In this document: positions 1 through 64,000 of the stretch, piece after piece
Layout of the letters: every line of letters begins with the position of its first letter
Position numbering within the stretch: the first letter of the stretch is position 1
Assembly (NCBI GenBank): GCA_964036195.1
Contig: OZ038456.1
Span: 20,164,104 to 20,228,103 of the forward strand
DNA length: 64,000 nt
Direction: 5' to 3'
Source: Sphaerolaimus hirsutus
Taxonomy: Eukaryota; Nematoda; Chromadorea; Monhysterida; Sphaerolaimidae
Notes under the pieces: model-generated
The model's database searches: none
What the model was told of the DNA's origin: nothing
Seen by the model: the letters and a program-made list of their open reading frames with translations, nothing else
Made by a program: the position numbers and the translations under genes

Positions 1-1877
1 GTGACGCGCTGCGCATAAAATTACCGGAACGGAAGCCGCTGGTAAAATTGTTTTTGAAAGGCAGTGCAAGGGCCATTTTCAACACCCGATACAGAGAATT
101 GCGTGACCTGAACTACAAGGATATGATGCAGGCGTTGGAAAAGTTCTATGAAAATCCAAATGATAAGCATCATGCTCAGAGAGAGATTTTCGAGACGCGA
201 CAGGGCGCAGATGAGTCGGTACTGGAATGGGCGGTACGTTTGGAAAAATTGATAAAATGTGCCTATCCAGGCATGGGTCATGAAAAACGAGGCGACACAT
301 GCATGATAAAATTCCATGGAGGACTGAGGAATGAAATTCGATGCAATGTACCTGTCACGGCTTCTATCACATGGAAAGAAATGGTTGACAACGCGCGTGC
401 GCAGGAGAGCTTTCTGGAAGCAGAACAGAGCCAGAACAAGGGAGAAAAATCCAAACAGGATGTGGTTGCCAGCGCGACCGACAAGGTGATGGACCGGTTG
501 ATGGCTTTAAACATGCCCACCATGGCTGGACTGCCGTCCCAGGCCGACAAGACGTTAGAGACAATGGAACAGAAAATGACTGAGAGTGTTGCCAAATTTG
601 ACTCTGTGCACCAAGAGATAGCGAAGAAATTAGCGCAACTGGGCGCGTTGGAAGGTAAACTTTTGGGACTGAATAGGGACCCCCCTAAATTGCCCCCACG
701 TAAATTTGACAAAGGATGTTGGGAATGTGGCTCTGAAGAGCACATCAGATATGAGTGTCCCAAACTCACCCCCGAACAAAGGGAACAGTACTTTAAAAGG
801 AGCCGCGGCGGCGGAGCATCCAGAGGAAATGGACGCGGGCGCGGCGGAAGACAACGTGGTGGCTATCAGAGAAATGACCAAGCCCAAGCGATGCAGCCAG
901 GTATGATGCCCATGCAATATGCATATCCACAGTGGCAACCAGCTCAGCCGATGCCTGTGCAGCCAGCGCAGACGGTACAGAGGGCTGGTGACATGAACAT
1001 GCAACCGCAGATGATGGCATATCAAACGCCGCCAGCCAACTGGATGACTATGGGACCGGATGGGCGCATACAACAATACAACATGCAACCGGTACAGGTA
1101 AGTAACCCCCACGTAGAGTCACTGAACCCCACGCAAGTGACCAGTACGACCGGAATAACCATGCGGGTGCGCGAAGATGACCGCTGCATGATGATACGTC
1201 CCGTTAATAAGTTAATTCCTGTGATGCAAGGTTTGGAATTAGAAGCAGAGGAACCTGAAGAACTGGTTCCAGAGCCACCCGAGGAACCGCAGCGCACTGC
1301 GGGAATGCATGTGCTTGCGCAAGAGCGTGAATTCTGGATCAAGCCATGGGCATACATGCGAACCGAAAAAGGTTATTTGTTTCGAACCACCTGGTTGGCC
1401 TTTTTACACAGGATCGGAATGCATGACTTGAGAGAAACGGACTGTACGCTGTGGCCTAATTGCCCTGCAGATGACCACTCGGACACGCTGACTGAGGTGC
1501 CCTTGGACGTGCTCATGAATATCAGTTTGTACCCCTTTCTGTATGCCACGCCGGCTGCGCTGCCGCCGCGCACGGGATCCAGCAACCAAATAGATAGGTA
1601 TATGGGGTTTTTGTCCACTGAGGAAGGGGTGCGCCCCGCGCCACGCGCGTACTCAGAACCCCCCTATATGCCCCAGGTCGCACAGTCACTGTTTTTTGTA
1701 TTGGCAGTTGGGTTAATTATAATGGGATTAGCCTTATTGCCAGGCGCGAGCGCAACTACCATGCCCTCGTTCCCCTTGTTATGTAGCGACTTGACAGACC
1801 ACTACGATCTATACACGTACCCCCCTTTGCCAAATTGCACAGCTATCGTAGACACCACGGCGTCATTAGAAAGTTGA
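1..1877 (+). CDS. gag: Gag polyprotein (5' partial) running into the envelope N-terminus
   Basis: The frame is open from base 3 with no start codon, so the N-terminus lies outside the window. It holds a helical capsid-like region, then one CCHC zinc knuckle (CWECGSEEHIRYEC, 717-758). A Gly/Arg-rich basic stretch (about 798-875) suited to RNA binding follows, then a Gln/Met/Pro-rich segment and an acidic Glu/Pro patch near 1245-1290. At about 1687-1740 a hydrophobic run ending in ASA looks like an internal signal sequence. The last ~35 codons, with two cysteines, match the start of the envelope domain in the BEL element of this window. Envelope therefore begins in the gag frame, and the frame closes at 1875-1877 inside that domain. 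Confidence 0.8.
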   Translation, partial: DALRIKLPERKPLVKLFLKGSARAIFNTRYRELRDLNYKDMMQALEKFYENPNDKHHAQREIFETRQGADESVLEWAVRLEKLIKCAYPGMGHEKRGDTCMIKFHGGLRNEIRCNVPVTASITWKEMVDNARAQESFLEAEQSQNKGEKSKQDVVASATDKVMDRLMALNMPTMAGLPSQADKTLETMEQKMTESVAKFDSVHQEIAKKLAQLGALEGKLLGLNRDPPKLPPRKFDKGCWECGSEEHIRYECPKLTPEQREQYFKRSRGGGASRGNGRGRGGRQRGGYQRNDQAQAMQPGMMPMQYAYPQWQPAQPMPVQPAQTVQRAGDMNMQPQMMAYQTPPANWMTMGPDGRIQQYNMQPVQVSNPHVESLNPTQVTSTTGITMRVREDDRCMMIRPVNKLIPVMQGLELEAEEPEELVPEPPEEPQRTAGMHVLAQEREFWIKPWAYMRTEKGYLFRTTWLAFLHRIGMHDLRETDCTLWPNCPADDHSDTLTEVPLDVLMNISLYPFLYATPAALPPRTGSSNQIDRYMGFLSTEEGVRPAPRAYSEPPYMPQVAQSLFFVLAVGLIIMGLALLPGASATTMPSFPLLCSDLTDHYDLYTYPPLPNCTAIVDTTASLES

Positions 1878-4405
1878 CGTTGACAATTTACAAGCGAAAT
1901 ATGGTAGAATATCGTGCGGCAGCTCACAGGTGTGTGGCCTCTACCAGAACTGCAAGGACGTATCAGAACTTTTGGGGCGATGTCACGCTGGAAAAGTTTG
2001 ATTCCAACCCTCGGTCAGTGGGCGCAGCCGAATGTGAAGGCATGATTAAATACCACAAATGCAATGATGGGCCCATGACACCTGTGAATGACCTGGACAA
2101 CGCATGGGACACTCAATACCCCACCAATGTTAGCTATTCAGGGCATGGACTGTATTGTTGCAAATGGGTGATTGAAACTACACCCCACTGCGGGCTGTTT
2201 CGAGGGGATATACGAATGAGATATGGAGCCAGTACCATGCAAAGTACGCTGGGTGAGGTTAGCAAGTGCAATTATGAAATGGGTGCATGCACGCTGGAGG
2301 ATGGTAGCCAAGTAACATGGAAACCGAACTTGAAGGCAGAATGTCCATACGAAAAATGGCGTGAAATGCATGGACGCATTAGACAGGATATCTGGCTAGC
2401 CGATGATCACACGCTATCACTGTCTTTCAGAGCACATGAAGAGGTTGAATCATGCGGCATCAAATTATGGAAATCAGATCAGGATATTGTAGTGGCGCCA
2501 TTTGAAAAAGCAGTGACTCGAAGCATCAGACAAAAAAGAGCGCAAGGTCGACCCACGTTAGGGATAGTGAGCGCAGGACAATTGGCAGCGAGCATGCAGG
2601 CCGTGTATGAAACTGCAGAACAGACCATGCGTGCACAGGCAGTGGCTACTTGCAAGAACGTGCAGCACTTCCAAGAATTTGTACGTTTGGCTATGAGCGA
2701 ACATGCAACTACGACAGCCCGCTGGTACATGAATGATAATGAAATAATTGCTCAACCCGCACCGGACGGATTTTTGGTTCATAAATGTTTTGCGGTCAAG
2801 ACCTACGAGATCATGAAAGAGGAAAAGTCCCCAGAATGTTATGAAACAGTACCTGTACAAGTCCGTGTGCATGGGCAGAATGTAACATTGCACATGAACA
2901 GGCTGACGAATATTTTGCACTTTCAAGCGATTCCAGGGTCGTGCACAAATGCACATAACCGTGTGGTAATGTTAAATGGACAGTGGTACAGATACCTACC
3001 GAAGGTGGGCGGTTTGGAGCATTTACCCATGTATAACACACACAGTTTCCCGCAGAAATGGCAACAGGAAAAGGTTAAGGATGTGCACCATCAGATTTTT
3101 GCCGCCACGACCATGTACAATTTGTCAGAATTATTGCCGACGACCACGCTAAATGACGTATGGCATGCATATTCAATTGTGCGGCAAATTACGCAGGGGG
3201 CGGAGCCGAAGGTGGAATCACACATGCAAAGGCATCGAACCCTGGCAAAATCGGTATTGGCGCTGGGATGGTGGGATTTTGACACCTGGCGCACCTGGTT
3301 GCAAGTATGGATTTACCTGATATGTGTGTTAGTTACTATGCAATACTTACTAGCCGCGCTCATGGCTGCAGCGCCGGAAATGGCCGTGACCTTGGTGAAC
3401 CGGGCAAAGGAAAAAATCAAAAACCGATCAAAGAAAGAAGAAAAGTCAAATATGATCGTCGAACTGGTTGAGGACCGCCCTAGCGAACAGGTAAAGGTAC
3501 AAACGGTAATTAACCCGTGTGTGGGAATGCCAAGTGGCATGCCCACACTCACGGGCGCGCGTCGTTTTCCCGCTATACAATACAGTATCAACAGAAAATG
3601 CGACTTGGAGGAAGAATCTGTGTGCATGATTACATTCTCGTTGGAAGAGAGGGACAACATACACCAGGTAGCCAATCGGTGTGAAGAAATTGTGCATGTA
3701 TATTACAGTCCGTCCATTACCATAACCATCGATGGGAGAGAATATCAAAGGTCCCTGCTGGACACCGGCGCCATGCGCTCATTGTGCAACAGAGACGTGT
3801 TGATGCGACAAAGGGAAAAAGCTACCAAGCATGATGAGGTATCACCTATTGGAGCCCTCAGGTGTGCAGCGGATTCGAAACTTTTGGTATTGGGACAGAT
3901 GGAAATACCTGTAACGATGGGAAACCACACTTTCGGGATTGTGTTTCAGGCGGTGAATGGGCTAGCTGGTGAAATTTTAATTGGCGCAGACGTATTGCGG
4001 CATATGGTAGTGGATTTACCTGCAAGGGAACTACGAATTCCCACGGCTAACGCGATAATTCCCTTTGATAAGCCCGACCCAGAAGTTCAGCAGCGCAGAA
4101 TTTACGCTATTGTGAATGAAAAGATAGAAATTCTGGCTAGACATGAAGCGCTAGTAACTGCAAAATTATCTGCTCCTTTGGATGAAACATTATTCACTGT
4201 CATGGGATTGGACACGGTAGGCGAACGCTGTGGAGTTATGGCTGCTTCAGCGGCCTATGAAACCAGTGCCCCCGTGTTTCAGGTGAGATGTGCAAATGTG
4301 CGAAATCAGCCCGTAGTATTACAGGTAGGACAGCGCATTGCAGTGGTCGAGCCAGTGGACTGCGTGCTGAAGGTGAAACCTGGAGACCCCCCGCCAAATG
4401 GGTGA
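1835..4405 (+). CDS. Envelope-like glycoprotein fused to retroviral-type aspartic protease
   Basis: This frame continues the envelope domain left by the gag frame; no ATG is needed and the start given is only where the frame opens. The ectodomain is cysteine-rich, with FWG, a CC pair, a CxxxMGxC element and a later CYE motif. An RQKR furin-type site lies at 2528-2539, and one membrane span follows at about 3300-3390. A basic linker then leads to a retropepsin: LLDTGA catalytic loop near 3757-3774 and a GEILIGADVL flap/C-terminal motif near 3970-3999. The domain resembles the envelope of the BEL element here and, by my recollection of family features, chuvirus-type glycoproteins found in some BEL/Pao elements. 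Envelope before protease is an unusual order. The break near 1862-1877 separates it from its own N-terminus. Confidence 0.75.
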   Translation: MHSYRRHHGVIRKLTLTIYKRNMVEYRAAAHRCVASTRTARTYQNFWGDVTLEKFDSNPRSVGAAECEGMIKYHKCNDGPMTPVNDLDNAWDTQYPTNVSYSGHGLYCCKWVIETTPHCGLFRGDIRMRYGASTMQSTLGEVSKCNYEMGACTLEDGSQVTWKPNLKAECPYEKWREMHGRIRQDIWLADDHTLSLSFRAHEEVESCGIKLWKSDQDIVVAPFEKAVTRSIRQKRAQGRPTLGIVSAGQLAASMQAVYETAEQTMRAQAVATCKNVQHFQEFVRLAMSEHATTTARWYMNDNEIIAQPAPDGFLVHKCFAVKTYEIMKEEKSPECYETVPVQVRVHGQNVTLHMNRLTNILHFQAIPGSCTNAHNRVVMLNGQWYRYLPKVGGLEHLPMYNTHSFPQKWQQEKVKDVHHQIFAATTMYNLSELLPTTTLNDVWHAYSIVRQITQGAEPKVESHMQRHRTLAKSVLALGWWDFDTWRTWLQVWIYLICVLVTMQYLLAALMAAAPEMAVTLVNRAKEKIKNRSKKEEKSNMIVELVEDRPSEQVKVQTVINPCVGMPSGMPTLTGARRFPAIQYSINRKCDLEEESVCMITFSLEERDNIHQVANRCEEIVHVYYSPSITITIDGREYQRSLLDTGAMRSLCNRDVLMRQREKATKHDEVSPIGALRCAADSKLLVLGQMEIPVTMGNHTFGIVFQAVNGLAGEILIGADVLRHMVVDLPARELRIPTANAIIPFDKPDPEVQQRRIYAIVNEKIEILARHEALVTAKLSAPLDETLFTVMGLDTVGERCGVMAASAAYETSAPVFQVRCANVRNQPVVLQVGQRIAVVEPVDCVLKVKPGDPPPNG

Positions 4406-6128
4406 AGCAGTGTTATGACAGAGACGTGTGTCGGCAAGTTCAAGCGACTGAACCTCCCCCCAAAGTAGCTGAAGACAAATTAGGGCCCCCACTACAAGTT
4501 GTGTGCCCAGATGGACACGTAATGGAATTTACAGTACCAGAAACTTTGACGGACGGACGAAGGGAGGAACTGAAAAAGGTGATTTTGCAATATAAAGAAG
4601 CTTTTGCTCGACACAAGTATGACATCGGCTACAGTGAATTAGTGGACTACCGGTTGCAACTAGTGGACAAAAAACCAATTGCCTGCAGGATGTACCGATT
4701 GAGTCTGGATGATCAGCAATACTTAGAAAATCATTTGAGATGCCTCATTGAGCATGACATAGTGGAACCCAGTACGAGCCCGTATTGCGCCCCCACGCTG
4801 GTGGTATCCAAACCGGATGGATCAAAGCGGATGGTAATTGATTACAGACGCCTGAACGCTGTTTTGCACGCTCCCCAATTCCCATTACCCCGCTTAGATG
4901 AAACAGTCAAATCTTTATGCAGCTGCAAGTATTTTTAGCAGTGCTGACATAAATCAAGCTTTCTATAACATTGCTTTGCATCCAGATGATCGACACATTA
5001 CGTCATTTAGAAATGTGTTTGGGCAATTTCAACTGAAACGTTTACCAATGGGATTTAAATGCTCTCCTAGTTTAGCGCAACGTTGTTTCGAATTAGCCAT
5101 GGCTGGATTAATACATCGAAATGTGTTATTATACATTGACGATTTACTAATTTACAGTGCAACATGGGACACCCATTTATACGACATAGGGCAAGTATTG
5201 GAAAGGTTAATTAAAAATAATTTCAAAATTAGTCCAAAAAAGTGTTTTTTTCGCACGCGTCACAGCCGTACGTTTTTTGGGATTTATGATTGGCCGCGAC
5301 GGCGTGTGCGTACCGGATGATAAACGGCACATAATTCAGGACTGGCCAGTGCCCACTACCGTAAAAGAGGTTAAGGGTTTTCTAGGAGCTATAGGTTTTT
5401 TTAGACGCATGATTCACAGATGTGCAGAACTGGCCGTGCCCCTGTCAAATCTCACACCTACGGGACCAAGGGAAAATTACAACAGTGACACCCCAGTGGA
5501 TTTGACATCGAAACCCAAGGCGTTGGAAGCTTTTCATAAACTCAAGGAAGCGTTGTTAGGAAGCCCGTGTTTGCAGTTTCCCGATCACAAGCGTATGTTT
5601 ATAATTATTACAGACGCCTCTAAAATCGCTGTTGCAGGCGTGTTAGCACAACGAGCAGAGGATGAAAAAATACTACATGCATGTGCATTTTACAGCCGGA
5701 AGTTAGGTGCAACCCAAAGCAAGTGGCCAGCAATTTCACTGGAAGCGTGTGCGATTTATGAAAGTATACGAAATTGGCATTGTTATCTGGCGGGACGACC
5801 CTTTGAAGTCTGGACCGACGCCAAGAGTATATCATGGGTAAAGAATCCCAATTTAGAGACCACCCCGCACGCCATGCTACATAAGTTCGCTTTAGCAATT
5901 ACACCATATCAAATCACGTTCAAGCATTTGAGGGGAATAAGCAATGAATTAGCAGATGCATTATCTAGAAGACAAGACGCGCCAGTGGTATTCGACGAGA
6001 AAAAGGACCTGGATGAGGCTTTTGAGCAGTTTGCACAAGTTACGTGCCGTGAAATCGCTATCCCGCACGATAAGCAGGTTACGGTAGCTGCGGCGAGCAG
6101 AGCAGCGTGCCAGCCAATCAGCGAGTGA
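4288..6128 (+). pseudogene. pol: Ty3/Gypsy-type reverse transcriptase and RNase H, two frame breaks
   Basis: Three successive frames give a recognisable pol. 4288-4938 carries the RT fingers (PSTSPYCAP, VIDYRRLN). About 4930-5250 carries SSADINQAFY, LPMGFKCSP and the catalytic YIDD. About 5250-6128 has the FLGF motif, connection and RNase H, with TDAS, a glutamate helix (SLEACAIYES) and a final ADALSRR. The frame changes fall in or beside runs of T at about 4931-4935 and 5245-5251, so sequencing indels are as likely as real mutations. The shift from the protease frame at about 4288-4405 is -1, as in many pro-pol junctions. The ORF stops about 60 codons after RNase H, where integrase would be expected. 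Confidence 0.85.
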
Positions 6129-6209
6129 GGCGGCGTAAACGAGGAGGCGGAGTTACTGCGACCAATCAGCGACCAGACGCGCGGGCGAAAAGAGGCGGAG
6201 TCACCTGGG
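6114..6209 (+). promoter_or_regulatory. Two tandem 48-bp units, each with a CCAAT box and a GC-rich box
   Basis: CCAATCAGCGA occurs at 6114 and 6162, and GAGGCGGAGT at 6144 and 6192, both pairs exactly 48 bp apart. The block covers the last codons of pol and ends 46 bp before the ATG at 6255. CCAAT plus GGCGG pairs are typical of TATA-less RNA polymerase II promoters (NF-Y and Sp1-like sites). Promoter function for the downstream ORFs is inference. Confidence 0.45.
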
Positions 6210-6254
6210 CTGCGAGAGCGGCAGCGGAATGCGGAAGCGCCTGGAACTGGAACA

Positions 6255-7468
6255 ATGGCTGGTGGTTCAGGAGCCGGAAATGAAGTTGCTCCGGGTTTAA
6301 CGAGTGTAGCCAAGCGCAGTACAATCATGGCGCTACCTCCCATGACTCATGGCCCATCAAACTCAAAGAAACAAATACGCATGGTGCCTGCGGCGGTGGA
6401 ACCATTCCCCCGCGACAACTTTACCGCGCGCAGCAGATGCAAAACGGGCCGGAAATCTACCCCAGCAGAGGGAAATTTGAAGGTTGGGTAGACCGAGTGT
6501 ACATTGACACGAGCGCAGATGGGCATGTTGAGTATCAATGCCATGTGAGAATTTCTGAGCAAACGATGGCGATACTCAGTGAAAACGAGCAGTGGGTGAA
6601 TGCGGATGAGGCATATCCGTATTTTTATTACTCAAATAAGCGAGCCAAGGCGGCTAGAGACAAAAGGACCACCCAGTTGGTGGATTTGTGCGCAAGAATT
6701 CAGAAACAGCACCCCTCGATGTTTTTGCCCCTGGTGCGTCACGGCATGCGTTTTTCGGCGACCGCGATTGCACAGAAAATAGAAAACCCGAGATACTGGG
6801 AGTTCACCGGTGTTACGATCTGGGGCAACCAGACAAAATGCCCCTTGAATATTGCCGCCCCGATTGTAGTGAGTATGCAGGGCACAAGGCGCATCACTCA
6901 AGCGGCGCGTACGTTGACACGCGGCGACACTTCCGGTTACCAGCCGTACACAAGCGACTGGAAAACAGCGCGGCTGCGAGCGGCCTTCACGCCTTCAAAT
7001 TACAAGAACCTGGAACCGCTGGGCGCGGCGGAGCGAGGCGATGCAGGGCCGGAAAAGTTGGTCATTTTACACCGCGAATATGTGAGTGACCCCAGAGTGG
7101 AAACTTTGAGCGCTGGGCAGTTGGGACTGGCCCATGTCGAGTATCACAACCTGAACGACTTGGACGTGTTTGGTGACAAATTTTACGGCCATGCATACAG
7201 GCTGCAGATCGCCACGGCCGAGGACATCAGCACAACGGGCGTTCAGCCAGACACAGAAAACCGAGACAACATGGACGTATTTTTGAGGTACAAAATGAGT
7301 ATTTTAGCAGCGGCCCACTGCTACAACGAGTCATTTTTGCGGTTTCAGGGCGAAACGCGCAACGGATGTGTGCGCACATGTGTTCTGGGAGCACACGCCG
7401 CAAGGCACTGCATGCAACATTATGGTGCGCCGCCCGGACCCAGAGGAATTACAAGCGGACACTTTTGA
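6255..7468 (+). CDS. Unrecognised ORF upstream of the helicase
   Basis: An ATG at 6255 opens a Gly/Pro-rich start that stops at 6491. In another frame an ATG at 6437 opens 343 codons to 7468. The two frames overlap and probably form one protein broken by a frameshift near 6440-6480. The 343-residue part is soluble-looking, with aromatic patches (YPYFYYSNK), no membrane span, no HHCC finger and no DDE triad, so it is not a visible integrase. Its 3' end overlaps the helicase frame by about 47-100 bases in a different register, so ORF and helicase may be one protein joined by a programmed shift or separated by an indel. I do not recognise the family. It could be an N-terminal accessory domain of the helicase. 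Confidence 0.55.
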
Positions 7469-10277
7469 GGGACCAGAAGAGCAGCGCGTTCGTTTACTGG
7501 AGCAGGTGAATACGCAGACACAGCTGCTGAACCAGGCGACGCCCATGTCAGTGTTGAGTTTGGTGCAGGCCCGACCAGACGAAGACAAACCAGCTGCGGG
7601 CAGCCCCAATTTGTCAGTGAGAATTACCAGTGTGGAATCAGAGCCAACCACTACAATGCTGCGTGCGAAATTGGACATGGCGGCGTCGCAATCAGCACTG
7701 CCCCGTACCCTGGAGAGTGGAAGGTACATGGTGCGCGGCTCAAACGACTCGCCCAATTATGACCGAACCATGCGGTCACTGCAGGCCGCCCTGAACAAAG
7801 CGCCGGTCGGCTGGGTGCCAAAAGTGGTTCAGGGGTCAAAAGTACTCACCCTGGAGGCGCAAATCCAATTAGCTGTGATATTGAATTTGCGTCTGCTGGA
7901 TGACGAAACTGACTGGGCGCTAATTAGCCGCGAGGCTAATGAGCTGTACGAATCATTGTTCAGGGGAAAAAATGAACAAATGATTCAGGCCAAATTAGGT
8001 GAGTTTTTGCCACAACAAGGACAGGTAGAAGTTTTAGGAGCTGTGATCACCGCCGTGCGCATGCGCAAACCCCTTTTGATTATGTGTGACTCGCCTTTCG
8101 GGTCTGGGAAGATGACCACACAAAATCAACTGGCGTATGTGTGTTCGCGCGGCTATAATTACTACAACACGAGACCCAGGATACGCGCGGGCTCCGATTT
8201 GCCGTCTGACAAGCAGCCGAACGCCAAATACCATTCGACGCTCATCACGTGCACGGTCAACTCGGCGGCCGACGAAGGAGCGCGCAGGGCCCTGACCAAC
8301 TTGAATAAATTAGGGCAGCGGGACATTTTTGGGGCTTTGGAAGTTTGGCTGCGGGAACGCGCGAAATGGACCGCTATGGCTGACACGCCATTTTCTGAAA
8401 TGCAAAAACTGGAGGGTTTCGAAGAATTTTTGAAATTAAGAGCGGCATTTCCGGTGCGCGTTTTGAGCCCCATGTGGGAAAGTGATGCTACTTATAGCAC
8501 CACCCCCGCAACCCAATTACCAACCCTGCACACCCTAGCACAGCGAACCGGCCACAACATCGTCCGCCTCAGCCCCGAATGGACGGCAGCGCTGGAAAAG
8601 TACGACGGCGCCAAGAAGGACTACGAGCTGGTGGACGAGATTATCAACAACTGCACGGATGATGCCGTTATCCGTGCGCAGCTGACCGAACAAGTGCCCT
8701 TTCACACCGCCGACGATGGGGACAAGCAGCCATTTGACGACTTCGAGGAAGGCGTGGCGGGCGCCCGGGCTGGAGCGGCTAGTTTAGCTGACCAAGTGTT
8801 CTGGGGTAAAGTGCTGCGTAGGGCGCTGTCTAAATATGTCAGGGCTACGGTCAGGCTGCACCGTGTGTTTTTGGAAGTGATGCAGCCCGGTCAAATCCAT
8901 GTCACTTTAGACTCCGCCCACGACGCCCGTAGAAAAAGTGTGACTGCGTGTGCGGTAATTATTGACGAAGCGTCATTGGCATCTGACGCTGCAGTAATTA
9001 GCGTGGTTCAGGCGGCCCAGCTCCCAGTGAACGGCATGCTACTTCTATTTGGAGACAGTAAACAATTGACACGTATGATTCGCGTGCAAGACTGGGTGGA
9101 GCCCGTCCTGAAACCCGACCCCACCCTCATTGATAGGCTCACACAGTACCAATTATGTCCCGTGGTTCACTTGGAAACAGTGTTCCGCGGGCATCGCCAG
9201 CTCATTCAGGCTAACTCTGTGGCGGCGTACAATGGACTGCTACGCGCCTACAACGACACGGCAGTGCACGGCGCCACCATGTTGCCCTCGCCTGGCGACT
9301 TCGAGGACGGCGTCATGCTGTCATCGACTTTGGTGCACCAGGGCTGCGAATCGAAAGAGGGCATGTCAATTATCAACAAGAAAGAACTGCGCATCATCTT
9401 GCACCTGTACGACTACTTCGTAGCCACTGTGAAGGAAGATCCCACCCTACCCTGGGCGGATCTCACAGATCCCGCTAGTTTGCTAATTGTGTGCTTTTAT
9501 GCGGCGCAGGCGCGCACCCTAATCAGTCGACTAGTAGCCCATACAGAACACGACGCGGCCTACTGGGCCACCCGCGTAATTACTGCCGACAAAGCTCAGG
9601 CCCGGGAAGCGGAAGTGGTCATCATTTCCTGCGTGCGCGGCAGCCCGCCAACCGACTCCGCCCAACTGGATGCTGATCCCAAGAAGGCGTACGGTAGAGT
9701 TGGATTTGTAGCAGAGTTGCCCCGGGGAAATGTAGCCACCTCCCGCGCCAAATGTGTACGCATAGTGGTGGCCAACGCCGAGACCATGTTGTGGTCAACT
9801 TTTTTCCACCGGTTTCTGACGGTCGAGCACATGGCCGACCGAATTTACTCTTACGAATCGGGCCAAATCTGGGGAAACGTGCTGGGATTCTGGCCACCGG
9901 AGTGGCGCCCGCGGGCCGACTTGAAAGAACTAGTCGGACCGGATAGATACCCGGCCCTTGAAGAAGAACTGAAGGCAGAAGTTCTATCTGATATTGAAAC
10001 CGCCTCCTCAGGCTCTGACTCCTCCGCGGACGCGCGGGAGGAGGGTGTACCGGTGGTGGAAGAGGTGGTGCCCGTTGTTGAGCCAGTTTACCGCCCTAAT
10101 GAAGATTATTCCCCCATTAGCAACGACATGGCGGCCATGGCATTGCAGAACGCCGCCGAGCCCCCCTCACCACAGCCCGAGCACCACGACGCGGTCGAGG
10201 CCATCCCGCTGCCACCGGAGGACGCTCCAGCGCAACAGGTAGAACACCACATGGAAAATGGTAATTGTGAAAATTGA
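7422..10277 (+). CDS. UPF1/DNA2-type superfamily 1 helicase
   Basis: 951 residues from the ATG at 7422; the frame opens 18 codons earlier without an ATG. The SF1 motifs appear in order: P-loop SPFGSGKMTT (about residue 228), Walker B IIDEAS (about 513), motif III LLFGDSKQL (about 544), an R-bearing ETVFRGH (about 586), motif V ADKAQAREAEVVIIS (about 725) and motif VI NVATSRAKCVRIVV (about 770). This arrangement is typical of UPF1/IGHMBP2/ZNFX1-like RNA/DNA helicases rather than the Pif1-type helicases of Helitrons. The P-loop has Met where Thr/Ser is usual (GKM), which could weaken Mg-ATP binding. The C-terminal ~120 residues are acidic, Pro-rich and low in complexity. No RT, nuclease or zinc-binding domain is fused. 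A retroelement-linked helicase might unwind RNA or evade RNA decay, but that is inference. Confidence 0.8.
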   Translation: MVRRPDPEELQADTFEGPEEQRVRLLEQVNTQTQLLNQATPMSVLSLVQARPDEDKPAAGSPNLSVRITSVESEPTTTMLRAKLDMAASQSALPRTLESGRYMVRGSNDSPNYDRTMRSLQAALNKAPVGWVPKVVQGSKVLTLEAQIQLAVILNLRLLDDETDWALISREANELYESLFRGKNEQMIQAKLGEFLPQQGQVEVLGAVITAVRMRKPLLIMCDSPFGSGKMTTQNQLAYVCSRGYNYYNTRPRIRAGSDLPSDKQPNAKYHSTLITCTVNSAADEGARRALTNLNKLGQRDIFGALEVWLRERAKWTAMADTPFSEMQKLEGFEEFLKLRAAFPVRVLSPMWESDATYSTTPATQLPTLHTLAQRTGHNIVRLSPEWTAALEKYDGAKKDYELVDEIINNCTDDAVIRAQLTEQVPFHTADDGDKQPFDDFEEGVAGARAGAASLADQVFWGKVLRRALSKYVRATVRLHRVFLEVMQPGQIHVTLDSAHDARRKSVTACAVIIDEASLASDAAVISVVQAAQLPVNGMLLLFGDSKQLTRMIRVQDWVEPVLKPDPTLIDRLTQYQLCPVVHLETVFRGHRQLIQANSVAAYNGLLRAYNDTAVHGATMLPSPGDFEDGVMLSSTLVHQGCESKEGMSIINKKELRIILHLYDYFVATVKEDPTLPWADLTDPASLLIVCFYAAQARTLISRLVAHTEHDAAYWATRVITADKAQAREAEVVIISCVRGSPPTDSAQLDADPKKAYGRVGFVAELPRGNVATSRAKCVRIVVANAETMLWSTFFHRFLTVEHMADRIYSYESGQIWGNVLGFWPPEWRPRADLKELVGPDRYPALEEELKAEVLSDIETASSGSDSSADAREEGVPVVEEVVPVVEPVYRPNEDYSPISNDMAAMALQNAAEPPSPQPEHHDAVEAIPLPPEDAPAQQVEHHMENGNCEN

Positions 10278-12504
10278 TACGAGACAATTTTTAGTCAGAA
10301 TCAATTATAAAGTTTCAAGGTGCGGTAATTTATGCACAACTTTTGTCATCAGGAGAAACAGACAACTTTGTAACAAAAAATGAGCGACTAAAAACATACT
10401 TGTTAATATTCCAGGAAAATAATCAGGAAATCTTGTTGACGATCAATTTTCACATGCACAAACTGCGACACGTTGGTCGAGCAGGTAACTTGAATGTTGA
10501 TCCCAAACTGCCCGTCCAGCAGTGGCACAATGCTGCGAAGTGGCCCAATTAGAGTTCTATTTAATTAGTCTTTATAATGTAAAAAGGAAACTTTTTTCTC
10601 ACATCGAGCCCTGTGCGGGAACCAGAATTTCGAAGTTTCGGGCACAAAAAGCTGGCACAGCAGAAAGCTGACGCCATAGTTCGAATGAAGACGAGCCATA
10701 TTTGCACCCCCAGGGCATGTGACTGCCACGGCCATCCACCGAAAAATGCAGAGAAGGCATGATTTTCGAATGACCGAAAACGGTGCAAAACACTTTTTCT
10801 GAACATGTCGTTTTTAGCCCGGAGGTAAAAAATTAATGGCTGGTGGGATTGTAGGTGGAAATATGGCTAGCCAATCATGCATAAAAACGTAACGACAATT
10901 TTGTGCAGACACTCCGACGACTCGAGGACGACCGTGTGTGACCGAATGACGGCCCGCGGTGCACAGGGAAGTCACAGTGAACGTGCGGTTTGCTGTGCAC
11001 TGCAAATCCGCCAACGAGGCCGCAGCCCCAGGACGGTACGCCCGAATGGACACTACTGCGGCCATGATTTTATTAAGTATTTTTTCTTTTCCGTTAATTA
11101 CGTAACTACTTCCTGTATGAATTTAATTGTGTCATTCCCTGTTTTAATTAATTAAACTAATTAAGTTACCCGCATTTTAAGTTAATCAAGTGATTACTTT
11201 CATTTTTCAAATGCATTTTCTGATATGTACTTTCGAATGTTATAATTTTTAGGTTTCTATCAAGTTTACATATTTGGTCAAAAGGGTGCAGTGTCTGGGA
11301 ATGGGTTAGAAAAGCTTTAAAGTTTCCTGTTAAGCTAAAAGGTGTCGACTCTGTTAAACACCTAGACGCCCCGATAGATAACATTCAGAAAATTCCCCGA
11401 CCAAGTGCATTTTTACTTAGGACTAGGTAATGGGTGGAAAAGTGGCAAACGGCAATTATTGTCGACATGCGACTGCAAGACACATGCAGAGCACAGTTTA
11501 CAGTGAAGAGCACAGCAGTGCCAATTAATTATTCCCATCACCCAGGGTGATTGTTGAACTCGCAAGTGCTAGTGTCTTTGTAGTGTGTGTTCATGCCCGA
11601 AGTTCCAACCCTTACCCGGCAATGCAATAACCTTGAACTAACCCCCGCAAATGAGCGTTCTTTCTGTGGCCTTGGTCGGGCACGCTAAAAAATATTTTTC
11701 ACCTAAAGGGGCGCAGGTTGATAACACGTGTCACACCACCTGCTCTAAATTGTACCGTAAACTCTGAATAAAAACCCAGTTTATGACACTCACCTCTGAG
11801 ATAATCTGTATTTTAATTGCGTCATTTTTAATTACAGTTACTTCACGTTTGCATCCTTTTTATTACTTTCCCGCATTCAACTAATTTTCCCGTGCCTTGT
11901 ATGCTATGTTAATTGTTTTTACAGTGATCATTAATTTTGCCTTGTAATCCTCTAATTACGGTTAATTGTTGTGTCTCAGATTTAGTATTCATTTCTATTA
12001 TGGTAGACTTTTGGTGATTATAAAACGCGCTGATTTTACATTTTTTCACCCACTAGAGGCTATACGACTCACTTGAGCTATTGTGAAATTGACTCTGATT
12101 ATATTGCTAAATAAAGTTCCCGTGAATCCAACTTGGTCCCCCTGAAGCATACTAACTGCTTGAATTTTAATTTGAATTTTATTAATTACGGCTTTATTTT
12201 ATTTACGGCTTATTAACAGTTACTCGAAGTAAACCGCCGGCTGCAGTTACGAAAGGGATTGGTAAGTTGCCGTGTCCGTCCTCGGGAACTTGTCAGGACC
12301 CCAAGGGGTACTGGCGCTGTTCCTAATTTGCGTGTAAAATCCCCGTACCATAAAAACAAACATTTGTTTAATTACGCACGCAATTAAAAGTGCAAAGGGA
12401 CCGGAATTTACAATTGTCTGCCGCGGTAACTCGACGAGTGGCGTATTTTTGTGGTAAAAACGGAAACTAGTAAAATTAGTAAAAACGTAAAATATCTGAC
12501 ACAA
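10278..12504. other. Non-coding AT-rich tract after the helicase, possible 3' LTR inside
   Basis: No ORF here has convincing codon structure. The sequence switches sharply from GC-rich coding to AT-rich. AATAAA signals occur near 11767 and at 12110. Part of this tract could be the 3' LTR of the retroelement, but its partner lies outside the window and boundaries cannot be set. Confidence 0.4.
12019..12115 (+). promoter_or_regulatory. TATA box and polyadenylation signal spaced as in an LTR
   Basis: TATAAAA at 12019-12025 is followed 85 bases later by AATAAA at 12110-12115, the layout expected when U3 promoter and R-region poly(A) signal sit in one LTR. It lies 1.7 kb past the helicase stop. 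A chance pairing in AT-rich DNA is possible. Confidence 0.35.
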
Positions 12505-12839
12505 GCACCAGCGTCAAGCACCAGCGCCAGGCACCAGCGCTGTGGCGCATTTCTATCACGACGCAGTAGATTTGTGCAGCATTTGCATGTTCACCCAAAA
12601 TATCAATGTTTATGAAAAAGTAAATACCTTTTGACAAGTATGGACTGTTATGACGCCTATTCAACTCCAGAGTTGATATTGGGTATTTACTTTTACTCTG
12701 AAATCCAGCGCACTGAGTAAATACCCATGGGTACAATAGTTCAATTGTACCAACCCATTTACGTTGTATTTTTTCACAAGTACTGGGTACTTTTGAGTAT
12801 TTCAGAAAATTATATGAAAATGTGCGAATAGTACAAAAG
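12505..12839. repeat. Dispersed repeat, copy 1 (matches 62547-62878)
   Basis: Begins with an AGCACCAGCGCC-type array and continues with sequence including GGTACAATAGTTCAATTGTACC. It lines up base by base with 62547-62878 with scattered substitutions and one short indel near 12633. No coding content. Confidence 0.8.
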
Positions 12840-14055
12840 CAGGGTTGGCAAAATCTCAGAAAAAAATAAAAATAAAATAAAAATAAAATGGAAAATTGAA
12901 GAATAAAATTGAAAAAAATAAAATGGAAAATTAAAAAAATAAAAATACAATTTTACTAAAATTTTAATTTTTGTAAAAATTTTGTAAATTTTTCACAAAA
13001 AGTCGAGTGTATAAAATTCTATAATAAGTTTTCTATCCTGTTGCTTAAGATCCTAGCTGCCAATCTGCAGAACTGGTGCCTTGTTGTTGCTTTCATTGTT
13101 GTGATTGAAAAATATTTTTGCTCAAAATTGCTAATTTGAGCAAAAACCTCACATTTGCTAATTTGCTCACATCGTTTAATATATATTGTCACCTTAAAAA
13201 TCAGTAATTTATATGATTTTTTACCATTTTATTTGTTCCATAAAGCCATGGAAAAGCCTATATATTGAATGCCGCAAGCCCCCCCCCCCTGCGAAAAATA
13301 ACAAAATTGTAACTACCGTATTTCCTCGAAATACCCCCCGGGGGGTGATTGTTTCATAGTGGTCCCGAGAGGGGGGGGGGGTTAAACGAGGGGGGGGGGT
13401 TATTATTTCACAACCAAATTTTTGAAAACCAAGTACGAAATTGTCGTTTGAAACGTACGCAGACGTCGAAAAATGCAACAAAAACTGTCATTTATAAGGT
13501 TCTGTAGACTAATATTAGTATGTAGATGGTATGTACACTGTTCTAACGTGACACCGACATTGTTTCAACGTGTGTTCTGCAGTACACAGAACACAAACTG
13601 CAGTATTTGTCATGTACGTTCTCGTTACACTCAATTTGGGGGGGTATTTCGAGGGGGGGGTAATTGTTTCATAGTGGACCCGAGAGGGGGGGGGGTCAAA
13701 CGAGGGGGGGTATTTCGAGGGGGGGGGGGTATTTCGAGGAAATACGGTATTTTTCTCTCTGGGAGGATCAATTAGCTACACATCTATCCGGCCATGTGAC
13801 GGTCAAAATTCAAGATGCCTATGTCGCAACCCATGTCACACACAAGTCTACATCAATTTTTTTTGTATTCATCTGCATGCTTCTAGCGTGCACATTGTTT
13901 CACTTCCTTGGATCCAAGATAATAATTGTTTCTAAAAAATTAGTAAAATTTTTGTAAAATGGTTTCATTTTATTTTATTAATGAGATTTCAGAATAAAAT
14001 AACAATAAAACAAATAAAATGAAACATGAATAAAATAAAATACAATAAAATTTGA
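12840..14055. mobile_element. hAT-like MITE, CAGGGTTGGCAAAA family, right end truncated
   Basis: The left terminus CAGGGTTGGCAAAATCTC and AATAAAATAAAA arrays match the complete copy at 40089-40981. The matching right array runs to about 14055 but the CCAACCCTG terminus is missing. A TA-flanked G-run element (13316-13747) is inserted in it. Confidence 0.6.
13316..13747. mobile_element. TA-flanked G-run MITE
   Basis: CCGTATTTCCTCGAAATACC at the left and its inverted form at the right, flanked by TA (13314-13315 and 13748-13749). Poly-G arrays (GGGGGTATTTCGAGG) lie inside both ends. The core has CGTACGCAGACGTCG and a roughly 200-bp unique stretch shared with the copies at 20661, 28074, 28553, 35526 and 60652. 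Confidence 0.85.
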
Positions 14056-14575
14056 AAAAGCGTAAAAACACAAAAAAAAGAGAGTGAACGAGTCTGCGTA
14101 CAAAAAAATTACTGCGTGTGTGCAGTAATGCACTGGAAATAGTGCCTCGTGTACAAATTGTGTCGCAATATCTTGTTAAGATGTACTGTGTCATCGAGCA
14201 AAATTGTGGCTTCAGGTGAGAAAAATTTGTTGCTCAAAATGGATCCCGACGACGATTTTATCGCCCTTGACAGCACTAACTCCACGTTAGAAGATGAGGA
14301 TGACTTAAATGTTGCTGCCGATGAATAACCAAACAAAATATGAGGGCAGACTATGCTAAATGACATCCGAAAAATGTCACCAAGACCTTGATTTGGAAAG
14401 AATTCACTGAGCAAAAAGCCTCTAAGAGATTTTTACGCTTTTAAAAATACCTTACGCTTTCAGTATCGATACTCAAAATTTGGAAAGTGTATTTATGCTT
14501 ACGCTTACGCTTTCCAAAAATACCGGTATTTTAACAACTCTGAAGTATACGTCTGATGAACCGCTGGATGAAATA
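14056..14575. other. Non-coding tract with a hAT-like right end
   Basis: No gene seen. TACGCTTACGCTT arrays lead into a terminus ending AACAACTCTG at about 14542, the right end of a CAGAGTTG-family hAT-like element whose left end was not located. Confidence 0.5.
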
Positions 14576-15256
14576 CAGGGTGCGGCAATTTAAACCTGCG
14601 CTCTAGATTTCGAATAACCTGTCACTGGGTGGTCGGAATTATGTCAAATTTTAGGTCAACATTAACAACTGAATAGGAAAGGATCCCTGAAAAAATGGCT
14701 GCGATAGCTCCACTCGTTCTCAAGTTATTCATGCAAACTCGTAATTGTCACTTTTCCACCACCTTGTGATATCGTTCAAACGGGATTCACTTCTCGGGAC
14801 CGGGATCGGGATCCGATTGTATTGTGTGTTTTTTTCTGATTTTCTTTTCGCAGCTGTATGCCTAAATGCGTGCACGCCCGCCACCAAACCATGCCCATAA
14901 GGAAATCGGCTGGCGCTTGCGTAATTGGTCGTAAAGCTAGGTGGTGGAGAAGTGACGATTACACGTTTCCATGAAGCCATATTTTCAGGGATCCTTTCCT
15001 ATTTAGTTGTTAATGTTGACCTAAAATTTTACATTAATCCGACCACGCAGTGACAAGTTATTCGAAATCTAGAGCGCTGGTCTACCGTATTTCCTCAAAT
15101 TACCCCCCGGGGGTTTATTTTTTCAGAGTGAAAATTTTGAGTGAAAAACGTGAAAAATGCAACAATAACCACCATTTATAAGTTTTTACAGCCTTATAAA
15201 CACCTTCCCGGTCACGTCTGGCAGCCATTTTTTGAATTTACGTCTTATATCCTATC

Positions 15257-15584
15257 TAGGGTGTCAAAAATTTTTTTTTACGGAATTTGGAAAACGGAAA
15301 GGTAAAATTTTTTCACTTTACGGAAAACGGAAAACGGAAAGGTAAAAAAAAATTTCTGCCGGAAAACGGAAAGGTAAAAAAAATTCACTCAGCGGAAAAC
15401 GGAAAACGGAAAGGTAAAAAAAAATTGTTGGCCGGGAAACGGAAAACGGAAAAATGAAATGCCGGAAAACGGAAAACGGAAAGGTAAAAATTTTTCGGCT
15501 GCCGGAAAACGGAAAACGGAAAGGTAAAAAATTTTCCTGCGGAAAAGCGGAAACGGAAAACGGAAACGGAAATTTGACACCCTA
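15257..15584. mobile_element. hAT-like MITE with GGAAAACGG arrays
   Basis: Termini TAGGGTGTCAAAAATTT and AAATTTGACACCCTA with an exact 8-bp duplication ATCCTATC (15249-15256, 15585-15592). The interior is almost only GGAAAACGGAAAGGTAAAAA units. The other AACACC arm (near 17855) shows the uninterrupted target. Confidence 0.9.
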
Positions 15585-15740
15585 ATCCTATCCCCAGTTC
15601 TGAAACGTCTAACCATGAGGCTGAAACTTGGGGGAGATATTGGCGCAACCCCCCTCTACTTCGCATGAATTGGGGGGTCGCCGCAACCCCGCAATTCATG
15701 TGAAGTAAAGGGGGTTGCACCAATATCTCCCCCAAGTTTG

Positions 15741-17710
15741 GTGGCTATGAAAGCAATACCATGTCATATCCGCTTGGAGTGACACAGGGATGCGCTCTGA
15801 GCCCAACACTTTATGCAATATATATACATGACCTAGCCAAGGAACTTCTGCAAACCAAGATGGGAGCAAAATGTGGTAAGAACTTAGACAAAATACCAGC
15901 ACTATTTTTTGCCGATGACATAGTCCCAGAGTTGGAAAAATGTATTTACGTTTACCCGAAATACCCGGTTATTTGGGTATTTTTATTTACGTTTACGTTT
16001 ACGTTTTCCAAAAATACCATTACGTTTTGTTACGTTTTCCTGACCGAAATACACGGGTACTTGGGAAAACGTAAAAATCCCGATATTTAATAGTTTCTCA
16101 GTGGCCGCGCCCTCGGACGGAACTGCATATACCCATGAATTCTCTACCGATTATGATGCTTGAGCACTTAAAAGGATCAGAATGATGTGGCGATCGCTTT
16201 AGTGCAGCGATTAGAATGATTACAAACAATACAATACCTCAAATATTTAATACAGTCTAATATATAGCCACCATTGTTTACTGACTGGAGTCGCCTTTGA
16301 AATTTGGTAAAAGGATCCATTTGGGATATGGAAACATTTGAGCGAGTTATTCATCAGATTGAATTACAAGAAGGTGTAACTTTTGCTCAATTTTGACGTT
16401 TATATCATCATTGTTTGTGTTAGATTATCATTCGTTATAGTTGTCTGACTCAATGTAGTTCATTATGGTGAGTAAGTAGTGCTAAAAACATAAAAATATT
16501 GTATGGAAATCAGCTATCGACCCATATAAAGCTGAAAATAATGGTATTTTCCAAAGAAAAATGATAAATACTACACATATAAAATTTTTACATTTACATT
16601 TTTTTATACGTATTCCTTGGTATTTTAAAAATACCTTACGTTTTAGTATTTATACTTTTGATTTGGAAAAGGTATTTACGTTTACGTTTACGTTTTCCAA
16701 AAATACCAGTATTTGCACAACTCTGCATAGTCCTCATGGCCTCCAAAGATAGCGAACTTACTCACCTCATGGATACTTTCAGCGCATGGGCGTGGAAATG
16801 GAGTGTTAGCATAAATGCCTCAAAGAGTGAAGTTCTCAGATGGGGTGACAGTCAAATAAAACCTAGCAAATGGTACATAAATGTCGGTGGACCGACTTCA
16901 TCGAAAAGGGAGGTTATTATGGAAACGGTATGGTATGTATGGGGTTGAAATAACCGGATTAGATAAAAAAGCACCTTGCAGAGATGGATAAAATATACAC
17001 ACAAACTATGAAAAGGATCTTACGACTACCAATAATCTGCAGTAGCAGCTCACTGCTATTAGACATAGACGGTATACTACCCTCTGACAAATATCATCAG
17101 CTAATACTAACAAATGATACATATATGTATTGGATAAATAGAGAACGATGGTTAGTTCGGGCACACTCCGTGAATAAAACACTTGCTGGCAATGGAAAAC
17201 TAACTATCGACAACACTAATGAAACTCTTGTAAACAAAAGTAAGCGCAAGGTTGAGCTATGTATAGATACCGGCACAATTAGGTGCATGTTAATAAAAAA
17301 ACCATATATATAGAAAATGTACCAATATACTACAGCAAGCTATTGAAACAGAGAAAGCAATTGCCATACGAGGCGATGTGATTGACAAGATGGAGAAAAA
17401 ATCAATTCATTATAATGAGCTAAACTGGCTAGCTGCGCGATATAATGCATTACGGATATGGTCGGGCAAAAATTGTAAGAAGATATGTGGGAAGTGCTCC
17501 ACCAGAGATGTAAAAATAGTTGCAAATCTGCACCATATTATGTTTATGTGTGAAAACAATGTAAATGAACGTGAAAATCTGCCAAAAATCATATGCAGTA
17601 TACCATGTAGCTGGAAAGAGAATCCACTTGGAAGAAATACTTGTCATGCACACAGGGTTGCGATTGATAAAATGATATCAAAATGTCTAAACCAGTTGAT
17701 TGACAGATAG
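15741..17710 (+). pseudogene. Non-LTR (LINE) reverse transcriptase fragment, split by a hAT-like insert
   Basis: GVTQGCALSPTLYAIYIHDL and the catalytic FADD box (about 15913) mark a non-LTR RT. The reading resumes after the insert with LMASKDSELTHLM and NASKSEV. Further on, KRILRLP and a C-terminal CGKC...HHIMFMC zinc-like motif (about 17490-17555) fit the C-terminal domain of LINE ORF2. The endonuclease and RT N-terminus are absent, and stops and shifts occur near 16948 and 17313. There is no poly(A) tail. RTE/Jockey/CR1 groups could all fit; I cannot place it further. Confidence 0.75.
15927..16725. mobile_element. hAT-like MITE, CAGAGTTG family
   Basis: Termini CAGAGTTGGAAAAATG and GCACAACTCTG with an exact 8-bp duplication CATAGTCC (15919-15926, 16726-16733). 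Subterminal arrays of TTTACGTTTACG at both ends. It sits inside the RT right after the FADDIV codons; removing one duplication restores the RT frame at that point. Confidence 0.92.
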
Positions 17711-18076
17711 AGAGAGATGGTCGGGAAGAATGAGAGAGGGGCGCAACCTTGCAAAAGGTATGGCCCCATATCTCCTAATATTAATGTAATGTAAAGGGGG
17801 GTTGCGCCAATATCGCCCCCAAGTTTCAGCCTCATGGGCGCTGTAGGACTGGGGATAGGATATAAGAAGTAAGATCACAAAAATGGCTGCCGGACGTGCT
17901 CGGGAAGGTATTTATAATAATGTAGATGGTATAAACGATGTTCTAACGTAACACAGTGTTTTGAACGTCTGTTATGCATTTCCCGGACCACAAATACATA
18001 GTGCCCATTTTGAGGGGCGGTATTTCGAGGGGGGGGGGGGGTATTTCAAGGAAATATGGTAAATTGCCGCACCCTG

Positions 18077-18326
18077 TATATCTATCCACTCGCACCACTA
18101 CGTCGATTTTTCTGACGAATTTAGACTACCTATCCACGGACGCGCTTTTTTTTCATTTACATAGCGTAAACCTTGAAACCCTGCTGGCACCATTTTGGCG
18201 CCCATTTAGGGCACGGCGCCAAGCGACAAGGGCGCCACAGAAAAAGGGCGCCAAGAGCCAATGCTAATTACTAGTACGAGTACTTTTGAAAATGTTCAGT
18301 ACTTATAACAACTGTGCACAACTCAC
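18077..18326. other. Non-coding stretch beside a peptidase exon
   Basis: Contains a short GGCGCC-type cluster (18190-18255). No gene seen. On the minus strand this is intron after the exon ending at 18327. Confidence 0.4.
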
Positions 18327-18536
18327 AGGCAATGTGTATTGCCTGTGATAATATCTCTTGACCACAGGCCTTTTTGTTTGCAGCCATTCAAACACCGTCG
18401 AGACTGAGAGCCCCGGGCCATCGCAGTCATATTTGTCACCATTTACGGTCAAGCAGTCAATCCCCCACTTTTCACTCAGGGGCCATTGGGATTTGCCTCC
18501 ATTGGCTATGCTCAGCAAGCCATTGAGCACGTGCAG
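18327..18536 (-). CDS. Papain-family (C1) peptidase exon, LSE...C...CDG region
   Basis: On the minus strand an acceptor (AATCACAG) precedes CTGCACGTG at 18536 and a donor (GTGAGT) follows at 18326. The exon is 70 codons, phase 0 at both ends. Residues include PLSEKWGIDC and DKYDCDGPGLSVSTVFEWL, matching the papain LSEQxLVDC ... CNGGxxxxAFEYI segment with its conserved disulphide cysteines. It follows the active-site exon at 18620-18649 in the same phase. The remaining exons, with catalytic His and Asn, would lie below 18327 but I did not find them. Confidence 0.7.
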
Positions 18537-18619
18537 CTGTGATTTTGAAAGTGATTTTAGTTTTTGGGTATTTTATGGAAGTTGTGAGCAGACTTGATCC
18601 AAGCTTTTGTTCAACTCAC

Positions 18620-18649
18620 CGAAGACCAAATTGCGCAGCTGCCACAGCT
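18620..18649 (-). CDS. C1 peptidase micro-exon with the active-site cysteine
   Basis: Thirty bases between an acceptor (CTCACAG) and a donor (GTGAGTTG) encode SCGSCAIWSS. This matches the papain GSCGSCWAFS active-site block, with CGSC intact but the usual Trp-Ala-Phe after the nucleophile replaced by Ala-Ile-Trp. Phase 0 on both sides fits the next exon exactly. Such a short exon is only convincing because of the motif and its neighbour. The substitution of the conserved Trp may mean altered activity or an inactive copy. Confidence 0.65.
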
Positions 18650-18810
18650 CTGTGAGTTTTGAATATTTCACTGTTACAATGCCAAGCTAACAAATGAGGT
18701 GTTTAATTGTAAAAGTCGATAAGTTCACAAAATACTATTTAAAGTAAATCACATTTTAAGTTTCATTTCAAATTCGTGGGCGTGTTACATATATGTCCAA
18801 TGGTACTCGC

Positions 18811-20327
18811 CAGTGTTGCAAGAACGTATTTACGTTTACCTGAAATACCCGGGTATTTTGGTATTTATACTTACGTTTACATTTAAATTTTTGGAAAAAA
18901 AACATTACGTTTTGTTACGTTTATCTGACCAAAATACCCGGGTATTATGAAAATGTAAAAATTATGATATTTAGTTGTTCGTTGTGGCCAGTCCTTGGAC
19001 GGAACCAGAGTTGTTAAAATACCGGTATTTTTGGAAAGTGTAAGTGTAAGTGTAAATACACTTTCCAAATTTTGAGTATGGATACGAAAAGTGTAAGGTA
19101 TTTTAAAAATACTAAGGAAAGTGTAAAAAAAAGTGTAATTGTAAAAAAATTTAGAAAGAGTTCTCACTGTTGAGCATTAGAAAACACCGCCATTCTCACC
19201 TTTAGATCAATTGATTTATCATTTTCATGCATTATTTCACATTTTACAGCCTTTTATGAAACATTTCAGACTGTAACAAATACTGTAGTGGTATGAAGTT
19301 CCCTAATAATGGCAGTTTTTCAGTGTTGATATTTTACTGATTAAGCAATGCGATACACACTGTTTAAATGCAAAAATGGACATGCAGCAAATGTCAATGC
19401 AAAAGTTGACTTTGTGTCCAGCTGGTGAGTTTCCATTGATCTTGTCCTTTTTACAAAAGTATGATGAAACTGTAAAATACCATGAGTACTGAACAAAGGT
19501 TGTAGATCAAAGGCTAGCTTGTACATTTGCCATATTTTCTACATTCAATGCATTTTTTGTACATAACCCTATTTTATGCTTTCTCACCATCTGAAAGAAA
19601 AAAATACACTTTCTGTACCCGGGTATTTTGCCCAGGAAAGTGTAAAAAGGTGTATGGGTATTTTATGAAAGTGTAAGTGTAAGTGTAAATATAAATACCC
19701 ATTTACCCGGGTATTTCGGGTAAGTGTAAATACACTTTCGCAAATCTGGACGGAACTGCATATTTCCATGAATTCTCCACTGATTTTTATGGTTGAACAC
19801 TTGAAAAAATCAAAATGATGTGGCAATCCCTTCAATGCAATAAATACATCATGTACCTTATTCCAGATAGGGTATTTCGAGGGAGGGGGGTATTTTTTCT
19901 TCAGCTCAAAAAAACCTGGAAGTATTCCAAGGGGGTTAATTCAAGGGGGGGGGGTATTTCCAGGAAATACGGTTGGCTAAAACAACAGTTGAAAAATTGC
20001 AATGCACTGAAAGTACTGTCTGTTCTGTTTACATCAGCAGCTGTAGAGCATCCATTTCGCCATGCTGGGCTTGTGAAATTTGCTCAAAGGAAAAATTTGA
20101 GCAAAAGTTATTTATTAGATTTAATTTCATCTATTGAAACATCTTAAGGTAAAAATGGTGATATTTTCCAAATCTCAATGGCAAATACCACATGCATAAA
20201 ATTTGTATATTTCCTCGTATTTGAAAAATACTTACATTTTAGTATTTATACTTGGAATTTTAATTTGGAAAAGGTATTTACGTTTACGTTGACGTTTTCA
20301 AAAAATATCATTATTTTAACAACACTG
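18811..20327. mobile_element. hAT-like MITE, CAGTGTTG variant, with nested insert
   Basis: Termini CAGTGTTGCAAG and TAACAACACTG, exact duplication GTACTCGC (18803-18810, 20328-20335). The core is homologous to the 15927 copy (CGGACGGAACTGCAT region). It contains another hAT-like element (19006-19748) and a partial G-run element near 19867-19974. Confidence 0.9.
19006..19748. mobile_element. hAT-like MITE with GTGTAAGTGTAA arrays, nested
   Basis: Termini CAGAGTTGTTAAAA and CGCAAATCTG with an exact duplication GACGGAAC (18998-19005, 19749-19756). The unoccupied target GGACGGAACTGCAT is visible in the related element near 16114. Arrays read GTGTAAGTGTAAATAC rather than the ACGTTTACG of its relatives. 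Confidence 0.9.
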
Positions 20328-20660
20328 GTACTCGCCCATGACTAGTGATGTAAAGGCACCGGGGCACCGGTGCCCCGGTGCTGGGCACCGAAGTGCACCA
20401 GCACCGGTGCTGGTGCGGTGCCATTGCAATCTTCAGGGGTGCCATGCCGGTGCCGGTGCCTTTTTTTCAGAATAGCACCGGTGCCGGTGCGGTGCGGTGC
20501 CATTTTTTTGCCGGTGCCAAAGGTGCTAGCACCAGGGCAAAGTAAAAGGCACCGGGAAAGGCACCGGCCAAGGCTTCATGTGCTGTGCAATTTTGTCCAT
20601 AGCATGTGCTTATTCATATTTCAAAAAACAGCGATATATTTACCCAACCGTTTTTGCCTA

Positions 20661-21113
20661 CCGTATTTCCTCGAAATACCCCCGGGGGGTTTATTGTTTC
20701 AGAGTGAGAATTTTGAGGGGGGGTTAAACGAGGGGGGGGGGTATTTCGAGGGGGGGGGGTTATTATTTCGCCAGAAATTTTTTGAAATCCCAGTACTAAA
20801 ATGTCGTCTGAAACGTACGCAGACGTCGAAAAATGCAACAAAAATAGCCATTTATAAGACTCTAAAGACATTTATAAGTGTGTAGACATACAAACAGTGT
20901 TCTCACATAACAGAGTCATCGTTTTTAACGTGTGTTCTGCATTGCCGGGATGACAAACCGCAGCCTTTGTCATTTACGTTCTCTATACACTAAATTTGGG
21001 GGGGGGGGTATTTCGAGGGGGGGGTTTATAAGTTCATAGTGTCCATTTTGAGGGGGGGTATTTCGAGGGGGGGGGGGTATTTCGAGGGGGGGGGGTATTT
21101 CGAGGAAATACGG
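20661..21113. mobile_element. TA-flanked G-run MITE, TTTCCTCG subtype
   Basis: CCGTATTTCCTCGAAATACC to its inverted form, TA on each side (20659-20660, 21114-21115). The sister element at 29337 reads GCCTATTTTG at the same place, so the insertion is exact and TA-targeted. Confidence 0.95.
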
Positions 21114-21144
21114 TATTTTGTAAACCTCCCATCAAATAAATATA

Positions 21145-21581
21145 CCGTATTACCTCGAAATACCCCCATGGGGGTTTATTATTTCGCCAGCAAAATTTGA
21201 GGGGGGGTTAATTCGAGGGGGGGGTTTATTCGAGGGGGGGTTTTATTATTTCGTCAGAAATTTTCGTAAGGATCGTAGTAAAAAGTAGGCATTTGCGTAC
21301 CCAAAATAGGTAATAAATGTGTCCAAACAGGATATATTTGGACATAAAAACGTAGATAGCTACACAAACTACTCTATGTGTAGCTGCAATGCAAATTAAC
21401 AGTAATATACATCATGTACATTGCGTACATGACGTATTTATTATGTACATGATGTACATCATTCCGAAGGGGGGGGTATTTCGAGGGGGGGTTTATTATT
21501 TCCCCAGCCCATTTTGAGGGGGGGTTAATTCGAGGGGGGGGTTAATTCAAGGGGGGGGGGGGATAATTCGAGGTAATACGG
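21145..21581. mobile_element. TA-flanked G-run MITE, TTACCTCG subtype
   Basis: CCGTATTACCTCGAAATACC at the left and CGAGGTAATACGG at the right, TA on each side. The empty target AAATATACCTACTG is present in the 29337 copy. The core differs from the TTTCCTCG subtype and carries ATGATGTACATCATT-like palindromes. Confidence 0.95.
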
Positions 21582-22170
21582 TACCTACTGTGAAATCCAT
21601 TATACCCGATACATGATCTGATGAGCGAATCTAAAATTTTGTTTAATTTTTATCATTTTTATATTTTATATGTATCGTACTTTTTTGTTCAAAATTTGTT
21701 GTCAGTTTATGACAGAGCTAGTTCCATTCTCTGTACAGCAACATCTTCGATCAGTAGACAATAGTGGCTATGGACATCGTAGTAAATTAAATATTTTATC
21801 TTTCATTTGTAATCATTGTAATTGCTTCATAAAAGTGATTGCCACATCATTCTGATCATTTTAAGTGCTCAACCATCAAAATCGGTTGAAAATCCATGGA
21901 AACATGCACTTCCAAAGGTGAAACCACTGAGAAACTGCCCGATATTTACTTCAGAAATTCCAGCCCGGTGCGGTGCCTTTCGGTGCTAGCACCGGCAACC
22001 CGCCGGTGCCCTTCGGTGCCGGTGCCATTTTTTCCAAAAGGCACCGGTGCGGGTGCGGTGCGGTGCCATTTTCTGACCGGTGCCCCAGGGTGCCAGGTGC
22101 CCTTTTCATGCGTTGGCAAAGGTGCCGGTGCGGTGCGGTGCCATTTTTCTCGGTGCCTTTAACATCATTA

Positions 22171-22924
22171 CCCATGACTACAGCTAAGTTCCAAACGTTG
22201 ACAATAAAGTGTCAAATTTGCTGCTCGAAATGCATATCGCAGCAAAAAATGGGCGTGAGATGTGTTGGGAACAATTTTCAAGTGTCTTCACGGGGACAGT
22301 TCTTGACGATTCACGAAGCTGGCCGATGCTTTCCGGCGCTTCACAAAATTTTGTCGTGAAGACACTTCACATCACAGATGTGCTACACATGTTTGTGAAG
22401 TGTCTTCACTGCATAAACATCGGAATCGCGCTTCACGAAATTTTCGGTGCTGTGAAGCAAGGTGAAGTGTGTGGAAGACACTTCACTGAAAATCTTGTGA
22501 AACGTGTGGAAACGCTTGGTAGTTTATTCACAGAGTCTGCTTCAGCACGCTTCATGAACCGTTGTGTAGGTGAAAAATTGGGTGTCCATAAAATCCTATT
22601 TGGACTGTGTGCATAAATGTTTTGGGGAGGGTAGTGGACTTAGTGGAGTCGACTTTATTTTTATTCCCGGCCCCAATGCCCAATGAACCTGGACTTTTCG
22701 ACTTTTAGAATTGAATGCCTCAAATGTATATCCAGCTACCTAACTCAAATGTATAGTGCTAACAGTAATTTATCATACGATTTACATTTTATTCATTTAT
22801 AGAAGTATTGTACAACATTGAATGTTTGTACAGCCATTGTAACAAAAAGATCCATTTGAAATGTGAGCTAAGAAAATGGGCAAAAATGTAAATACTTTTC
22901 ACTTTCACTTCTTTTCATATAATA
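22171..22924. other. Non-coding tract with GTGAAGTGTCTTCAC motifs
   Basis: 22230-22600 is packed with GTGAAG/CTTCAC motifs like those at 43480-43860, probably another short mobile element built on subterminal repeats; its ends were not fixed. No gene seen. Confidence 0.45.
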
Positions 22925-23180
22925 CCTGATTTGCTCGAATAATCCCCCTGGGGGGTTACTCTTTTCGTCCGACGTGTTTGTATGGGGGACTATTCGAGGG
23001 GGGGTGGAATTATTCAAGGGAAGGAATATTATTTCATCAAAATTTTCACAAATTTTTCTGTCAAGTAATTTCACAAAATATGCTTTATTGAGAAAATAAC
23101 ATGTTTTTTTGTTCAAATTAGACAAAACAACTTGGGAATTGGGGAATCATCTGAGGTGGGAATTATTCAAACAAATATGG
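22925..23180. mobile_element. Divergent TA-flanked MITE
   Basis: Left end CCTGATTTGCTCGAATAATC, right end GAATTATTCAAACAAATATGG, TA on both sides. Same design as the G-run family with a TCGAATAAT repeat and shorter G runs. Confidence 0.6.
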
Positions 23181-23231
23181 TATATTAAATTGATCTATGG
23201 AAAAAATATAAATGATAAAGAAAGTTCCAAC

Positions 23232-23390
23232 CCCTTGGCTGCCTACATCACCAGATGGGTAAAATTTGCTTTGAGGCACTTCCCTTTTAGACAGTGTTTC
23301 ATTTCCAGTGGGTGTTGAACTTCCACCATCTGTTTCTGGTTCTGTTCTCATTTCTGCCAATCCAAGGAAGTCTTTTAGTTCATCTTCTTC
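23232..23390 (-). CDS. Candidate C1 peptidase exon upstream of the active-site exon
   Basis: An acceptor (AATTGCAG) precedes GAAGAAGATGAA at 23390. Fifty-three codons follow without a stop to SQG at 23232, phase 0 at both ends, which joins in frame to SCGSC at 18649. The product has an acidic Thr/Ser-rich stretch, then VPQS and a final GSQG, comparable with the P-x-S ... QG that precedes CGSC in papains. The usual DWR is not seen and the proposed donor (GTTGGA) is weak. It may be a propeptide/mature junction or an exon of another gene. Confidence 0.4.
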
Positions 23391-23392
23391 CT

Positions 23393-24536
23393 GCAATTTT
23401 TTATTTTATAAGTTGGCTTAATATGTCACCAATTGCATCACAAGATTTTATGTTCACACAGATTTGATGTGACAACAACGCTAAAGTTGCACAAAATGAA
23501 AAAATTAGCTTTTCATAATTTGCCTAAGCGCGTTTACACTGTCGGCTATTTACAGAGGCCCCGTCGGGGACTGGAAAAATAATTTTTTTCAAAGGTCCAT
23601 AATTGGTGTGTATGGGTTGTCACATGTTAATTATGTGTATTATCACCAAATTTGCATGCACAAAATTTCTGCAAAATGCATTTTCTTTGGGATAGGGTAT
23701 AAATTTTTTTAGATTTGTCTGAATTTTGGCATGTGTGTACTCCTTCGTTTAGTGAGTACGCATGCCAAATTTCAGCTCAGCGCGGTCACCAGTTCTTATT
23801 TTTGTTACGGTTTTATTTTTGCTGTTCACTGTATTTTTGTATAGTGAACAAAATCTCACCGGTCCCCGGTGGCAATAGAAATGGCAATGTCCCTGGTCAG
23901 ACAACTTATTTTTCAGTAAACAATTAATTTTTGTTCCCGACATGGGACGAATTTTTTGTCACCTGTTGGGGAAGAACGTCCCTGGTCAGGGACAAAAATT
24001 CTAGGGGGAGTTATTTGATTCTCCCCTAACTCAACAATAAGCCCCCCCTCTTGTGAGTGTGATGAAAAAATTACCCCCCTTTGAATACCCTCCCCCACTT
24101 TGATGGGTAGAAAACATTTCACAACATTTCACATTTACAAAAAAATGTGTTGTGTATTAAATGTGTAATTAAAAGATGGTATAAACCATGTTCTAATGTG
24201 ACACAATCATGTCTTCTGTTTTAACATGTTACCCGGATCACAAACAGCAGCTTTTGTCATTTACATTCTCTTAACACTCAATTTGGGAGGGGAAATTTCG
24301 AGGAGGGGTTTATACATTCATAGTGGCCATGTTGAGGGGTATTTCGAGAAGGCGGGTATTCGAGGAAATATGGTACATAATACATGGTCGATCTGAAAAG
24401 TCTCCGGGCAGTGCTCGCCATTGGCGCTAGGGGTAAGCTACGGTCATAAAATTTTGAAAGGTTAAGATATCAGGTGTTTTGAGTTACCACCGAAAATTTC
24501 ACTTCTCTAGCTCCACCCACTGTGGAACTGTGGGGG
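23393..24536. other. Non-coding tract with repeat fragments
   Basis: Contains inverted CCCTGGTCAG/CTGACCAGG motifs near 23890-24000 and a partial G-run MITE whose right end (CGAGGAAATATGG) lies at 24373. No exon with clear splice signals was seen. Confidence 0.4.
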
Positions 24537-25142
24537 TTACAATTTCGGTCATTTTGTACTGATGTACAAATGGTGCTCTAGCTCAATGCTGCTTTAAGTT
24601 GTGATCATGAAACTTTGGCTAGTGTAAGCCAATGTGTTGGCAATGTGCTGATAATATTCAACACTTTGAACAACATCATTGCTATTAAGGTGAAATAATT
24701 ATGCAGATCAGGGTGATGTGCAAGAAACGTCGGAACTGTGATGGATGTTTTTGGTGATGGTCTGAGATAATGTTGTAATGCAGTGATTTTAATTTTGTTA
24801 TGAAATGTGGAGTAAGTGAGTTATGTGTTTAAAATTTCCCTATGTTTCATTACTAATCTGTAGTGGACACATTAGCTGTGTTCAACAGCAGTGTGCATGC
24901 AAAATCCATCCTGTATTAACCACTTTTTGCGAAGGAGAGGCAGAATGATGAATTTGGTAGTGAGAGTAGTGACAGTAATGACAATATGAACTAGGTTTGT
25001 GATATAATAGCTAATGTTGGTTAGTGCTGGCACATTGCCAACACTGGTGGCTTACACTAGCCAAATTTTCACGATCACAACTTAAAACAGCATTGAGCTA
25101 GAGCACCATTTGTACATCAGTACAAAATGACCGAAATTGTGA
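24537..25142. repeat. Inverted-repeat (foldback) element
   Basis: About 115 bp from TTACAATTTCGGTCATTTTG (24537) is repeated inverted up to CAAAATGACCGAAATTGTGA (25142), around a ~370-bp core. Termini and size fit a MITE, but no clear duplication was found. Confidence 0.65.
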
Positions 25143-25770
25143 CCCTCACTCATAGGGGATTTTGTGGTTAGCATTTGGGGGGGGGGGGTTCACCTGCCGG
25201 CGCGTGCTAATAACTCGGGAACCGCTTGGCGAAAAATGTTGAAATTTGGATATGATATAGTTAAATGTTGGGGCTACGCACAATTTTGACGATTTTTTTC
25301 TACGACCCCCCAGACCGGAGATAGGGGGGGGGGGGCAAAAAAACACTGTCATTTGCGTTTTTTTTGGGTGTCGCCGAGAACATTCAAACTTGAACATCAA
25401 TAGCTCGGTCATTTGTGAACCGATTTTAGTCATTAAAATGTTAAAATGATCACAAATGTTCGGAGAGTTCATTTCTGAGGTCAAATCGGAGATACACATT
25501 TGTTTATATATCGTCTTAGCCTGATTTCGAAATGCAAAATTTCCGCAAAAGTTTGCTTTTTGAACATGCTGTCCTATTCTCCTGATCGAGAGAAACTCAT
25601 TAAAGCAAAAATGAGGTCGATATCTCTTTTTAATCAAAAGTTACAGCTACTTTTATCTGCGCGCTACACAAACACTCACCACTACCACGCAGTACGCGGT
25701 CATTTTCTTCCGCGCCATGACCTCGCTGCATAGTGCCTTTTATTTAGCACTTTTCCGCTATTTTTGAATA
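25143..25770. other. Non-coding tract
   Basis: Contains GGGGGGGGG runs near 25180 and 25326 and low-complexity flanks. No supported gene or complete element was seen. Confidence 0.35.
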
Positions 25771-26258
25771 CCGCGTTTCCTCGAATTACCCCCTGGGGTT
25801 TATTTTTTCAGAGTGGAAATTTTGAGGGGGTTAGATGAGGGGGGGTTTATTATTTCGCCAGAAATTTTTTGAAATCCCAGTATGAAATTGTCGTTCCAAA
25901 CGTACGCAGACGTTGTAAAATGCAACAAAAACCATTGAGNNNNNNNNNNNNNNNNNNNNNNNNNNNNNNNNNNNNNNNNNNNNNNNNNNNNNNNNNNNNN
26001 NNNNNNNNNNNNNNNNNNNNNNNNNNNNNNNNNNNNNNNNNNNNNNNNNNNNNNNNNNNNNNNNNNNNNNNNNNNNNNNNNNNNNNNNNNNNNNNNNNNN
26101 NNNNNNNNNNNNNNNNNNNNNNNNNNNNNNNNNNNNNNNGGATGTTACAACTATATATTCACAAAGTTTCAGCTCTATAATAACCCCACCATAGCCCGAG
26201 ATTATAGCTTCCGAAGTGAAATAAAAAAATGGGTGCCTTACTTGACCGGGAAGGTGTT
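25771..26258. mobile_element. G-run MITE left end, assembly gap, and AACACC-element right end
   Basis: The left end CCGCGTTTCCTCGAATTACC follows TA at 25769-25770 and continues with the usual core to 25939. N runs from 25940 to 26139. After the gap the sequence ends CCGGGAAGGTGTT at 26258 followed by TA, the right end of the foldback family at 41629. The relation of the two is hidden by the gap. Confidence 0.55.
25940..26139. other. Assembly gap (200 N)
   Basis: A run of exactly 200 N, a conventional gap size, next to repeat sequence. Confidence 0.99.
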
Positions 26259-26260
26259 TA

Positions 26261-26774
26261 GAATATTGGATATCCAGCATGATAGTATACAATTTGATTG
26301 ATTTGATTGAATTTCACAGTGTTGCAAGTGTTTCACAATTTCGACACCTAAATATTACATAAATAGAATATCACATTCACTCTCAATGTCAAAAAGTTGA
26401 TGAATTAATCGATGAATTAATCGATGAATTACTTGAATCCGACAGAATACTGTGATGACCGCAGCTCAATGTTTCTTATATACAGAACGATCCATCAAAA
26501 ACAAACTGTTTGATCTGGCCCAATCTGCCTTCGCTTGGCCTTTCTCCATTTCGAAAAGTTTGTCTGTATCTTCCTGCGTGTACTCCGCGCACTCGTATTT
26601 TTGGCTTCCAGCCAGGCAAAAGTGCCCAGCAGAACCTGTGATTTTCAAATTTGGGTTTACTATTTATGTTTTAGGCCTCATTTCTGTGTTTTGGTTCGAA
26701 GTCAAAACACATTTCCACACACACTTGTTTTTACCACTGTAAACACCGGTAAACTGACATTACCTGTATTTGAG
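26261..26774. other. Non-coding tract
   Basis: Contains a direct repeat ATCGATGAATTA near 26405-26430. Nothing else could be supported. Confidence 0.35.
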
Positions 26775-26782
26775 ATTCTTTG

Positions 26783-27816
26783 CAGAGTTGTTGAAAGTAC
26801 CGAACTTTTTTCAAATAAACGTAAACATAAAGTACCATATATCCTTGAATAAGACCCCAGAGGAGTTAATTATTTCGTCAGACGTTTTGGAGCTGGGGGA
26901 GTTATTCGAGGGGGGGTGTTATTCAAGGGGAGGAGTTATTTTTTCCTCAGAACATGCACTTTATTTATTGTATGTATGCATTCCATCAACTCAACTAGTC
27001 AAGGTATTTAAGAGTTCAACTACAACAAAGAGAAGGTATTCATACCGAAATTTCTGTTCATCAGCATCCAAATTATTCAAATACACCTTGTGGATACACA
27101 TATCACATACCCAAAGGAGGAGTTATTCAAGAGGGGGAGTTTTTAAAGAGGAGGAGTTATTTTTTCCTCACCTGACCGAGGGGTCTTATTCAAGGATATA
27201 CGGTATTTTATTTTTACGCACTCCTGAGTACAGAAAACGTGACATTTTTTTGTTCTTTTACGCCGCGTAAAAGGTGAGTAAACGTAAATACTAGTATTTT
27301 TACTCAGGGAAAACGTAAAAGTAATTTTTTTCTCGATTTTGTACCTAGGAATATGTAAAAAATGATTAAAATTGTTATCGCTTTCCCTACCCATCGCAAC
27401 TTCTATCAGTTCCGCTGTCATTATTGCAGTCATTTTAAGTGGTTTTTGCTTTTTATTTATACGCGGCGGACATCACACTTATTTCGTATGAAAACGTACG
27501 ATAACCCATCTGAATAATGAACCAAAATTATACAGTTTTTTCGTCTTAATATTTCGTTTTATACTATGGAAATAGTAATTACAAAATTTATCACAAAGAT
27601 TTTATTCATTAAATTATGGTAGGTTTACTAGGTGTGCTGTCCGCCGAGTATACCAAAAAAGTTTCCTCAGTTATGTTTTCTGTACTTGCGTACTTTCAAA
27701 TAGTACGTGAGTAAGTGAGTACCGGTATTTGTTTCAGGAGGAAACGTAAACGTATTTACGCAGTACTCGAGTATACGTATTTATCAAGTAAGCGTAAATA
27801 CGTTCTAACAACTATG
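26783..27816. mobile_element. hAT-like MITE, CAGAGTTG family, with nested TA element
   Basis: Termini CAGAGTTGTTGAAAGTACCG and TAACAACTATG, duplication ATTCTTTG/ATTCGTTG (7 of 8). Arrays of ACGTAAACG and GTACTCGAGTA type. A TA-flanked element lies inside at 26835-27203. Confidence 0.8.
26835..27203. mobile_element. TA-flanked MITE, TTGAATAAGACCCC variant
   Basis: Left CCATATATCCTTGAATAAG, right CTTATTCAAGGATATACGG, TA at 26833-26834 and 27204-27205. It is the same architecture as the G-run family with GAGGAGTTATT arrays in place of GTATTTCGAGG. Confidence 0.8.
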
Positions 27817-28073
27817 ATTCGTTGAAACAAAATGATTTAAGAAGCGTTTTCCCCAGGATAAAATTCTCTTCCAAAAACACCATAGAGCCAAAAATAAAAA
27901 AAACGTTAAAGAATTGAAGATGGTTAAATACTGTATTTGCTTGAATAGTTCCCCCCTTGAATAATTCCCCCCTCGAATAATCGAAAATATATATTTATAT
28001 ATATATATATATATTTTTTTTTTGAAAATATATATAGAAATATCACTCCAAATTTGGAAAAAATACAAATATA
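27817..28073. other. AT-rich non-coding with a partial element
   Basis: CTGTATTTGCTTGAATAG near 27932 is a terminus like those of the TA family. A TA-dinucleotide run follows (27985-28015). No gene seen. Confidence 0.4.
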
Positions 28074-28519
28074 CCGTATTTCCTCGAAATACCCCCCCCT
28101 CGAAATACCCCCCCCCTCGAAATACCCCCCCTCAAAATGGACACTATGAACTTATAAACCCCCCCCCTCGAAATACCCCCCCCCCAAATTTAGTGTATAG
28201 AGAACGTAAATGACAAAGGCTGCGGTTTGTCATCTGGGTAATGCAAAACACACGTTAAAAACGATGACTCTGTTATGTGAGAACAGTGATTATACGTCTA
28301 CACACTTATACAAGTCTTTAGAGTCTTATAAATGGCGATTTTTGTTGCATTTTCGACGTCTGCGTACGTTTCAGACGACAATTTAGTACTTGGTTTTCAA
28401 AAAATTTCTGGCGAAATAATAAACCCCCCCCTCAAAATACCCCCCCCCTCGTTTAACCCCCCCTCAAAATTCTCACCATGAAACAATAAACCCCCCGGGG
28501 GTATTTCGAGGAAATACGG
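28074..28519. mobile_element. TA-flanked G-run MITE
   Basis: CCGTATTTCCTCGAAATACC to CGAGGAAATACGG, TA on both sides, core in the opposite orientation to the 20661 copy. C runs of 7-9 on this strand. Confidence 0.9.
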
Positions 28520-28552
28520 TATATAAATCACTCTAGGTCTCCAGAAAATATA

Positions 28553-29013
28553 CCGTATTTCCTCGAAATACCCCCCGGGGGTGATTGTTTCATAGTGGTC
28601 CCGAGAGGGGGGGTGGGTTGAACGAGGGGGGGGGGGGGTATTTCGAGGGGGGGGTTATTATTTCACAAGAAAAATTTTGAAAACCAAGTACTAAATTGTC
28701 GTCTGAAACGTACGCAGACGTCGAAAAATGCAACAAAAACCGCCATTTATAAGGTTCTTTAGACTAATATTTGTATGTAGATGGTATGTACACTGTTCTA
28801 ACGTGACACCCACATTGTTTTAACGTGTGTTCTGCAGTACACAGAACACAAACTACAGTTATTGTCATCTACGTTCCCTCTACACTCAATTTGGGGGGGG
28901 GGTATTTCGAGGGGGGGGGGGGTGATTGTTTCATAGTGGCTCCGAGCGGGGGGGGGTCAAACGAGGGGGGGGGGGGTATTTCGAGGGGGGGGGGGTATTT
29001 CGAGGAAATACGG
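28553..29013. mobile_element. TA-flanked G-run MITE
   Basis: Complete copy, TA at 28551-28552 and 29014-29015, closest in core sequence to 13316-13747 (shared GATGGTATGTACACTG). Only 33 bases separate it from the preceding copy. Confidence 0.9.
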
Positions 29014-29336
29014 TAGTTCCTTATTTTGAGCTCCAAATTTTGAGTTTGAGACATTAATGCATTGCCATGACACAAATTTGGATAGGCAAAGTATCAAACA
29101 TTCATAATATTTACCTGCTTCAAATACTACCGTATTACCTCGAATTATCCCCCCCCTTGAATTAACCTCCCCTCGAAATACCCCCTAAATTTCGGCTGAG
29201 GAAATAATAACCCCCCCTCGAAATACCCCCCTAAAATTGAGTGTATGGTGAACGTACATGACAAATACCGCAGTTTGTGATCTGTACAACGCCGTACACA
29301 CGTTCAAACTGATGATTGAGTGATGTTAGTGAAGGG

Positions 29337-30271
29337 TAGTGATGTAAAGGCACCGGAGCACCAGTGCCCCGGTGCTGGGCACCGAAGGGCACCAGCACCG
29401 GTGCTGGTGCGGTGCCATTGCAATCTTCAGGGGTGCCATGCCGGTGCCGGTGCCATTTTTTTCAGAATAGCACCGGTGCCGGTGCGGTGCGGTGCCATTT
29501 TTTTGCCGGTGCCAAAGGTGCTAGCACCAGGGCAAAGTAAAAGGCACCGGGAAAGGCACCGGCCAAGGCTTCATGTGCTGTGCAATTTTGTCCATAGTAT
29601 GTGCTTATTCATATTTAAAAAAACAGCGATATATTTACCCAACCGTTTTTGCCTATTTTGTAAACCTCCCATCCAATAAATATACCTACTGTGAAATCCA
29701 TTATACCCGATACATGATCTGATGAGCGAATTTAAAATTTTGTTGAAGTTTTATCATTTTTATATTTTATATTTATCTTACTTTTTTGTTCAAAATTTGT
29801 TGTCAGTTTATGACAGAGATAGTTCCATTCTCTGTACAGCAACGACTCCGATCAGTAGACAATAGTGGCTATGGACATTGTAGTTAATAAAATATTTTAT
29901 CTTTCATTTGTAATCATTGTAATTGCTTCATAAAAGTGATTGCCACATCACTCTGATCATTTTAAGTGCTCAACAATCAAAATCGGTTGAAAATTCATGG
30001 AAATATGCACTTCCAAAGGTGAAACCACTGAGAAACTGCCCGATATTTACTTCAGAAATTCCAGCCCGGTGCGGTGCCTTTCGGTGCTAGCACCGGCAAC
30101 CCGCCGGTGCCCTTCGGTGCCGGTGCCATTTTTTCCAAAAGGCACCGGTGCCGGTGCGGTGCGGTGCCATTTTCTGACCGGTGCCCCAGGGTGCCAGGTG
30201 CCCTTTTCATGCGTTGGCAAAGGTGCCGGTGCGGTGCGGTGCCATTTTTCCCGGTGCCTTTAACATCACTA
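29337..30271. mobile_element. hAT-like MITE with GGTGCC arrays, uninterrupted copy
   Basis: Termini TAGTGATGTAAAGGCACCGG and CCTTTAACATCACTA, exact duplication GTGAAGGG (29329-29336, 30272-30279). It is near-identical to 20343-22170 without the two nested TA elements, so it is the empty-site reference. Confidence 0.95.
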
Positions 30272-30294
30272 GTGAAGGGTTTATGTGTATATAC

Positions 30295-31464
30295 TAACGA
30301 TGGCAAACTGTCGAGAAAAAAAGTATTTAAATTTTTAAGTGTTTTTTCTGAAATGAATTTTCGAATTTTCGAATTTTTCTTCAAAATAATTTTTGAATTT
30401 CGAATTTAATTTTTGAATTTCGAATTTTTGAATCTGTTTTGGCAATTTTCGAATTTTTTTGGCTAGTTTTCGAATTTTTTCAAATAATTTTCGAATCTTT
30501 TTGGAAAAATATTGAATCTGAAGCTTTAAACACAGAATTTGGACTGTCTTCATGTTCTGCTCAGTTGTTATAACCTTATTTTTACCATAAATTACCATTT
30601 AAAATGGTGGAAGGAGTTATGCAAACCAGTGTGCTGCTTTCTTCATTTAATTCACACATTGATACATTGAATTCACCAACAGAGCGAAGGCAATAAAAAC
30701 AATTTAAAAATTGGCTTCAAATAAAATATCAGCATAAAATACAAAATTGGCATCAAATACCGTATTATTTTTTCAGAGTGGAAACTTGGGGTGGGGGGGT
30801 TAAACGAGGGTGGGTATTTCGAGGGGGGTGTAAAATTTTGCCAGAAATTTCTCGAAATCCCAGTATAAATTGTTGTTTGTAGTCAAGAATCACAGATGTC
30901 AAAAAATGCAACAAAAACCGTCTTTTTTACGACTATATACTTTTATAAGTACGTAGATGGTACAAACCCTGTTCTACACAACACAGTCATTGTTTTTAAT
31001 GTGTGTTCTGTGTTTCCCTGATCACAAACTGCATTACATTCTCTATACACCAAATTGGGGGGGGGGGTATTTCGAGGGACGTGAATAAATTAATAGTGTA
31101 AATTTTGAGGGGGGTATTTCGAGGATATACAGTATAAAAACGGATGTGTCAAAGTCCGCCTCTTCCGCCGTGGATGACATTTCAACGTTTTTTTTGTTAC
31201 TTTTCGCTTTTCCATATGCGCCGCGTATCAATTGTCGATTCATTTAGTATGTTGAACTTAACGGTGTGTTTTGTTGCCTTGAATTTCCTAAATAATTTGA
31301 AAACTATTTTTGAATTTTCGAATTTTCGAATTTTTGAATTTTTTGAAAAATAAATCAATTTTTAAGTGTTTTTTCTAGGGGTGAAATAAAAATTCAAAAT
31401 GTCTGAAAAAATTCGAAAATTCGAAAATGTTTTCGAATTTTCGAATCTTTTTTTGCCATCGTTA
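30295..31464. mobile_element. hAT-like MITE, TAACGATGGCAAA family
   Basis: Termini TAACGATGGCAAACTG and TTTTTTGCCATCGTTA, exact duplication GTATATAC (30287-30294, 31465-31472). Arrays of TTCGAATTTTCGAA at both ends. It contains a TA-flanked MITE at 30760-31132. Confidence 0.92.
30760..31132. mobile_element. TA-flanked G-run MITE, degenerate ends
   Basis: CCGTATTATTTTTTCAGAG at the left (terminal repeat partly deleted) and TATTTCGAGGATATACAG at the right, TA on both sides. Core matches the family. Confidence 0.7.
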
Positions 31465-31672
31465 GTATATACAGTTATATATGCCTAAAAACACATACAC
31501 ATCTATGTAATTGCTTGATTTTTCTACGTCTGAGTATGCGCAATTTCTGAAAATTTCTGGCAAAATAATAGACCCCCCCTCGAATAAACCCCCCCCCCCT
31601 CGAATGATCCCCCCTCAAATTTTGCTGGCGAAATCATAAACCCCCTGGGGGTATTTCGAGGTAATACGGTAA

Positions 31673-34600
31673 TGTAAATCAACAATGCTGTACACAAGCA
31701 GAGAGATTTACTGGAGAAAATCACTCTTGGAAATTATCTTGCACAGATTACATGTTTTAGTCATAAAGTGCCATCATTGCACCATAATGTATCTAGTATG
31801 AGTGATTTTCTAAGTGATTTTTTTGAATTTCAAAAATATATATAAATATATATCTCATAATTTGAAAAAATATAAATATATATAAATCATGGGTTATTTT
31901 GTGATCTTCGAAAATATAAATCACGCGTTATTTTTTGAATGCTATTCGCAATTTCGCACTAATTATCAAAACATGAATATGGAATGTCAGAAGATAAAAA
32001 ACATACCACAGCGATCAGAATTAAGTTGTTCATGACTTTGGGATTTGGTAGAGGTTTTCTGATTTTAACAGACCGAATGAGATTTTCAGCTTAATCTCCG
32101 CTTTTTATACCACTGTTAAAGTACCAATGAAAACTAAATTTTGATCAAATGTTCGATGTAATAGAATCCAATCAAATCGGTCAAAACGTAGTAATAAAAT
32201 ATGTATGCTTTTGAAATCAAATTCCCCGATATTTTAGGCATAGTTATCTAGCAGAGTTGTTAAAATAACTGAACTTTTTCAAAGTATATGTATATGTAAA
32301 ATACTTTTTTACTCTGAGCACAAAAATTTGAAAAACTTTTTAATACCCGTACTCATCAGTACTTGTGAGTAAAATACTTGCCTTCCCGGGCAATGTACCA
32401 TCGAGTACTTTTTTTCTTGGAAAATGTCAAATAAGCGAGTACTTTTCTTCATAGAATTTGTAAAAGCGGGTACTTTTTCATAGGAAATGTAAAAGCTACC
32501 ACTTTTCACACGTGAGAGCGATTTTTACACTTGAAGACACAATTAATACGTGTCATTTTTTACTGATTATTTAGTACTTTTAATAGGAAAATGGTGTGAA
32601 CAGGTAAAATCACGTTGATCAATCCATTTTTAACCATTCATAAAAAATTTTTCAACCATTAACAACTAAAATTCGTCGGAACTGCCTACTAGTGATGGAA
32701 TGGCGCCATGGCGCTGGCGCCCTTTCATGGCGCCAAATGGCACCAGCGCAATGGCGCCATTGGTGCTTGGCGCCCTTTTCTGTGGCGCCATCTGGCACCT
32801 GGCCCCATTATTACGAATGGCGCCATGGCGCCCTCGGCGCTTGGCGCCAATTTGGCGCCCGGCGCCATTTCTTTGGATGGCGCCGGAAATGGCACCAAGA
32901 TGCCAGGATGAATGGTCATATTGAGCCATATTCAACTGCCTTTTCTGCCGAATGATATCATTTAGGTGATGTTTAACACATTCACCTTTGTAATTTTTTG
33001 CCAGCATTGCAAGTTTGGGTTTACGTGAATTGTTTTATGCCACATAGTCCGGGTTGGGGCTTGCAGTGCAGGGTTCAATAGATAGGCTTTTTCAAGGTAT
33101 GTTAGTGAAGAAAATGGGGCAAAAATCACATAAATTAGTGATTCTTTGGGTTGGGTGACTTTGGAAAAACGGAAACGGAAAAAAATTCATGGCCGGAAAA
33201 CGGAAAAAAAATTTCAGCGGCCGGAAAACAGAATGGAAAACGGCAAAGTTTGCCTTCGGAAAACGGAAACGGAAAAGGAAAATTTGACAACCTACGTTAT
33301 ATCCTGCATATAATAGTTATGTGTTATTTATAGTAAAATTTCATTTGGAGCTAATAATTTTCGGACTTTACACCAAAAAGTTTTGAGCGCGCACATTACA
33401 GCAAGCCAATTCAATGGTGCTTACTAGATAAGTATTTGATTGGTTGAAAAACAGTAAACAGTTTATTCATGATGCTGATTCCCAACAGTGATGGAAAAGC
33501 GCTAGAAAGAGGGCGCTATGGTGCCAAGAAATATGGCGCCACATGCCGAAGCAACCGCGGAAAGATGTAAAATTATTTTACATTTTTTTCTTTGATTTTT
33601 CGAAAAACTGAAGTCAATGCATCATTTTAGGATAGGTGATACAATATTTTAACTGCATTGAATTTTCCAGCCGTGCTCAAATATGCTTGGAAGGCGCCGC
33701 AATAGAAATTCAATGGGAACTTATTTGGGGGCTTTAAATCAAAAGCTTTTTACAGCTCACATTACAGCAACCCAATACTATGGTGTTTACTAATTTCAAT
33801 TTCATTGATAGTAGGGTGTCAAACAAATTTATACGGAAAATGGAAAGGGTACGAATTTTCGGCAGCCGTTTTTTGGTTGCTTGAAGACGGAAAACGGAAA
33901 GGGTAAAAATTTTCATCTGCCAGAAAACAGAAAAGGTAAAAAAATTTCAGCTGCCAGAAAATGGAAAGGGTGAAATTTTTCAGCTGCCAGAAAATGGAAA
34001 ACAGAAAGGGTAAAAATTTTGAACTGCAGGAAAATGGAAACGGTAAGGGTACAAAATTCCCTCCCGTTGGTAGACAAAAATTGGTCGACAAACAAAGTTG
34101 TTAAAAAATCTTACATGATAAATACTTGAGTACTGCATAAATACGTTTGTTTCTTTCACAAAAATACCAGTACTCACTTACTTTTTGAAAATATGTGAGT
34201 ACAGAAAACATATTTCAGATAGGCTTTTTCAAGGCATACAGGGAGGAAAAAGCTAAAAATACGGAAAAATATCTTAATTAGCTGAAAAAATTAGCAAAAA
34301 CGCATAAAATAGTACTTTTACTCATGAGTAAAATACTTGTCACATAGAAAATGCAAAAGTGGGTATTTTTGAGGAATTTTGCACCAATTTTCGCTCAAAA
34401 TCACTAATTTTCATACCTTTTTGACCATTTTAACCTTCAAAGTTACTTCATGTGTTATTTGTCATTTTAAGCTATTTTTAGAATGTTTTCTCTGTTTTTG
34501 CTTTTTTCTCCCTTTTCCCCCATCTATCCCTCGGAAAAGCCTATAACAAAACCTATCTGACATATTTTTTCTTTACTTAAGTACTTTCAAAAAGTATACG

Positions 34601-35218
34601 TAAAAGTGAGTACAGGTATATTTTTCAAAGTATACGTAAACGTATTTACTCAGTACTTGAGTAAATGTACTTTTTGAGTAAACATAATATGTTTTAACCA
34701 GAGTTGTTCAAAGTGCTGTACTTTTCTAAACGTAAACGTAAACGTAAAGTATTTTCATTTTACTCACAGCTAGGTTAGAAAATGTAAAGTATTTTTTAAT
34801 ACTTTTACACTGCGTAAAACATGTGTGAAATACTTTTTACCAGAGACAACGTAAACATCAGTATTTTCCCAAGGAAAATGTAAAAATGGGTATTTTTTCT
34901 CACTGAAAACGTAAAAGTGAGTATTTTTCACGCTAAAAAAATGTAACAATTTTGACTCTGGAATACATCAATGGTGTGTTCTTCTCTCCTGATCAGTATA
35001 AGAAAAATCGTCCCGCAAAATGACATTTTAGCCCACATAAGTAAGTTTTCTGTACTCGCGTACTTCAAAAAGTACGCGAGTAAGTGAGTACCAGTACTTT
35101 TTTCAGGAGGAAACGTAAACATATTTACACAGTACGCGTTTACGCGCAGTGTAGCAGTGAACATATTTAGCCGAACCAGGGCAGTGAACAAACATATTGA
35201 GCGTAGTGTAGCAGTGAA
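31673..35218. repeat. Repeat-rich non-coding tract
   Basis: A mosaic of array-bearing fragments: TATATAAATATATA (31840-31900), CAGAGTTG-family starts near 32253 and 34702 with GTAAACGTAAA arrays, a TAGTGATGGAATGGCGCC start at 32692 with GGCGCC arrays to about 32925, and GGAAAACGG arrays at 33160-33294 and from 33812 (TAGGGTGTCAAA start). ORFs here are low-complexity artefacts. No gene seen. Confidence 0.6.
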
Positions 35219-35226
35219 CATTTTAC

Positions 35227-36168
35227 CAGAGTTGTTAAAAGTACCAAACTTTTTTCAAAGTATATGTAAACGTTAAGTATTTATTTTTTACTCACCCCTT
35301 GAGTACAGAAAACGTAAAGTAATTTTTTTACTTTTACTCATGAGTGAACGTAAGTAAACATACTTTTCCCCGCAGAAAACGTAAACGTGAGTACTTTTGA
35401 GAAATGTCGCCAAAATTTTCGAGAAATGTCGCTCAAAATTAACTATTTTCATAACTTTTGGCCTATTTTACACAATTTTTGACTATATTTTTGGTTCTAT
35501 ACCCAGTTTTGACTAGTTTCATGTACCGTATTTCCTCGAAATACCCCCGGGGGGTTTATTGTTTCAGAGTGAGAATTTTGAGGGGGGGTTAAACGAGGGG
35601 GGGGGTATTTCGAGGGGGGGGTTTATTATTTCGCCAGAAATTTTTTGAAATCCCAGTACTAAAATGTCGTCTGAAACGTACGCAGACGTCGGAAAATGCA
35701 ACAAAAATCGCCATTTATAAGACTCTAAAGACATTTATAGGTGTGTAGACGTACAAACACTGTTCTCACATAACAGAGTCATCGTTTTTAACGTGTGTTC
35801 TGCATTGTCAGGATGACAAACCGCAGCCTTTGTCATTTACGTTCTCTATACGCTAAATTTGGGGGGGTATTTCGAGGGGGGGGTTTATAAGTTCATAGTG
35901 TCCATTTTGAGGGGGGGTATTTCGAGGGGGGGGGGGGGTATTTCGAGGAAATACGGTATTTTTAGCTAATTTTCTCCGTTTTTCCCTTCTATGCCTTTAA
36001 AAACCTATATAAATGCTATCTAAAATACGTTTTCTGTACTCGTGAACTTTCAAAAAGTATTCGTAAAAGCGAGTACCAGAACTTTTTTCGGTGGAAACGT
36101 AAACGTATTCACTCTATACTCGAGTATATGTATTTATTGAGTAAAAGTAAATACGTTTTAACAACTAC
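35227..36168. mobile_element. hAT-like MITE, CAGAGTTG family, with nested G-run MITE
   Basis: Termini CAGAGTTGTTAAAAGTACC and TTTTAACAACTACG, exact duplication CATTTTAC (35219-35226, 36169-36176). Confidence 0.9.
35526..35956. mobile_element. TA-flanked G-run MITE
   Basis: Complete copy flanked by TA, very close to 20661-21113 in its core (GACTCTAAAGACATTTATA shared). Confidence 0.92.
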
Positions 36169-36176
36169 GCATTTTA

Positions 36177-37447
36177 CGAATATTTCGGCAGTGAACATAT
36201 TGAGCCGATCATTGACTTCCGTCATTCGTCATGGATAGTTATTCAGATGGGTTATGGTAGTTTTCCATATTAAGTGTTATGTCCGCCGAGTGTATGACAT
36301 TGTTCAAAAAGATTTTTTTTCTCAGTTTTTCAGTCATTTTTCCAGCCATACAGTGCAGCTATCATTATTTCATGCGTTATGAAAATGTCTCATCTCAGCT
36401 CAGTTTATAAGCATTTTATAAGTTTATCAGCATTGACCCTGCGCACACTAAATTCAAATTCTTCATATACCACTCAGTCTTCGCGAGGCAGAAGGGTACA
36501 AAATAACAGTCAAAAAGTATGTAACATAATGCACAAATAAAAATGCGAACGTAGTAAAACAAATACAACGTGAGAATAGGCGTGACAGTTAATGTGAAAA
36601 TAAAAACATTACTGCGACACATTGAAAAAAAATTGTTTATCCCATCACTTGTGACACAAACGACCGTGAATTAAGCAGTCTTAGTGTCACATTCGAAAAC
36701 CCAGTACACGATACAGTGTACAGGTAGTATCTAATTACTATTGTAGTGAAGAAAAAGCAGAGTACCAAACACTAGTTTTCACACGAAATTTCGAAAATTC
36801 ATAAATGAGTTTGAACGTGTTTGAGTTGACACAATGGCCCTGCCCACACTAGTTTTCACACGAATTTTCGAAAACTTATAAATAAACTTTAAACATGTTT
36901 GAGTTTTCCACAATGAATGCTTTTTTATCTCCGTCAACTATAGTTGACGGCCAACTAATTATAGAAAACTCAAATGCGTTCTAAACTGATTTGTGAGTTT
37001 TCGACATTTCGCGTGAAAACTAGTGTGCGCAGGCACATTGATTAAGAAATGATTTATCGGTAAATCTCGAATTATGTGTCATGATAAAAAAATCAACCAT
37101 TGATCTATTTCAATAGCCCATTTTGTTTCAAAACAAACATTAAATGTTAGATTTATTTCTCAATCACTATCAATATTCAAAAACTTGAAGAGCGGAAACT
37201 CTGGTACTGACAACAAAATATGTATCTCCAGTGAATTTCTGCAAGTGAAAAAAAAGAAATTTATAAATAGAAATTTGTGAATCTGGGGAACTACCTCTTA
37301 TTGTGCCTACACACACACTAGTTTACTCTGTGACTTCGTGGGATAAGTGAATTTATTTCAAATGCAAATTAATCAACACGGTTGAATGATTTGATTTTAT
37401 TGTGATGTGAATTTAAATTAATTAAAGGTTAAATTTGAACACAAAAT
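36177..37447. other. AT-rich non-coding tract
   Basis: Contains an inverted pair around ACACTAGTTTTCACACGAA (36769, 36848) and its complement near 37010-37025, part of another repeat. No gene, exon or complete element was supported. Confidence 0.4.
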
Positions 37448-38442
37448 CACATATATAGTGTTGGAAAAGGCGCCAGGACTTTGGCGTCAAGCGCCAACAG
37501 CGCCATGGCGCTTTTCCGAACTATAGCGCCAAGCGCCAATAGCGCCAGAGCAAAATGGCACCAAGCACCAGAAGCGCCATGGCGCTTTTTGCTTTGGCGC
37601 TAGCGCCAAGCGCCAGTGCCAGGCGTTTTGCTTCTGGCGCCAGGCAAAAAATACCGCCAAGTGCCAGAAGACACTTTTTTTGGGTGTGGCGCCAAGCGCC
37701 AATGGTGCCACACCAAAATAGCGCCAAGCGCCAAAAGCGCCATGGCACTTTTCGCGCTAGGCGTCAAGGTCCTGTAGCTTTTTCCATCACTAGTCACTAA
37801 CGGTGGCAAAAAATATTCGAAAATTCTTGAAAATTCTCGAAAAAGTTAATGGGACTTTTCGAATTTTTGAGCATGCGGTGAAAAAAAACATAAAAATCGA
37901 TTCTTTTCAAAATATTCTAAAAGACTTTTCAAAGTTTTGAGGGAATTCAAGGCATTGATGTATTCTTATATTCAACATTCTAAGTCAATTGGCATTTGAC
38001 TTGCGGTGTGTCTGAGCTGTAATAAAAACGTAAAAATTTTGATTCGAGAGAATTGTAAGTGTGTGCACTAACTACAGATCATTTGTGTGTATAGACATTG
38101 ATCTTGAAAATGTTTTGTTTCATTGCCTTTCCCTGTTTTTGTAACAATGAATGAATGAAACAAAATTATCATAAACAGGTTCACATAAGTGCTATGCTTA
38201 GTGATGTAAAAGCGCCATGGCGCTGGCGCTTGACGCTATCAGCGCCAAAGCAAAAAGCGCGATGGCGCTTTTGACGCTTGGCGCCTTTTTGCTGTGGCGC
38301 CATTGGCGCTCGGCGCTGTGCTACGGAAAAGCGCCATGGCGCTTTTGGCGCTTGGCAGTATGATGTCGTGGCGCCATTGGCGCTTGGCGCTAGCGTTTTA
38401 TAAAGCGCCAAAAAAGCGCCAAGTAGTAGTAAAAATAATCTA

Positions 38443-38849
38443 CCGTATTACCTCGAAATACCCCTATGGGGGCTTATTATTTCGCCAGCAAAATTTGAGG
38501 GGGGGTTAATTCGAGGGGGGGGTTATTATTTCGTCAGAAATTTTTGTGAAATTTGTAGTAGAGAATACGCTTTTTCACACACAAAAATGGTAATAAACGC
38601 GAGAAAATAGGTAGTATTGGGGCTATAGATGTACATCTGTACACAAATGAGCGTATAAGTGTATCTGCAATGCAAATTAGTAGTAAATAATAAGTACATC
38701 ATGTACATCGCATACATGATGTACATCATTCTGGAGGGGGGGTATTTCGAGGGGGGGGTTTATTATTTCCCCAGCACATTTTGAGGGGGGGTTAATTCGA
38801 GGGGGGGGGGTTAATTCAAGGGGGGGGGGGATAATTCGAGGTAATACGG
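38443..38849. mobile_element. TA-flanked TTACCTCG-type MITE
   Basis: Complete copy, TA on both sides, core homologous to 21145-21581 including the ATCATGTACATCG region. Confidence 0.92.
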
Positions 38850-39175
38850 TAATCATTTTTCTTATGTAAACAGACCTTGCCTGCATGAGTTACATAAGTA
38901 AATGTGTTCCTGTAAGTGTGTTACAGGAAGAACAAACCCTCTACTTGCTTATTTTGTAAACCATGACCATGCAATTGCAAGGATATTCAAAACTTTCACC
39001 AAAAAATGGGCCTACACGCACTAGTTTTCAACGACATTTTATGTCAACTGGTTTTCAACCCAATTCAAGGCTTGATGACAAGCTGACGAAGAGCGTTCAA
39101 ATGCATAGTGTTACATTATATTGCAAATGAAGTTGTATTGTTGCTGTGGTATGAAGTACCGGCATGAAGTACCTA

Positions 39176-39520
39176 CCGTATTTTCTCAAAATACACCCAG
39201 GGGGTTTATTTTTTCAGGGTGCAAATATTGAAGGGAGTTTCGAGGGGGGCTTACCCGGGGGGAATTTTTATGAAGGGTCATAGTAAAGTATAGTTTTTAA
39301 ATTAATTGACCCAAAATGTAATTAATTGACCAAATAGGATATATTTTAGTCATATTTATTATCATAGATTGTTCTATAAACAAGGCCATGTATAGTTGCG
39401 ATGTAAATTCGCAGCTATAAATGTGTCATATTCATTGGTTACATGATCTACCTTATTCCAGACCGGGTGTATTTCGAGGGGGGGGGGTAATTGAAAGGGG
39501 GGTATTTTGAGGAAATATGG
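39176..39520. mobile_element. TA-flanked G-run MITE, diverged
   Basis: CCGTATTTTCTCAAAATACAC to TATTTTGAGGAAATATGG, TA on both sides; shorter and more mutated than its relatives. Confidence 0.8.
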
Positions 39521-40088
39521 TATATGTGTATACAACACTGGTGTATAAAGTATACAACATTGTGTTACTTGTCAGCAAGCTTTGAATTGAAATGGGAACC
39601 TGTTGACAAACAAATAGATAGCACTGCATTTGCATCGCTGCACTTTATGCACCAAAATTTTTTGGCGCTGGCGCTATTGGCGCTTGGCGCCATCATCCCC
39701 TGGCGCTTTTGGCGCTTGGCGCCAAAAGTCTGGCGCTTTTTACATCACTAGCTATGATGGATGTAAATGCTAGACAACTGTGAAAACAAGGTTGATAAAG
39801 TTATACGAACATGATGACCACCCAAATACTGCAGTTAAAGTTAAAAATCCAATTTTCTTCCAAAAAAATCGAAAACTGTTTTAAAAAATTCAAAAACTAC
39901 CCAAAAAAATTCGAAAAATACCAAAAACATTTGAAAACTACCCAAAAAATATAAAAATGCGAAAATTCGAAAACTAAATTCGAAATTTGAAAAGTATTTT
40001 TGTGAACAATTCGAAAATTTGAAAAGTCATTTTAGAAACAATTTAAATACTTTTGTCAGGAGGGTTTGCCATTGTTAGTAGTCACTAC

Positions 40089-40981
40089 CAGGGTTGGCAA
40101 AATCTCAGATAATAATAATAAAATAAGAACAAAATGGAAAATTTAAGAATAAAATAAAATAAAATGGAAAATTTCAAAATAAAAATAAAAATTGTAGAAA
40201 AATTCGAATTTTTGTAAAATTTGTGTAATATTGTAGAAAAATTCGAATTTTTGTAAAATTGTATAAAAATTCAGATTTTTGTAAAAATTTTATCTTGTTG
40301 CTTGAGCTTCTACCTGTTTATTCACAGAACTGGACGCAGTCCCAAGCTTTGCAGTGTCAAATGTTATTTAAAGTGTCATGCAGTTGTCAGTTCAGATAGG
40401 AATCAGTCAGAGTTCGTCAGTCAGTCAGAAATGTCAGTTGTCATGACAAATGTAAAGTAATGTGTCAATTGTCCTGACAAATATAAATTCAAATTTCAAT
40501 TGTCAAGCAAATTGTATCCAAATCTTATGTCTGTATCCAAATCTTACCTCTGTATCCAAATTTTTTTATTTTTGTAGTTTTTGAATCTTATGTGATAATG
40601 TGAGTACAAAAAGATAAGATTTGGATACAAAACTCAAGCTTCAGATAATTGTTGTCAATAATTGTAAGTTTATACTTGCAGATAAATAACAATATCTACT
40701 CTACTGCATTCAACTTTTATAAAGTAATAGAAACATTTGTCACAGGTTACTCATGTATAAAAAGTTCTACTGACAACATTTTTCTGGGGTTGCATGCATG
40801 ATTCTGATTTTTTGTAAAATTTTTTGTAAAATTTATGTAAAATTTTTGTCAAATGGTGTAATATTATTTTATTAACGACTTTTGGGAAAAAAATACAATA
40901 AAATGAAACGAGAATAAAATTAAAATAAAATACAATTTTTATACAATTTTTATACAAATAATTTTTATAAAACCAACCCTG
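40089..40981. mobile_element. hAT-like MITE, CAGGGTTGGCAAAA family, complete
   Basis: Termini CAGGGTTGGCAAAATCTC and TATAAAACCAACCCTG, exact duplication GTCACTAC (40081-40088, 40982-40989). Arrays of AATAAAATAAAA and TTTTTGTAAAATT. Confidence 0.92.
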
Positions 40982-41141
40982 GTCACTACACATATAGCAG
41001 ACAACAAGAGTAGGCTGTATGTCGCCATGTCGCCATTTCAGTTTTCACAGAAGTTACGGTGAAAACTGGTGTGTGTATAGGCCACTGAAACATCCAGAAA
41101 AATAAAATTCCAAAAATTGAACATAATTACTGATAACTTAC

Positions 41142-41275
41142 CCATACAGGGCCTTCATAGTACGCATCCGCGTACATGTCAACCGCGCACCATGCATCAA
41201 GTTTGAATGAGGTAATCCTCTTATACCAATCCAAGCCTGTCCAGTCAACCTGTCCGCAGAATTCTTTCGACGCAC
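41142..41275 (-). CDS. Beta/gamma-crystallin Greek-key exon of the C1 peptidase gene
   Basis: Acceptor CATGTAG, donor GTAAGT. The exon opens in phase 1 and closes in phase 0. It completes the first Greek-key unit begun in the preceding exon: a Trp-rich stretch, then ITSFKL with the conserved serine. It starts a second unit with YADAYYEG, which fits [FY]-x4-[FY]-x-G. The two motif starts are 41 residues apart, the normal Greek-key spacing. The next exon should open in phase 0; the candidate at 23390 does, but many repeats lie between and I do not claim the link. The Trp/Asp-rich loop could bind Ca2+, as many such domains do (inference). Confidence 0.7.
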
Positions 41276-41400
41276 CTACATGTATGAACGTACGATGTAT
41301 GAATCGATACTGTATGAATTGAGTGTGTGTTTTTACCATTAGCCCAAATAAAAAGGATACAACTTCATACGATTATTGTGATGTAATGATCGGTGAACAC

Positions 41401-41611
41401 TAGTGATGGAAAGGCACCAGGCTGGTGCGGTGCGGTGCCTTTTTTCGAGGGTGTCCTGCCGGTGCCAGTACGATTTTTCTACAATAGCACCAGTGTCGGT
41501 GCGGTGCCAGCGCCAAAGGTGCTAGAGCACCATGGCCAAAGTAAAAGGCACCGGGAAAGGCACCGGCGCAGTCTTCATAGGGTGTAAAATTTTGTCCACA
41601 GCATGTGCTTA
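41401..41611. mobile_element. hAT-like GGTGCC-array MITE, left part only
   Basis: TAGTGATGGAAAGGCACC start and a core matching 20343 and 29337 up to GCATGTGCTTA, where the next element is inserted at TA. The rest of this copy was not found after that insert. Confidence 0.7.
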
Positions 41612-43302
41612 CCCTATTTCTTCTAATAAACACCTTCCCGGTCACGTCCGGCACCCTATTTTGAATTTTACATGATTTTAATCCTATCTCCAGTTCTAGG
41701 GTGCGCCAGACTCTGAAACTTGGGGGAGATATTGGCGCAAACCCCCTCTACTTTGCATGAATTGGGGGGGGGGGTCGTGGCGACCCCTCTCAGCGTCTCA
41801 ACCCCCCTCTGGGTATCCTTAAGTGCAAAATTTTAATTGGCTTTTTTGGTGTCCCACACAGGTCTGGCACCCACTTATTTCTGAGCTGTGGTAGGGGTAT
41901 AAATCTAAAATCTAAAAGTGTTACCAACAACCCTCCCCTACTATACACTATTCAGTAATGTGAGATTAATGTGAAAAATTTCTAAAAAATTCTCTTATTC
42001 TGTAAAAAACACCACCCCCAAAAAGACTTTTTGGAACTTTTTTATTAGACAGTTGAAAAGCTTGTTTATGACACTTTACAGGGAAGGGTTTGATGTTAAA
42101 AGTTATGTAAAGAACCTCTAAAATGCCTGCATTGCAAAATTTACTGGGGGGGGGAATTTCAAAGTGTAAATTTTGTAAATTTTTGTTCCTGCAATGATGT
42201 CATAAAACCCCCCCCAGTAAATTTTGCAATGCAGGCATTTTAGAGGTATGGTTCTTTACATAACTTTTAACATCAAACCCTTCCTTTTAAAGTATTGTAA
42301 ACCAGCTCTTAGAGTGTCTAATAAAAAAGTTTCAAAAAGTGAATTTTTTGTCATCCATCTATTGGGAGGTGGTGTTTTTTACAGAATAAGTTTATTTTTT
42401 AGCAACTTTCACATTAATCTCACATTTTTGAATAGTGTATAGTAGGGGAGGGTTGTTAGTAACACATCCCCAAAATTTTAGATTTATACCTCTCCCACAG
42501 CGCAGAAATAAGTGGGTGATGGACCTGTGTGAGATTACAAACAAGCCAATAACAATTTTGCGCTTAAGGTGACCCACCCTGAAAGGGGTCGCGCAAAGTA
42601 GAGGGGGTTGCGCCAATATCTCCCCCAAGTTCCAGCTTCTGGCGCGCCCTAGAACTTGAGATAGGATGTTACAAGTAAAATCAAAAATAGGGTGCCGGAC
42701 GTGACCGGGAAGGGAAGGTGTTTAGAAGAGTGCCGCTCTATTTTTTTCATAAACATTTTTACCTGCCATTCTATTGGAGGGCGCCATTCAATTTTTTTCA
42801 CCAATTTTTCACACATTTCTCAGTTGAGCATTTTTTTAACAAGACTTTAGCAATCTTTAGTATCAGAGCATCAATTTGACATTTTATATCTACCTATCTG
42901 AATGCTTTGAATGTTCACATCATCCTTTTTTTATTTATCTTTGTGTTTTGGCACACTCCCAACACATTTTCTACCTGCCATTTTATTGGAGGTGCCGTTC
43001 AATTCGAGGCTGCCATTCTATTGTTTTCATAAATGCAAAAATATGCCAAAATCTGCCGTTCTATTTGAGGTGACGTTCTATTGGAGGTATGCCGTGTGTT
43101 ACGTAACAGACAGTGAATAGATTGTTCATTCAACATTTAATGTTGAAATAGCACAAAATCAATGGACCAAGGCCACTAAATCACAGCTTCCGCCGATATT
43201 TTATATATTTTTATGCATTTGACACAATTCTAGCACTTTGTGTATCTTCTATTGGAGACGCCCTTCGATTGGAAACCTTCCCTTCTATTAGAAGAAACAC
43301 GG
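41612..43302. mobile_element. TA-flanked TTCTAATAGAA-type MITE with nested foldback
   Basis: Left CCCTATTTCTTCTAATA, right TATTAGAAGAAACACGG, TA on both sides. Internal arrays read CTGCCATTCTATTGGAGG. It parallels the G-run family with a different repeated word. A foldback element is inserted 15 bp from its left end. Confidence 0.7.
41629..42722. mobile_element. TA-flanked ~1.1-kb foldback element (AACACCTTCCCGG ends)
   Basis: The two halves are nearly full-length inverted copies: AACACCTTCCCGGTCACG to CCGGGAAGGGAAGGTGTT at the tips, GGGGGAGATATTGGCGCAA near the ends, and AAATTTACTGGGGGG against its inverse near the centre (about 42140-42225). TA flanks at 41627-41628 and 42723-42724. No ORF. 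Confidence 0.85.
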
Positions 43303-43368
43303 TAATACTTGGTGCCAAAATGTCTTTCGTCGAAGTGCAATGAAGCATAGGGAATACAAGTGACTCAC

Positions 43369-43422
43369 CTTCATAGTAACCGTGCTCAAAAACTGTCACA
43401 CAGCATTTCTTGTATTTGTTGT
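43369..43422 (-). CDS. Short Greek-key exon of the C1 peptidase gene
   Basis: 54 bases between TTCTTACAG and GTGAGTC, phase 1 at both ends. They encode DNKYKKCCVTVFEHGYYE(G), where FEHGYYEG is the crystallin [FY]-x4-[FY]-x-G signature. The split codon rebuilds Asp with the peptidase exon before it and Gly with the exon after it, so both joins are in frame. It directly follows the peptidase C-terminus, indicating a domain appended after the protease fold. Confidence 0.7.
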
Positions 43423-43919
43423 CTGTAAGAAGTTACAGTTTTAATAATTACACAAAAGAAAATTCGATAATTGTCACAGCAAAAAATAGATCCGTGAAGC
43501 GTGTGGAAGCGGGCTGGATGCGCGTGAAGCGGCGCGCTTCCACACGCTTCCACACGCTTCCACCAACATCACAAGATTCTGGGTGAAGTGTCTTCCACAC
43601 GCTTCACCTATCTTCACCACGCGCTTCACGCGCATCCAAACATGTGGAAGACACTTCACGCCGCTGGCGCTTCCACACGCTTCCCCCGCGTATAAATTTG
43701 CGTGGGAGCGCCATATTAAGAAGCGTGAAGTGCCTTCACGCATTTTTTCGTGATGTATGTGGAAGCGCTGACATGCTTGGTGAAGCGTTCGGGAAGTGTC
43801 GGCGTGAAGACACTTCCCGACGCTTCACCGCGCATCCACACACCCATTTTTTGCTGTGTGTGTGGAAACAGACTGCAAAACATGTGTAAAACATTGGTGA
43901 ATTCTGGTTGCATCCATGC
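43423..43919. repeat. GTGAAGCG/CTTCCACACGC repeat cluster
   Basis: About 43483-43858 is bounded by CAGCAAAAAATAGAT and CACCCATTTTTTGCTG and filled with GTGAAGCGTGTGGAAG-like words on both strands. It looks like another hAT-type element but no clean duplication was found. A related cluster is at 22230-22600. Confidence 0.55.
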
Positions 43920-44182
43920 CAGAGTTGTTAAAAGTACTGGACTTTTTCAAAGTAAATGTACCTAAATGAGTAAAAGTACATTATTTTACTATATGTTTTC
44001 TGTACCAAAGGGTAAGCAAAAAAGAAATAATTTACATTTAGGTACATTGACTTTTAAAAAAGTTCAGTACTTTTAACAACTCTGTACAGGTGCGTACAGG
44101 TACTTTCTTTCAGAAGAAACATAAACATATTTATGCAGTATAGGTATCTTTGAGTAAATGTAAATATGTTTTAACAACTATG
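43920..44182. mobile_element. hAT-like MITE, short CAGAGTTG-family copy
   Basis: Termini CAGAGTTGTTAAAAGTAC and TTTTAACAACTATG, duplication ATCCATGC/ATCCACGC (7 of 8). Confidence 0.75.
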
Positions 44183-44290
44183 ATCCACGCATGAGATTAT
44201 CAGTATTTTCATTTCTGGAACCAATTCCAACAGTGGTCAGAATCATTGTGTTTCAAGACATAATTGTAGGTAAATTTCAAGTCAAGTAAC

Positions 44291-45103
44291 CAACGATGGC
44301 AAAAACACACATATTAAATACTCATTGAGTTTCCGTGTTTTTGTTTAACACAGAAACACGGAAACTCAACAATTTTGAAAAACACGGAAACTCAAATGAG
44401 TTCTTTTTTTGAGAACACAGAAACACAGAAACACTGAAAATATGGAAATGTTTTTGAGTTTTTTATCCAAGTAATTGAAGGCACAAGATTTGAACTAAAC
44501 AATGTGTGAATGTGCATACATAAGGTATGCATGTATGTATAGTGTGTAAATAAAAGTATCCAATCCAAGTTTAATGATAAAATAAGTATCCAAAAAAATA
44601 ATGGTGTCCGCATCTCCTGGTGGTTTCGACAATATTAGGGACTGTGATCAAAGTGTTGAGGAGTGACCACCAGGGTCTGCTGCCTCACACAATTGAGCTG
44701 AGGGCTACTCACCTCCCAAGCTGTCAAAGGTATTGGTCACCCATTTGGAACTACCTCCAGTGAACTAATGAACATTTTCCAATACACGACAAAACGTATG
44801 CAAAACCAATATTCGATAAGAAAACCACTGTTTCAACAGTAAAATACTGTAAAATGCAACTTTTTGTAAAACAACTCGAGTTTTGACCAAAAAAACTTGA
44901 GTTTTTATCAAAAAACGTGAGTTTTTACTAAAAAAAACTTGAGTTTTTATTTTAAAAATTGAGTTTTTAACAAAAAACTCAAGTTTTTTCAAAAACACAG
45001 AAACCAAAGTTTTTTCATGAAAAAAACTCAAAACACAGATATTCATTTTTGAAAAACTCAAAATACAGAAAGTGTTTTTATTTTGAGAACTCACCCATCG
45101 TTG
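44291..45103. mobile_element. hAT-like MITE, CAACGATGGCAAAA with AAACTCAAG arrays
   Basis: Termini CAACGATGGCAAAAACAC and ACTCACCCATCGTTG, exact duplication CAAGTAAC (44283-44290, 45104-45111). Arrays of GAGTTTTT and ACACGGAAACTCAA. Confidence 0.88.
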
Positions 45104-45111
45104 CAAGTAAC

Positions 45112-45477
45112 AAGCATTTTTGCTGCAGTTACACTTGTCACTTGATTTAACACTTACAACTTTTACCACCTGCCACTTTGCTTGTTTCTTACACATTTGT
45201 GGAATCAGCTGCAGGACAAGGTATGTTTACAATGCACTCCTGCAACTTGTAAACTTGTAAAGTTATTATTCAAGTTGAATGAAGTGCTGACAAAAAGACT
45301 CCACCATACAACTTGCTCTGGATATTTACTGCAAAAATTTGATATGCGATTCTGGTTTCAAATCTGATGGAAAAATCAATCCACAGGTAAGTTCTTTGAT
45401 ACAAAGTAAATAATCTCTTTAATTTGTACTATAGCGTAATAATATAGCACCCAAAATATGCCGAGACCATATGACCC
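45112..45477. other. Non-coding tract
   Basis: Host intron-like sequence between two elements; no supported feature. Confidence 0.4.
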
Positions 45478-46354
45478 CAGAGTTGGAAAAACGTATTTAC
45501 GTTTACCCAAAATACCCAGTTTTTTGGGTATTTATACTTATGTTTACATTTACGTTTTCCAAAAATACCATTACGTTTTGTTACGTTTTCCTGACCAAAA
45601 TACCCGGGTACTAGGGAAAACGTCAAAAACTTGTGATCGTTCACACCTGCACATGTTCAATCGGGCTGCACCACCTGCAGCCAACAATATTACCTATTAT
45701 GTTTTTGCATAAATGTAACATGTATACATACAAACAAAAAAAGCGGTATATGAAAAAGTGACTGCATGCTTGCACTTACACATGGAATACTGGGTACATA
45801 TTCATAAATGTGTTCAAATGCTGAACACAGAAACCTTTTTGTTTATTTGTGGAGCCTTGCGTTAATAATTTTTTTGTGATGAATTCTGACAACGCCAGTT
45901 GCAACAACTGTGAGTAGCACACGTTTTGAAACTAGCAGGGCGAGTGCAACCTCTGGTGCCAGCCAATCCCAGACTCTGTAGGATGCCCTGTAAAATGTTA
46001 AATTTCATGCAAATGTCAAAACTCATGTAAAATGCCCAGCAAAATGGCAAAGATTTGCCACCTGCCAGAGCATTTTGCATGACTTTAGACACTTTGCATG
46101 ACATTTGACATTTTACAGGGCATTTTATAGGGTCTGGGAGTGACGCCAGTCGTGATGTGTGAAAATAATGGTATTTTCCAAAGCACAATGGCAAATACTG
46201 TGTGTAAAAATTTTTTTTTACATTTACGTTTTATTTTACGTATTCCTTGGTATTTTAAAAATACCTTACGTTTTAGTATTGATACTTTGATTTGAAAAAG
46301 GTATTTACGTTTACGTTTACGTTTTCCAAAAATACCAGTATTTGCACAACTCTG
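45478..46354. mobile_element. hAT-like MITE, CAGAGTTG family, abutting a splice donor
   Basis: Termini CAGAGTTGGAAAAACG and TTGCACAACTCTG, exact duplication TATGACCC (45470-45477, 46355-46362). Arrays of TTTACGTTTACG. A smaller CCCTGTAAAATG-array element is nested at about 45964-46142 (CAATCCCAGAC to GTCTGGGAGTG). The right duplication ends 2 bases from a host exon's GT donor. Confidence 0.92.
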
Positions 46355-46364
46355 TATGACCCAC

Positions 46365-46552
46365 CTACAAATGCAGGCAGACGCTGTGCAGTGGTATACT
46401 GGTAGTTCGGATCAAAGCCATATGGCATGGTTCCTGACAGGGTTGGCTGTATGGCGTGATAGCCCCAGTCGCAGTAGCGCTGGTCGAAGGTGGTGGAGCC
46501 ACCCAAGCGCCGCACGCGGAAGTAGCCCTTGTCACCCCAGTCATAGCCCCAG
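46365..46552 (-). CDS. C1 peptidase exon with the NSWG active-site asparagine region
   Basis: Acceptor CCCCCCCAG at 46553-46554, donor GTGGGT. The first base completes the Ser codon of KNSWG split with the previous exon. It reads WGYDWGDKGYFRV, the classic end of the papain fold. About 45 residues follow (including QRYCDWGYHAIQP) that close the protease domain and form a linker. It ends in phase 1, matching the crystallin exon at 43422. GC content is higher than the flanking introns, as expected for coding sequence. The intron before it contains the whole BEL/Pao element. Confidence 0.82.
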
Positions 46553-46844
46553 CTGGGGGGGGGGGGTAAATAAAATGCTGATTCACAATGGTGTTGGATT
46601 TTGATTCAGATGGGTGACAATGTTACATTCTGGGGAACATGTGATGAGACATGTACATTTTTGGTGAAATAACTATCATCATGCTAATGGTGGCCCAGGT
46701 GGGTGGAGCTTAAGCTGTCATTTGCATTTTTGCAAGTACAAACATTTGCAAAAGCATTTGTGTCAAACAAAAAAAGTGAAAAATTATGCAGGATGTTATT
46801 TCCTGGGCTTCATGTTTGATCCATGCAAAAGAACATATTGAATT

Positions 46845-46849
46845 ACATA
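46845..46849. repeat. Target-site duplication, left copy (ACATA)
   Basis: ACATA immediately before the 5' LTR, repeated at 60175-60179 after the 3' LTR. Five bases is the size usual for BEL/Pao. Confidence 0.93.
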
Positions 46850-48119
46850 TGTGCTGACCGTGGCAAAATGGATGGATAAAGAAATACAGAGAATTGATAA
46901 TTAGGTTCATATTTGCGCATTTACTCATTTGTACCAAATTATATTTCCTGCACTATATTATTTACCCATGGAGAATATTCAATTAGGAAAGTGTTCTATA
47001 AATTATTGATAGGTTTATTTGGAAAGTTTAGGTTAAAAGGTCAAATAAGTTATTATTAGGTGTATTAATATGAAATTAGGCTCATTCAACTCGCCGTAAT
47101 TTTCTGATCATTATTATATATACATTTACATGGTTTACTAGCAATTTGGGAAAGTCAAAAGTTGTAAATATTTATGTGCTATCTGTTTACTTAGGCCAGC
47201 GTCCTAATAGAGAAATAATGCCCTGTGCGTAACTAGCATTTACTGTACGTATTTACGAAGCCCTTCGCGTAGGCATAATTGTTATAACCCTGCTCATAAG
47301 TTATATTATCTTTACTTTGATATTAATTATAATACCCTGTTCAAGCTGAATATTATAAACCCTGCTCAATTACAATACCCATTTACTCCAAATAAGTCCC
47401 AATTTGTTAATTATGAAATATACGTTTTCAGGAAGTGATTATTATTGTTGTGTTGAATATACCATGTTCTATTTACGTCATTAGGAACATTTGCACCACT
47501 AATTATAATTTCCTAACCCTATTATATTAGTTCCAATGTGCGTCAATGTTTTCTGACAAATTGAACCAAATTAGTAAATCGGCCGAGTTTGCCGACTTCG
47601 CGCCTCGTAAGATTAATAGTTTTTCTATTAACCCAATTTGTACCTGGTATTTCTTTACCATAAGTATTTGAATATATGCCCGCGCAGTCTGAGGCAACTG
47701 TTTCGGCTAGATATGTTTATTTGTTGCATTTATGACTTATTTGTGTATTTGTATTGGGAAATTACTGTAGCTGTTTTTCTATACATGATTTCCGTGTCTT
47801 AGCTACTTTGGAAGTTTTTACTGGAGTCTGCGGACCCCAAGCTACTGAACGAAAATAAGCTAGCGATAGAAACTTCGAATAGGAAGCTCGCTAGGCTTTG
47901 CGCTTTTGTAACACGCTGTATCTGATCGAAATAAAGTACCTGAAACAATTCGAACCCCCCTTTTCAACACACAACTACGAAATAAACTCAACTTGGCTGA
48001 CGACAAGTGGACGTTCGGCTACAACGGGAAATCAACCACTCTAAAGGCCGTTTCTCACTACGGTCTTGGAATTGCCGGATTCGGTGGAAGAAGACGCTGA
48101 CTTCGGTGGCTTCATCACA
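46850..48119 (+). repeat. BEL/Pao 5' LTR
   Basis: Starts TGTGCTGACCGTGG, ends GGCTTCATCACA. AATAAA at 47930-47935 is the likely poly(A) signal. A weak AATATAT at 47671 is the only TATA-like candidate. Confidence 0.96.
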
Positions 48120-48136
48120 TGGCGCAGCGAGCAGGG
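48120..48136 (+). promoter_or_regulatory. Primer-binding site, probably for tRNA-Ser
   Basis: TGGCGCAGCGAGCAGGG starts right after the LTR. Its complement is a tRNA 3' end ...CTGCTCGCTGC-G-CCA. An acceptor stem opening GCAGCGA with discriminator G fits tRNA-Ser. Assignment is from recalled tRNA features. Confidence 0.7.
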
Positions 48137-50159
48137 TGATTGCATGACATTGTGCTATCACCAAGCCGGAACGGACATTGTGCGGCAGTTGGCAGAACTT
48201 CAAAATTCCTGCTGAACATCAATTTGGCCTTGGCTGAGAGTTGGCTGTTGATTTGCAGACAGCATTGTGCCAAAGTCACGGCACTCCTGTCTACATCCTG
48301 GGAGCGGTTCTACGCTCACGCGCGGAGGACACTGGAGTTCTGACAAGCCTGTCAGGATTTCAGGCAGCTTTCACCAGTGTTCTGGCAAGGTGCTAGACGC
48401 TGGGCGGCACCGGCATTTGACAAGGAGTCATTGTCGGACGGTGGTCAAACTTTCGCTGGACGCTCCTGGACATCCGGACGCCAGTGACCGCTCGCACGTC
48501 CTTCCTATGCCAAGGGAGGGTGACCTGATGGAGACAGGATCGCCACAAAGCCACGCTAGTCAAAGGGCTGTTTTTGGGCATTCGCGGAGGTCCCTCGCTC
48601 CACTGGGTAAGAGTGGACTCATACCTCGGAAGTGCAAAAGTAGGGGTATCAGTGTACAAAGGGCTGTAGCTGACAGAGGGCTGTAGCTGACGGAGAGTGG
48701 ATTTGAAAACCAAGTATTAGGATACTTGGTAGCGTGTAGGGGCTTTGCGGAGCTCCCATCAAATATACACGCTGTGCCTGCTCGGTACCATCAGATCAGA
48801 CAGCACAAAAGTAGGGTTGGGACGATATGACTTTTCGATATCGATATTCGATATTCGATATTTTTTTCTGAAACTCGATATTCGATATCGATACGATATG
48901 GACCCTCGATATTCGATATCGATATTCGATATGAAAATATGCTCGATATTCGATATCGATATTTCGATATTTTCGATATTTCGATATTTTCATGCAGAGG
49001 GGCATATTGCATTTCCATTTGGTCACAAACATGTTTGATCATCTTTTTAAATGAGTCTCACAACAGTAAAAATGAGAGGATGAAATATGAACAGGATGAA
49101 TCTGATTTTATCAGGTGAAAAATTATTCAGCAGACATTTACATTTCACAGGTGTGGCTGGTTTTTTACATTTTTAAAGGTTGTTGTTTAAAAAGACTGTC
49201 AGAATTTTTTAGCCACATTTTCGTGAAATTGTTTCCTTGCGATGCGATGCAGTTTCCTTTGTGAATAGCTTGTATTTTGTTAGGGTGTGTACACATTACC
49301 CTTCAGATCCTACTGTTGATAGCTCAATGTAAAAATGGCATGCTTTTGATATGGGATATTACTTTGTGCATTCAAAGGCGTGCACATGTTATGGCTGCAG
49401 CGTCGACTTTTTGTTTGCTTCACCCATTTTTATGGGATAAAAAAAGGTCAAAAAGAATATCAGAATATCGAAAAATATCGAAAAAATGGTCGATATTCGA
49501 TATCGATATTCGATATTTTTTCAAAATTTTCGATATCGATATTCGATATTCGATATGAAAAAATGGTCGATATCCGATATTCGATATTCGATACGATATA
49601 TCGTCCCAACCCTACACAAAAGTGCCAGAAATTCTGCATTGCACAGGCGCAATCGCAGAGCAGTGTACAGAAACACTGCCCAGAATCAGAAAGTGCACCA
49701 GAGTGCACAGAAACGTGTCACAGGTGGCACGGCAAGCGCAGCACTGCGCACAGCGGCACAGGAGCCGCTCAGGAAAGCAAGTGGCCGGCGTGGTCACGGG
49801 GCACACAGGCGTGCCAGAAAGAGCGCCAGAGCGCTCAGAAAGAGTGTGTACGGACCCTCTTTGGGCGCACACTGCTGGGCAAATAAATTGTTTATTGTCC
49901 AGGTGGATTTGACCGGTGTGTTGAAGTCAACGCGTGTAAACAATCACGTCAGGGGCTTTAGGAACACACCAGGTGCCAGTGCAGTAAAGGTCAATGCGTG
50001 GAAACACATCAGGGGCCTGTAGGACTGCATTGGTATTGTGCGTGGCACAACAAATCCGTGGTGCACAGAGCACTGCACAGAAAGACGCAGAGAAGCGTCC
50101 CAAGCGTCACAGGCGACGCACTATAAAGAGAACAGTGAAGGAAAAATTCGTCAGCAAAA
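48137..50159 (+). other. BEL/Pao 5' leader
   Basis: Untranslated region of about 2 kb, of which 803 bp plus one duplication is a later MITE (48812-49614). Short ORFs here lack support. Confidence 0.7.
48812..49614. mobile_element. hAT-like MITE with TCGATATTCGATA arrays, inside the BEL leader
   Basis: Termini TAGGGTTGGGACGATAT and ATATCGTCCCAACCCTA, exact duplication CACAAAAG (48804-48811, 49615-49622). Subterminal arrays of TCGATATTCGATATCGATA lie at both ends, with a unique ~450-bp core. Confidence 0.94.
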
Positions 50160-53100
50160 ATGGTTTCGCCAACGGGTCACATCAGAAAGACCCTGGGGCC
50201 AGCAAAGCACAGGGTGGAAAGTAGATTGGCAAGAGAATTTGCCAAATATGACCTGGAACTATTTGCGGAAGCATCAAAGGATGATAAGAGAACAGAGATG
50301 AGAAGGGTGATTGCATCTATCAAACAGGAGGGTGCAAAATTGGAAAGTGCAATGAATGCAGTGAGAACTCAATTTGACGCATGGAGGGATATCGTCAAGG
50401 ACATTGACGAACCCGACCAGATGGAACAAGAACAGAAGATATACCAAGATTCATATGAGGAATATGCAAACATGTCAGACTTGGTGACACAGAAAATTGC
50501 AGCCATGAATGTATACATTGAAGAGTTGCAAGACATGATCCAGCAACTGAGCGGAAGTACTATGTATGAAGTCAACACAGCATTCATACAGCAGATGGCT
50601 GCACAGATGGCTTTGACAGCTCAGGAAGCTGCTCCGGGGGCCAGTTCAACCAATGCAACCACAGCAAAGAGCGTCAAATTACAGAAACTGGAAGTGGAAC
50701 AGTTTACTGGGGAAATTGTCAAATTTCGATCATGGTGGCAAATGTTCGAATCCCACATCCACAATCGGACAGATTTGGAGGACATTTCCAAGTTCTCATA
50801 CTTGAGGAGCTTGCTGAAAGGTTCAGCATTTGGCATGATCAGTGGATTGAGTGTGACCGCAGAAAATTATGCACCCGCAATTGCAATGCTCAAGAAGAGA
50901 TATGACCAGCCAGTTGTGGTCAGAAACACGCTGATGAGTAATATCATGAAGCTGCGACAGGCCAGGAATACCTGTCAGGATATGAGAATTTTGTTTGATG
51001 CAATTGAAAGGCTGCTCCAGCAGTTGGAGTCACTGGGCGAATCAGTGGAACATCCAATGCTGTTGAGCCAGCTGCAACAGAAAGTGCCACCCGAGGTTCT
51101 CAGAGAAATCCAGAAGGAACAGGGAACTGAGGAAGCCTTGATGGTGGAAAATTTCAGAAAGCTGTTTGGCAAGCAGCTAGCGCTCAGTGAGGCTGTACAG
51201 CACGCACAGCAAACTGAGGCACCAGTTCAGCAATCCCGCCAGGGATTCGGGAATAATCCACGCGCACAGCAATTCAATAATCGATTCCAAGGCAATGGGA
51301 ATCGATTCAGAGGGCCAGAGAATCCTAGGACCAGCACAGGGAGCATGTCTGTGATCCAGAATGGTCAGAGTGCACCACAGGCTGGATTCATGAATCCTGG
51401 GAGGCCGTGTGTGTTCTGCAATGACACACAGCAATTACACTTTAATGATAAGTGTCCAAAGTTCAAAACTGCCAGAGAAAGGAGAGTGGTTTTGTCAAAG
51501 GCAGAGCGATGCCTGAGATGCCTGCAGAAAGGGCATTACATGAATCAATGTCAATTTACGAGAAGTTGCTTTTATTGCAAGTCCAATAGGCACCACACTG
51601 CGGTGTGCCCAGAGAAATTTGGTGATAATGGCAATGGAAACGCTGGACGACAAATTCCAGCATTCAAAGCAAATGGTCAACAGAATGGCCAGCAATCAGC
51701 AAACAATGGCAGAAAGTCTGTGCCGACGGCCGGTCGACTAGCACAGAGCCAACAGAGAAAGGCCACAGTGAATTGTGTCACTGTGGAGGAAGCTGGACCA
51801 GAAGTGGTAGAGACAGAAACCATATCCAGCACAGTGGTTACAGAACCAAATACAAAGCAACAGAATACGTCAGTGAACCTGTCAGTAAACAGGAATATGT
51901 CAATGCTGATGACAGCCAGAACCGTGATTGAAACTTCAGAAATGGATACAGAGATGGAGCCTGAACAGCCACCACTACAGATTCAAGCGTTCCTGGACAC
52001 AGGATCCCAGGGAACGTACATGTCAGAGAAAGTGGCCAAGAAACTCAATTTGAAGAGTACAGGTGAACACCACATCCAGGTGTACACATTCGGAAATGAA
52101 AAGCCGCATTATAAAGTAGTACAGCAAGTGGAATTCAGAATGCGGCTCAGAAATGGCCAGAAAGTTGATATGGTGGCTGATGTGGTCCCGACGTTGACCA
52201 CAGAACAAGTCAAATTGCCTGTGTCAGAACAGGACGAAAAGTACCTGCAGAAGTACTTCCCGGATGAGAGTTACTTTGCAGACAGAATTCCCAAAGAAAA
52301 AGGGACAGAGTGCAAGTTCAAGCCAGACATTATAGTAGGCTTGAATTATTTCTGGGACTTAATGTCCAGAAACACCAGCACCACCAGACTTCTGTCAGGA
52401 TTGTATGTCATTCCATCAAAATTGGGATTGCTGATGGGAGGTGGGCAGCTGACGAGCAACAGAAATCAATGGACCACGGATGGCGCATATCCGGTGGTGG
52501 TCAACACAATTGTGCATCAAATTCAGAGAGAAAAGTGGTACGAGGAAGCACCGTTGTCAATTGCTCCTGTACCGAATGTCAAAGATATGGACAGACTGGA
52601 TACCATTGGCATAATGGACCAGCCAGACCTCGTCGAGGACGATGAAGCCATCAAGCAATTCAATGAGAGTGTACAGAGAAACCCAGATGGACGGTACTCT
52701 GTAAAGTTCATGTACAAACCAAATTTGCATGAACTCCCAGATAACAAAGCAATGGCGTTCAAGAGGTTCAGGTACCTCACCAACAGGCTCAAGAGAGACC
52801 CAGAATTACTGGAGAAAATTCAGGCAATCATGAAAGCACAAGAGGAGCAAGGAGTAATTGAGAAAGTACAAGAGGATATTAGGGATGGTAGAAAGTTCCA
52901 TATATTGCCTCATCAACCAGTGATAACGCCAGAGAAAACTACCACAAAGGTCAGAGAGGTATATGATGCCTCAGCGAAACCACCAGGCATGCCAAGCTTG
53001 AATGAGTGCATGTACCGCGGTCCAGTGATACTACCACAGTTGGTAGGGATGCTGATGCGATTCAGGTTGCATGGAATTGCCCTGGTTGCAGACATAGAGA

Positions 53101-56100
53101 AAGCGTTTCTGCAGATTAGTCTGCAGGACAGTGACAGAGATGTGACAAGATTTCTGTGGTACAAAGATCCCACGAAACCATCCATGGAGGACAACATTCA
53201 GATTTACAGATTTGCCAGAGTACCATTTGGTATAATCTGCAGCCCAGCGCTGCTGGCGCTGACAGTCAGATACCACCTGAATCAAGCTGGCACAGAAAAT
53301 GCAAAATTGATCGATGAAAATCTGTATGTGGATAATTTGATCCTCAGTGTGGACACAGAGGAGAAAGCAATCGAATTGTACCAGGAATCCAAAGTGCTGT
53401 TCACAGAGGCACAGATGAATCTGAGAGAATGGAACAGCAACAACAAGAGCTTTACTTGGCAATTGGCAGAGTCAGATGTGGCCAAGGAAATTGTCACAAC
53501 AGTCCTAGGAATAAAATGGGACATAGAAAGCGACCAGATGTGGCTAAAAACGCCAAAGACAGTTCAGCAATCACAATTATCAGAAACTGACCAGAAAATC
53601 AAACTTCCCACGAAAAGGACAGTCGCAAAGGTGACTGCGGGATGTTTTGATCCAATGGGACTTGTCAGTCCTGTCCTACTGCCAGCAAAGAGATTTTTGC
53701 AAACGTTATGGCATTCAGGACCAAGTGCCAAAGAGTGGGATACTCCCCTGTCTGAGGAACAGACAGCAGTTTGGCAGCAATTGAAGACAGAATTGCTCAA
53801 GGTTGGACAGATCAAGTTCAACAGAAATCTGAATTATCAGAGTGGTGCAGATGCACAACTGCACATTTTCGTTGATGCCTCAGCAATGGCATACAGCGCA
53901 GCGGCATACATATGCCAGAAAACAGAAAATGACAGCGGCATGTCAAGCCTGCTGTACTCCAGATTGAGACTAGCTCCAAAGAAACCAGAAGTGACAATTC
54001 CACGGCTGGAATTGTTAGCAATGTTGATCGGCAGCAGAATGTCAAAATTTATTCACAAAGAGCTCAAGGACGTCAAATTCAGCCAAACACTTGTATGGTC
54101 AGATTCAACCTGTTGTCTGAAGTGGCTAACAACAGCGAAGCCACTGGCATGTTTTGTCAAGAACAGATTGGATGAAATCAAGAAAATTCAGAGCGAGACA
54201 GAGAACATGCACATCAGACACATCGCAGGACTGGAGAACCCAGCTGACATGGCCACAAGAGGCATGAATATGTCAGAGTTGGAAAGCAGTAACCTGTGGT
54301 GGAAGGGGCCAGAATGGCTAATGACTGGAGAGTGGCCAGAGCCGAAAGTGGAGCCAGTTACGCCAGAAGTAATGGCAGAAATCAAGAAAGAAGAGCTCAA
54401 GTTCCCAAAAGCCAGTCCAATTTACCTGGGCGCCACACAGCAAGTGGTCAGTGACCCAGATGCCAGCAATGTGCAAGCTGATAAAAGCAAGCAAAGCAAC
54501 CCATTGGGAATTGAGATTCAGAGATTCTCATCACTGACAAAGTTACTGGATGCAACAGTATACGTGATGAGATTTGTGCGACAGATGCACAAAAAGCGCA
54601 GCAAAAATGACAGTCAAAATGGGTTGTCAGAAATCATGAAAAGTATCTGTGGTACAATAAAACCACAGGGAATTATCAGTATTGAAGAGAGAGAGATTGC
54701 GTTGAAATATTGGATCAAAGTGACGCAACAAAATCATTACAAAGGTGTGGCAGAGATACTGGCAACAGGCCACAGCAAAGGCAGCCAGGATGGCAAGAAA
54801 GTAGCTGCAGACCAGCAGTTGATCAAATGGCTCAATGTGCAAATGCATCAGGATGGAATCCTGAAGTGCCACGGCAGAATGGAGCATACAGACCCACAGG
54901 AGGTCACAGTGCCACTCATACTGTTGCCAGCAACGGCTACAGTGACTCAGCTGATCGTCAGAGACCAGCATGAGAAGTTGATGCACGCAGGAGTGCAACA
55001 CACACTGGCAGCAATCAGACAAAAGTACTGGATTACACAGGGCAGACGGGTGATCTACAATGTGACCAGAACCTGCCCAACCTGTAAGAAATTGGGAGCG
55101 AAGCCGTACCAGCTTCCACCAATGCCAGATTTACCAGAAACCAGAGTTCAGAGAGCCAGACCGTTCCAGTACACGGGCTTGGATTATTTGGGACCAGTTT
55201 GGTACAAAGTAGACAAAAATCACAGAAAAATGTGGATCTGTTTGTTCACATGTATGGTGACACGTGCAGTTCACCTGGAAAGTGTGCTGGACATGACAGC
55301 ACAGGAATTCCTGAACGCAGTCAGGAGATTCATCGCCAGGCGTGGAAAGCCTGAGGCAGTGATCTCAGACAATGCAACGCAATTCAAATTGACAGAGAAA
55401 GTGCTCAACACAAGCATTGACAAGGCCATTAACACTGGGAAAGAATGGTCAGAAATGGTCAAAAGTGGAGCAGTACAGACATACTGTTCACAGCAACAAA
55501 TCCAGTGGAACATGACTACTCCTATGGCACCATGGCAGGGAGGAGTCTATGAGAGAATGGTGGGCATCACCAAGAAACATTTCAAGGCAGCTGTGGGACA
55601 CAGAATGTTAACTCTGCAAGAATTGTTGACACTTCTGCCAGAAGTCGAAGCAGTGATCAACAGCAGGCCAATCTCTTACATCTATGGTGATGTGAAGAGC
55701 CTCAGAGTGCTGACGCCAAAAGACTTCCTGACAGGGGAAGGTCAGATTGGAGCACCACAGTTTGAAACAGAAAAAGATGGAGAATTTGTACCCAGAATGG
55801 ATAACGCAGCAAAATTGCAGAAATATTGGGAGACAACCCAGCAAACTTTGGATAAGTTCTGGGACTTGTGGCATCAAGAGTATATCCCAAGCTTGAGGGA
55901 AAGAACTCAGGTGACGCACAAACATGGCAGATTGACAGCGACTCAAGAACCCAAAGTGAATGAAGTTGTGCTGATTTATGAAGAAAACATGCCCAGAGGT
56001 GCATGGAGGATGGGTCGCATCGAGCAGTTAGAGCCCAGCAAAGATGGACAGATTCGCTCAGCAAAAGTCAGAACTGCCAACAGAAATGTGGTTAGCAGAC

Positions 56101-58862
56101 CACTCAATCAATTGTATCCGCTGGAAATCAATTCAAAGACAATGGATATCCCAGAGACAGCAGTGACAGTCAAAGTGGATTTACTGGACCCAGCAATTGT
56201 CCAGAAACATGTCAGAAATCAGAGCTCGAACAGAGACTCTGTACCAAACCCTGCTCAGAGGAACTCAGCATCAGATAGAGTCCTGAGAAGTGCAACAGGG
56301 AAAGCCACAGCAACCACCAGCAGTCTAGTGATGGGAATGTTGTGCATGGTGTTGATGCTGACAAGCGTGTCAGAGTCAGCAACGCTGAGAGAAGCCGGCA
56401 AGGCTTACAGCGAAGTATTTTCCAGAACATACGTTCTAGAAACCTCGACAGTAAGGCCACCATCATTGGCAGCGCATCATGGATTGCCGCCTTTGCCTTC
56501 AGAATGGCCACCAAAATCTGTCAGAGAAATGCAGACTTATGAAAGATTCAAGGATGCAATCAAAGATCATCCTGTAGAACAGGTGATCAGTTCACAGAGC
56601 CAGAAGTATCAGATTTGTACCAGTGGAAGGCATGGACATGCGCTTACAGTTCCTGAAGAAGTGCAGTGCCATATCCCACCAAGGAATTTTGTCAAGGCAA
56701 TGAAAGTTACACTTTACGCACAGAGACAGATTCCACAGAAAGAGAAAGCATACAGATGCTACATCAGAATCAAAGAGATCATCACACACACCAGTTTCTG
56801 GGGAGCGAAAGGTATTACAGGCAATTTTGAGAAATACCAGCAAGTTGGCGTGGTAGCCTGTAACTATGCAAGAATTCACAAGATGTTCAGAGGAACACCT
56901 TTGGTGGAAATGGAGCCCAGAGTGTGGACGACCAATCAAACCTTGAATGTGGAATATTCATGGTGTTGCCATGACAAAGAGAATGTCGTCAGTAACTTCT
57001 ACATGGAAGAAGGGACCGTGGCTTCACTCGATGGAAAGACTGTAATCAGCGACTTGCAAGATTTCAGCCAGTGCAGAGCCATGATGGGACATTGTAGAGA
57101 TCACAATTATGGAATTACAGTGTGGGATACAGAGAACTTCAGGCATCAATGTGCATATGAAAGAATTGGCAGATTCAAATCAGAAATATCTGGCCAGACA
57201 ATTATTGTGTCAAAGTTGCAAGCAGCATATTCCCACAGTAACAAGACAAAGAGGCCAATTGGCTCAGAATGTGTTCCGAGAGACACATACTACACCGATC
57301 AAGGAGGTGTATTCATCCAATTTGACAGAAGAGAAGATGTGCCTGTGGAATGGGCAATGCCAGGAAAGATAGTGGAGGCAAGAGAGTCGACAATCAGTGG
57401 AACATTGTATGCCAGATTGGACGACAGAAACTCCAAGTTTCAGTTCCTGCAACATGTGGTCAGAGAGATGACTCAGGCACAATTTGCGATTGTATGGCAT
57501 CAGCTATGTCAACTTCGCAAGAACCAACTGGACATGTTGACTCAGCTTTTCCGCATCGATCCAACATTAGGGATTCGAGCCATGCTGGGAAGACAGGATG
57601 TTCATGCAGAATGGGCTGGAGAAGCAATTATGTTTTGGGAATGCAAGGAAGTACAGCCATACATAGTTTATCAGACGGGAAAAGTGGGAGAGACATGCTA
57701 CAAATACACACCAATGAGATTGGACAAAGACGGGCCTTTGTGGTTCAAAAGCCCAGGCAGCAGAGACTTAGTGGAGAAATCACCAGAAGAGGACTGCAGC
57801 CACACCACACCGCACCTGTACAGAAATGAGCATGGACAGTGGAAGTCCGCACATGGAATGGTGCATGTCACAGAGACACCAATTGAAATGACATGGAAAG
57901 GACAGTGGCAAGCCTTCACGTTTGACGCGCCTCACCTGTTCACCAACATTGTCAACAGAGCGACCAATTTCATGGATGTCAGAGGCCAGATTCAGAGACT
58001 ACAGAACTTAGAGCATGTGCAGAACCAGTTGATTGATTACACAGCAGATATGTCATTGGATCCCAGAGTGATCAGAAATTCAATAGAAGGCATTGGAGCT
58101 GGAATTGGACAAACAGCAGCAGGAATCGGCAAAGCGTATGGTCACTATATATCTGGAGTGTCAAAAGGGTACACCAACTTTATGGGAGGAATGCTGAAAG
58201 GACCCTTTCAAGTGATCATCAACACAATCGCAATGCTGCTGGGGATCACAATCCTGATAGCTGGAATTGTAGCTGCAGGATACCTGTGGTACAATTGGAG
58301 AATTGCCACAGGGAAACCAGTGATTCCACCATACGTATACACATGCATATGGAAATGCATAGTGTGCCCGTTCAAATGCATATGGTTATGCTTCAGAGCT
58401 ATCAAATATACTATCAAAAAATCAACTCAGAAAGAGACTAATTATCCACAGAGGAAAGTACGCAAAACAGAGTTGAGACCAGCAATCAAGAGGAGAGCCA
58501 GATCCAACTCAACACAGTCCGTCAGATTTGCCAGGAGAGCAGAAACAGAGGACAGAATGGCAAAGTCACTATCAGCATACGTTCAACCAGATGAAAGTTC
58601 AGCTGATGAAGGACAAGTCAGAGCCAGGAACAGAGACAGTGTTCACATGCCTGATATCCGCAAATTCACCGCACGCGAACGCGCAGGAAGCGATACGGGC
58701 AACTACCTGCTTCATCATCAGGCTAGGTCGGCGTTGGCATCACCAGCAACCGGACCTGTGACTTCACGCACGCCCACGACTTCGCGCACGACCATGTTCA
58801 CCACCGAGGCGACTGTGGAAACGCCACTCATCACTTTGGCGCCCACCACCACCAGCATGTGA
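50160..58862 (+). CDS. BEL/Pao polyprotein: Gag-PR-RT-RH-IN-Env in one ORF
   Basis: 2900 residues from an ATG, no internal stop. Gag with a DUF1759-like region (about 165-330) is followed by three Cys/His knuckles near 417, 451 and 470. The aspartic protease has FLDTGSQG (Asp613). RT has VADIEKAF (Asp978) and YVDN (1056-1059), where YVDD is most common. RNase H has FVDAS (Asp1239). Integrase has an H2C2 finger (His1604 to CPTC about 1642) and a catalytic triad Asp1675, Asp1737 and Glu1798, then a DUF5641-like tail to about 1992. Envelope starts with an internal signal (about 2058-2077), then a Cys-rich ectodomain with FWG and CC, a membrane span at 2685-2712 and a cysteine-rich cytoplasmic tail from Cys2729. 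In-frame envelope implies release by signal peptidase or protease. Chuvirus-type origin of Env is recollection, not tested. Confidence 0.93.
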   Translation: MVSPTGHIRKTLGPAKHRVESRLAREFAKYDLELFAEASKDDKRTEMRRVIASIKQEGAKLESAMNAVRTQFDAWRDIVKDIDEPDQMEQEQKIYQDSYEEYANMSDLVTQKIAAMNVYIEELQDMIQQLSGSTMYEVNTAFIQQMAAQMALTAQEAAPGASSTNATTAKSVKLQKLEVEQFTGEIVKFRSWWQMFESHIHNRTDLEDISKFSYLRSLLKGSAFGMISGLSVTAENYAPAIAMLKKRYDQPVVVRNTLMSNIMKLRQARNTCQDMRILFDAIERLLQQLESLGESVEHPMLLSQLQQKVPPEVLREIQKEQGTEEALMVENFRKLFGKQLALSEAVQHAQQTEAPVQQSRQGFGNNPRAQQFNNRFQGNGNRFRGPENPRTSTGSMSVIQNGQSAPQAGFMNPGRPCVFCNDTQQLHFNDKCPKFKTARERRVVLSKAERCLRCLQKGHYMNQCQFTRSCFYCKSNRHHTAVCPEKFGDNGNGNAGRQIPAFKANGQQNGQQSANNGRKSVPTAGRLAQSQQRKATVNCVTVEEAGPEVVETETISSTVVTEPNTKQQNTSVNLSVNRNMSMLMTARTVIETSEMDTEMEPEQPPLQIQAFLDTGSQGTYMSEKVAKKLNLKSTGEHHIQVYTFGNEKPHYKVVQQVEFRMRLRNGQKVDMVADVVPTLTTEQVKLPVSEQDEKYLQKYFPDESYFADRIPKEKGTECKFKPDIIVGLNYFWDLMSRNTSTTRLLSGLYVIPSKLGLLMGGGQLTSNRNQWTTDGAYPVVVNTIVHQIQREKWYEEAPLSIAPVPNVKDMDRLDTIGIMDQPDLVEDDEAIKQFNESVQRNPDGRYSVKFMYKPNLHELPDNKAMAFKRFRYLTNRLKRDPELLEKIQAIMKAQEEQGVIEKVQEDIRDGRKFHILPHQPVITPEKTTTKVREVYDASAKPPGMPSLNECMYRGPVILPQLVGMLMRFRLHGIALVADIEKAFLQISLQDSDRDVTRFLWYKDPTKPSMEDNIQIYRFARVPFGIICSPALLALTVRYHLNQAGTENAKLIDENLYVDNLILSVDTEEKAIELYQESKVLFTEAQMNLREWNSNNKSFTWQLAESDVAKEIVTTVLGIKWDIESDQMWLKTPKTVQQSQLSETDQKIKLPTKRTVAKVTAGCFDPMGLVSPVLLPAKRFLQTLWHSGPSAKEWDTPLSEEQTAVWQQLKTELLKVGQIKFNRNLNYQSGADAQLHIFVDASAMAYSAAAYICQKTENDSGMSSLLYSRLRLAPKKPEVTIPRLELLAMLIGSRMSKFIHKELKDVKFSQTLVWSDSTCCLKWLTTAKPLACFVKNRLDEIKKIQSETENMHIRHIAGLENPADMATRGMNMSELESSNLWWKGPEWLMTGEWPEPKVEPVTPEVMAEIKKEELKFPKASPIYLGATQQVVSDPDASNVQADKSKQSNPLGIEIQRFSSLTKLLDATVYVMRFVRQMHKKRSKNDSQNGLSEIMKSICGTIKPQGIISIEEREIALKYWIKVTQQNHYKGVAEILATGHSKGSQDGKKVAADQQLIKWLNVQMHQDGILKCHGRMEHTDPQEVTVPLILLPATATVTQLIVRDQHEKLMHAGVQHTLAAIRQKYWITQGRRVIYNVTRTCPTCKKLGAKPYQLPPMPDLPETRVQRARPFQYTGLDYLGPVWYKVDKNHRKMWICLFTCMVTRAVHLESVLDMTAQEFLNAVRRFIARRGKPEAVISDNATQFKLTEKVLNTSIDKAINTGKEWSEMVKSGAVQTYCSQQQIQWNMTTPMAPWQGGVYERMVGITKKHFKAAVGHRMLTLQELLTLLPEVEAVINSRPISYIYGDVKSLRVLTPKDFLTGEGQIGAPQFETEKDGEFVPRMDNAAKLQKYWETTQQTLDKFWDLWHQEYIPSLRERTQVTHKHGRLTATQEPKVNEVVLIYEENMPRGAWRMGRIEQLEPSKDGQIRSAKVRTANRNVVSRPLNQLYPLEINSKTMDIPETAVTVKVDLLDPAIVQKHVRNQSSNRDSVPNPAQRNSASDRVLRSATGKATATTSSLVMGMLCMVLMLTSVSESATLREAGKAYSEVFSRTYVLETSTVRPPSLAAHHGLPPLPSEWPPKSVREMQTYERFKDAIKDHPVEQVISSQSQKYQICTSGRHGHALTVPEEVQCHIPPRNFVKAMKVTLYAQRQIPQKEKAYRCYIRIKEIITHTSFWGAKGITGNFEKYQQVGVVACNYARIHKMFRGTPLVEMEPRVWTTNQTLNVEYSWCCHDKENVVSNFYMEEGTVASLDGKTVISDLQDFSQCRAMMGHCRDHNYGITVWDTENFRHQCAYERIGRFKSEISGQTIIVSKLQAAYSHSNKTKRPIGSECVPRDTYYTDQGGVFIQFDRREDVPVEWAMPGKIVEARESTISGTLYARLDDRNSKFQFLQHVVREMTQAQFAIVWHQLCQLRKNQLDMLTQLFRIDPTLGIRAMLGRQDVHAEWAGEAIMFWECKEVQPYIVYQTGKVGETCYKYTPMRLDKDGPLWFKSPGSRDLVEKSPEEDCSHTTPHLYRNEHGQWKSAHGMVHVTETPIEMTWKGQWQAFTFDAPHLFTNIVNRATNFMDVRGQIQRLQNLEHVQNQLIDYTADMSLDPRVIRNSIEGIGAGIGQTAAGIGKAYGHYISGVSKGYTNFMGGMLKGPFQVIINTIAMLLGITILIAGIVAAGYLWYNWRIATGKPVIPPYVYTCIWKCIVCPFKCIWLCFRAIKYTIKKSTQKETNYPQRKVRKTELRPAIKRRARSNSTQSVRFARRAETEDRMAKSLSAYVQPDESSADEGQVRARNRDSVHMPDIRKFTARERAGSDTGNYLLHHQARSALASPATGPVTSRTPTTSRTTMFTTEATVETPLITLAPTTTSM

Positions 58863-58904
58863 CGTTGCTGCAACAACGGGGTGCAGCAACTCTTCCGCCC
58901 GGAG
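58863..58904 (+). other. Env stop to 3' LTR; no clear polypurine tract
   Basis: Only 42 bases. Purine-rich candidates are short (ACGGGG, CGGAG just before the LTR). The plus-strand primer may be atypical or lie within env. Confidence 0.5.
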
Positions 58905-60174
58905 TGTGCTGACCGTGGCAAAATGGATGGATAAAGAAATACAGAGAATTGATAATTAGGTTCATATTTGCGCATTTACTCATTTGTACCAAATTATATT
59001 TCCTGCACTATATTATTTACCCATGGAGAATATTCAATTAGGAAAGTGTTCTATAAATTATTGATAGGTTTATTTGGAAAGTTTAGGTTAAAAGGTCAAA
59101 TAAGTTATTATTAGGTGTATTAATATGAAATTAGGCTCATTCAACTCGCCGTAATTTTCTGATCATTATTATATATACATTTACATGGTTTACTAGCAAT
59201 TTGGGAAAGTCAAAAGTTGTAAATATTTATGTGCTATCTGTTTACTTAGGCCAGCGTCCTAATAGAGAAATAATGCCCTGTGCGTAACTAGCATTTACTG
59301 TACGTATTTACGAAGCCCTTCGCGTAGGCATAATTGTTATAACCCTGCTCATAAGTTATATTATCTTTACTTTGATATTAATTATAATACCCTGTTCAAG
59401 CTGAATATTATAAACCCTGCTCAATTACAATACCCATTTACTCCAAATAAGTCCCAATTTGTTAATTATGAAATATACGTTTTCAGGAAGTGATTATTAT
59501 TGTTGTGTTGAATATACCATGTTCTATTTACGTCATTAGGAACATTTGCACCACTAATTATAATTTCCTAACCCTATTATATTAGTTCCAATGTGCGTCA
59601 ATGTTTTCTGACAAATTGAACCAAATTAGTAAATCAGCCGAGTTTGCCGACTTCGCGCCTCGTAAGATTAATAGTTTTTCTATTAACCCAATTTGTACCT
59701 GGTATTTCTTTACCATAAGTATTTGAATATATGCCCGCGCAGTCTGAGGCAACTGTTTCGGCTAGATATGTTTATTTGTTGCATTTATGACTTATTTGTG
59801 TATTTGTATTGGGAAATTACTGTAGCTGTTTTTCTATACATGATTTCCGTGTCTTAGCTACTTTGGAAGTTTTTACTGGAGTCTGCGGACCCCAAGCTAC
59901 TGAACGAAAATAAGCTAGCGATAGAAACTTCGAATAGGAAGCTCGCTAGGCTTTGCGCTTTTGTAACACGCTGTATCTGATCGAAATAAAGTACCTGAAA
60001 CAATTCGAACCCCCCTTTTCAACACACAACTACGAAATAAACTCAACTTGGCTGACGACAAGTGGACGTTCGGCTACAACGGGAAATCAACCACTCTAAA
60101 GGCCGTTTCTCACTACGGTCTTGGAATTGCCGGATTCGGTGGAAGAAGACGCTGACTTCGGTGGCTTCATCACA
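58905..60174 (+). repeat. BEL/Pao 3' LTR
   Basis: Same length as the 5' LTR at a constant offset of 12055, with one substitution at 59636. AATAAA at 59985-59990. Confidence 0.96.
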
Positions 60175-60651
60175 ACATAAGTCATAGCATTATTTTTATT
60201 TGACACAAATAAAATGTAACATGAGCATTATACAGCATTATGAGTTACTCTGTAAGCACAAACACTACATGTACGTTGTCAACTAAAAATTTTCTGACCA
60301 AAAATTTGTGACAAATAACATATTCTGCCAATTCAGTCATGGCAATTTACCCTAACCTGTTTAAAGCCAAAATAGTATCTTCTCCCACTTTCATGTATCA
60401 AAATTTAAAGTTTTGAAATATAATTTGAAAAAAAAAATTAAAAAATAAGTGCCACTACCTTTGTAGATGTCCGGAATTACTATGTTTTTATCAATAATTT
60501 GATATCTCAAAATTTTTTGTTTACATGACCTAAAGTATGTATCCCATTTGTGACAAAAACTGTGTGTCAATGGTAGCAGTGCACACTACTTTAAAATTGA
60601 TTTTTTGCGACTACTTAGCAATCTCTAGCAGTGTGTGACCCAAAAAAACTA
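60175..60651. other. Host intron sequence after the BEL element
   Basis: Begins with the right duplication ACATA (60175-60179). AT-rich; nothing else supported. Confidence 0.5.
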
Positions 60652-61102
60652 CCATATTTCCTCGAAATACCCCCCCCCCTCGAAATACCCCCCCTCAAAA
60701 TGGACACTATGAACTTATAAACCCCCCCCCCCTCGAAATACCCCCCCCCCCCAATTTAGTGTATAGAGAACGTAAATGACAAAGGCTGCGGTTTGTCATC
60801 CCGACAATGCAGAACACACGTTAAAAACGATGACTCTTATGTGAGAACAGTGTTTGTACGTCTACACACTCATAAATGTCTTTAGAGTCTTATAAATGGT
60901 GATTTTTGTTGCATTTTTCTACGTCTGCGTACGTTTCAGACGACATTTTAGTACTGGGATCTCAAAAAATTTCTGGCGAAATAATAAACCCCCCCTCGAA
61001 ATACCCCCCCCCCTCGTTTAACCCCCCCTCAAAATTCTCACTCTGAAACAAAAAACCCCCCGGGGGGTATTTCGAGGATGTGCCATCATTTCGAGGATAC
61101 GG
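60652..61102. mobile_element. TA-flanked G-run MITE with a right-end micro-duplication
   Basis: CCATATTTCCTCGAAATACC at the left. At the right, TTTCGAGGA occurs twice, separated by TGTGCCATCA, before ACGG and TA. Core as in the 20661 copy, opposite orientation. Confidence 0.85.
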
Positions 61103-61773
61103 TATGTGCCATCATTTACTGCATATGTAGTCCAAAAATTTATCAAATAGCATTATTTTCCATCTAATAAAGCTATTTTTAAATCGGTGGCGGAAAATAG
61201 GGGTACTCAGAAAAAAGGCATGAAAAGTGTAACATTTTGCATGATTTTGCATTTGTAACCATACACATTAGGGGTCTCCTAGGTAACGATGGCAAAAAAA
61301 AAGATTCGAGAGAATTTTCGAATTTTTATTTCACCCCTAGAAAAAACACTTAAAATCGATTTATACTCACAGCGCGTATGAAAAAGGGAAACGTTAAGCG
61401 GCGTTTACACTTTCACGTGTGCTGACAAAAATTTTCTGGCTTTCATGTCATGAAAATTGAATATTTGTTGTGTCTGACATGTGTTTTTTGGAAGGCATTC
61501 AGCCCCAGGGAAAATGATGCCGCATTGGGGCGTGCACTGATTTTTAAATATACCCTGCTTTTGAGCTACTTTGACCATACTCTGGACTGGACTGAAAATG
61601 GCATTTTTTTTATTTTCAAAATCAGTAAGCTTAAAATTGAATTATTAATGTCTGGTAATCCCTTCCCCCATGATTGTGCTTGTCCTGTTTTCATTTGGTG
61701 TTTGCTTTATCTACATATATGGAAATAAAACAGTTCATAACAATTCTATATCATGGAGGTCAAAAAATTATAC
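61103..61773. other. Host intron with a partial TAACGATGGCAAA element
   Basis: TAACGATGGCAAAAAAAAAG begins at 61281 with TTCGAATTTT arrays, a left end without a visible right end. Otherwise non-coding. Confidence 0.45.
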
Positions 61774-61879
61774 CTGTTTTTGACAATGAAATAATCCACA
61801 CCATCCTCAGATCCATACCCAACAAGTGCAACTGCATGGCCGTTCTGAGACCTACAATAACTACCCCTTTCCAAGATGC
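61774..61879 (-). CDS. C1 peptidase exon with the catalytic histidine
   Basis: Acceptor TGTCACAG at 61880-61881, donor GTATAA. It starts in phase 1, completing a Gly codon, and ends two bases into Ser. It encodes ILERGSYCRSQNGHAVALVG, then YGSEDGVDYFIVKN: the papain His-159 block and the lead-in to NSWG. The GHAVALVGYG form is that of active cathepsins. The BEL element and several MITEs separate it from the next exon by 15 kb, yet the split codon still fits. Confidence 0.85.
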
Positions 61880-62074
61880 CTGTGACAGTATTTATGTTAG
61901 AAATTCATTTTGAGACACAATATTTCTCTGTGACACCAGTCACAAGAACAGTGTGACGTGTGACGCATGCAGTCAAACATTTATAGTCATTGACATGCAT
62001 TCATATGCCACCATACTTAAGTGTTACTCGTAGTATTAAAGCAGTACCAAAAAGTACACAAAAGTTCACTGTAC

Positions 62075-62272
62075 CTTGGCTGTATGAATAAAAGGCACTT
62101 TCCACTAAAATTGGAACGAGCACAGGTCCCTTTTGCAGCAACTCCACAAGCAAGTCATCGGTTACATGTGATAAGCGGTAATGACTCGTCACAATTGGAT
62201 CTGGTTTTGGATAGTTTGGACACGTGTCTGGCTGGAATGTTTGTAAAGGGTCATCAATTATAAAAGTTGGTA
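62075..62272 (-). CDS. C1 peptidase exon, middle of the mature domain
   Basis: Acceptor AAATTAG, donor GTACAG, phase 1 at both ends, 198 bases. It holds a Cys/Pro-rich loop (DTCPNYPKPDP) and LVELLQKGPVLVPILVESAF-YSYSQ, matching the papain LxxALAxxGPVSVAIDA...FQxYxxG segment. Spliced to the exons at 61879, 46552, 43422 and 41275 it gives 226 codons without a stop. That is strong evidence for one gene: a secreted or lysosomal cysteine protease fold with an added C-terminal Greek-key domain. Exons for the propeptide and catalytic cysteine lie outside the window on this side. Confidence 0.82.
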
Positions 62273-63653
62273 CTAATTTTCATAATTGATAAATGGGTTC
62301 CCTGGAAAAAGAGTAGCTTTAGAAATTCGGTAAGGTTCGAAAAAGCGCCATGGCACTTTTTGCTTTGGCGCTATAGCCACGCGCCAGCTCCAGACGTTTA
62401 GTTCCTGGCGCCACGCAAAAATAGCGCCAAGCGCCAATAGCGCCATGGCGATTTTCCGAACCCCATCGCCAAGCGCCAATGGCGATGGAGTAATATAGCG
62501 CCAAGCGCCAATAGCGCCATGGCACTTTTTGCTTTGGCGCTAGCGTCAAGCACCAGCGCCAGGCACCAGCGCCGTGGCGCTTTTCCATCACGATACAGGA
62601 GATTAGTGCAGCATTTGCATGTGCACCAAAAATATCAATGTTTATGAAAACGTAAATACCTTTTAGGACTCTTAAAGTATGGACTCTTATGACGCCTATA
62701 CAACTCCAGAGTTGATATTGGGTATTTACTTTTACTCTATAATCCAGCGCACTGAGTAAATACCCATGGGTACAATAGTTCAATTGTACCAACCCATTTA
62801 CGTTGTAATTTTTCACAAGTACTGGGTACTTCTGAGTATTTCAGAAAATTTTATGAAAATGTGCGAATAGTAAAAAAGCGACAATCTGTGCCTGCACACA
62901 GAAGTACATCGTATGTACTTATTTCCATGGTTGGTTTTATAAAAATCATTTGTATACAAATTGTAAAAAATTGTATAAAAATGTATTTTTTATTTGTTTT
63001 ATTCTTGTTTCATTTCATTTATTTTTATTCCAAAATAATAATAAAATAATAAAATGGGACCATTTTACAAAAAAATTTACAGAAATTTTACAAAAAATCA
63101 GAATCTTGCATGGAAGGCCAGAAAGATGTGATAATTAGACCTAAACATGAAAACGTGACAAATTTTTTCATTACTTTGCAAAAGTAAGTATTGTTAGCTA
63201 GTTGCAAGTGTAAAGTTACAATTATTGATAAAGAATGGTTTGCATTTTCAGTAGAAGGAATAATGGTGTGTGCTGGGTGCATTTGTAAAACGTCATGCAA
63301 AGTGTCAATGTGGCCACACAAGCTGATTTTCAATGTTCTTTTTTGAAAACTGTTCTGGGCGACGCGTCGCTGTACGCTTTTCAATAGTGTGCAATTTGCA
63401 CTTTTATTTTTCAATTAGTGATAGCATATGTGAATATTGGTTTCAGCAAGTCACATTTGCCATTCAAAGTTCACATACATTGTGGTGCAATGATAGCACT
63501 TTATTACTTTAACATGTAATCTTTGCATGATAATTTTGCAAGAGATTTTCTCCAGGAAATCTCTCTGCCCATGTAAAGCATTATTGACTGAAAAAAGTAT
63601 TTGAAGTATGTTAACATTCTGCCTACACACACTAGTTTTCATGCTGGTGGTGT
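62273..63653. repeat. Dispersed repeats: GCGCCA cluster, copy 2 of the 12505 repeat, AATAAAA tract
   Basis: 62336-62600 carries GGCGC arrays ending TTTTCCATCACGA. 62547-62878 is the homologue of 12505-12839. 62930-63110 resembles the AATAAAATAAAA right end of the CAGGGTTGG family, inverted. 63110-63653 is non-coding with no supported gene. Confidence 0.6.
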
Positions 63654-64000
63654 CACTCCCAGACCCTGTAGGGTGTAAAAGACCCTGTAAAGTGTAGAAA
63701 ACCCTGTAAAATGTCATGTGTCATGAAAAAGACCCTGTAAAATGCCAGGTGTCATGTTAAAGACCCTGTAAAGTGTCATGTGTATCCAAATATTATTTTA
63801 TCATATCCAAATCTTTTGTTTTTGTATCCAAATTTTATGTCAAACAGTAAGTTTTAAATCAAATAACGTACCATTTGGATATGATAAAATAAGATTTGGA
63901 TAAACTGTAACACTTTACAGGGTCTTTTACATGACATTTGACACTTTACAGGGTCTTTTACATGACACATGCCATTTTACAGGGTCTTTTACATGACACA
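63654..64000. mobile_element. hAT-like MITE with GACCCTGTAAAGTG arrays, cut by the window end
   Basis: Starts CACTCCCAGACCCTGTA, like the small element at 45964-46142. Arrays of GACCCTGTAAA(R)TGTCATG on one side and ACAGGGTCTTTTACATGACA on the other indicate both arms are present; the right terminus is outside. Confidence 0.65.

What the first reader, a model, noticed from the sequence alone, without database searches (positions are those of the whole stretch)
1..10277. Retroelement with envelope between Gag and protease, Ty3-type RT, no visible integrase, and a linked helicase
Retroviral and errantivirus-type envelopes are normally 3' of pol. Here the envelope signal sequence is in the gag frame, the ectodomain and membrane span precede the protease in one ORF, and RT/RNase H follow. 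After RNase H the usual integrase is replaced by an unknown ORF and an SF1 helicase. If this is one unit it is an unusual retroelement type; I know of no described element with this order.
Basis: partly seen in the sequence, partly recalled or inferred. Interest (0 to 1): 0.92.

Follow-up and report, generated by a model that had tools for sequence, protein, structure and literature searches.

The report
Giant retrovirus-like element carrying a helicase
The stretch is one damaged copy of a large, recently active retrovirus-like element of an invertebrate that places its envelope between capsid and enzymes, reads its reverse transcriptase across a frameshift and carries its own helicase gene; the integrase that seemed to be missing was only deleted from this copy.

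Summary
The gene order is real and is one unit. The window copy is bounded by 1.65-kb LTRs (99.0% identical, TG..CA, 4-bp TSD); the 5' LTR lies outside the window. About 150 copies were scored (capped lists); 112 of 150 RT hits have the helicase at the same spacing. "No integrase" is a defect of this copy: 19 of 20 other copies examined carry one, and the "unknown ORF" plus helicase form one ORF2 elsewhere. Layout, about 17.6 kb: LTR - Gag-Env-PR-RT-RH-IN - X/UPF1-like helicase - LTR. Between subfamilies the parts tested (Gag, Env, PR, RH, X, helicase) are under purifying selection (dN/dS 0.01-0.15). New here: RT is split at motif A by an identical UUU-UAG-C stop with a +1 shift in 19 of 19 readable copies, apparently programmed frameshifting. 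Env in frame between gag and pol has a precedent, planarian Burro (PMC6431247); virus-type SF1 helicases occur in insect retrotransposons (PMC5563155, PMC6338049). Ten paper searches showed no element with a UPF1-like helicase ORF or an RT-internal shift. New variant of a known kind; splicing, topology, recoding and helicase role are inferred.

The parts
1..1877 (+). Gag frame, C-terminal part (Retrotrans_gag about 42-263, CCHC zinc knuckle about 714-764); Gag begins outside the window (L009 5787 onward)
1095..1103 (+). CAG|GTAAGT splice-donor-like site after NC, identical in 9 of 10 copies; another lies about 548 nt after the 5' LTR, outside the window
   Evidence: consensus match only, no RNA evidence
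1689..1745 (+). Hydrophobic segment in the gag frame, proposed internal signal/anchor of Env
   Evidence: hydropathy 2.55; present in 9 of 9 other copies scanned
1835..4405 (+). Open frame with Env ectodomain, membrane span and protease; in one frame with Gag in other copies
2234..3007 (+). Env core, PF24664 Monjiviricetes_fusion; furin-type RQKR at 2528-2539
3317..3373 (+). Env membrane span
3707..4018 (+). Retropepsin (DTGA)
   Evidence: weak Pfam matches below cut-off plus the DTGA motif
4288..4938 (+). Open frame with the N-terminal part of RT (frame 0), ending at the shared TAG
4933..4939 (+). TTT TAG C, proposed programmed +1 frameshift site inside RT
   Evidence: identical in 19 of 19 readable copies, window copy included
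4898..5320 (+). RT C-terminal part in the +1 frame (RVT_1)
5277..6128 (+). RNase H (copy-specific frame break near 5300)
6347..6352 (+). Deletion junction: integrase and the start of ORF2 are missing in this copy
   Evidence: junction placed by eye
6353..7468 (+). ORF2 N-terminal region X (no Pfam match), broken off from the helicase in this copy
7368..10277 (+). ORF2 UPF1-like SF1 helicase; motifs I 8091, Ia 8247, II 8961, III 9048, IV 9180, V 9597, VI 9729
   Evidence: motif assignment by eye
10850..12501 (+). 3' LTR (TG..CA); its 5' partner is L009 4085-5737, i.e. window -3415 to -1763
12502..12505 (+). Target-site duplication CAAG

Best explanation
It is a defective copy of a high-copy, recently active, envelope-bearing Ty3-type (metavirus-like) LTR element. 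Shown by sequence: LTR - [Gag-Env-PR-RT(N)] +1 [RT(C)-RH-IN] - [X-SF1 helicase] - LTR, with TG..CA LTRs and 4-bp TSDs, as integrase makes them. Inferred: the polyprotein threads the membrane twice, so Gag and PR-RT-RH-IN face the cytosol while the Env ectodomain enters the ER lumen, where furin cuts it; the element's protease frees the rest from the cytosolic side. Inferred: ribosomes that stop at UUU-UAG-C make Gag-Env-PR; those that slip +1 add RT-RH-IN, so this shift, not a gag/pol shift, sets the polymerase dose. Inferred: ORF2 is made from a spliced RNA (acceptor-like TTCTTACAG about 250 nt before its ATG; donor-like sites in gag). Inferred, least certain: the helicase acts in the producing cell on the element's own RNA. 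Genomic RNA whose translation stops kilobases before its end is the kind of RNA that UPF1-dependent decay recognises (established knowledge, recalled), and an element-coded UPF1-family enzyme could blunt that decay or silencing (my probability for this role about 0.4; help to reverse transcription about 0.3).
For: LTR pairs 97.2-99.9% identical in 10 of 10 copies, the window copy included (c3 over a part, as its 3' LTR runs into N), and 4-bp TSDs in 9 of 9 copies with both flanks readable. Helicase copies with RT upstream: 41 of 47, 39 of them at 3.99-4.07 kb; RT hits with an AAA_12 hit 2-15 kb downstream on the same strand: 118 of 150, 112 of them at 5.7-5.9 kb, opposite-strand control 2 of 150; 12 of 12 further RT copies have the helicase in place. 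3' LTR after the helicase in 20 of 20 other copies examined. Integrase zinc domain 3.9e-15 and core 7e-10 in one copy put to Pfam. dN/dS between subfamilies (w or c2 against c5-c9): helicase 0.058-0.084, X 0.044-0.081, Env 0.029-0.040, Gag CA-NC 0.042-0.067, PR 0.055-0.057, RH 0.012-0.036. Frameshift: 19 of 19 readable copies identical, no earlier stop in frame 0 and none later in the +1 frame of the piece; 13 of 13 variable columns downstream are third positions of the +1 frame (five copies). Env: two membrane segments and a furin-type site in 9 of 9 other copies. ORF2 helicase: TIGR00376 IGHMBP2-family 1.7e-13; best solved-structure matches (3.5e-7) are chains titled 5'-3' RNA helicase-like protein.
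Against: No RNA or protein data: splicing, frameshifting, topology and helicase activity are unproven. No RNA structure stands out after the shift site (z -0.2 to 0.8, simple shuffles). Upstream of the shift, two of the five variable columns are first positions of frame 0, not third. Of the window's own subfamily only the window copy was readable at the shift site (c2 was not). Three of nine Env pieces carry a stop, the window copy has several frame breaks and a degenerate Walker A, and two of eight helicases (c2, c6) have a changed DEAS motif, so many copies are defective. Region X has no family match and its single-sequence fold failed (pLDDT 30). Pairwise dS between subfamilies differs between regions (0.22-0.63), hinting at recombination. 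32 of 150 RT hits had no AAA_12 hit in the capped list and 6 of 47 helicases no RT hit. dN/dS of RT(C) and IN was not computed.
Confidence: 0.78

Rival explanations
1. Chance junction: a Ty3-type element and a helicase gene or second element that merely lie side by side.
For: In the window copy alone there is no integrase, no 5' LTR inside the window and several frame breaks.
Against: LTRs and TSDs around the whole unit, near-constant spacing in the genome, helicase in 12 of 12 further RT copies.
Confidence: 0.02
2. An integrase-less element of a new kind (pararetrovirus- or recombinase-like).
For: No integrase in the window copy.
Against: Integrase present in 19 of 20 other copies examined; TG..CA ends and 4-bp TSDs.
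Confidence: 0.02
3. The frame change in RT is an old inactivating mutation; the family is non-autonomous and moved by RT supplied in trans.
For: All 19 readable copies share it; no stimulatory RNA structure seen.
Against: RH downstream of it stays under dN/dS 0.012-0.036 between subfamilies, and the site is in both subfamilies (window copy and main subfamily); downstream variation is confined to third positions of the +1 frame; UUU-UAG-C allows +1 re-pairing of the P-site tRNA on UUU.
Confidence: 0.12
4. The helicase works inside the particle or pre-integration complex, aiding reverse transcription of a 17.6-kb genome, rather than on RNA in the producing cell.
For: Large genome; sequence relation to helicases titled 5'-3' RNA helicase-like; co-operation with reverse transcription is one role proposed for insect retrotransposon helicases in PMC6338049.
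Against: ORF2 is separate from the Gag-Pol polyprotein, so nothing seen would package it (inference).
Confidence: 0.3
5. Env and Pol come from different spliced RNAs, and the long shared frame is only a genomic arrangement.
For: Conserved CAG|GTAAGT sites after NC and in the leader, a weaker donor-like site about 3.2 kb from the LTR start in 10 of 10 and an acceptor-like site before ORF2 in 7 of 7.
Against: None of the four best acceptor-like sites in each of four sequences scanned lies just before the protease; Gag, Env and PR share one open frame in other copies.
Confidence: 0.25

Closest known systems
Burro giant Ty3/gypsy elements of planarians (PMC6431247; section 7 read)
   Same: LTR element with Gag, then an env-like region matching mononegavirus fusion glycoproteins, then PR-RT-RH-IN in one frame; multi-copy.
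   Different: Burro exceeds 30 kb, has BIR, ankyrin, MATH, BCL2 and dUTPase-like domains and, in the section read, no SF1 helicase; ours is about 17.6 kb, splits RT by a +1 shift and has a helicase ORF after IN. Sequence homology to Burro was not tested.
Insect retrotransposons with virus-type SF1 helicases (PMC5563155 passages; PMC6338049 part 1 of 4)
   Same: SF1 helicase linked to a retrotransposon.
   Different: Those resemble plus-RNA-virus replicase helicases, mostly in LINEs, with two cases fused to Ty1/Copia RNase H or integrase parts; ours is UPF1/IGHMBP2-like, a separate ORF in a Ty3-type element, present in about 150 copies.
Anakin BEL/Pao elements with chuvirus glycoprotein (PMC7642597, abstract and outline seen)
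   Same: Glycoprotein related to those of chuviruses and their kin captured by an LTR element; a BEL/Pao element with such an Env lies in this window too (50160-58862).
   Different: BEL/Pao, not Ty3. In the window's own BEL element Env is at the 3' end; the order in Anakin was not read.
Errantiviruses / insect ERVs (PMC12992720 passages)
   Same: Envelope-bearing Metaviridae with a furin site in Env.
   Different: There Env is made from a spliced RNA (passages seen) and lies downstream of pol (recalled); here it precedes protease in the gag frame.
Ty1/Ty3 +1 frameshifting (PMC5009743 passages)
   Same: +1 ribosomal frameshifting in an LTR element.
   Different: There the site lies near the 3' end of gag; here it is a stop codon inside RT.

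Membership tests
Metaviridae (Ty3/gypsy) LTR elements | LTRs with TG..CA ends and 4-6 bp target-site duplications | tested here: met
   10 of 10 LTR pairs (one partial), TG..CA and 4-bp TSD in 9 of 9 readable
Metaviridae (Ty3/gypsy) LTR elements | Pol order PR-RT-RH-IN | tested here: met
   IN lost in the window copy and in one of 20 others
Metaviridae (Ty3/gypsy) LTR elements | Integrase C-terminal GPY/F module | tested here: inconclusive
   Stretch RFIGPYECID in several copies, RFIGLYECID in another; read by eye, no profile used
Metaviridae (Ty3/gypsy) LTR elements | RT falls within Ty3/gypsy in a tree | not tested
   No reference set of retroelement RTs on hand; only Pfam RVT_1 and RT_RNaseH matches
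Burro | Env in frame between gag and PR | tested here: met
Burro | BIR/ankyrin/BCL2 domains and dUTPase in the polyprotein | tested here: not met
   None in Pfam scans of the pieces put in
Burro | Sequence homology to Burro | not testable with these tools
   No Burro sequence was at hand in the collections used
Errantivirus | env downstream of pol as a separate ORF (position recalled) | tested here: not met
   Env precedes PR; a helicase ORF follows IN
Insect virus-type SF1H retrotransposons | Helicase of plus-RNA-virus type (PF01443) | tested here: not met
   PF01443 0.041, below cut-off; AAA_12 1.5e-24; IGHMBP2 family 1.7e-13
UPF1-like SF1 helicases | AAA_12 domain and motifs I-VI | tested here: met
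   motif assignment by eye; the full-family cut-off of TIGR00376 is not reached (49.9 against 348.9 bits)

The most novel reading that the evidence does not exclude
A distinct lineage of infectious metaviruses in which a single membrane-threading Gag-Env-Pol polyprotein fixes the Gag:Env ratio at one to one, polymerase dose is set by a +1 shift inside the RT domain itself, and a captured UPF1-family helicase shields its RNA from host decay or silencing.
Probability: 0.3. Interest if true: 0.88.

Novelty: new variant of a known kind. Interest (0 to 1): 0.7.

Why it matters
It suggests that Gag-Env-Pol order is not confined to planarian Burro, gives a family of about 150 similar copies in which a retroelement-coded UPF1-like helicase has been kept by selection, and points to a recoding site inside a reverse transcriptase. 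Each makes a direct question testable: how an envelope in the middle of a polyprotein is processed, whether retroelements disarm RNA decay with a relative of its enzyme, and how an RT split by a stop codon is made.

Tried and rejected
Rejected: chance junction of RT element and helicase; integrase-less or recombinase-type element; helicase of alphavirus-like type.

Full report
LABELS. w is the window copy; c2-c11 are rows 2-11 of the helicase list; d1-d10 are rows 12-17 and 19-22 of it. Labels only say which pieces were compared.

WHAT IS THERE. The window begins inside Gag. On the + strand follow, in order, Gag (Retrotrans_gag, CCHC), a hydrophobic segment still in the gag frame, an envelope ectodomain, a second membrane span, a retropepsin, RT, RNase H, an ORF without family match and an SF1 helicase.

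ONE UNIT. Fetching the sequence left of the window and both flanks of nine other copies (c2-c10) showed LTRs of about 1.65 kb outside everything: 5' LTR at L009 4085-5737 (window -3415 to -1763) and 3' LTR at window 10850-12501, 99.0% identical; the nine others 97.2-99.9%, c3 over a part only because its 3' LTR runs into N. Ends are TG..CA where both are readable. The 4-bp duplications CAAG, CACG, AATA, CTTG, AAAT, AAAC, GTTG, TGGA and CCGA flank 9 of the 9 copies with both flanks readable (read by eye from its printout). K2P between LTRs is 0.0092 for the window copy, 0.0143 for c2 and 0.0006-0.0036 for seven others (c3 left out), so the family was active recently; no host mutation rate is at hand to date it.

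COPIES. The helicase query scored 47 of 552 candidates, all 96-100% identical; the RT query scored 150 of 1504; AAA_12 scored 150 of 454, of which 148 look like the element and two (C65, C14), with stronger and partial matches, are probably host genes (my inference). These are capped lists, hence lower bounds. RT lies upstream of 41 of 47 helicases, 39 of them at 3.99-4.07 kb; the window copy, at 2.47 kb, is one of the two outliers because of its deletion. 118 of 150 RT hits have an AAA_12 hit downstream, 112 at 5.7-5.9 kb, against 2 on the opposite strand. Of the 109 RT hits without a helicase's list, 12 with long open frames were inspected, and 12 of 12 have the helicase at the expected place, one of them over 351 of 601 bases.

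INTEGRASE. In other copies RNase H runs on into a zinc-binding domain (3.9e-15) and a DDE core (7e-10; one copy put to Pfam). The RH-IN piece is open over about 766 codons in 9 of 10 copies (c2-c11; c2 has a frame break and lacks the C-terminal module), and IN is found in 9 of 10 further copies (d1-d10). The exception, d3, has late Gag sequence only about 1.1 kb before its helicase, so Env to IN are gone. The window copy is deleted from about 6347 into the start of ORF2. In 38 of 47 copies ORF2 is one frame of 1327-1338 codons, counted stop to stop, whose N-terminal part is the 'unknown ORF'. From the coordinates one other copy measures about 17.6 kb and the window copy about 15.9 kb.

SELECTION. 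NG86 dN/dS between the subfamily of w and c2 and the main subfamily (copies among c5-c9): helicase 0.058-0.084, X 0.044-0.081, Gag CA-NC 0.042-0.067, Gag N-terminal part 0.125-0.149, Env 0.029-0.040, PR 0.055-0.057, RH 0.012-0.036. Within the main subfamily the helicase gives 0.022-0.044. Between w and c2 the ratios are higher (0.09-0.26), as expected where decay after insertion weighs more. Helicase and envelope are thus kept about as strictly as the core genes tested; RT(C) and IN were not computed.

FRAMESHIFT INSIDE RT. All five copies first read share one frame change at the same codon, at what I take to be RT motif A: frame 0 ends ...CSCKYF-stop (TTT TAG C, window 4933-4939) and the +1 frame continues SSADINQAFYN. 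Of 20 copies tested, w included, 19 show it identically, with no earlier stop in frame 0 and none later in the +1 frame of the piece; the twentieth piece (L072, c2) ends within the site. In the 120 nt downstream, 13 of 13 variable columns among five copies are third positions of the +1 frame; in the 90 nt upstream, three of five are third and two are first positions of frame 0. Because RH beyond it is under strong selection, the simplest reading is programmed +1 frameshifting at a 'shifty stop'. No RNA structure stands out. The passages I saw of a review place the Ty shifts near the 3' end of gag and count pol in the +1 frame in 2 of 51 animal elements (PMC5009743). My one search aimed at frameshifts within RT listed no such element by title.

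ENVELOPE. PF24664 matches in w (6.7e-7) and in c9 (9.2e-8), both just above the curated cut-off. In 9 of 9 other copies there are two strong membrane segments and an RQKR furin-type site. Six of nine Env-PR pieces are open over their whole 1033 codons; c4, c5 and c8 carry a stop in Env, and c8 ends again at PR/RT. A BEL/Pao element in the same window has a related Env (26% over 177 aa, E 4e-12 in a two-sequence comparison), there at the 3' end of a single 2900-aa frame.

EXPRESSION SIGNALS. CAG|GTAAGT lies about 548 nt after the LTR in 10 of 10 copies and at window 1095-1103 in 9 of 10 (c7 has GTAAGC); a weaker CAG|GTGAGA lies about 3.2 kb from the LTR start in 10 of 10. TTCTTACAG lies about 250 nt before the ORF2 ATG in 7 of 7 copies, scoring above the 99th percentile of AGs in the neighbouring DNA; Env pieces also hold acceptor-like sites of similar score in some copies. 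The 548-nt leader has no ATG in 7 of 10 copies, and the gag frame has no ATG for its first 321 codons in 6 of the 7 copies that could be measured of 9 tried, although the N-terminal Gag region as a whole is under selection; non-AUG initiation is my inference. The splice scores are simple consensus scores of my own with recalled weights.

HOW IT PROBABLY WORKS. Integration by an ordinary integrase follows from the TG..CA ends, the 4-bp duplications and the integrase gene of other copies. The rest is inference: a membrane-threading polyprotein with Gag and Pol on the cytosolic and Env on the lumenal side; a recoding site within RT that sets the polymerase dose; ORF2 from spliced RNA; and a UPF1-family helicase that most likely acts on the element's RNA in the producing cell, with help to reverse transcription as the main rival.

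COMPARISON. Burro of planarians (PMC6431247, section 7 read) already has env in frame between gag and pol, called there the first such case. Insect retrotransposons with virus-type SF1 helicases are known (PMC5563155 passages; PMC6338049 part 1 of 4), including two Ty1/Copia fusions. Bdelloid LTR elements capture other extra ORFs (PMC5408684 passages), and Troyka, another LTR lineage, has no envelope (PMC12440569 parts 1-3 of 5). I saw no element with both features, none with a UPF1-like helicase ORF and none with an RT-internal shift in the searches; most papers listed were seen as titles and abstract starts only, and most subscription journals are absent from that library. Hence: a new variant of a known kind.

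CONDITION OF THE WINDOW COPY. Besides the integrase deletion it has frame breaks between Gag and Env (near 1860), between PR and RT (near 4400), near 5300 and within ORF2, and a degenerate Walker A motif. Copies with long open frames exist in the genome.

Noticed in passing
window 46850-59204: A BEL/Pao element with 300-nt direct repeats, 100% identical (46850 and 58905), and one 2900-aa Gag-Pol-Env frame; Env is Monjiviricetes-type (4.4e-15) and fused in frame after integrase.
   Followed up: partly
L052 (G000:C2:4418170-4420070): A copy with 3' LTR, Gag sequence and ORF2 but without Env-PR-RT-IN between them: an internal-deletion derivative retaining the helicase; its 5' LTR was not fetched.
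   Followed up: partly
G000:C9:20139326-20144939, minus strand: Another copy of the family in opposite orientation about 20 kb left of the window (RT and AAA_12 hits).
   Followed up: no
L009 5738-6285 and the same stretch in other copies: A 548-nt leader almost free of ATG (0 in 7 of 10 copies) inside the open gag frame, which has no in-frame ATG for 321 codons in 6 of 7 copies measured.
   Followed up: partly
helicase motif II, copies c2 and c6 (L002, L006): Two copies of different subfamilies carry the same DEAS to DKAS change, and several Env stops fall at Trp or Arg codons; this could reflect G-to-A / C-to-T decay (not counted).
   Followed up: no
pieces compared: dS between subfamilies differs by region (helicase 0.22-0.29, Env 0.57-0.63), hinting at recombination or gene conversion between copies.
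   Followed up: no
L099 (G000:C762, 14,754 bases): Mitochondrial contig; COX1 reads with TGA=Trp, AGA=Ser and ATA=Met (code 5), so the host is an invertebrate; species not named.
   Followed up: partly
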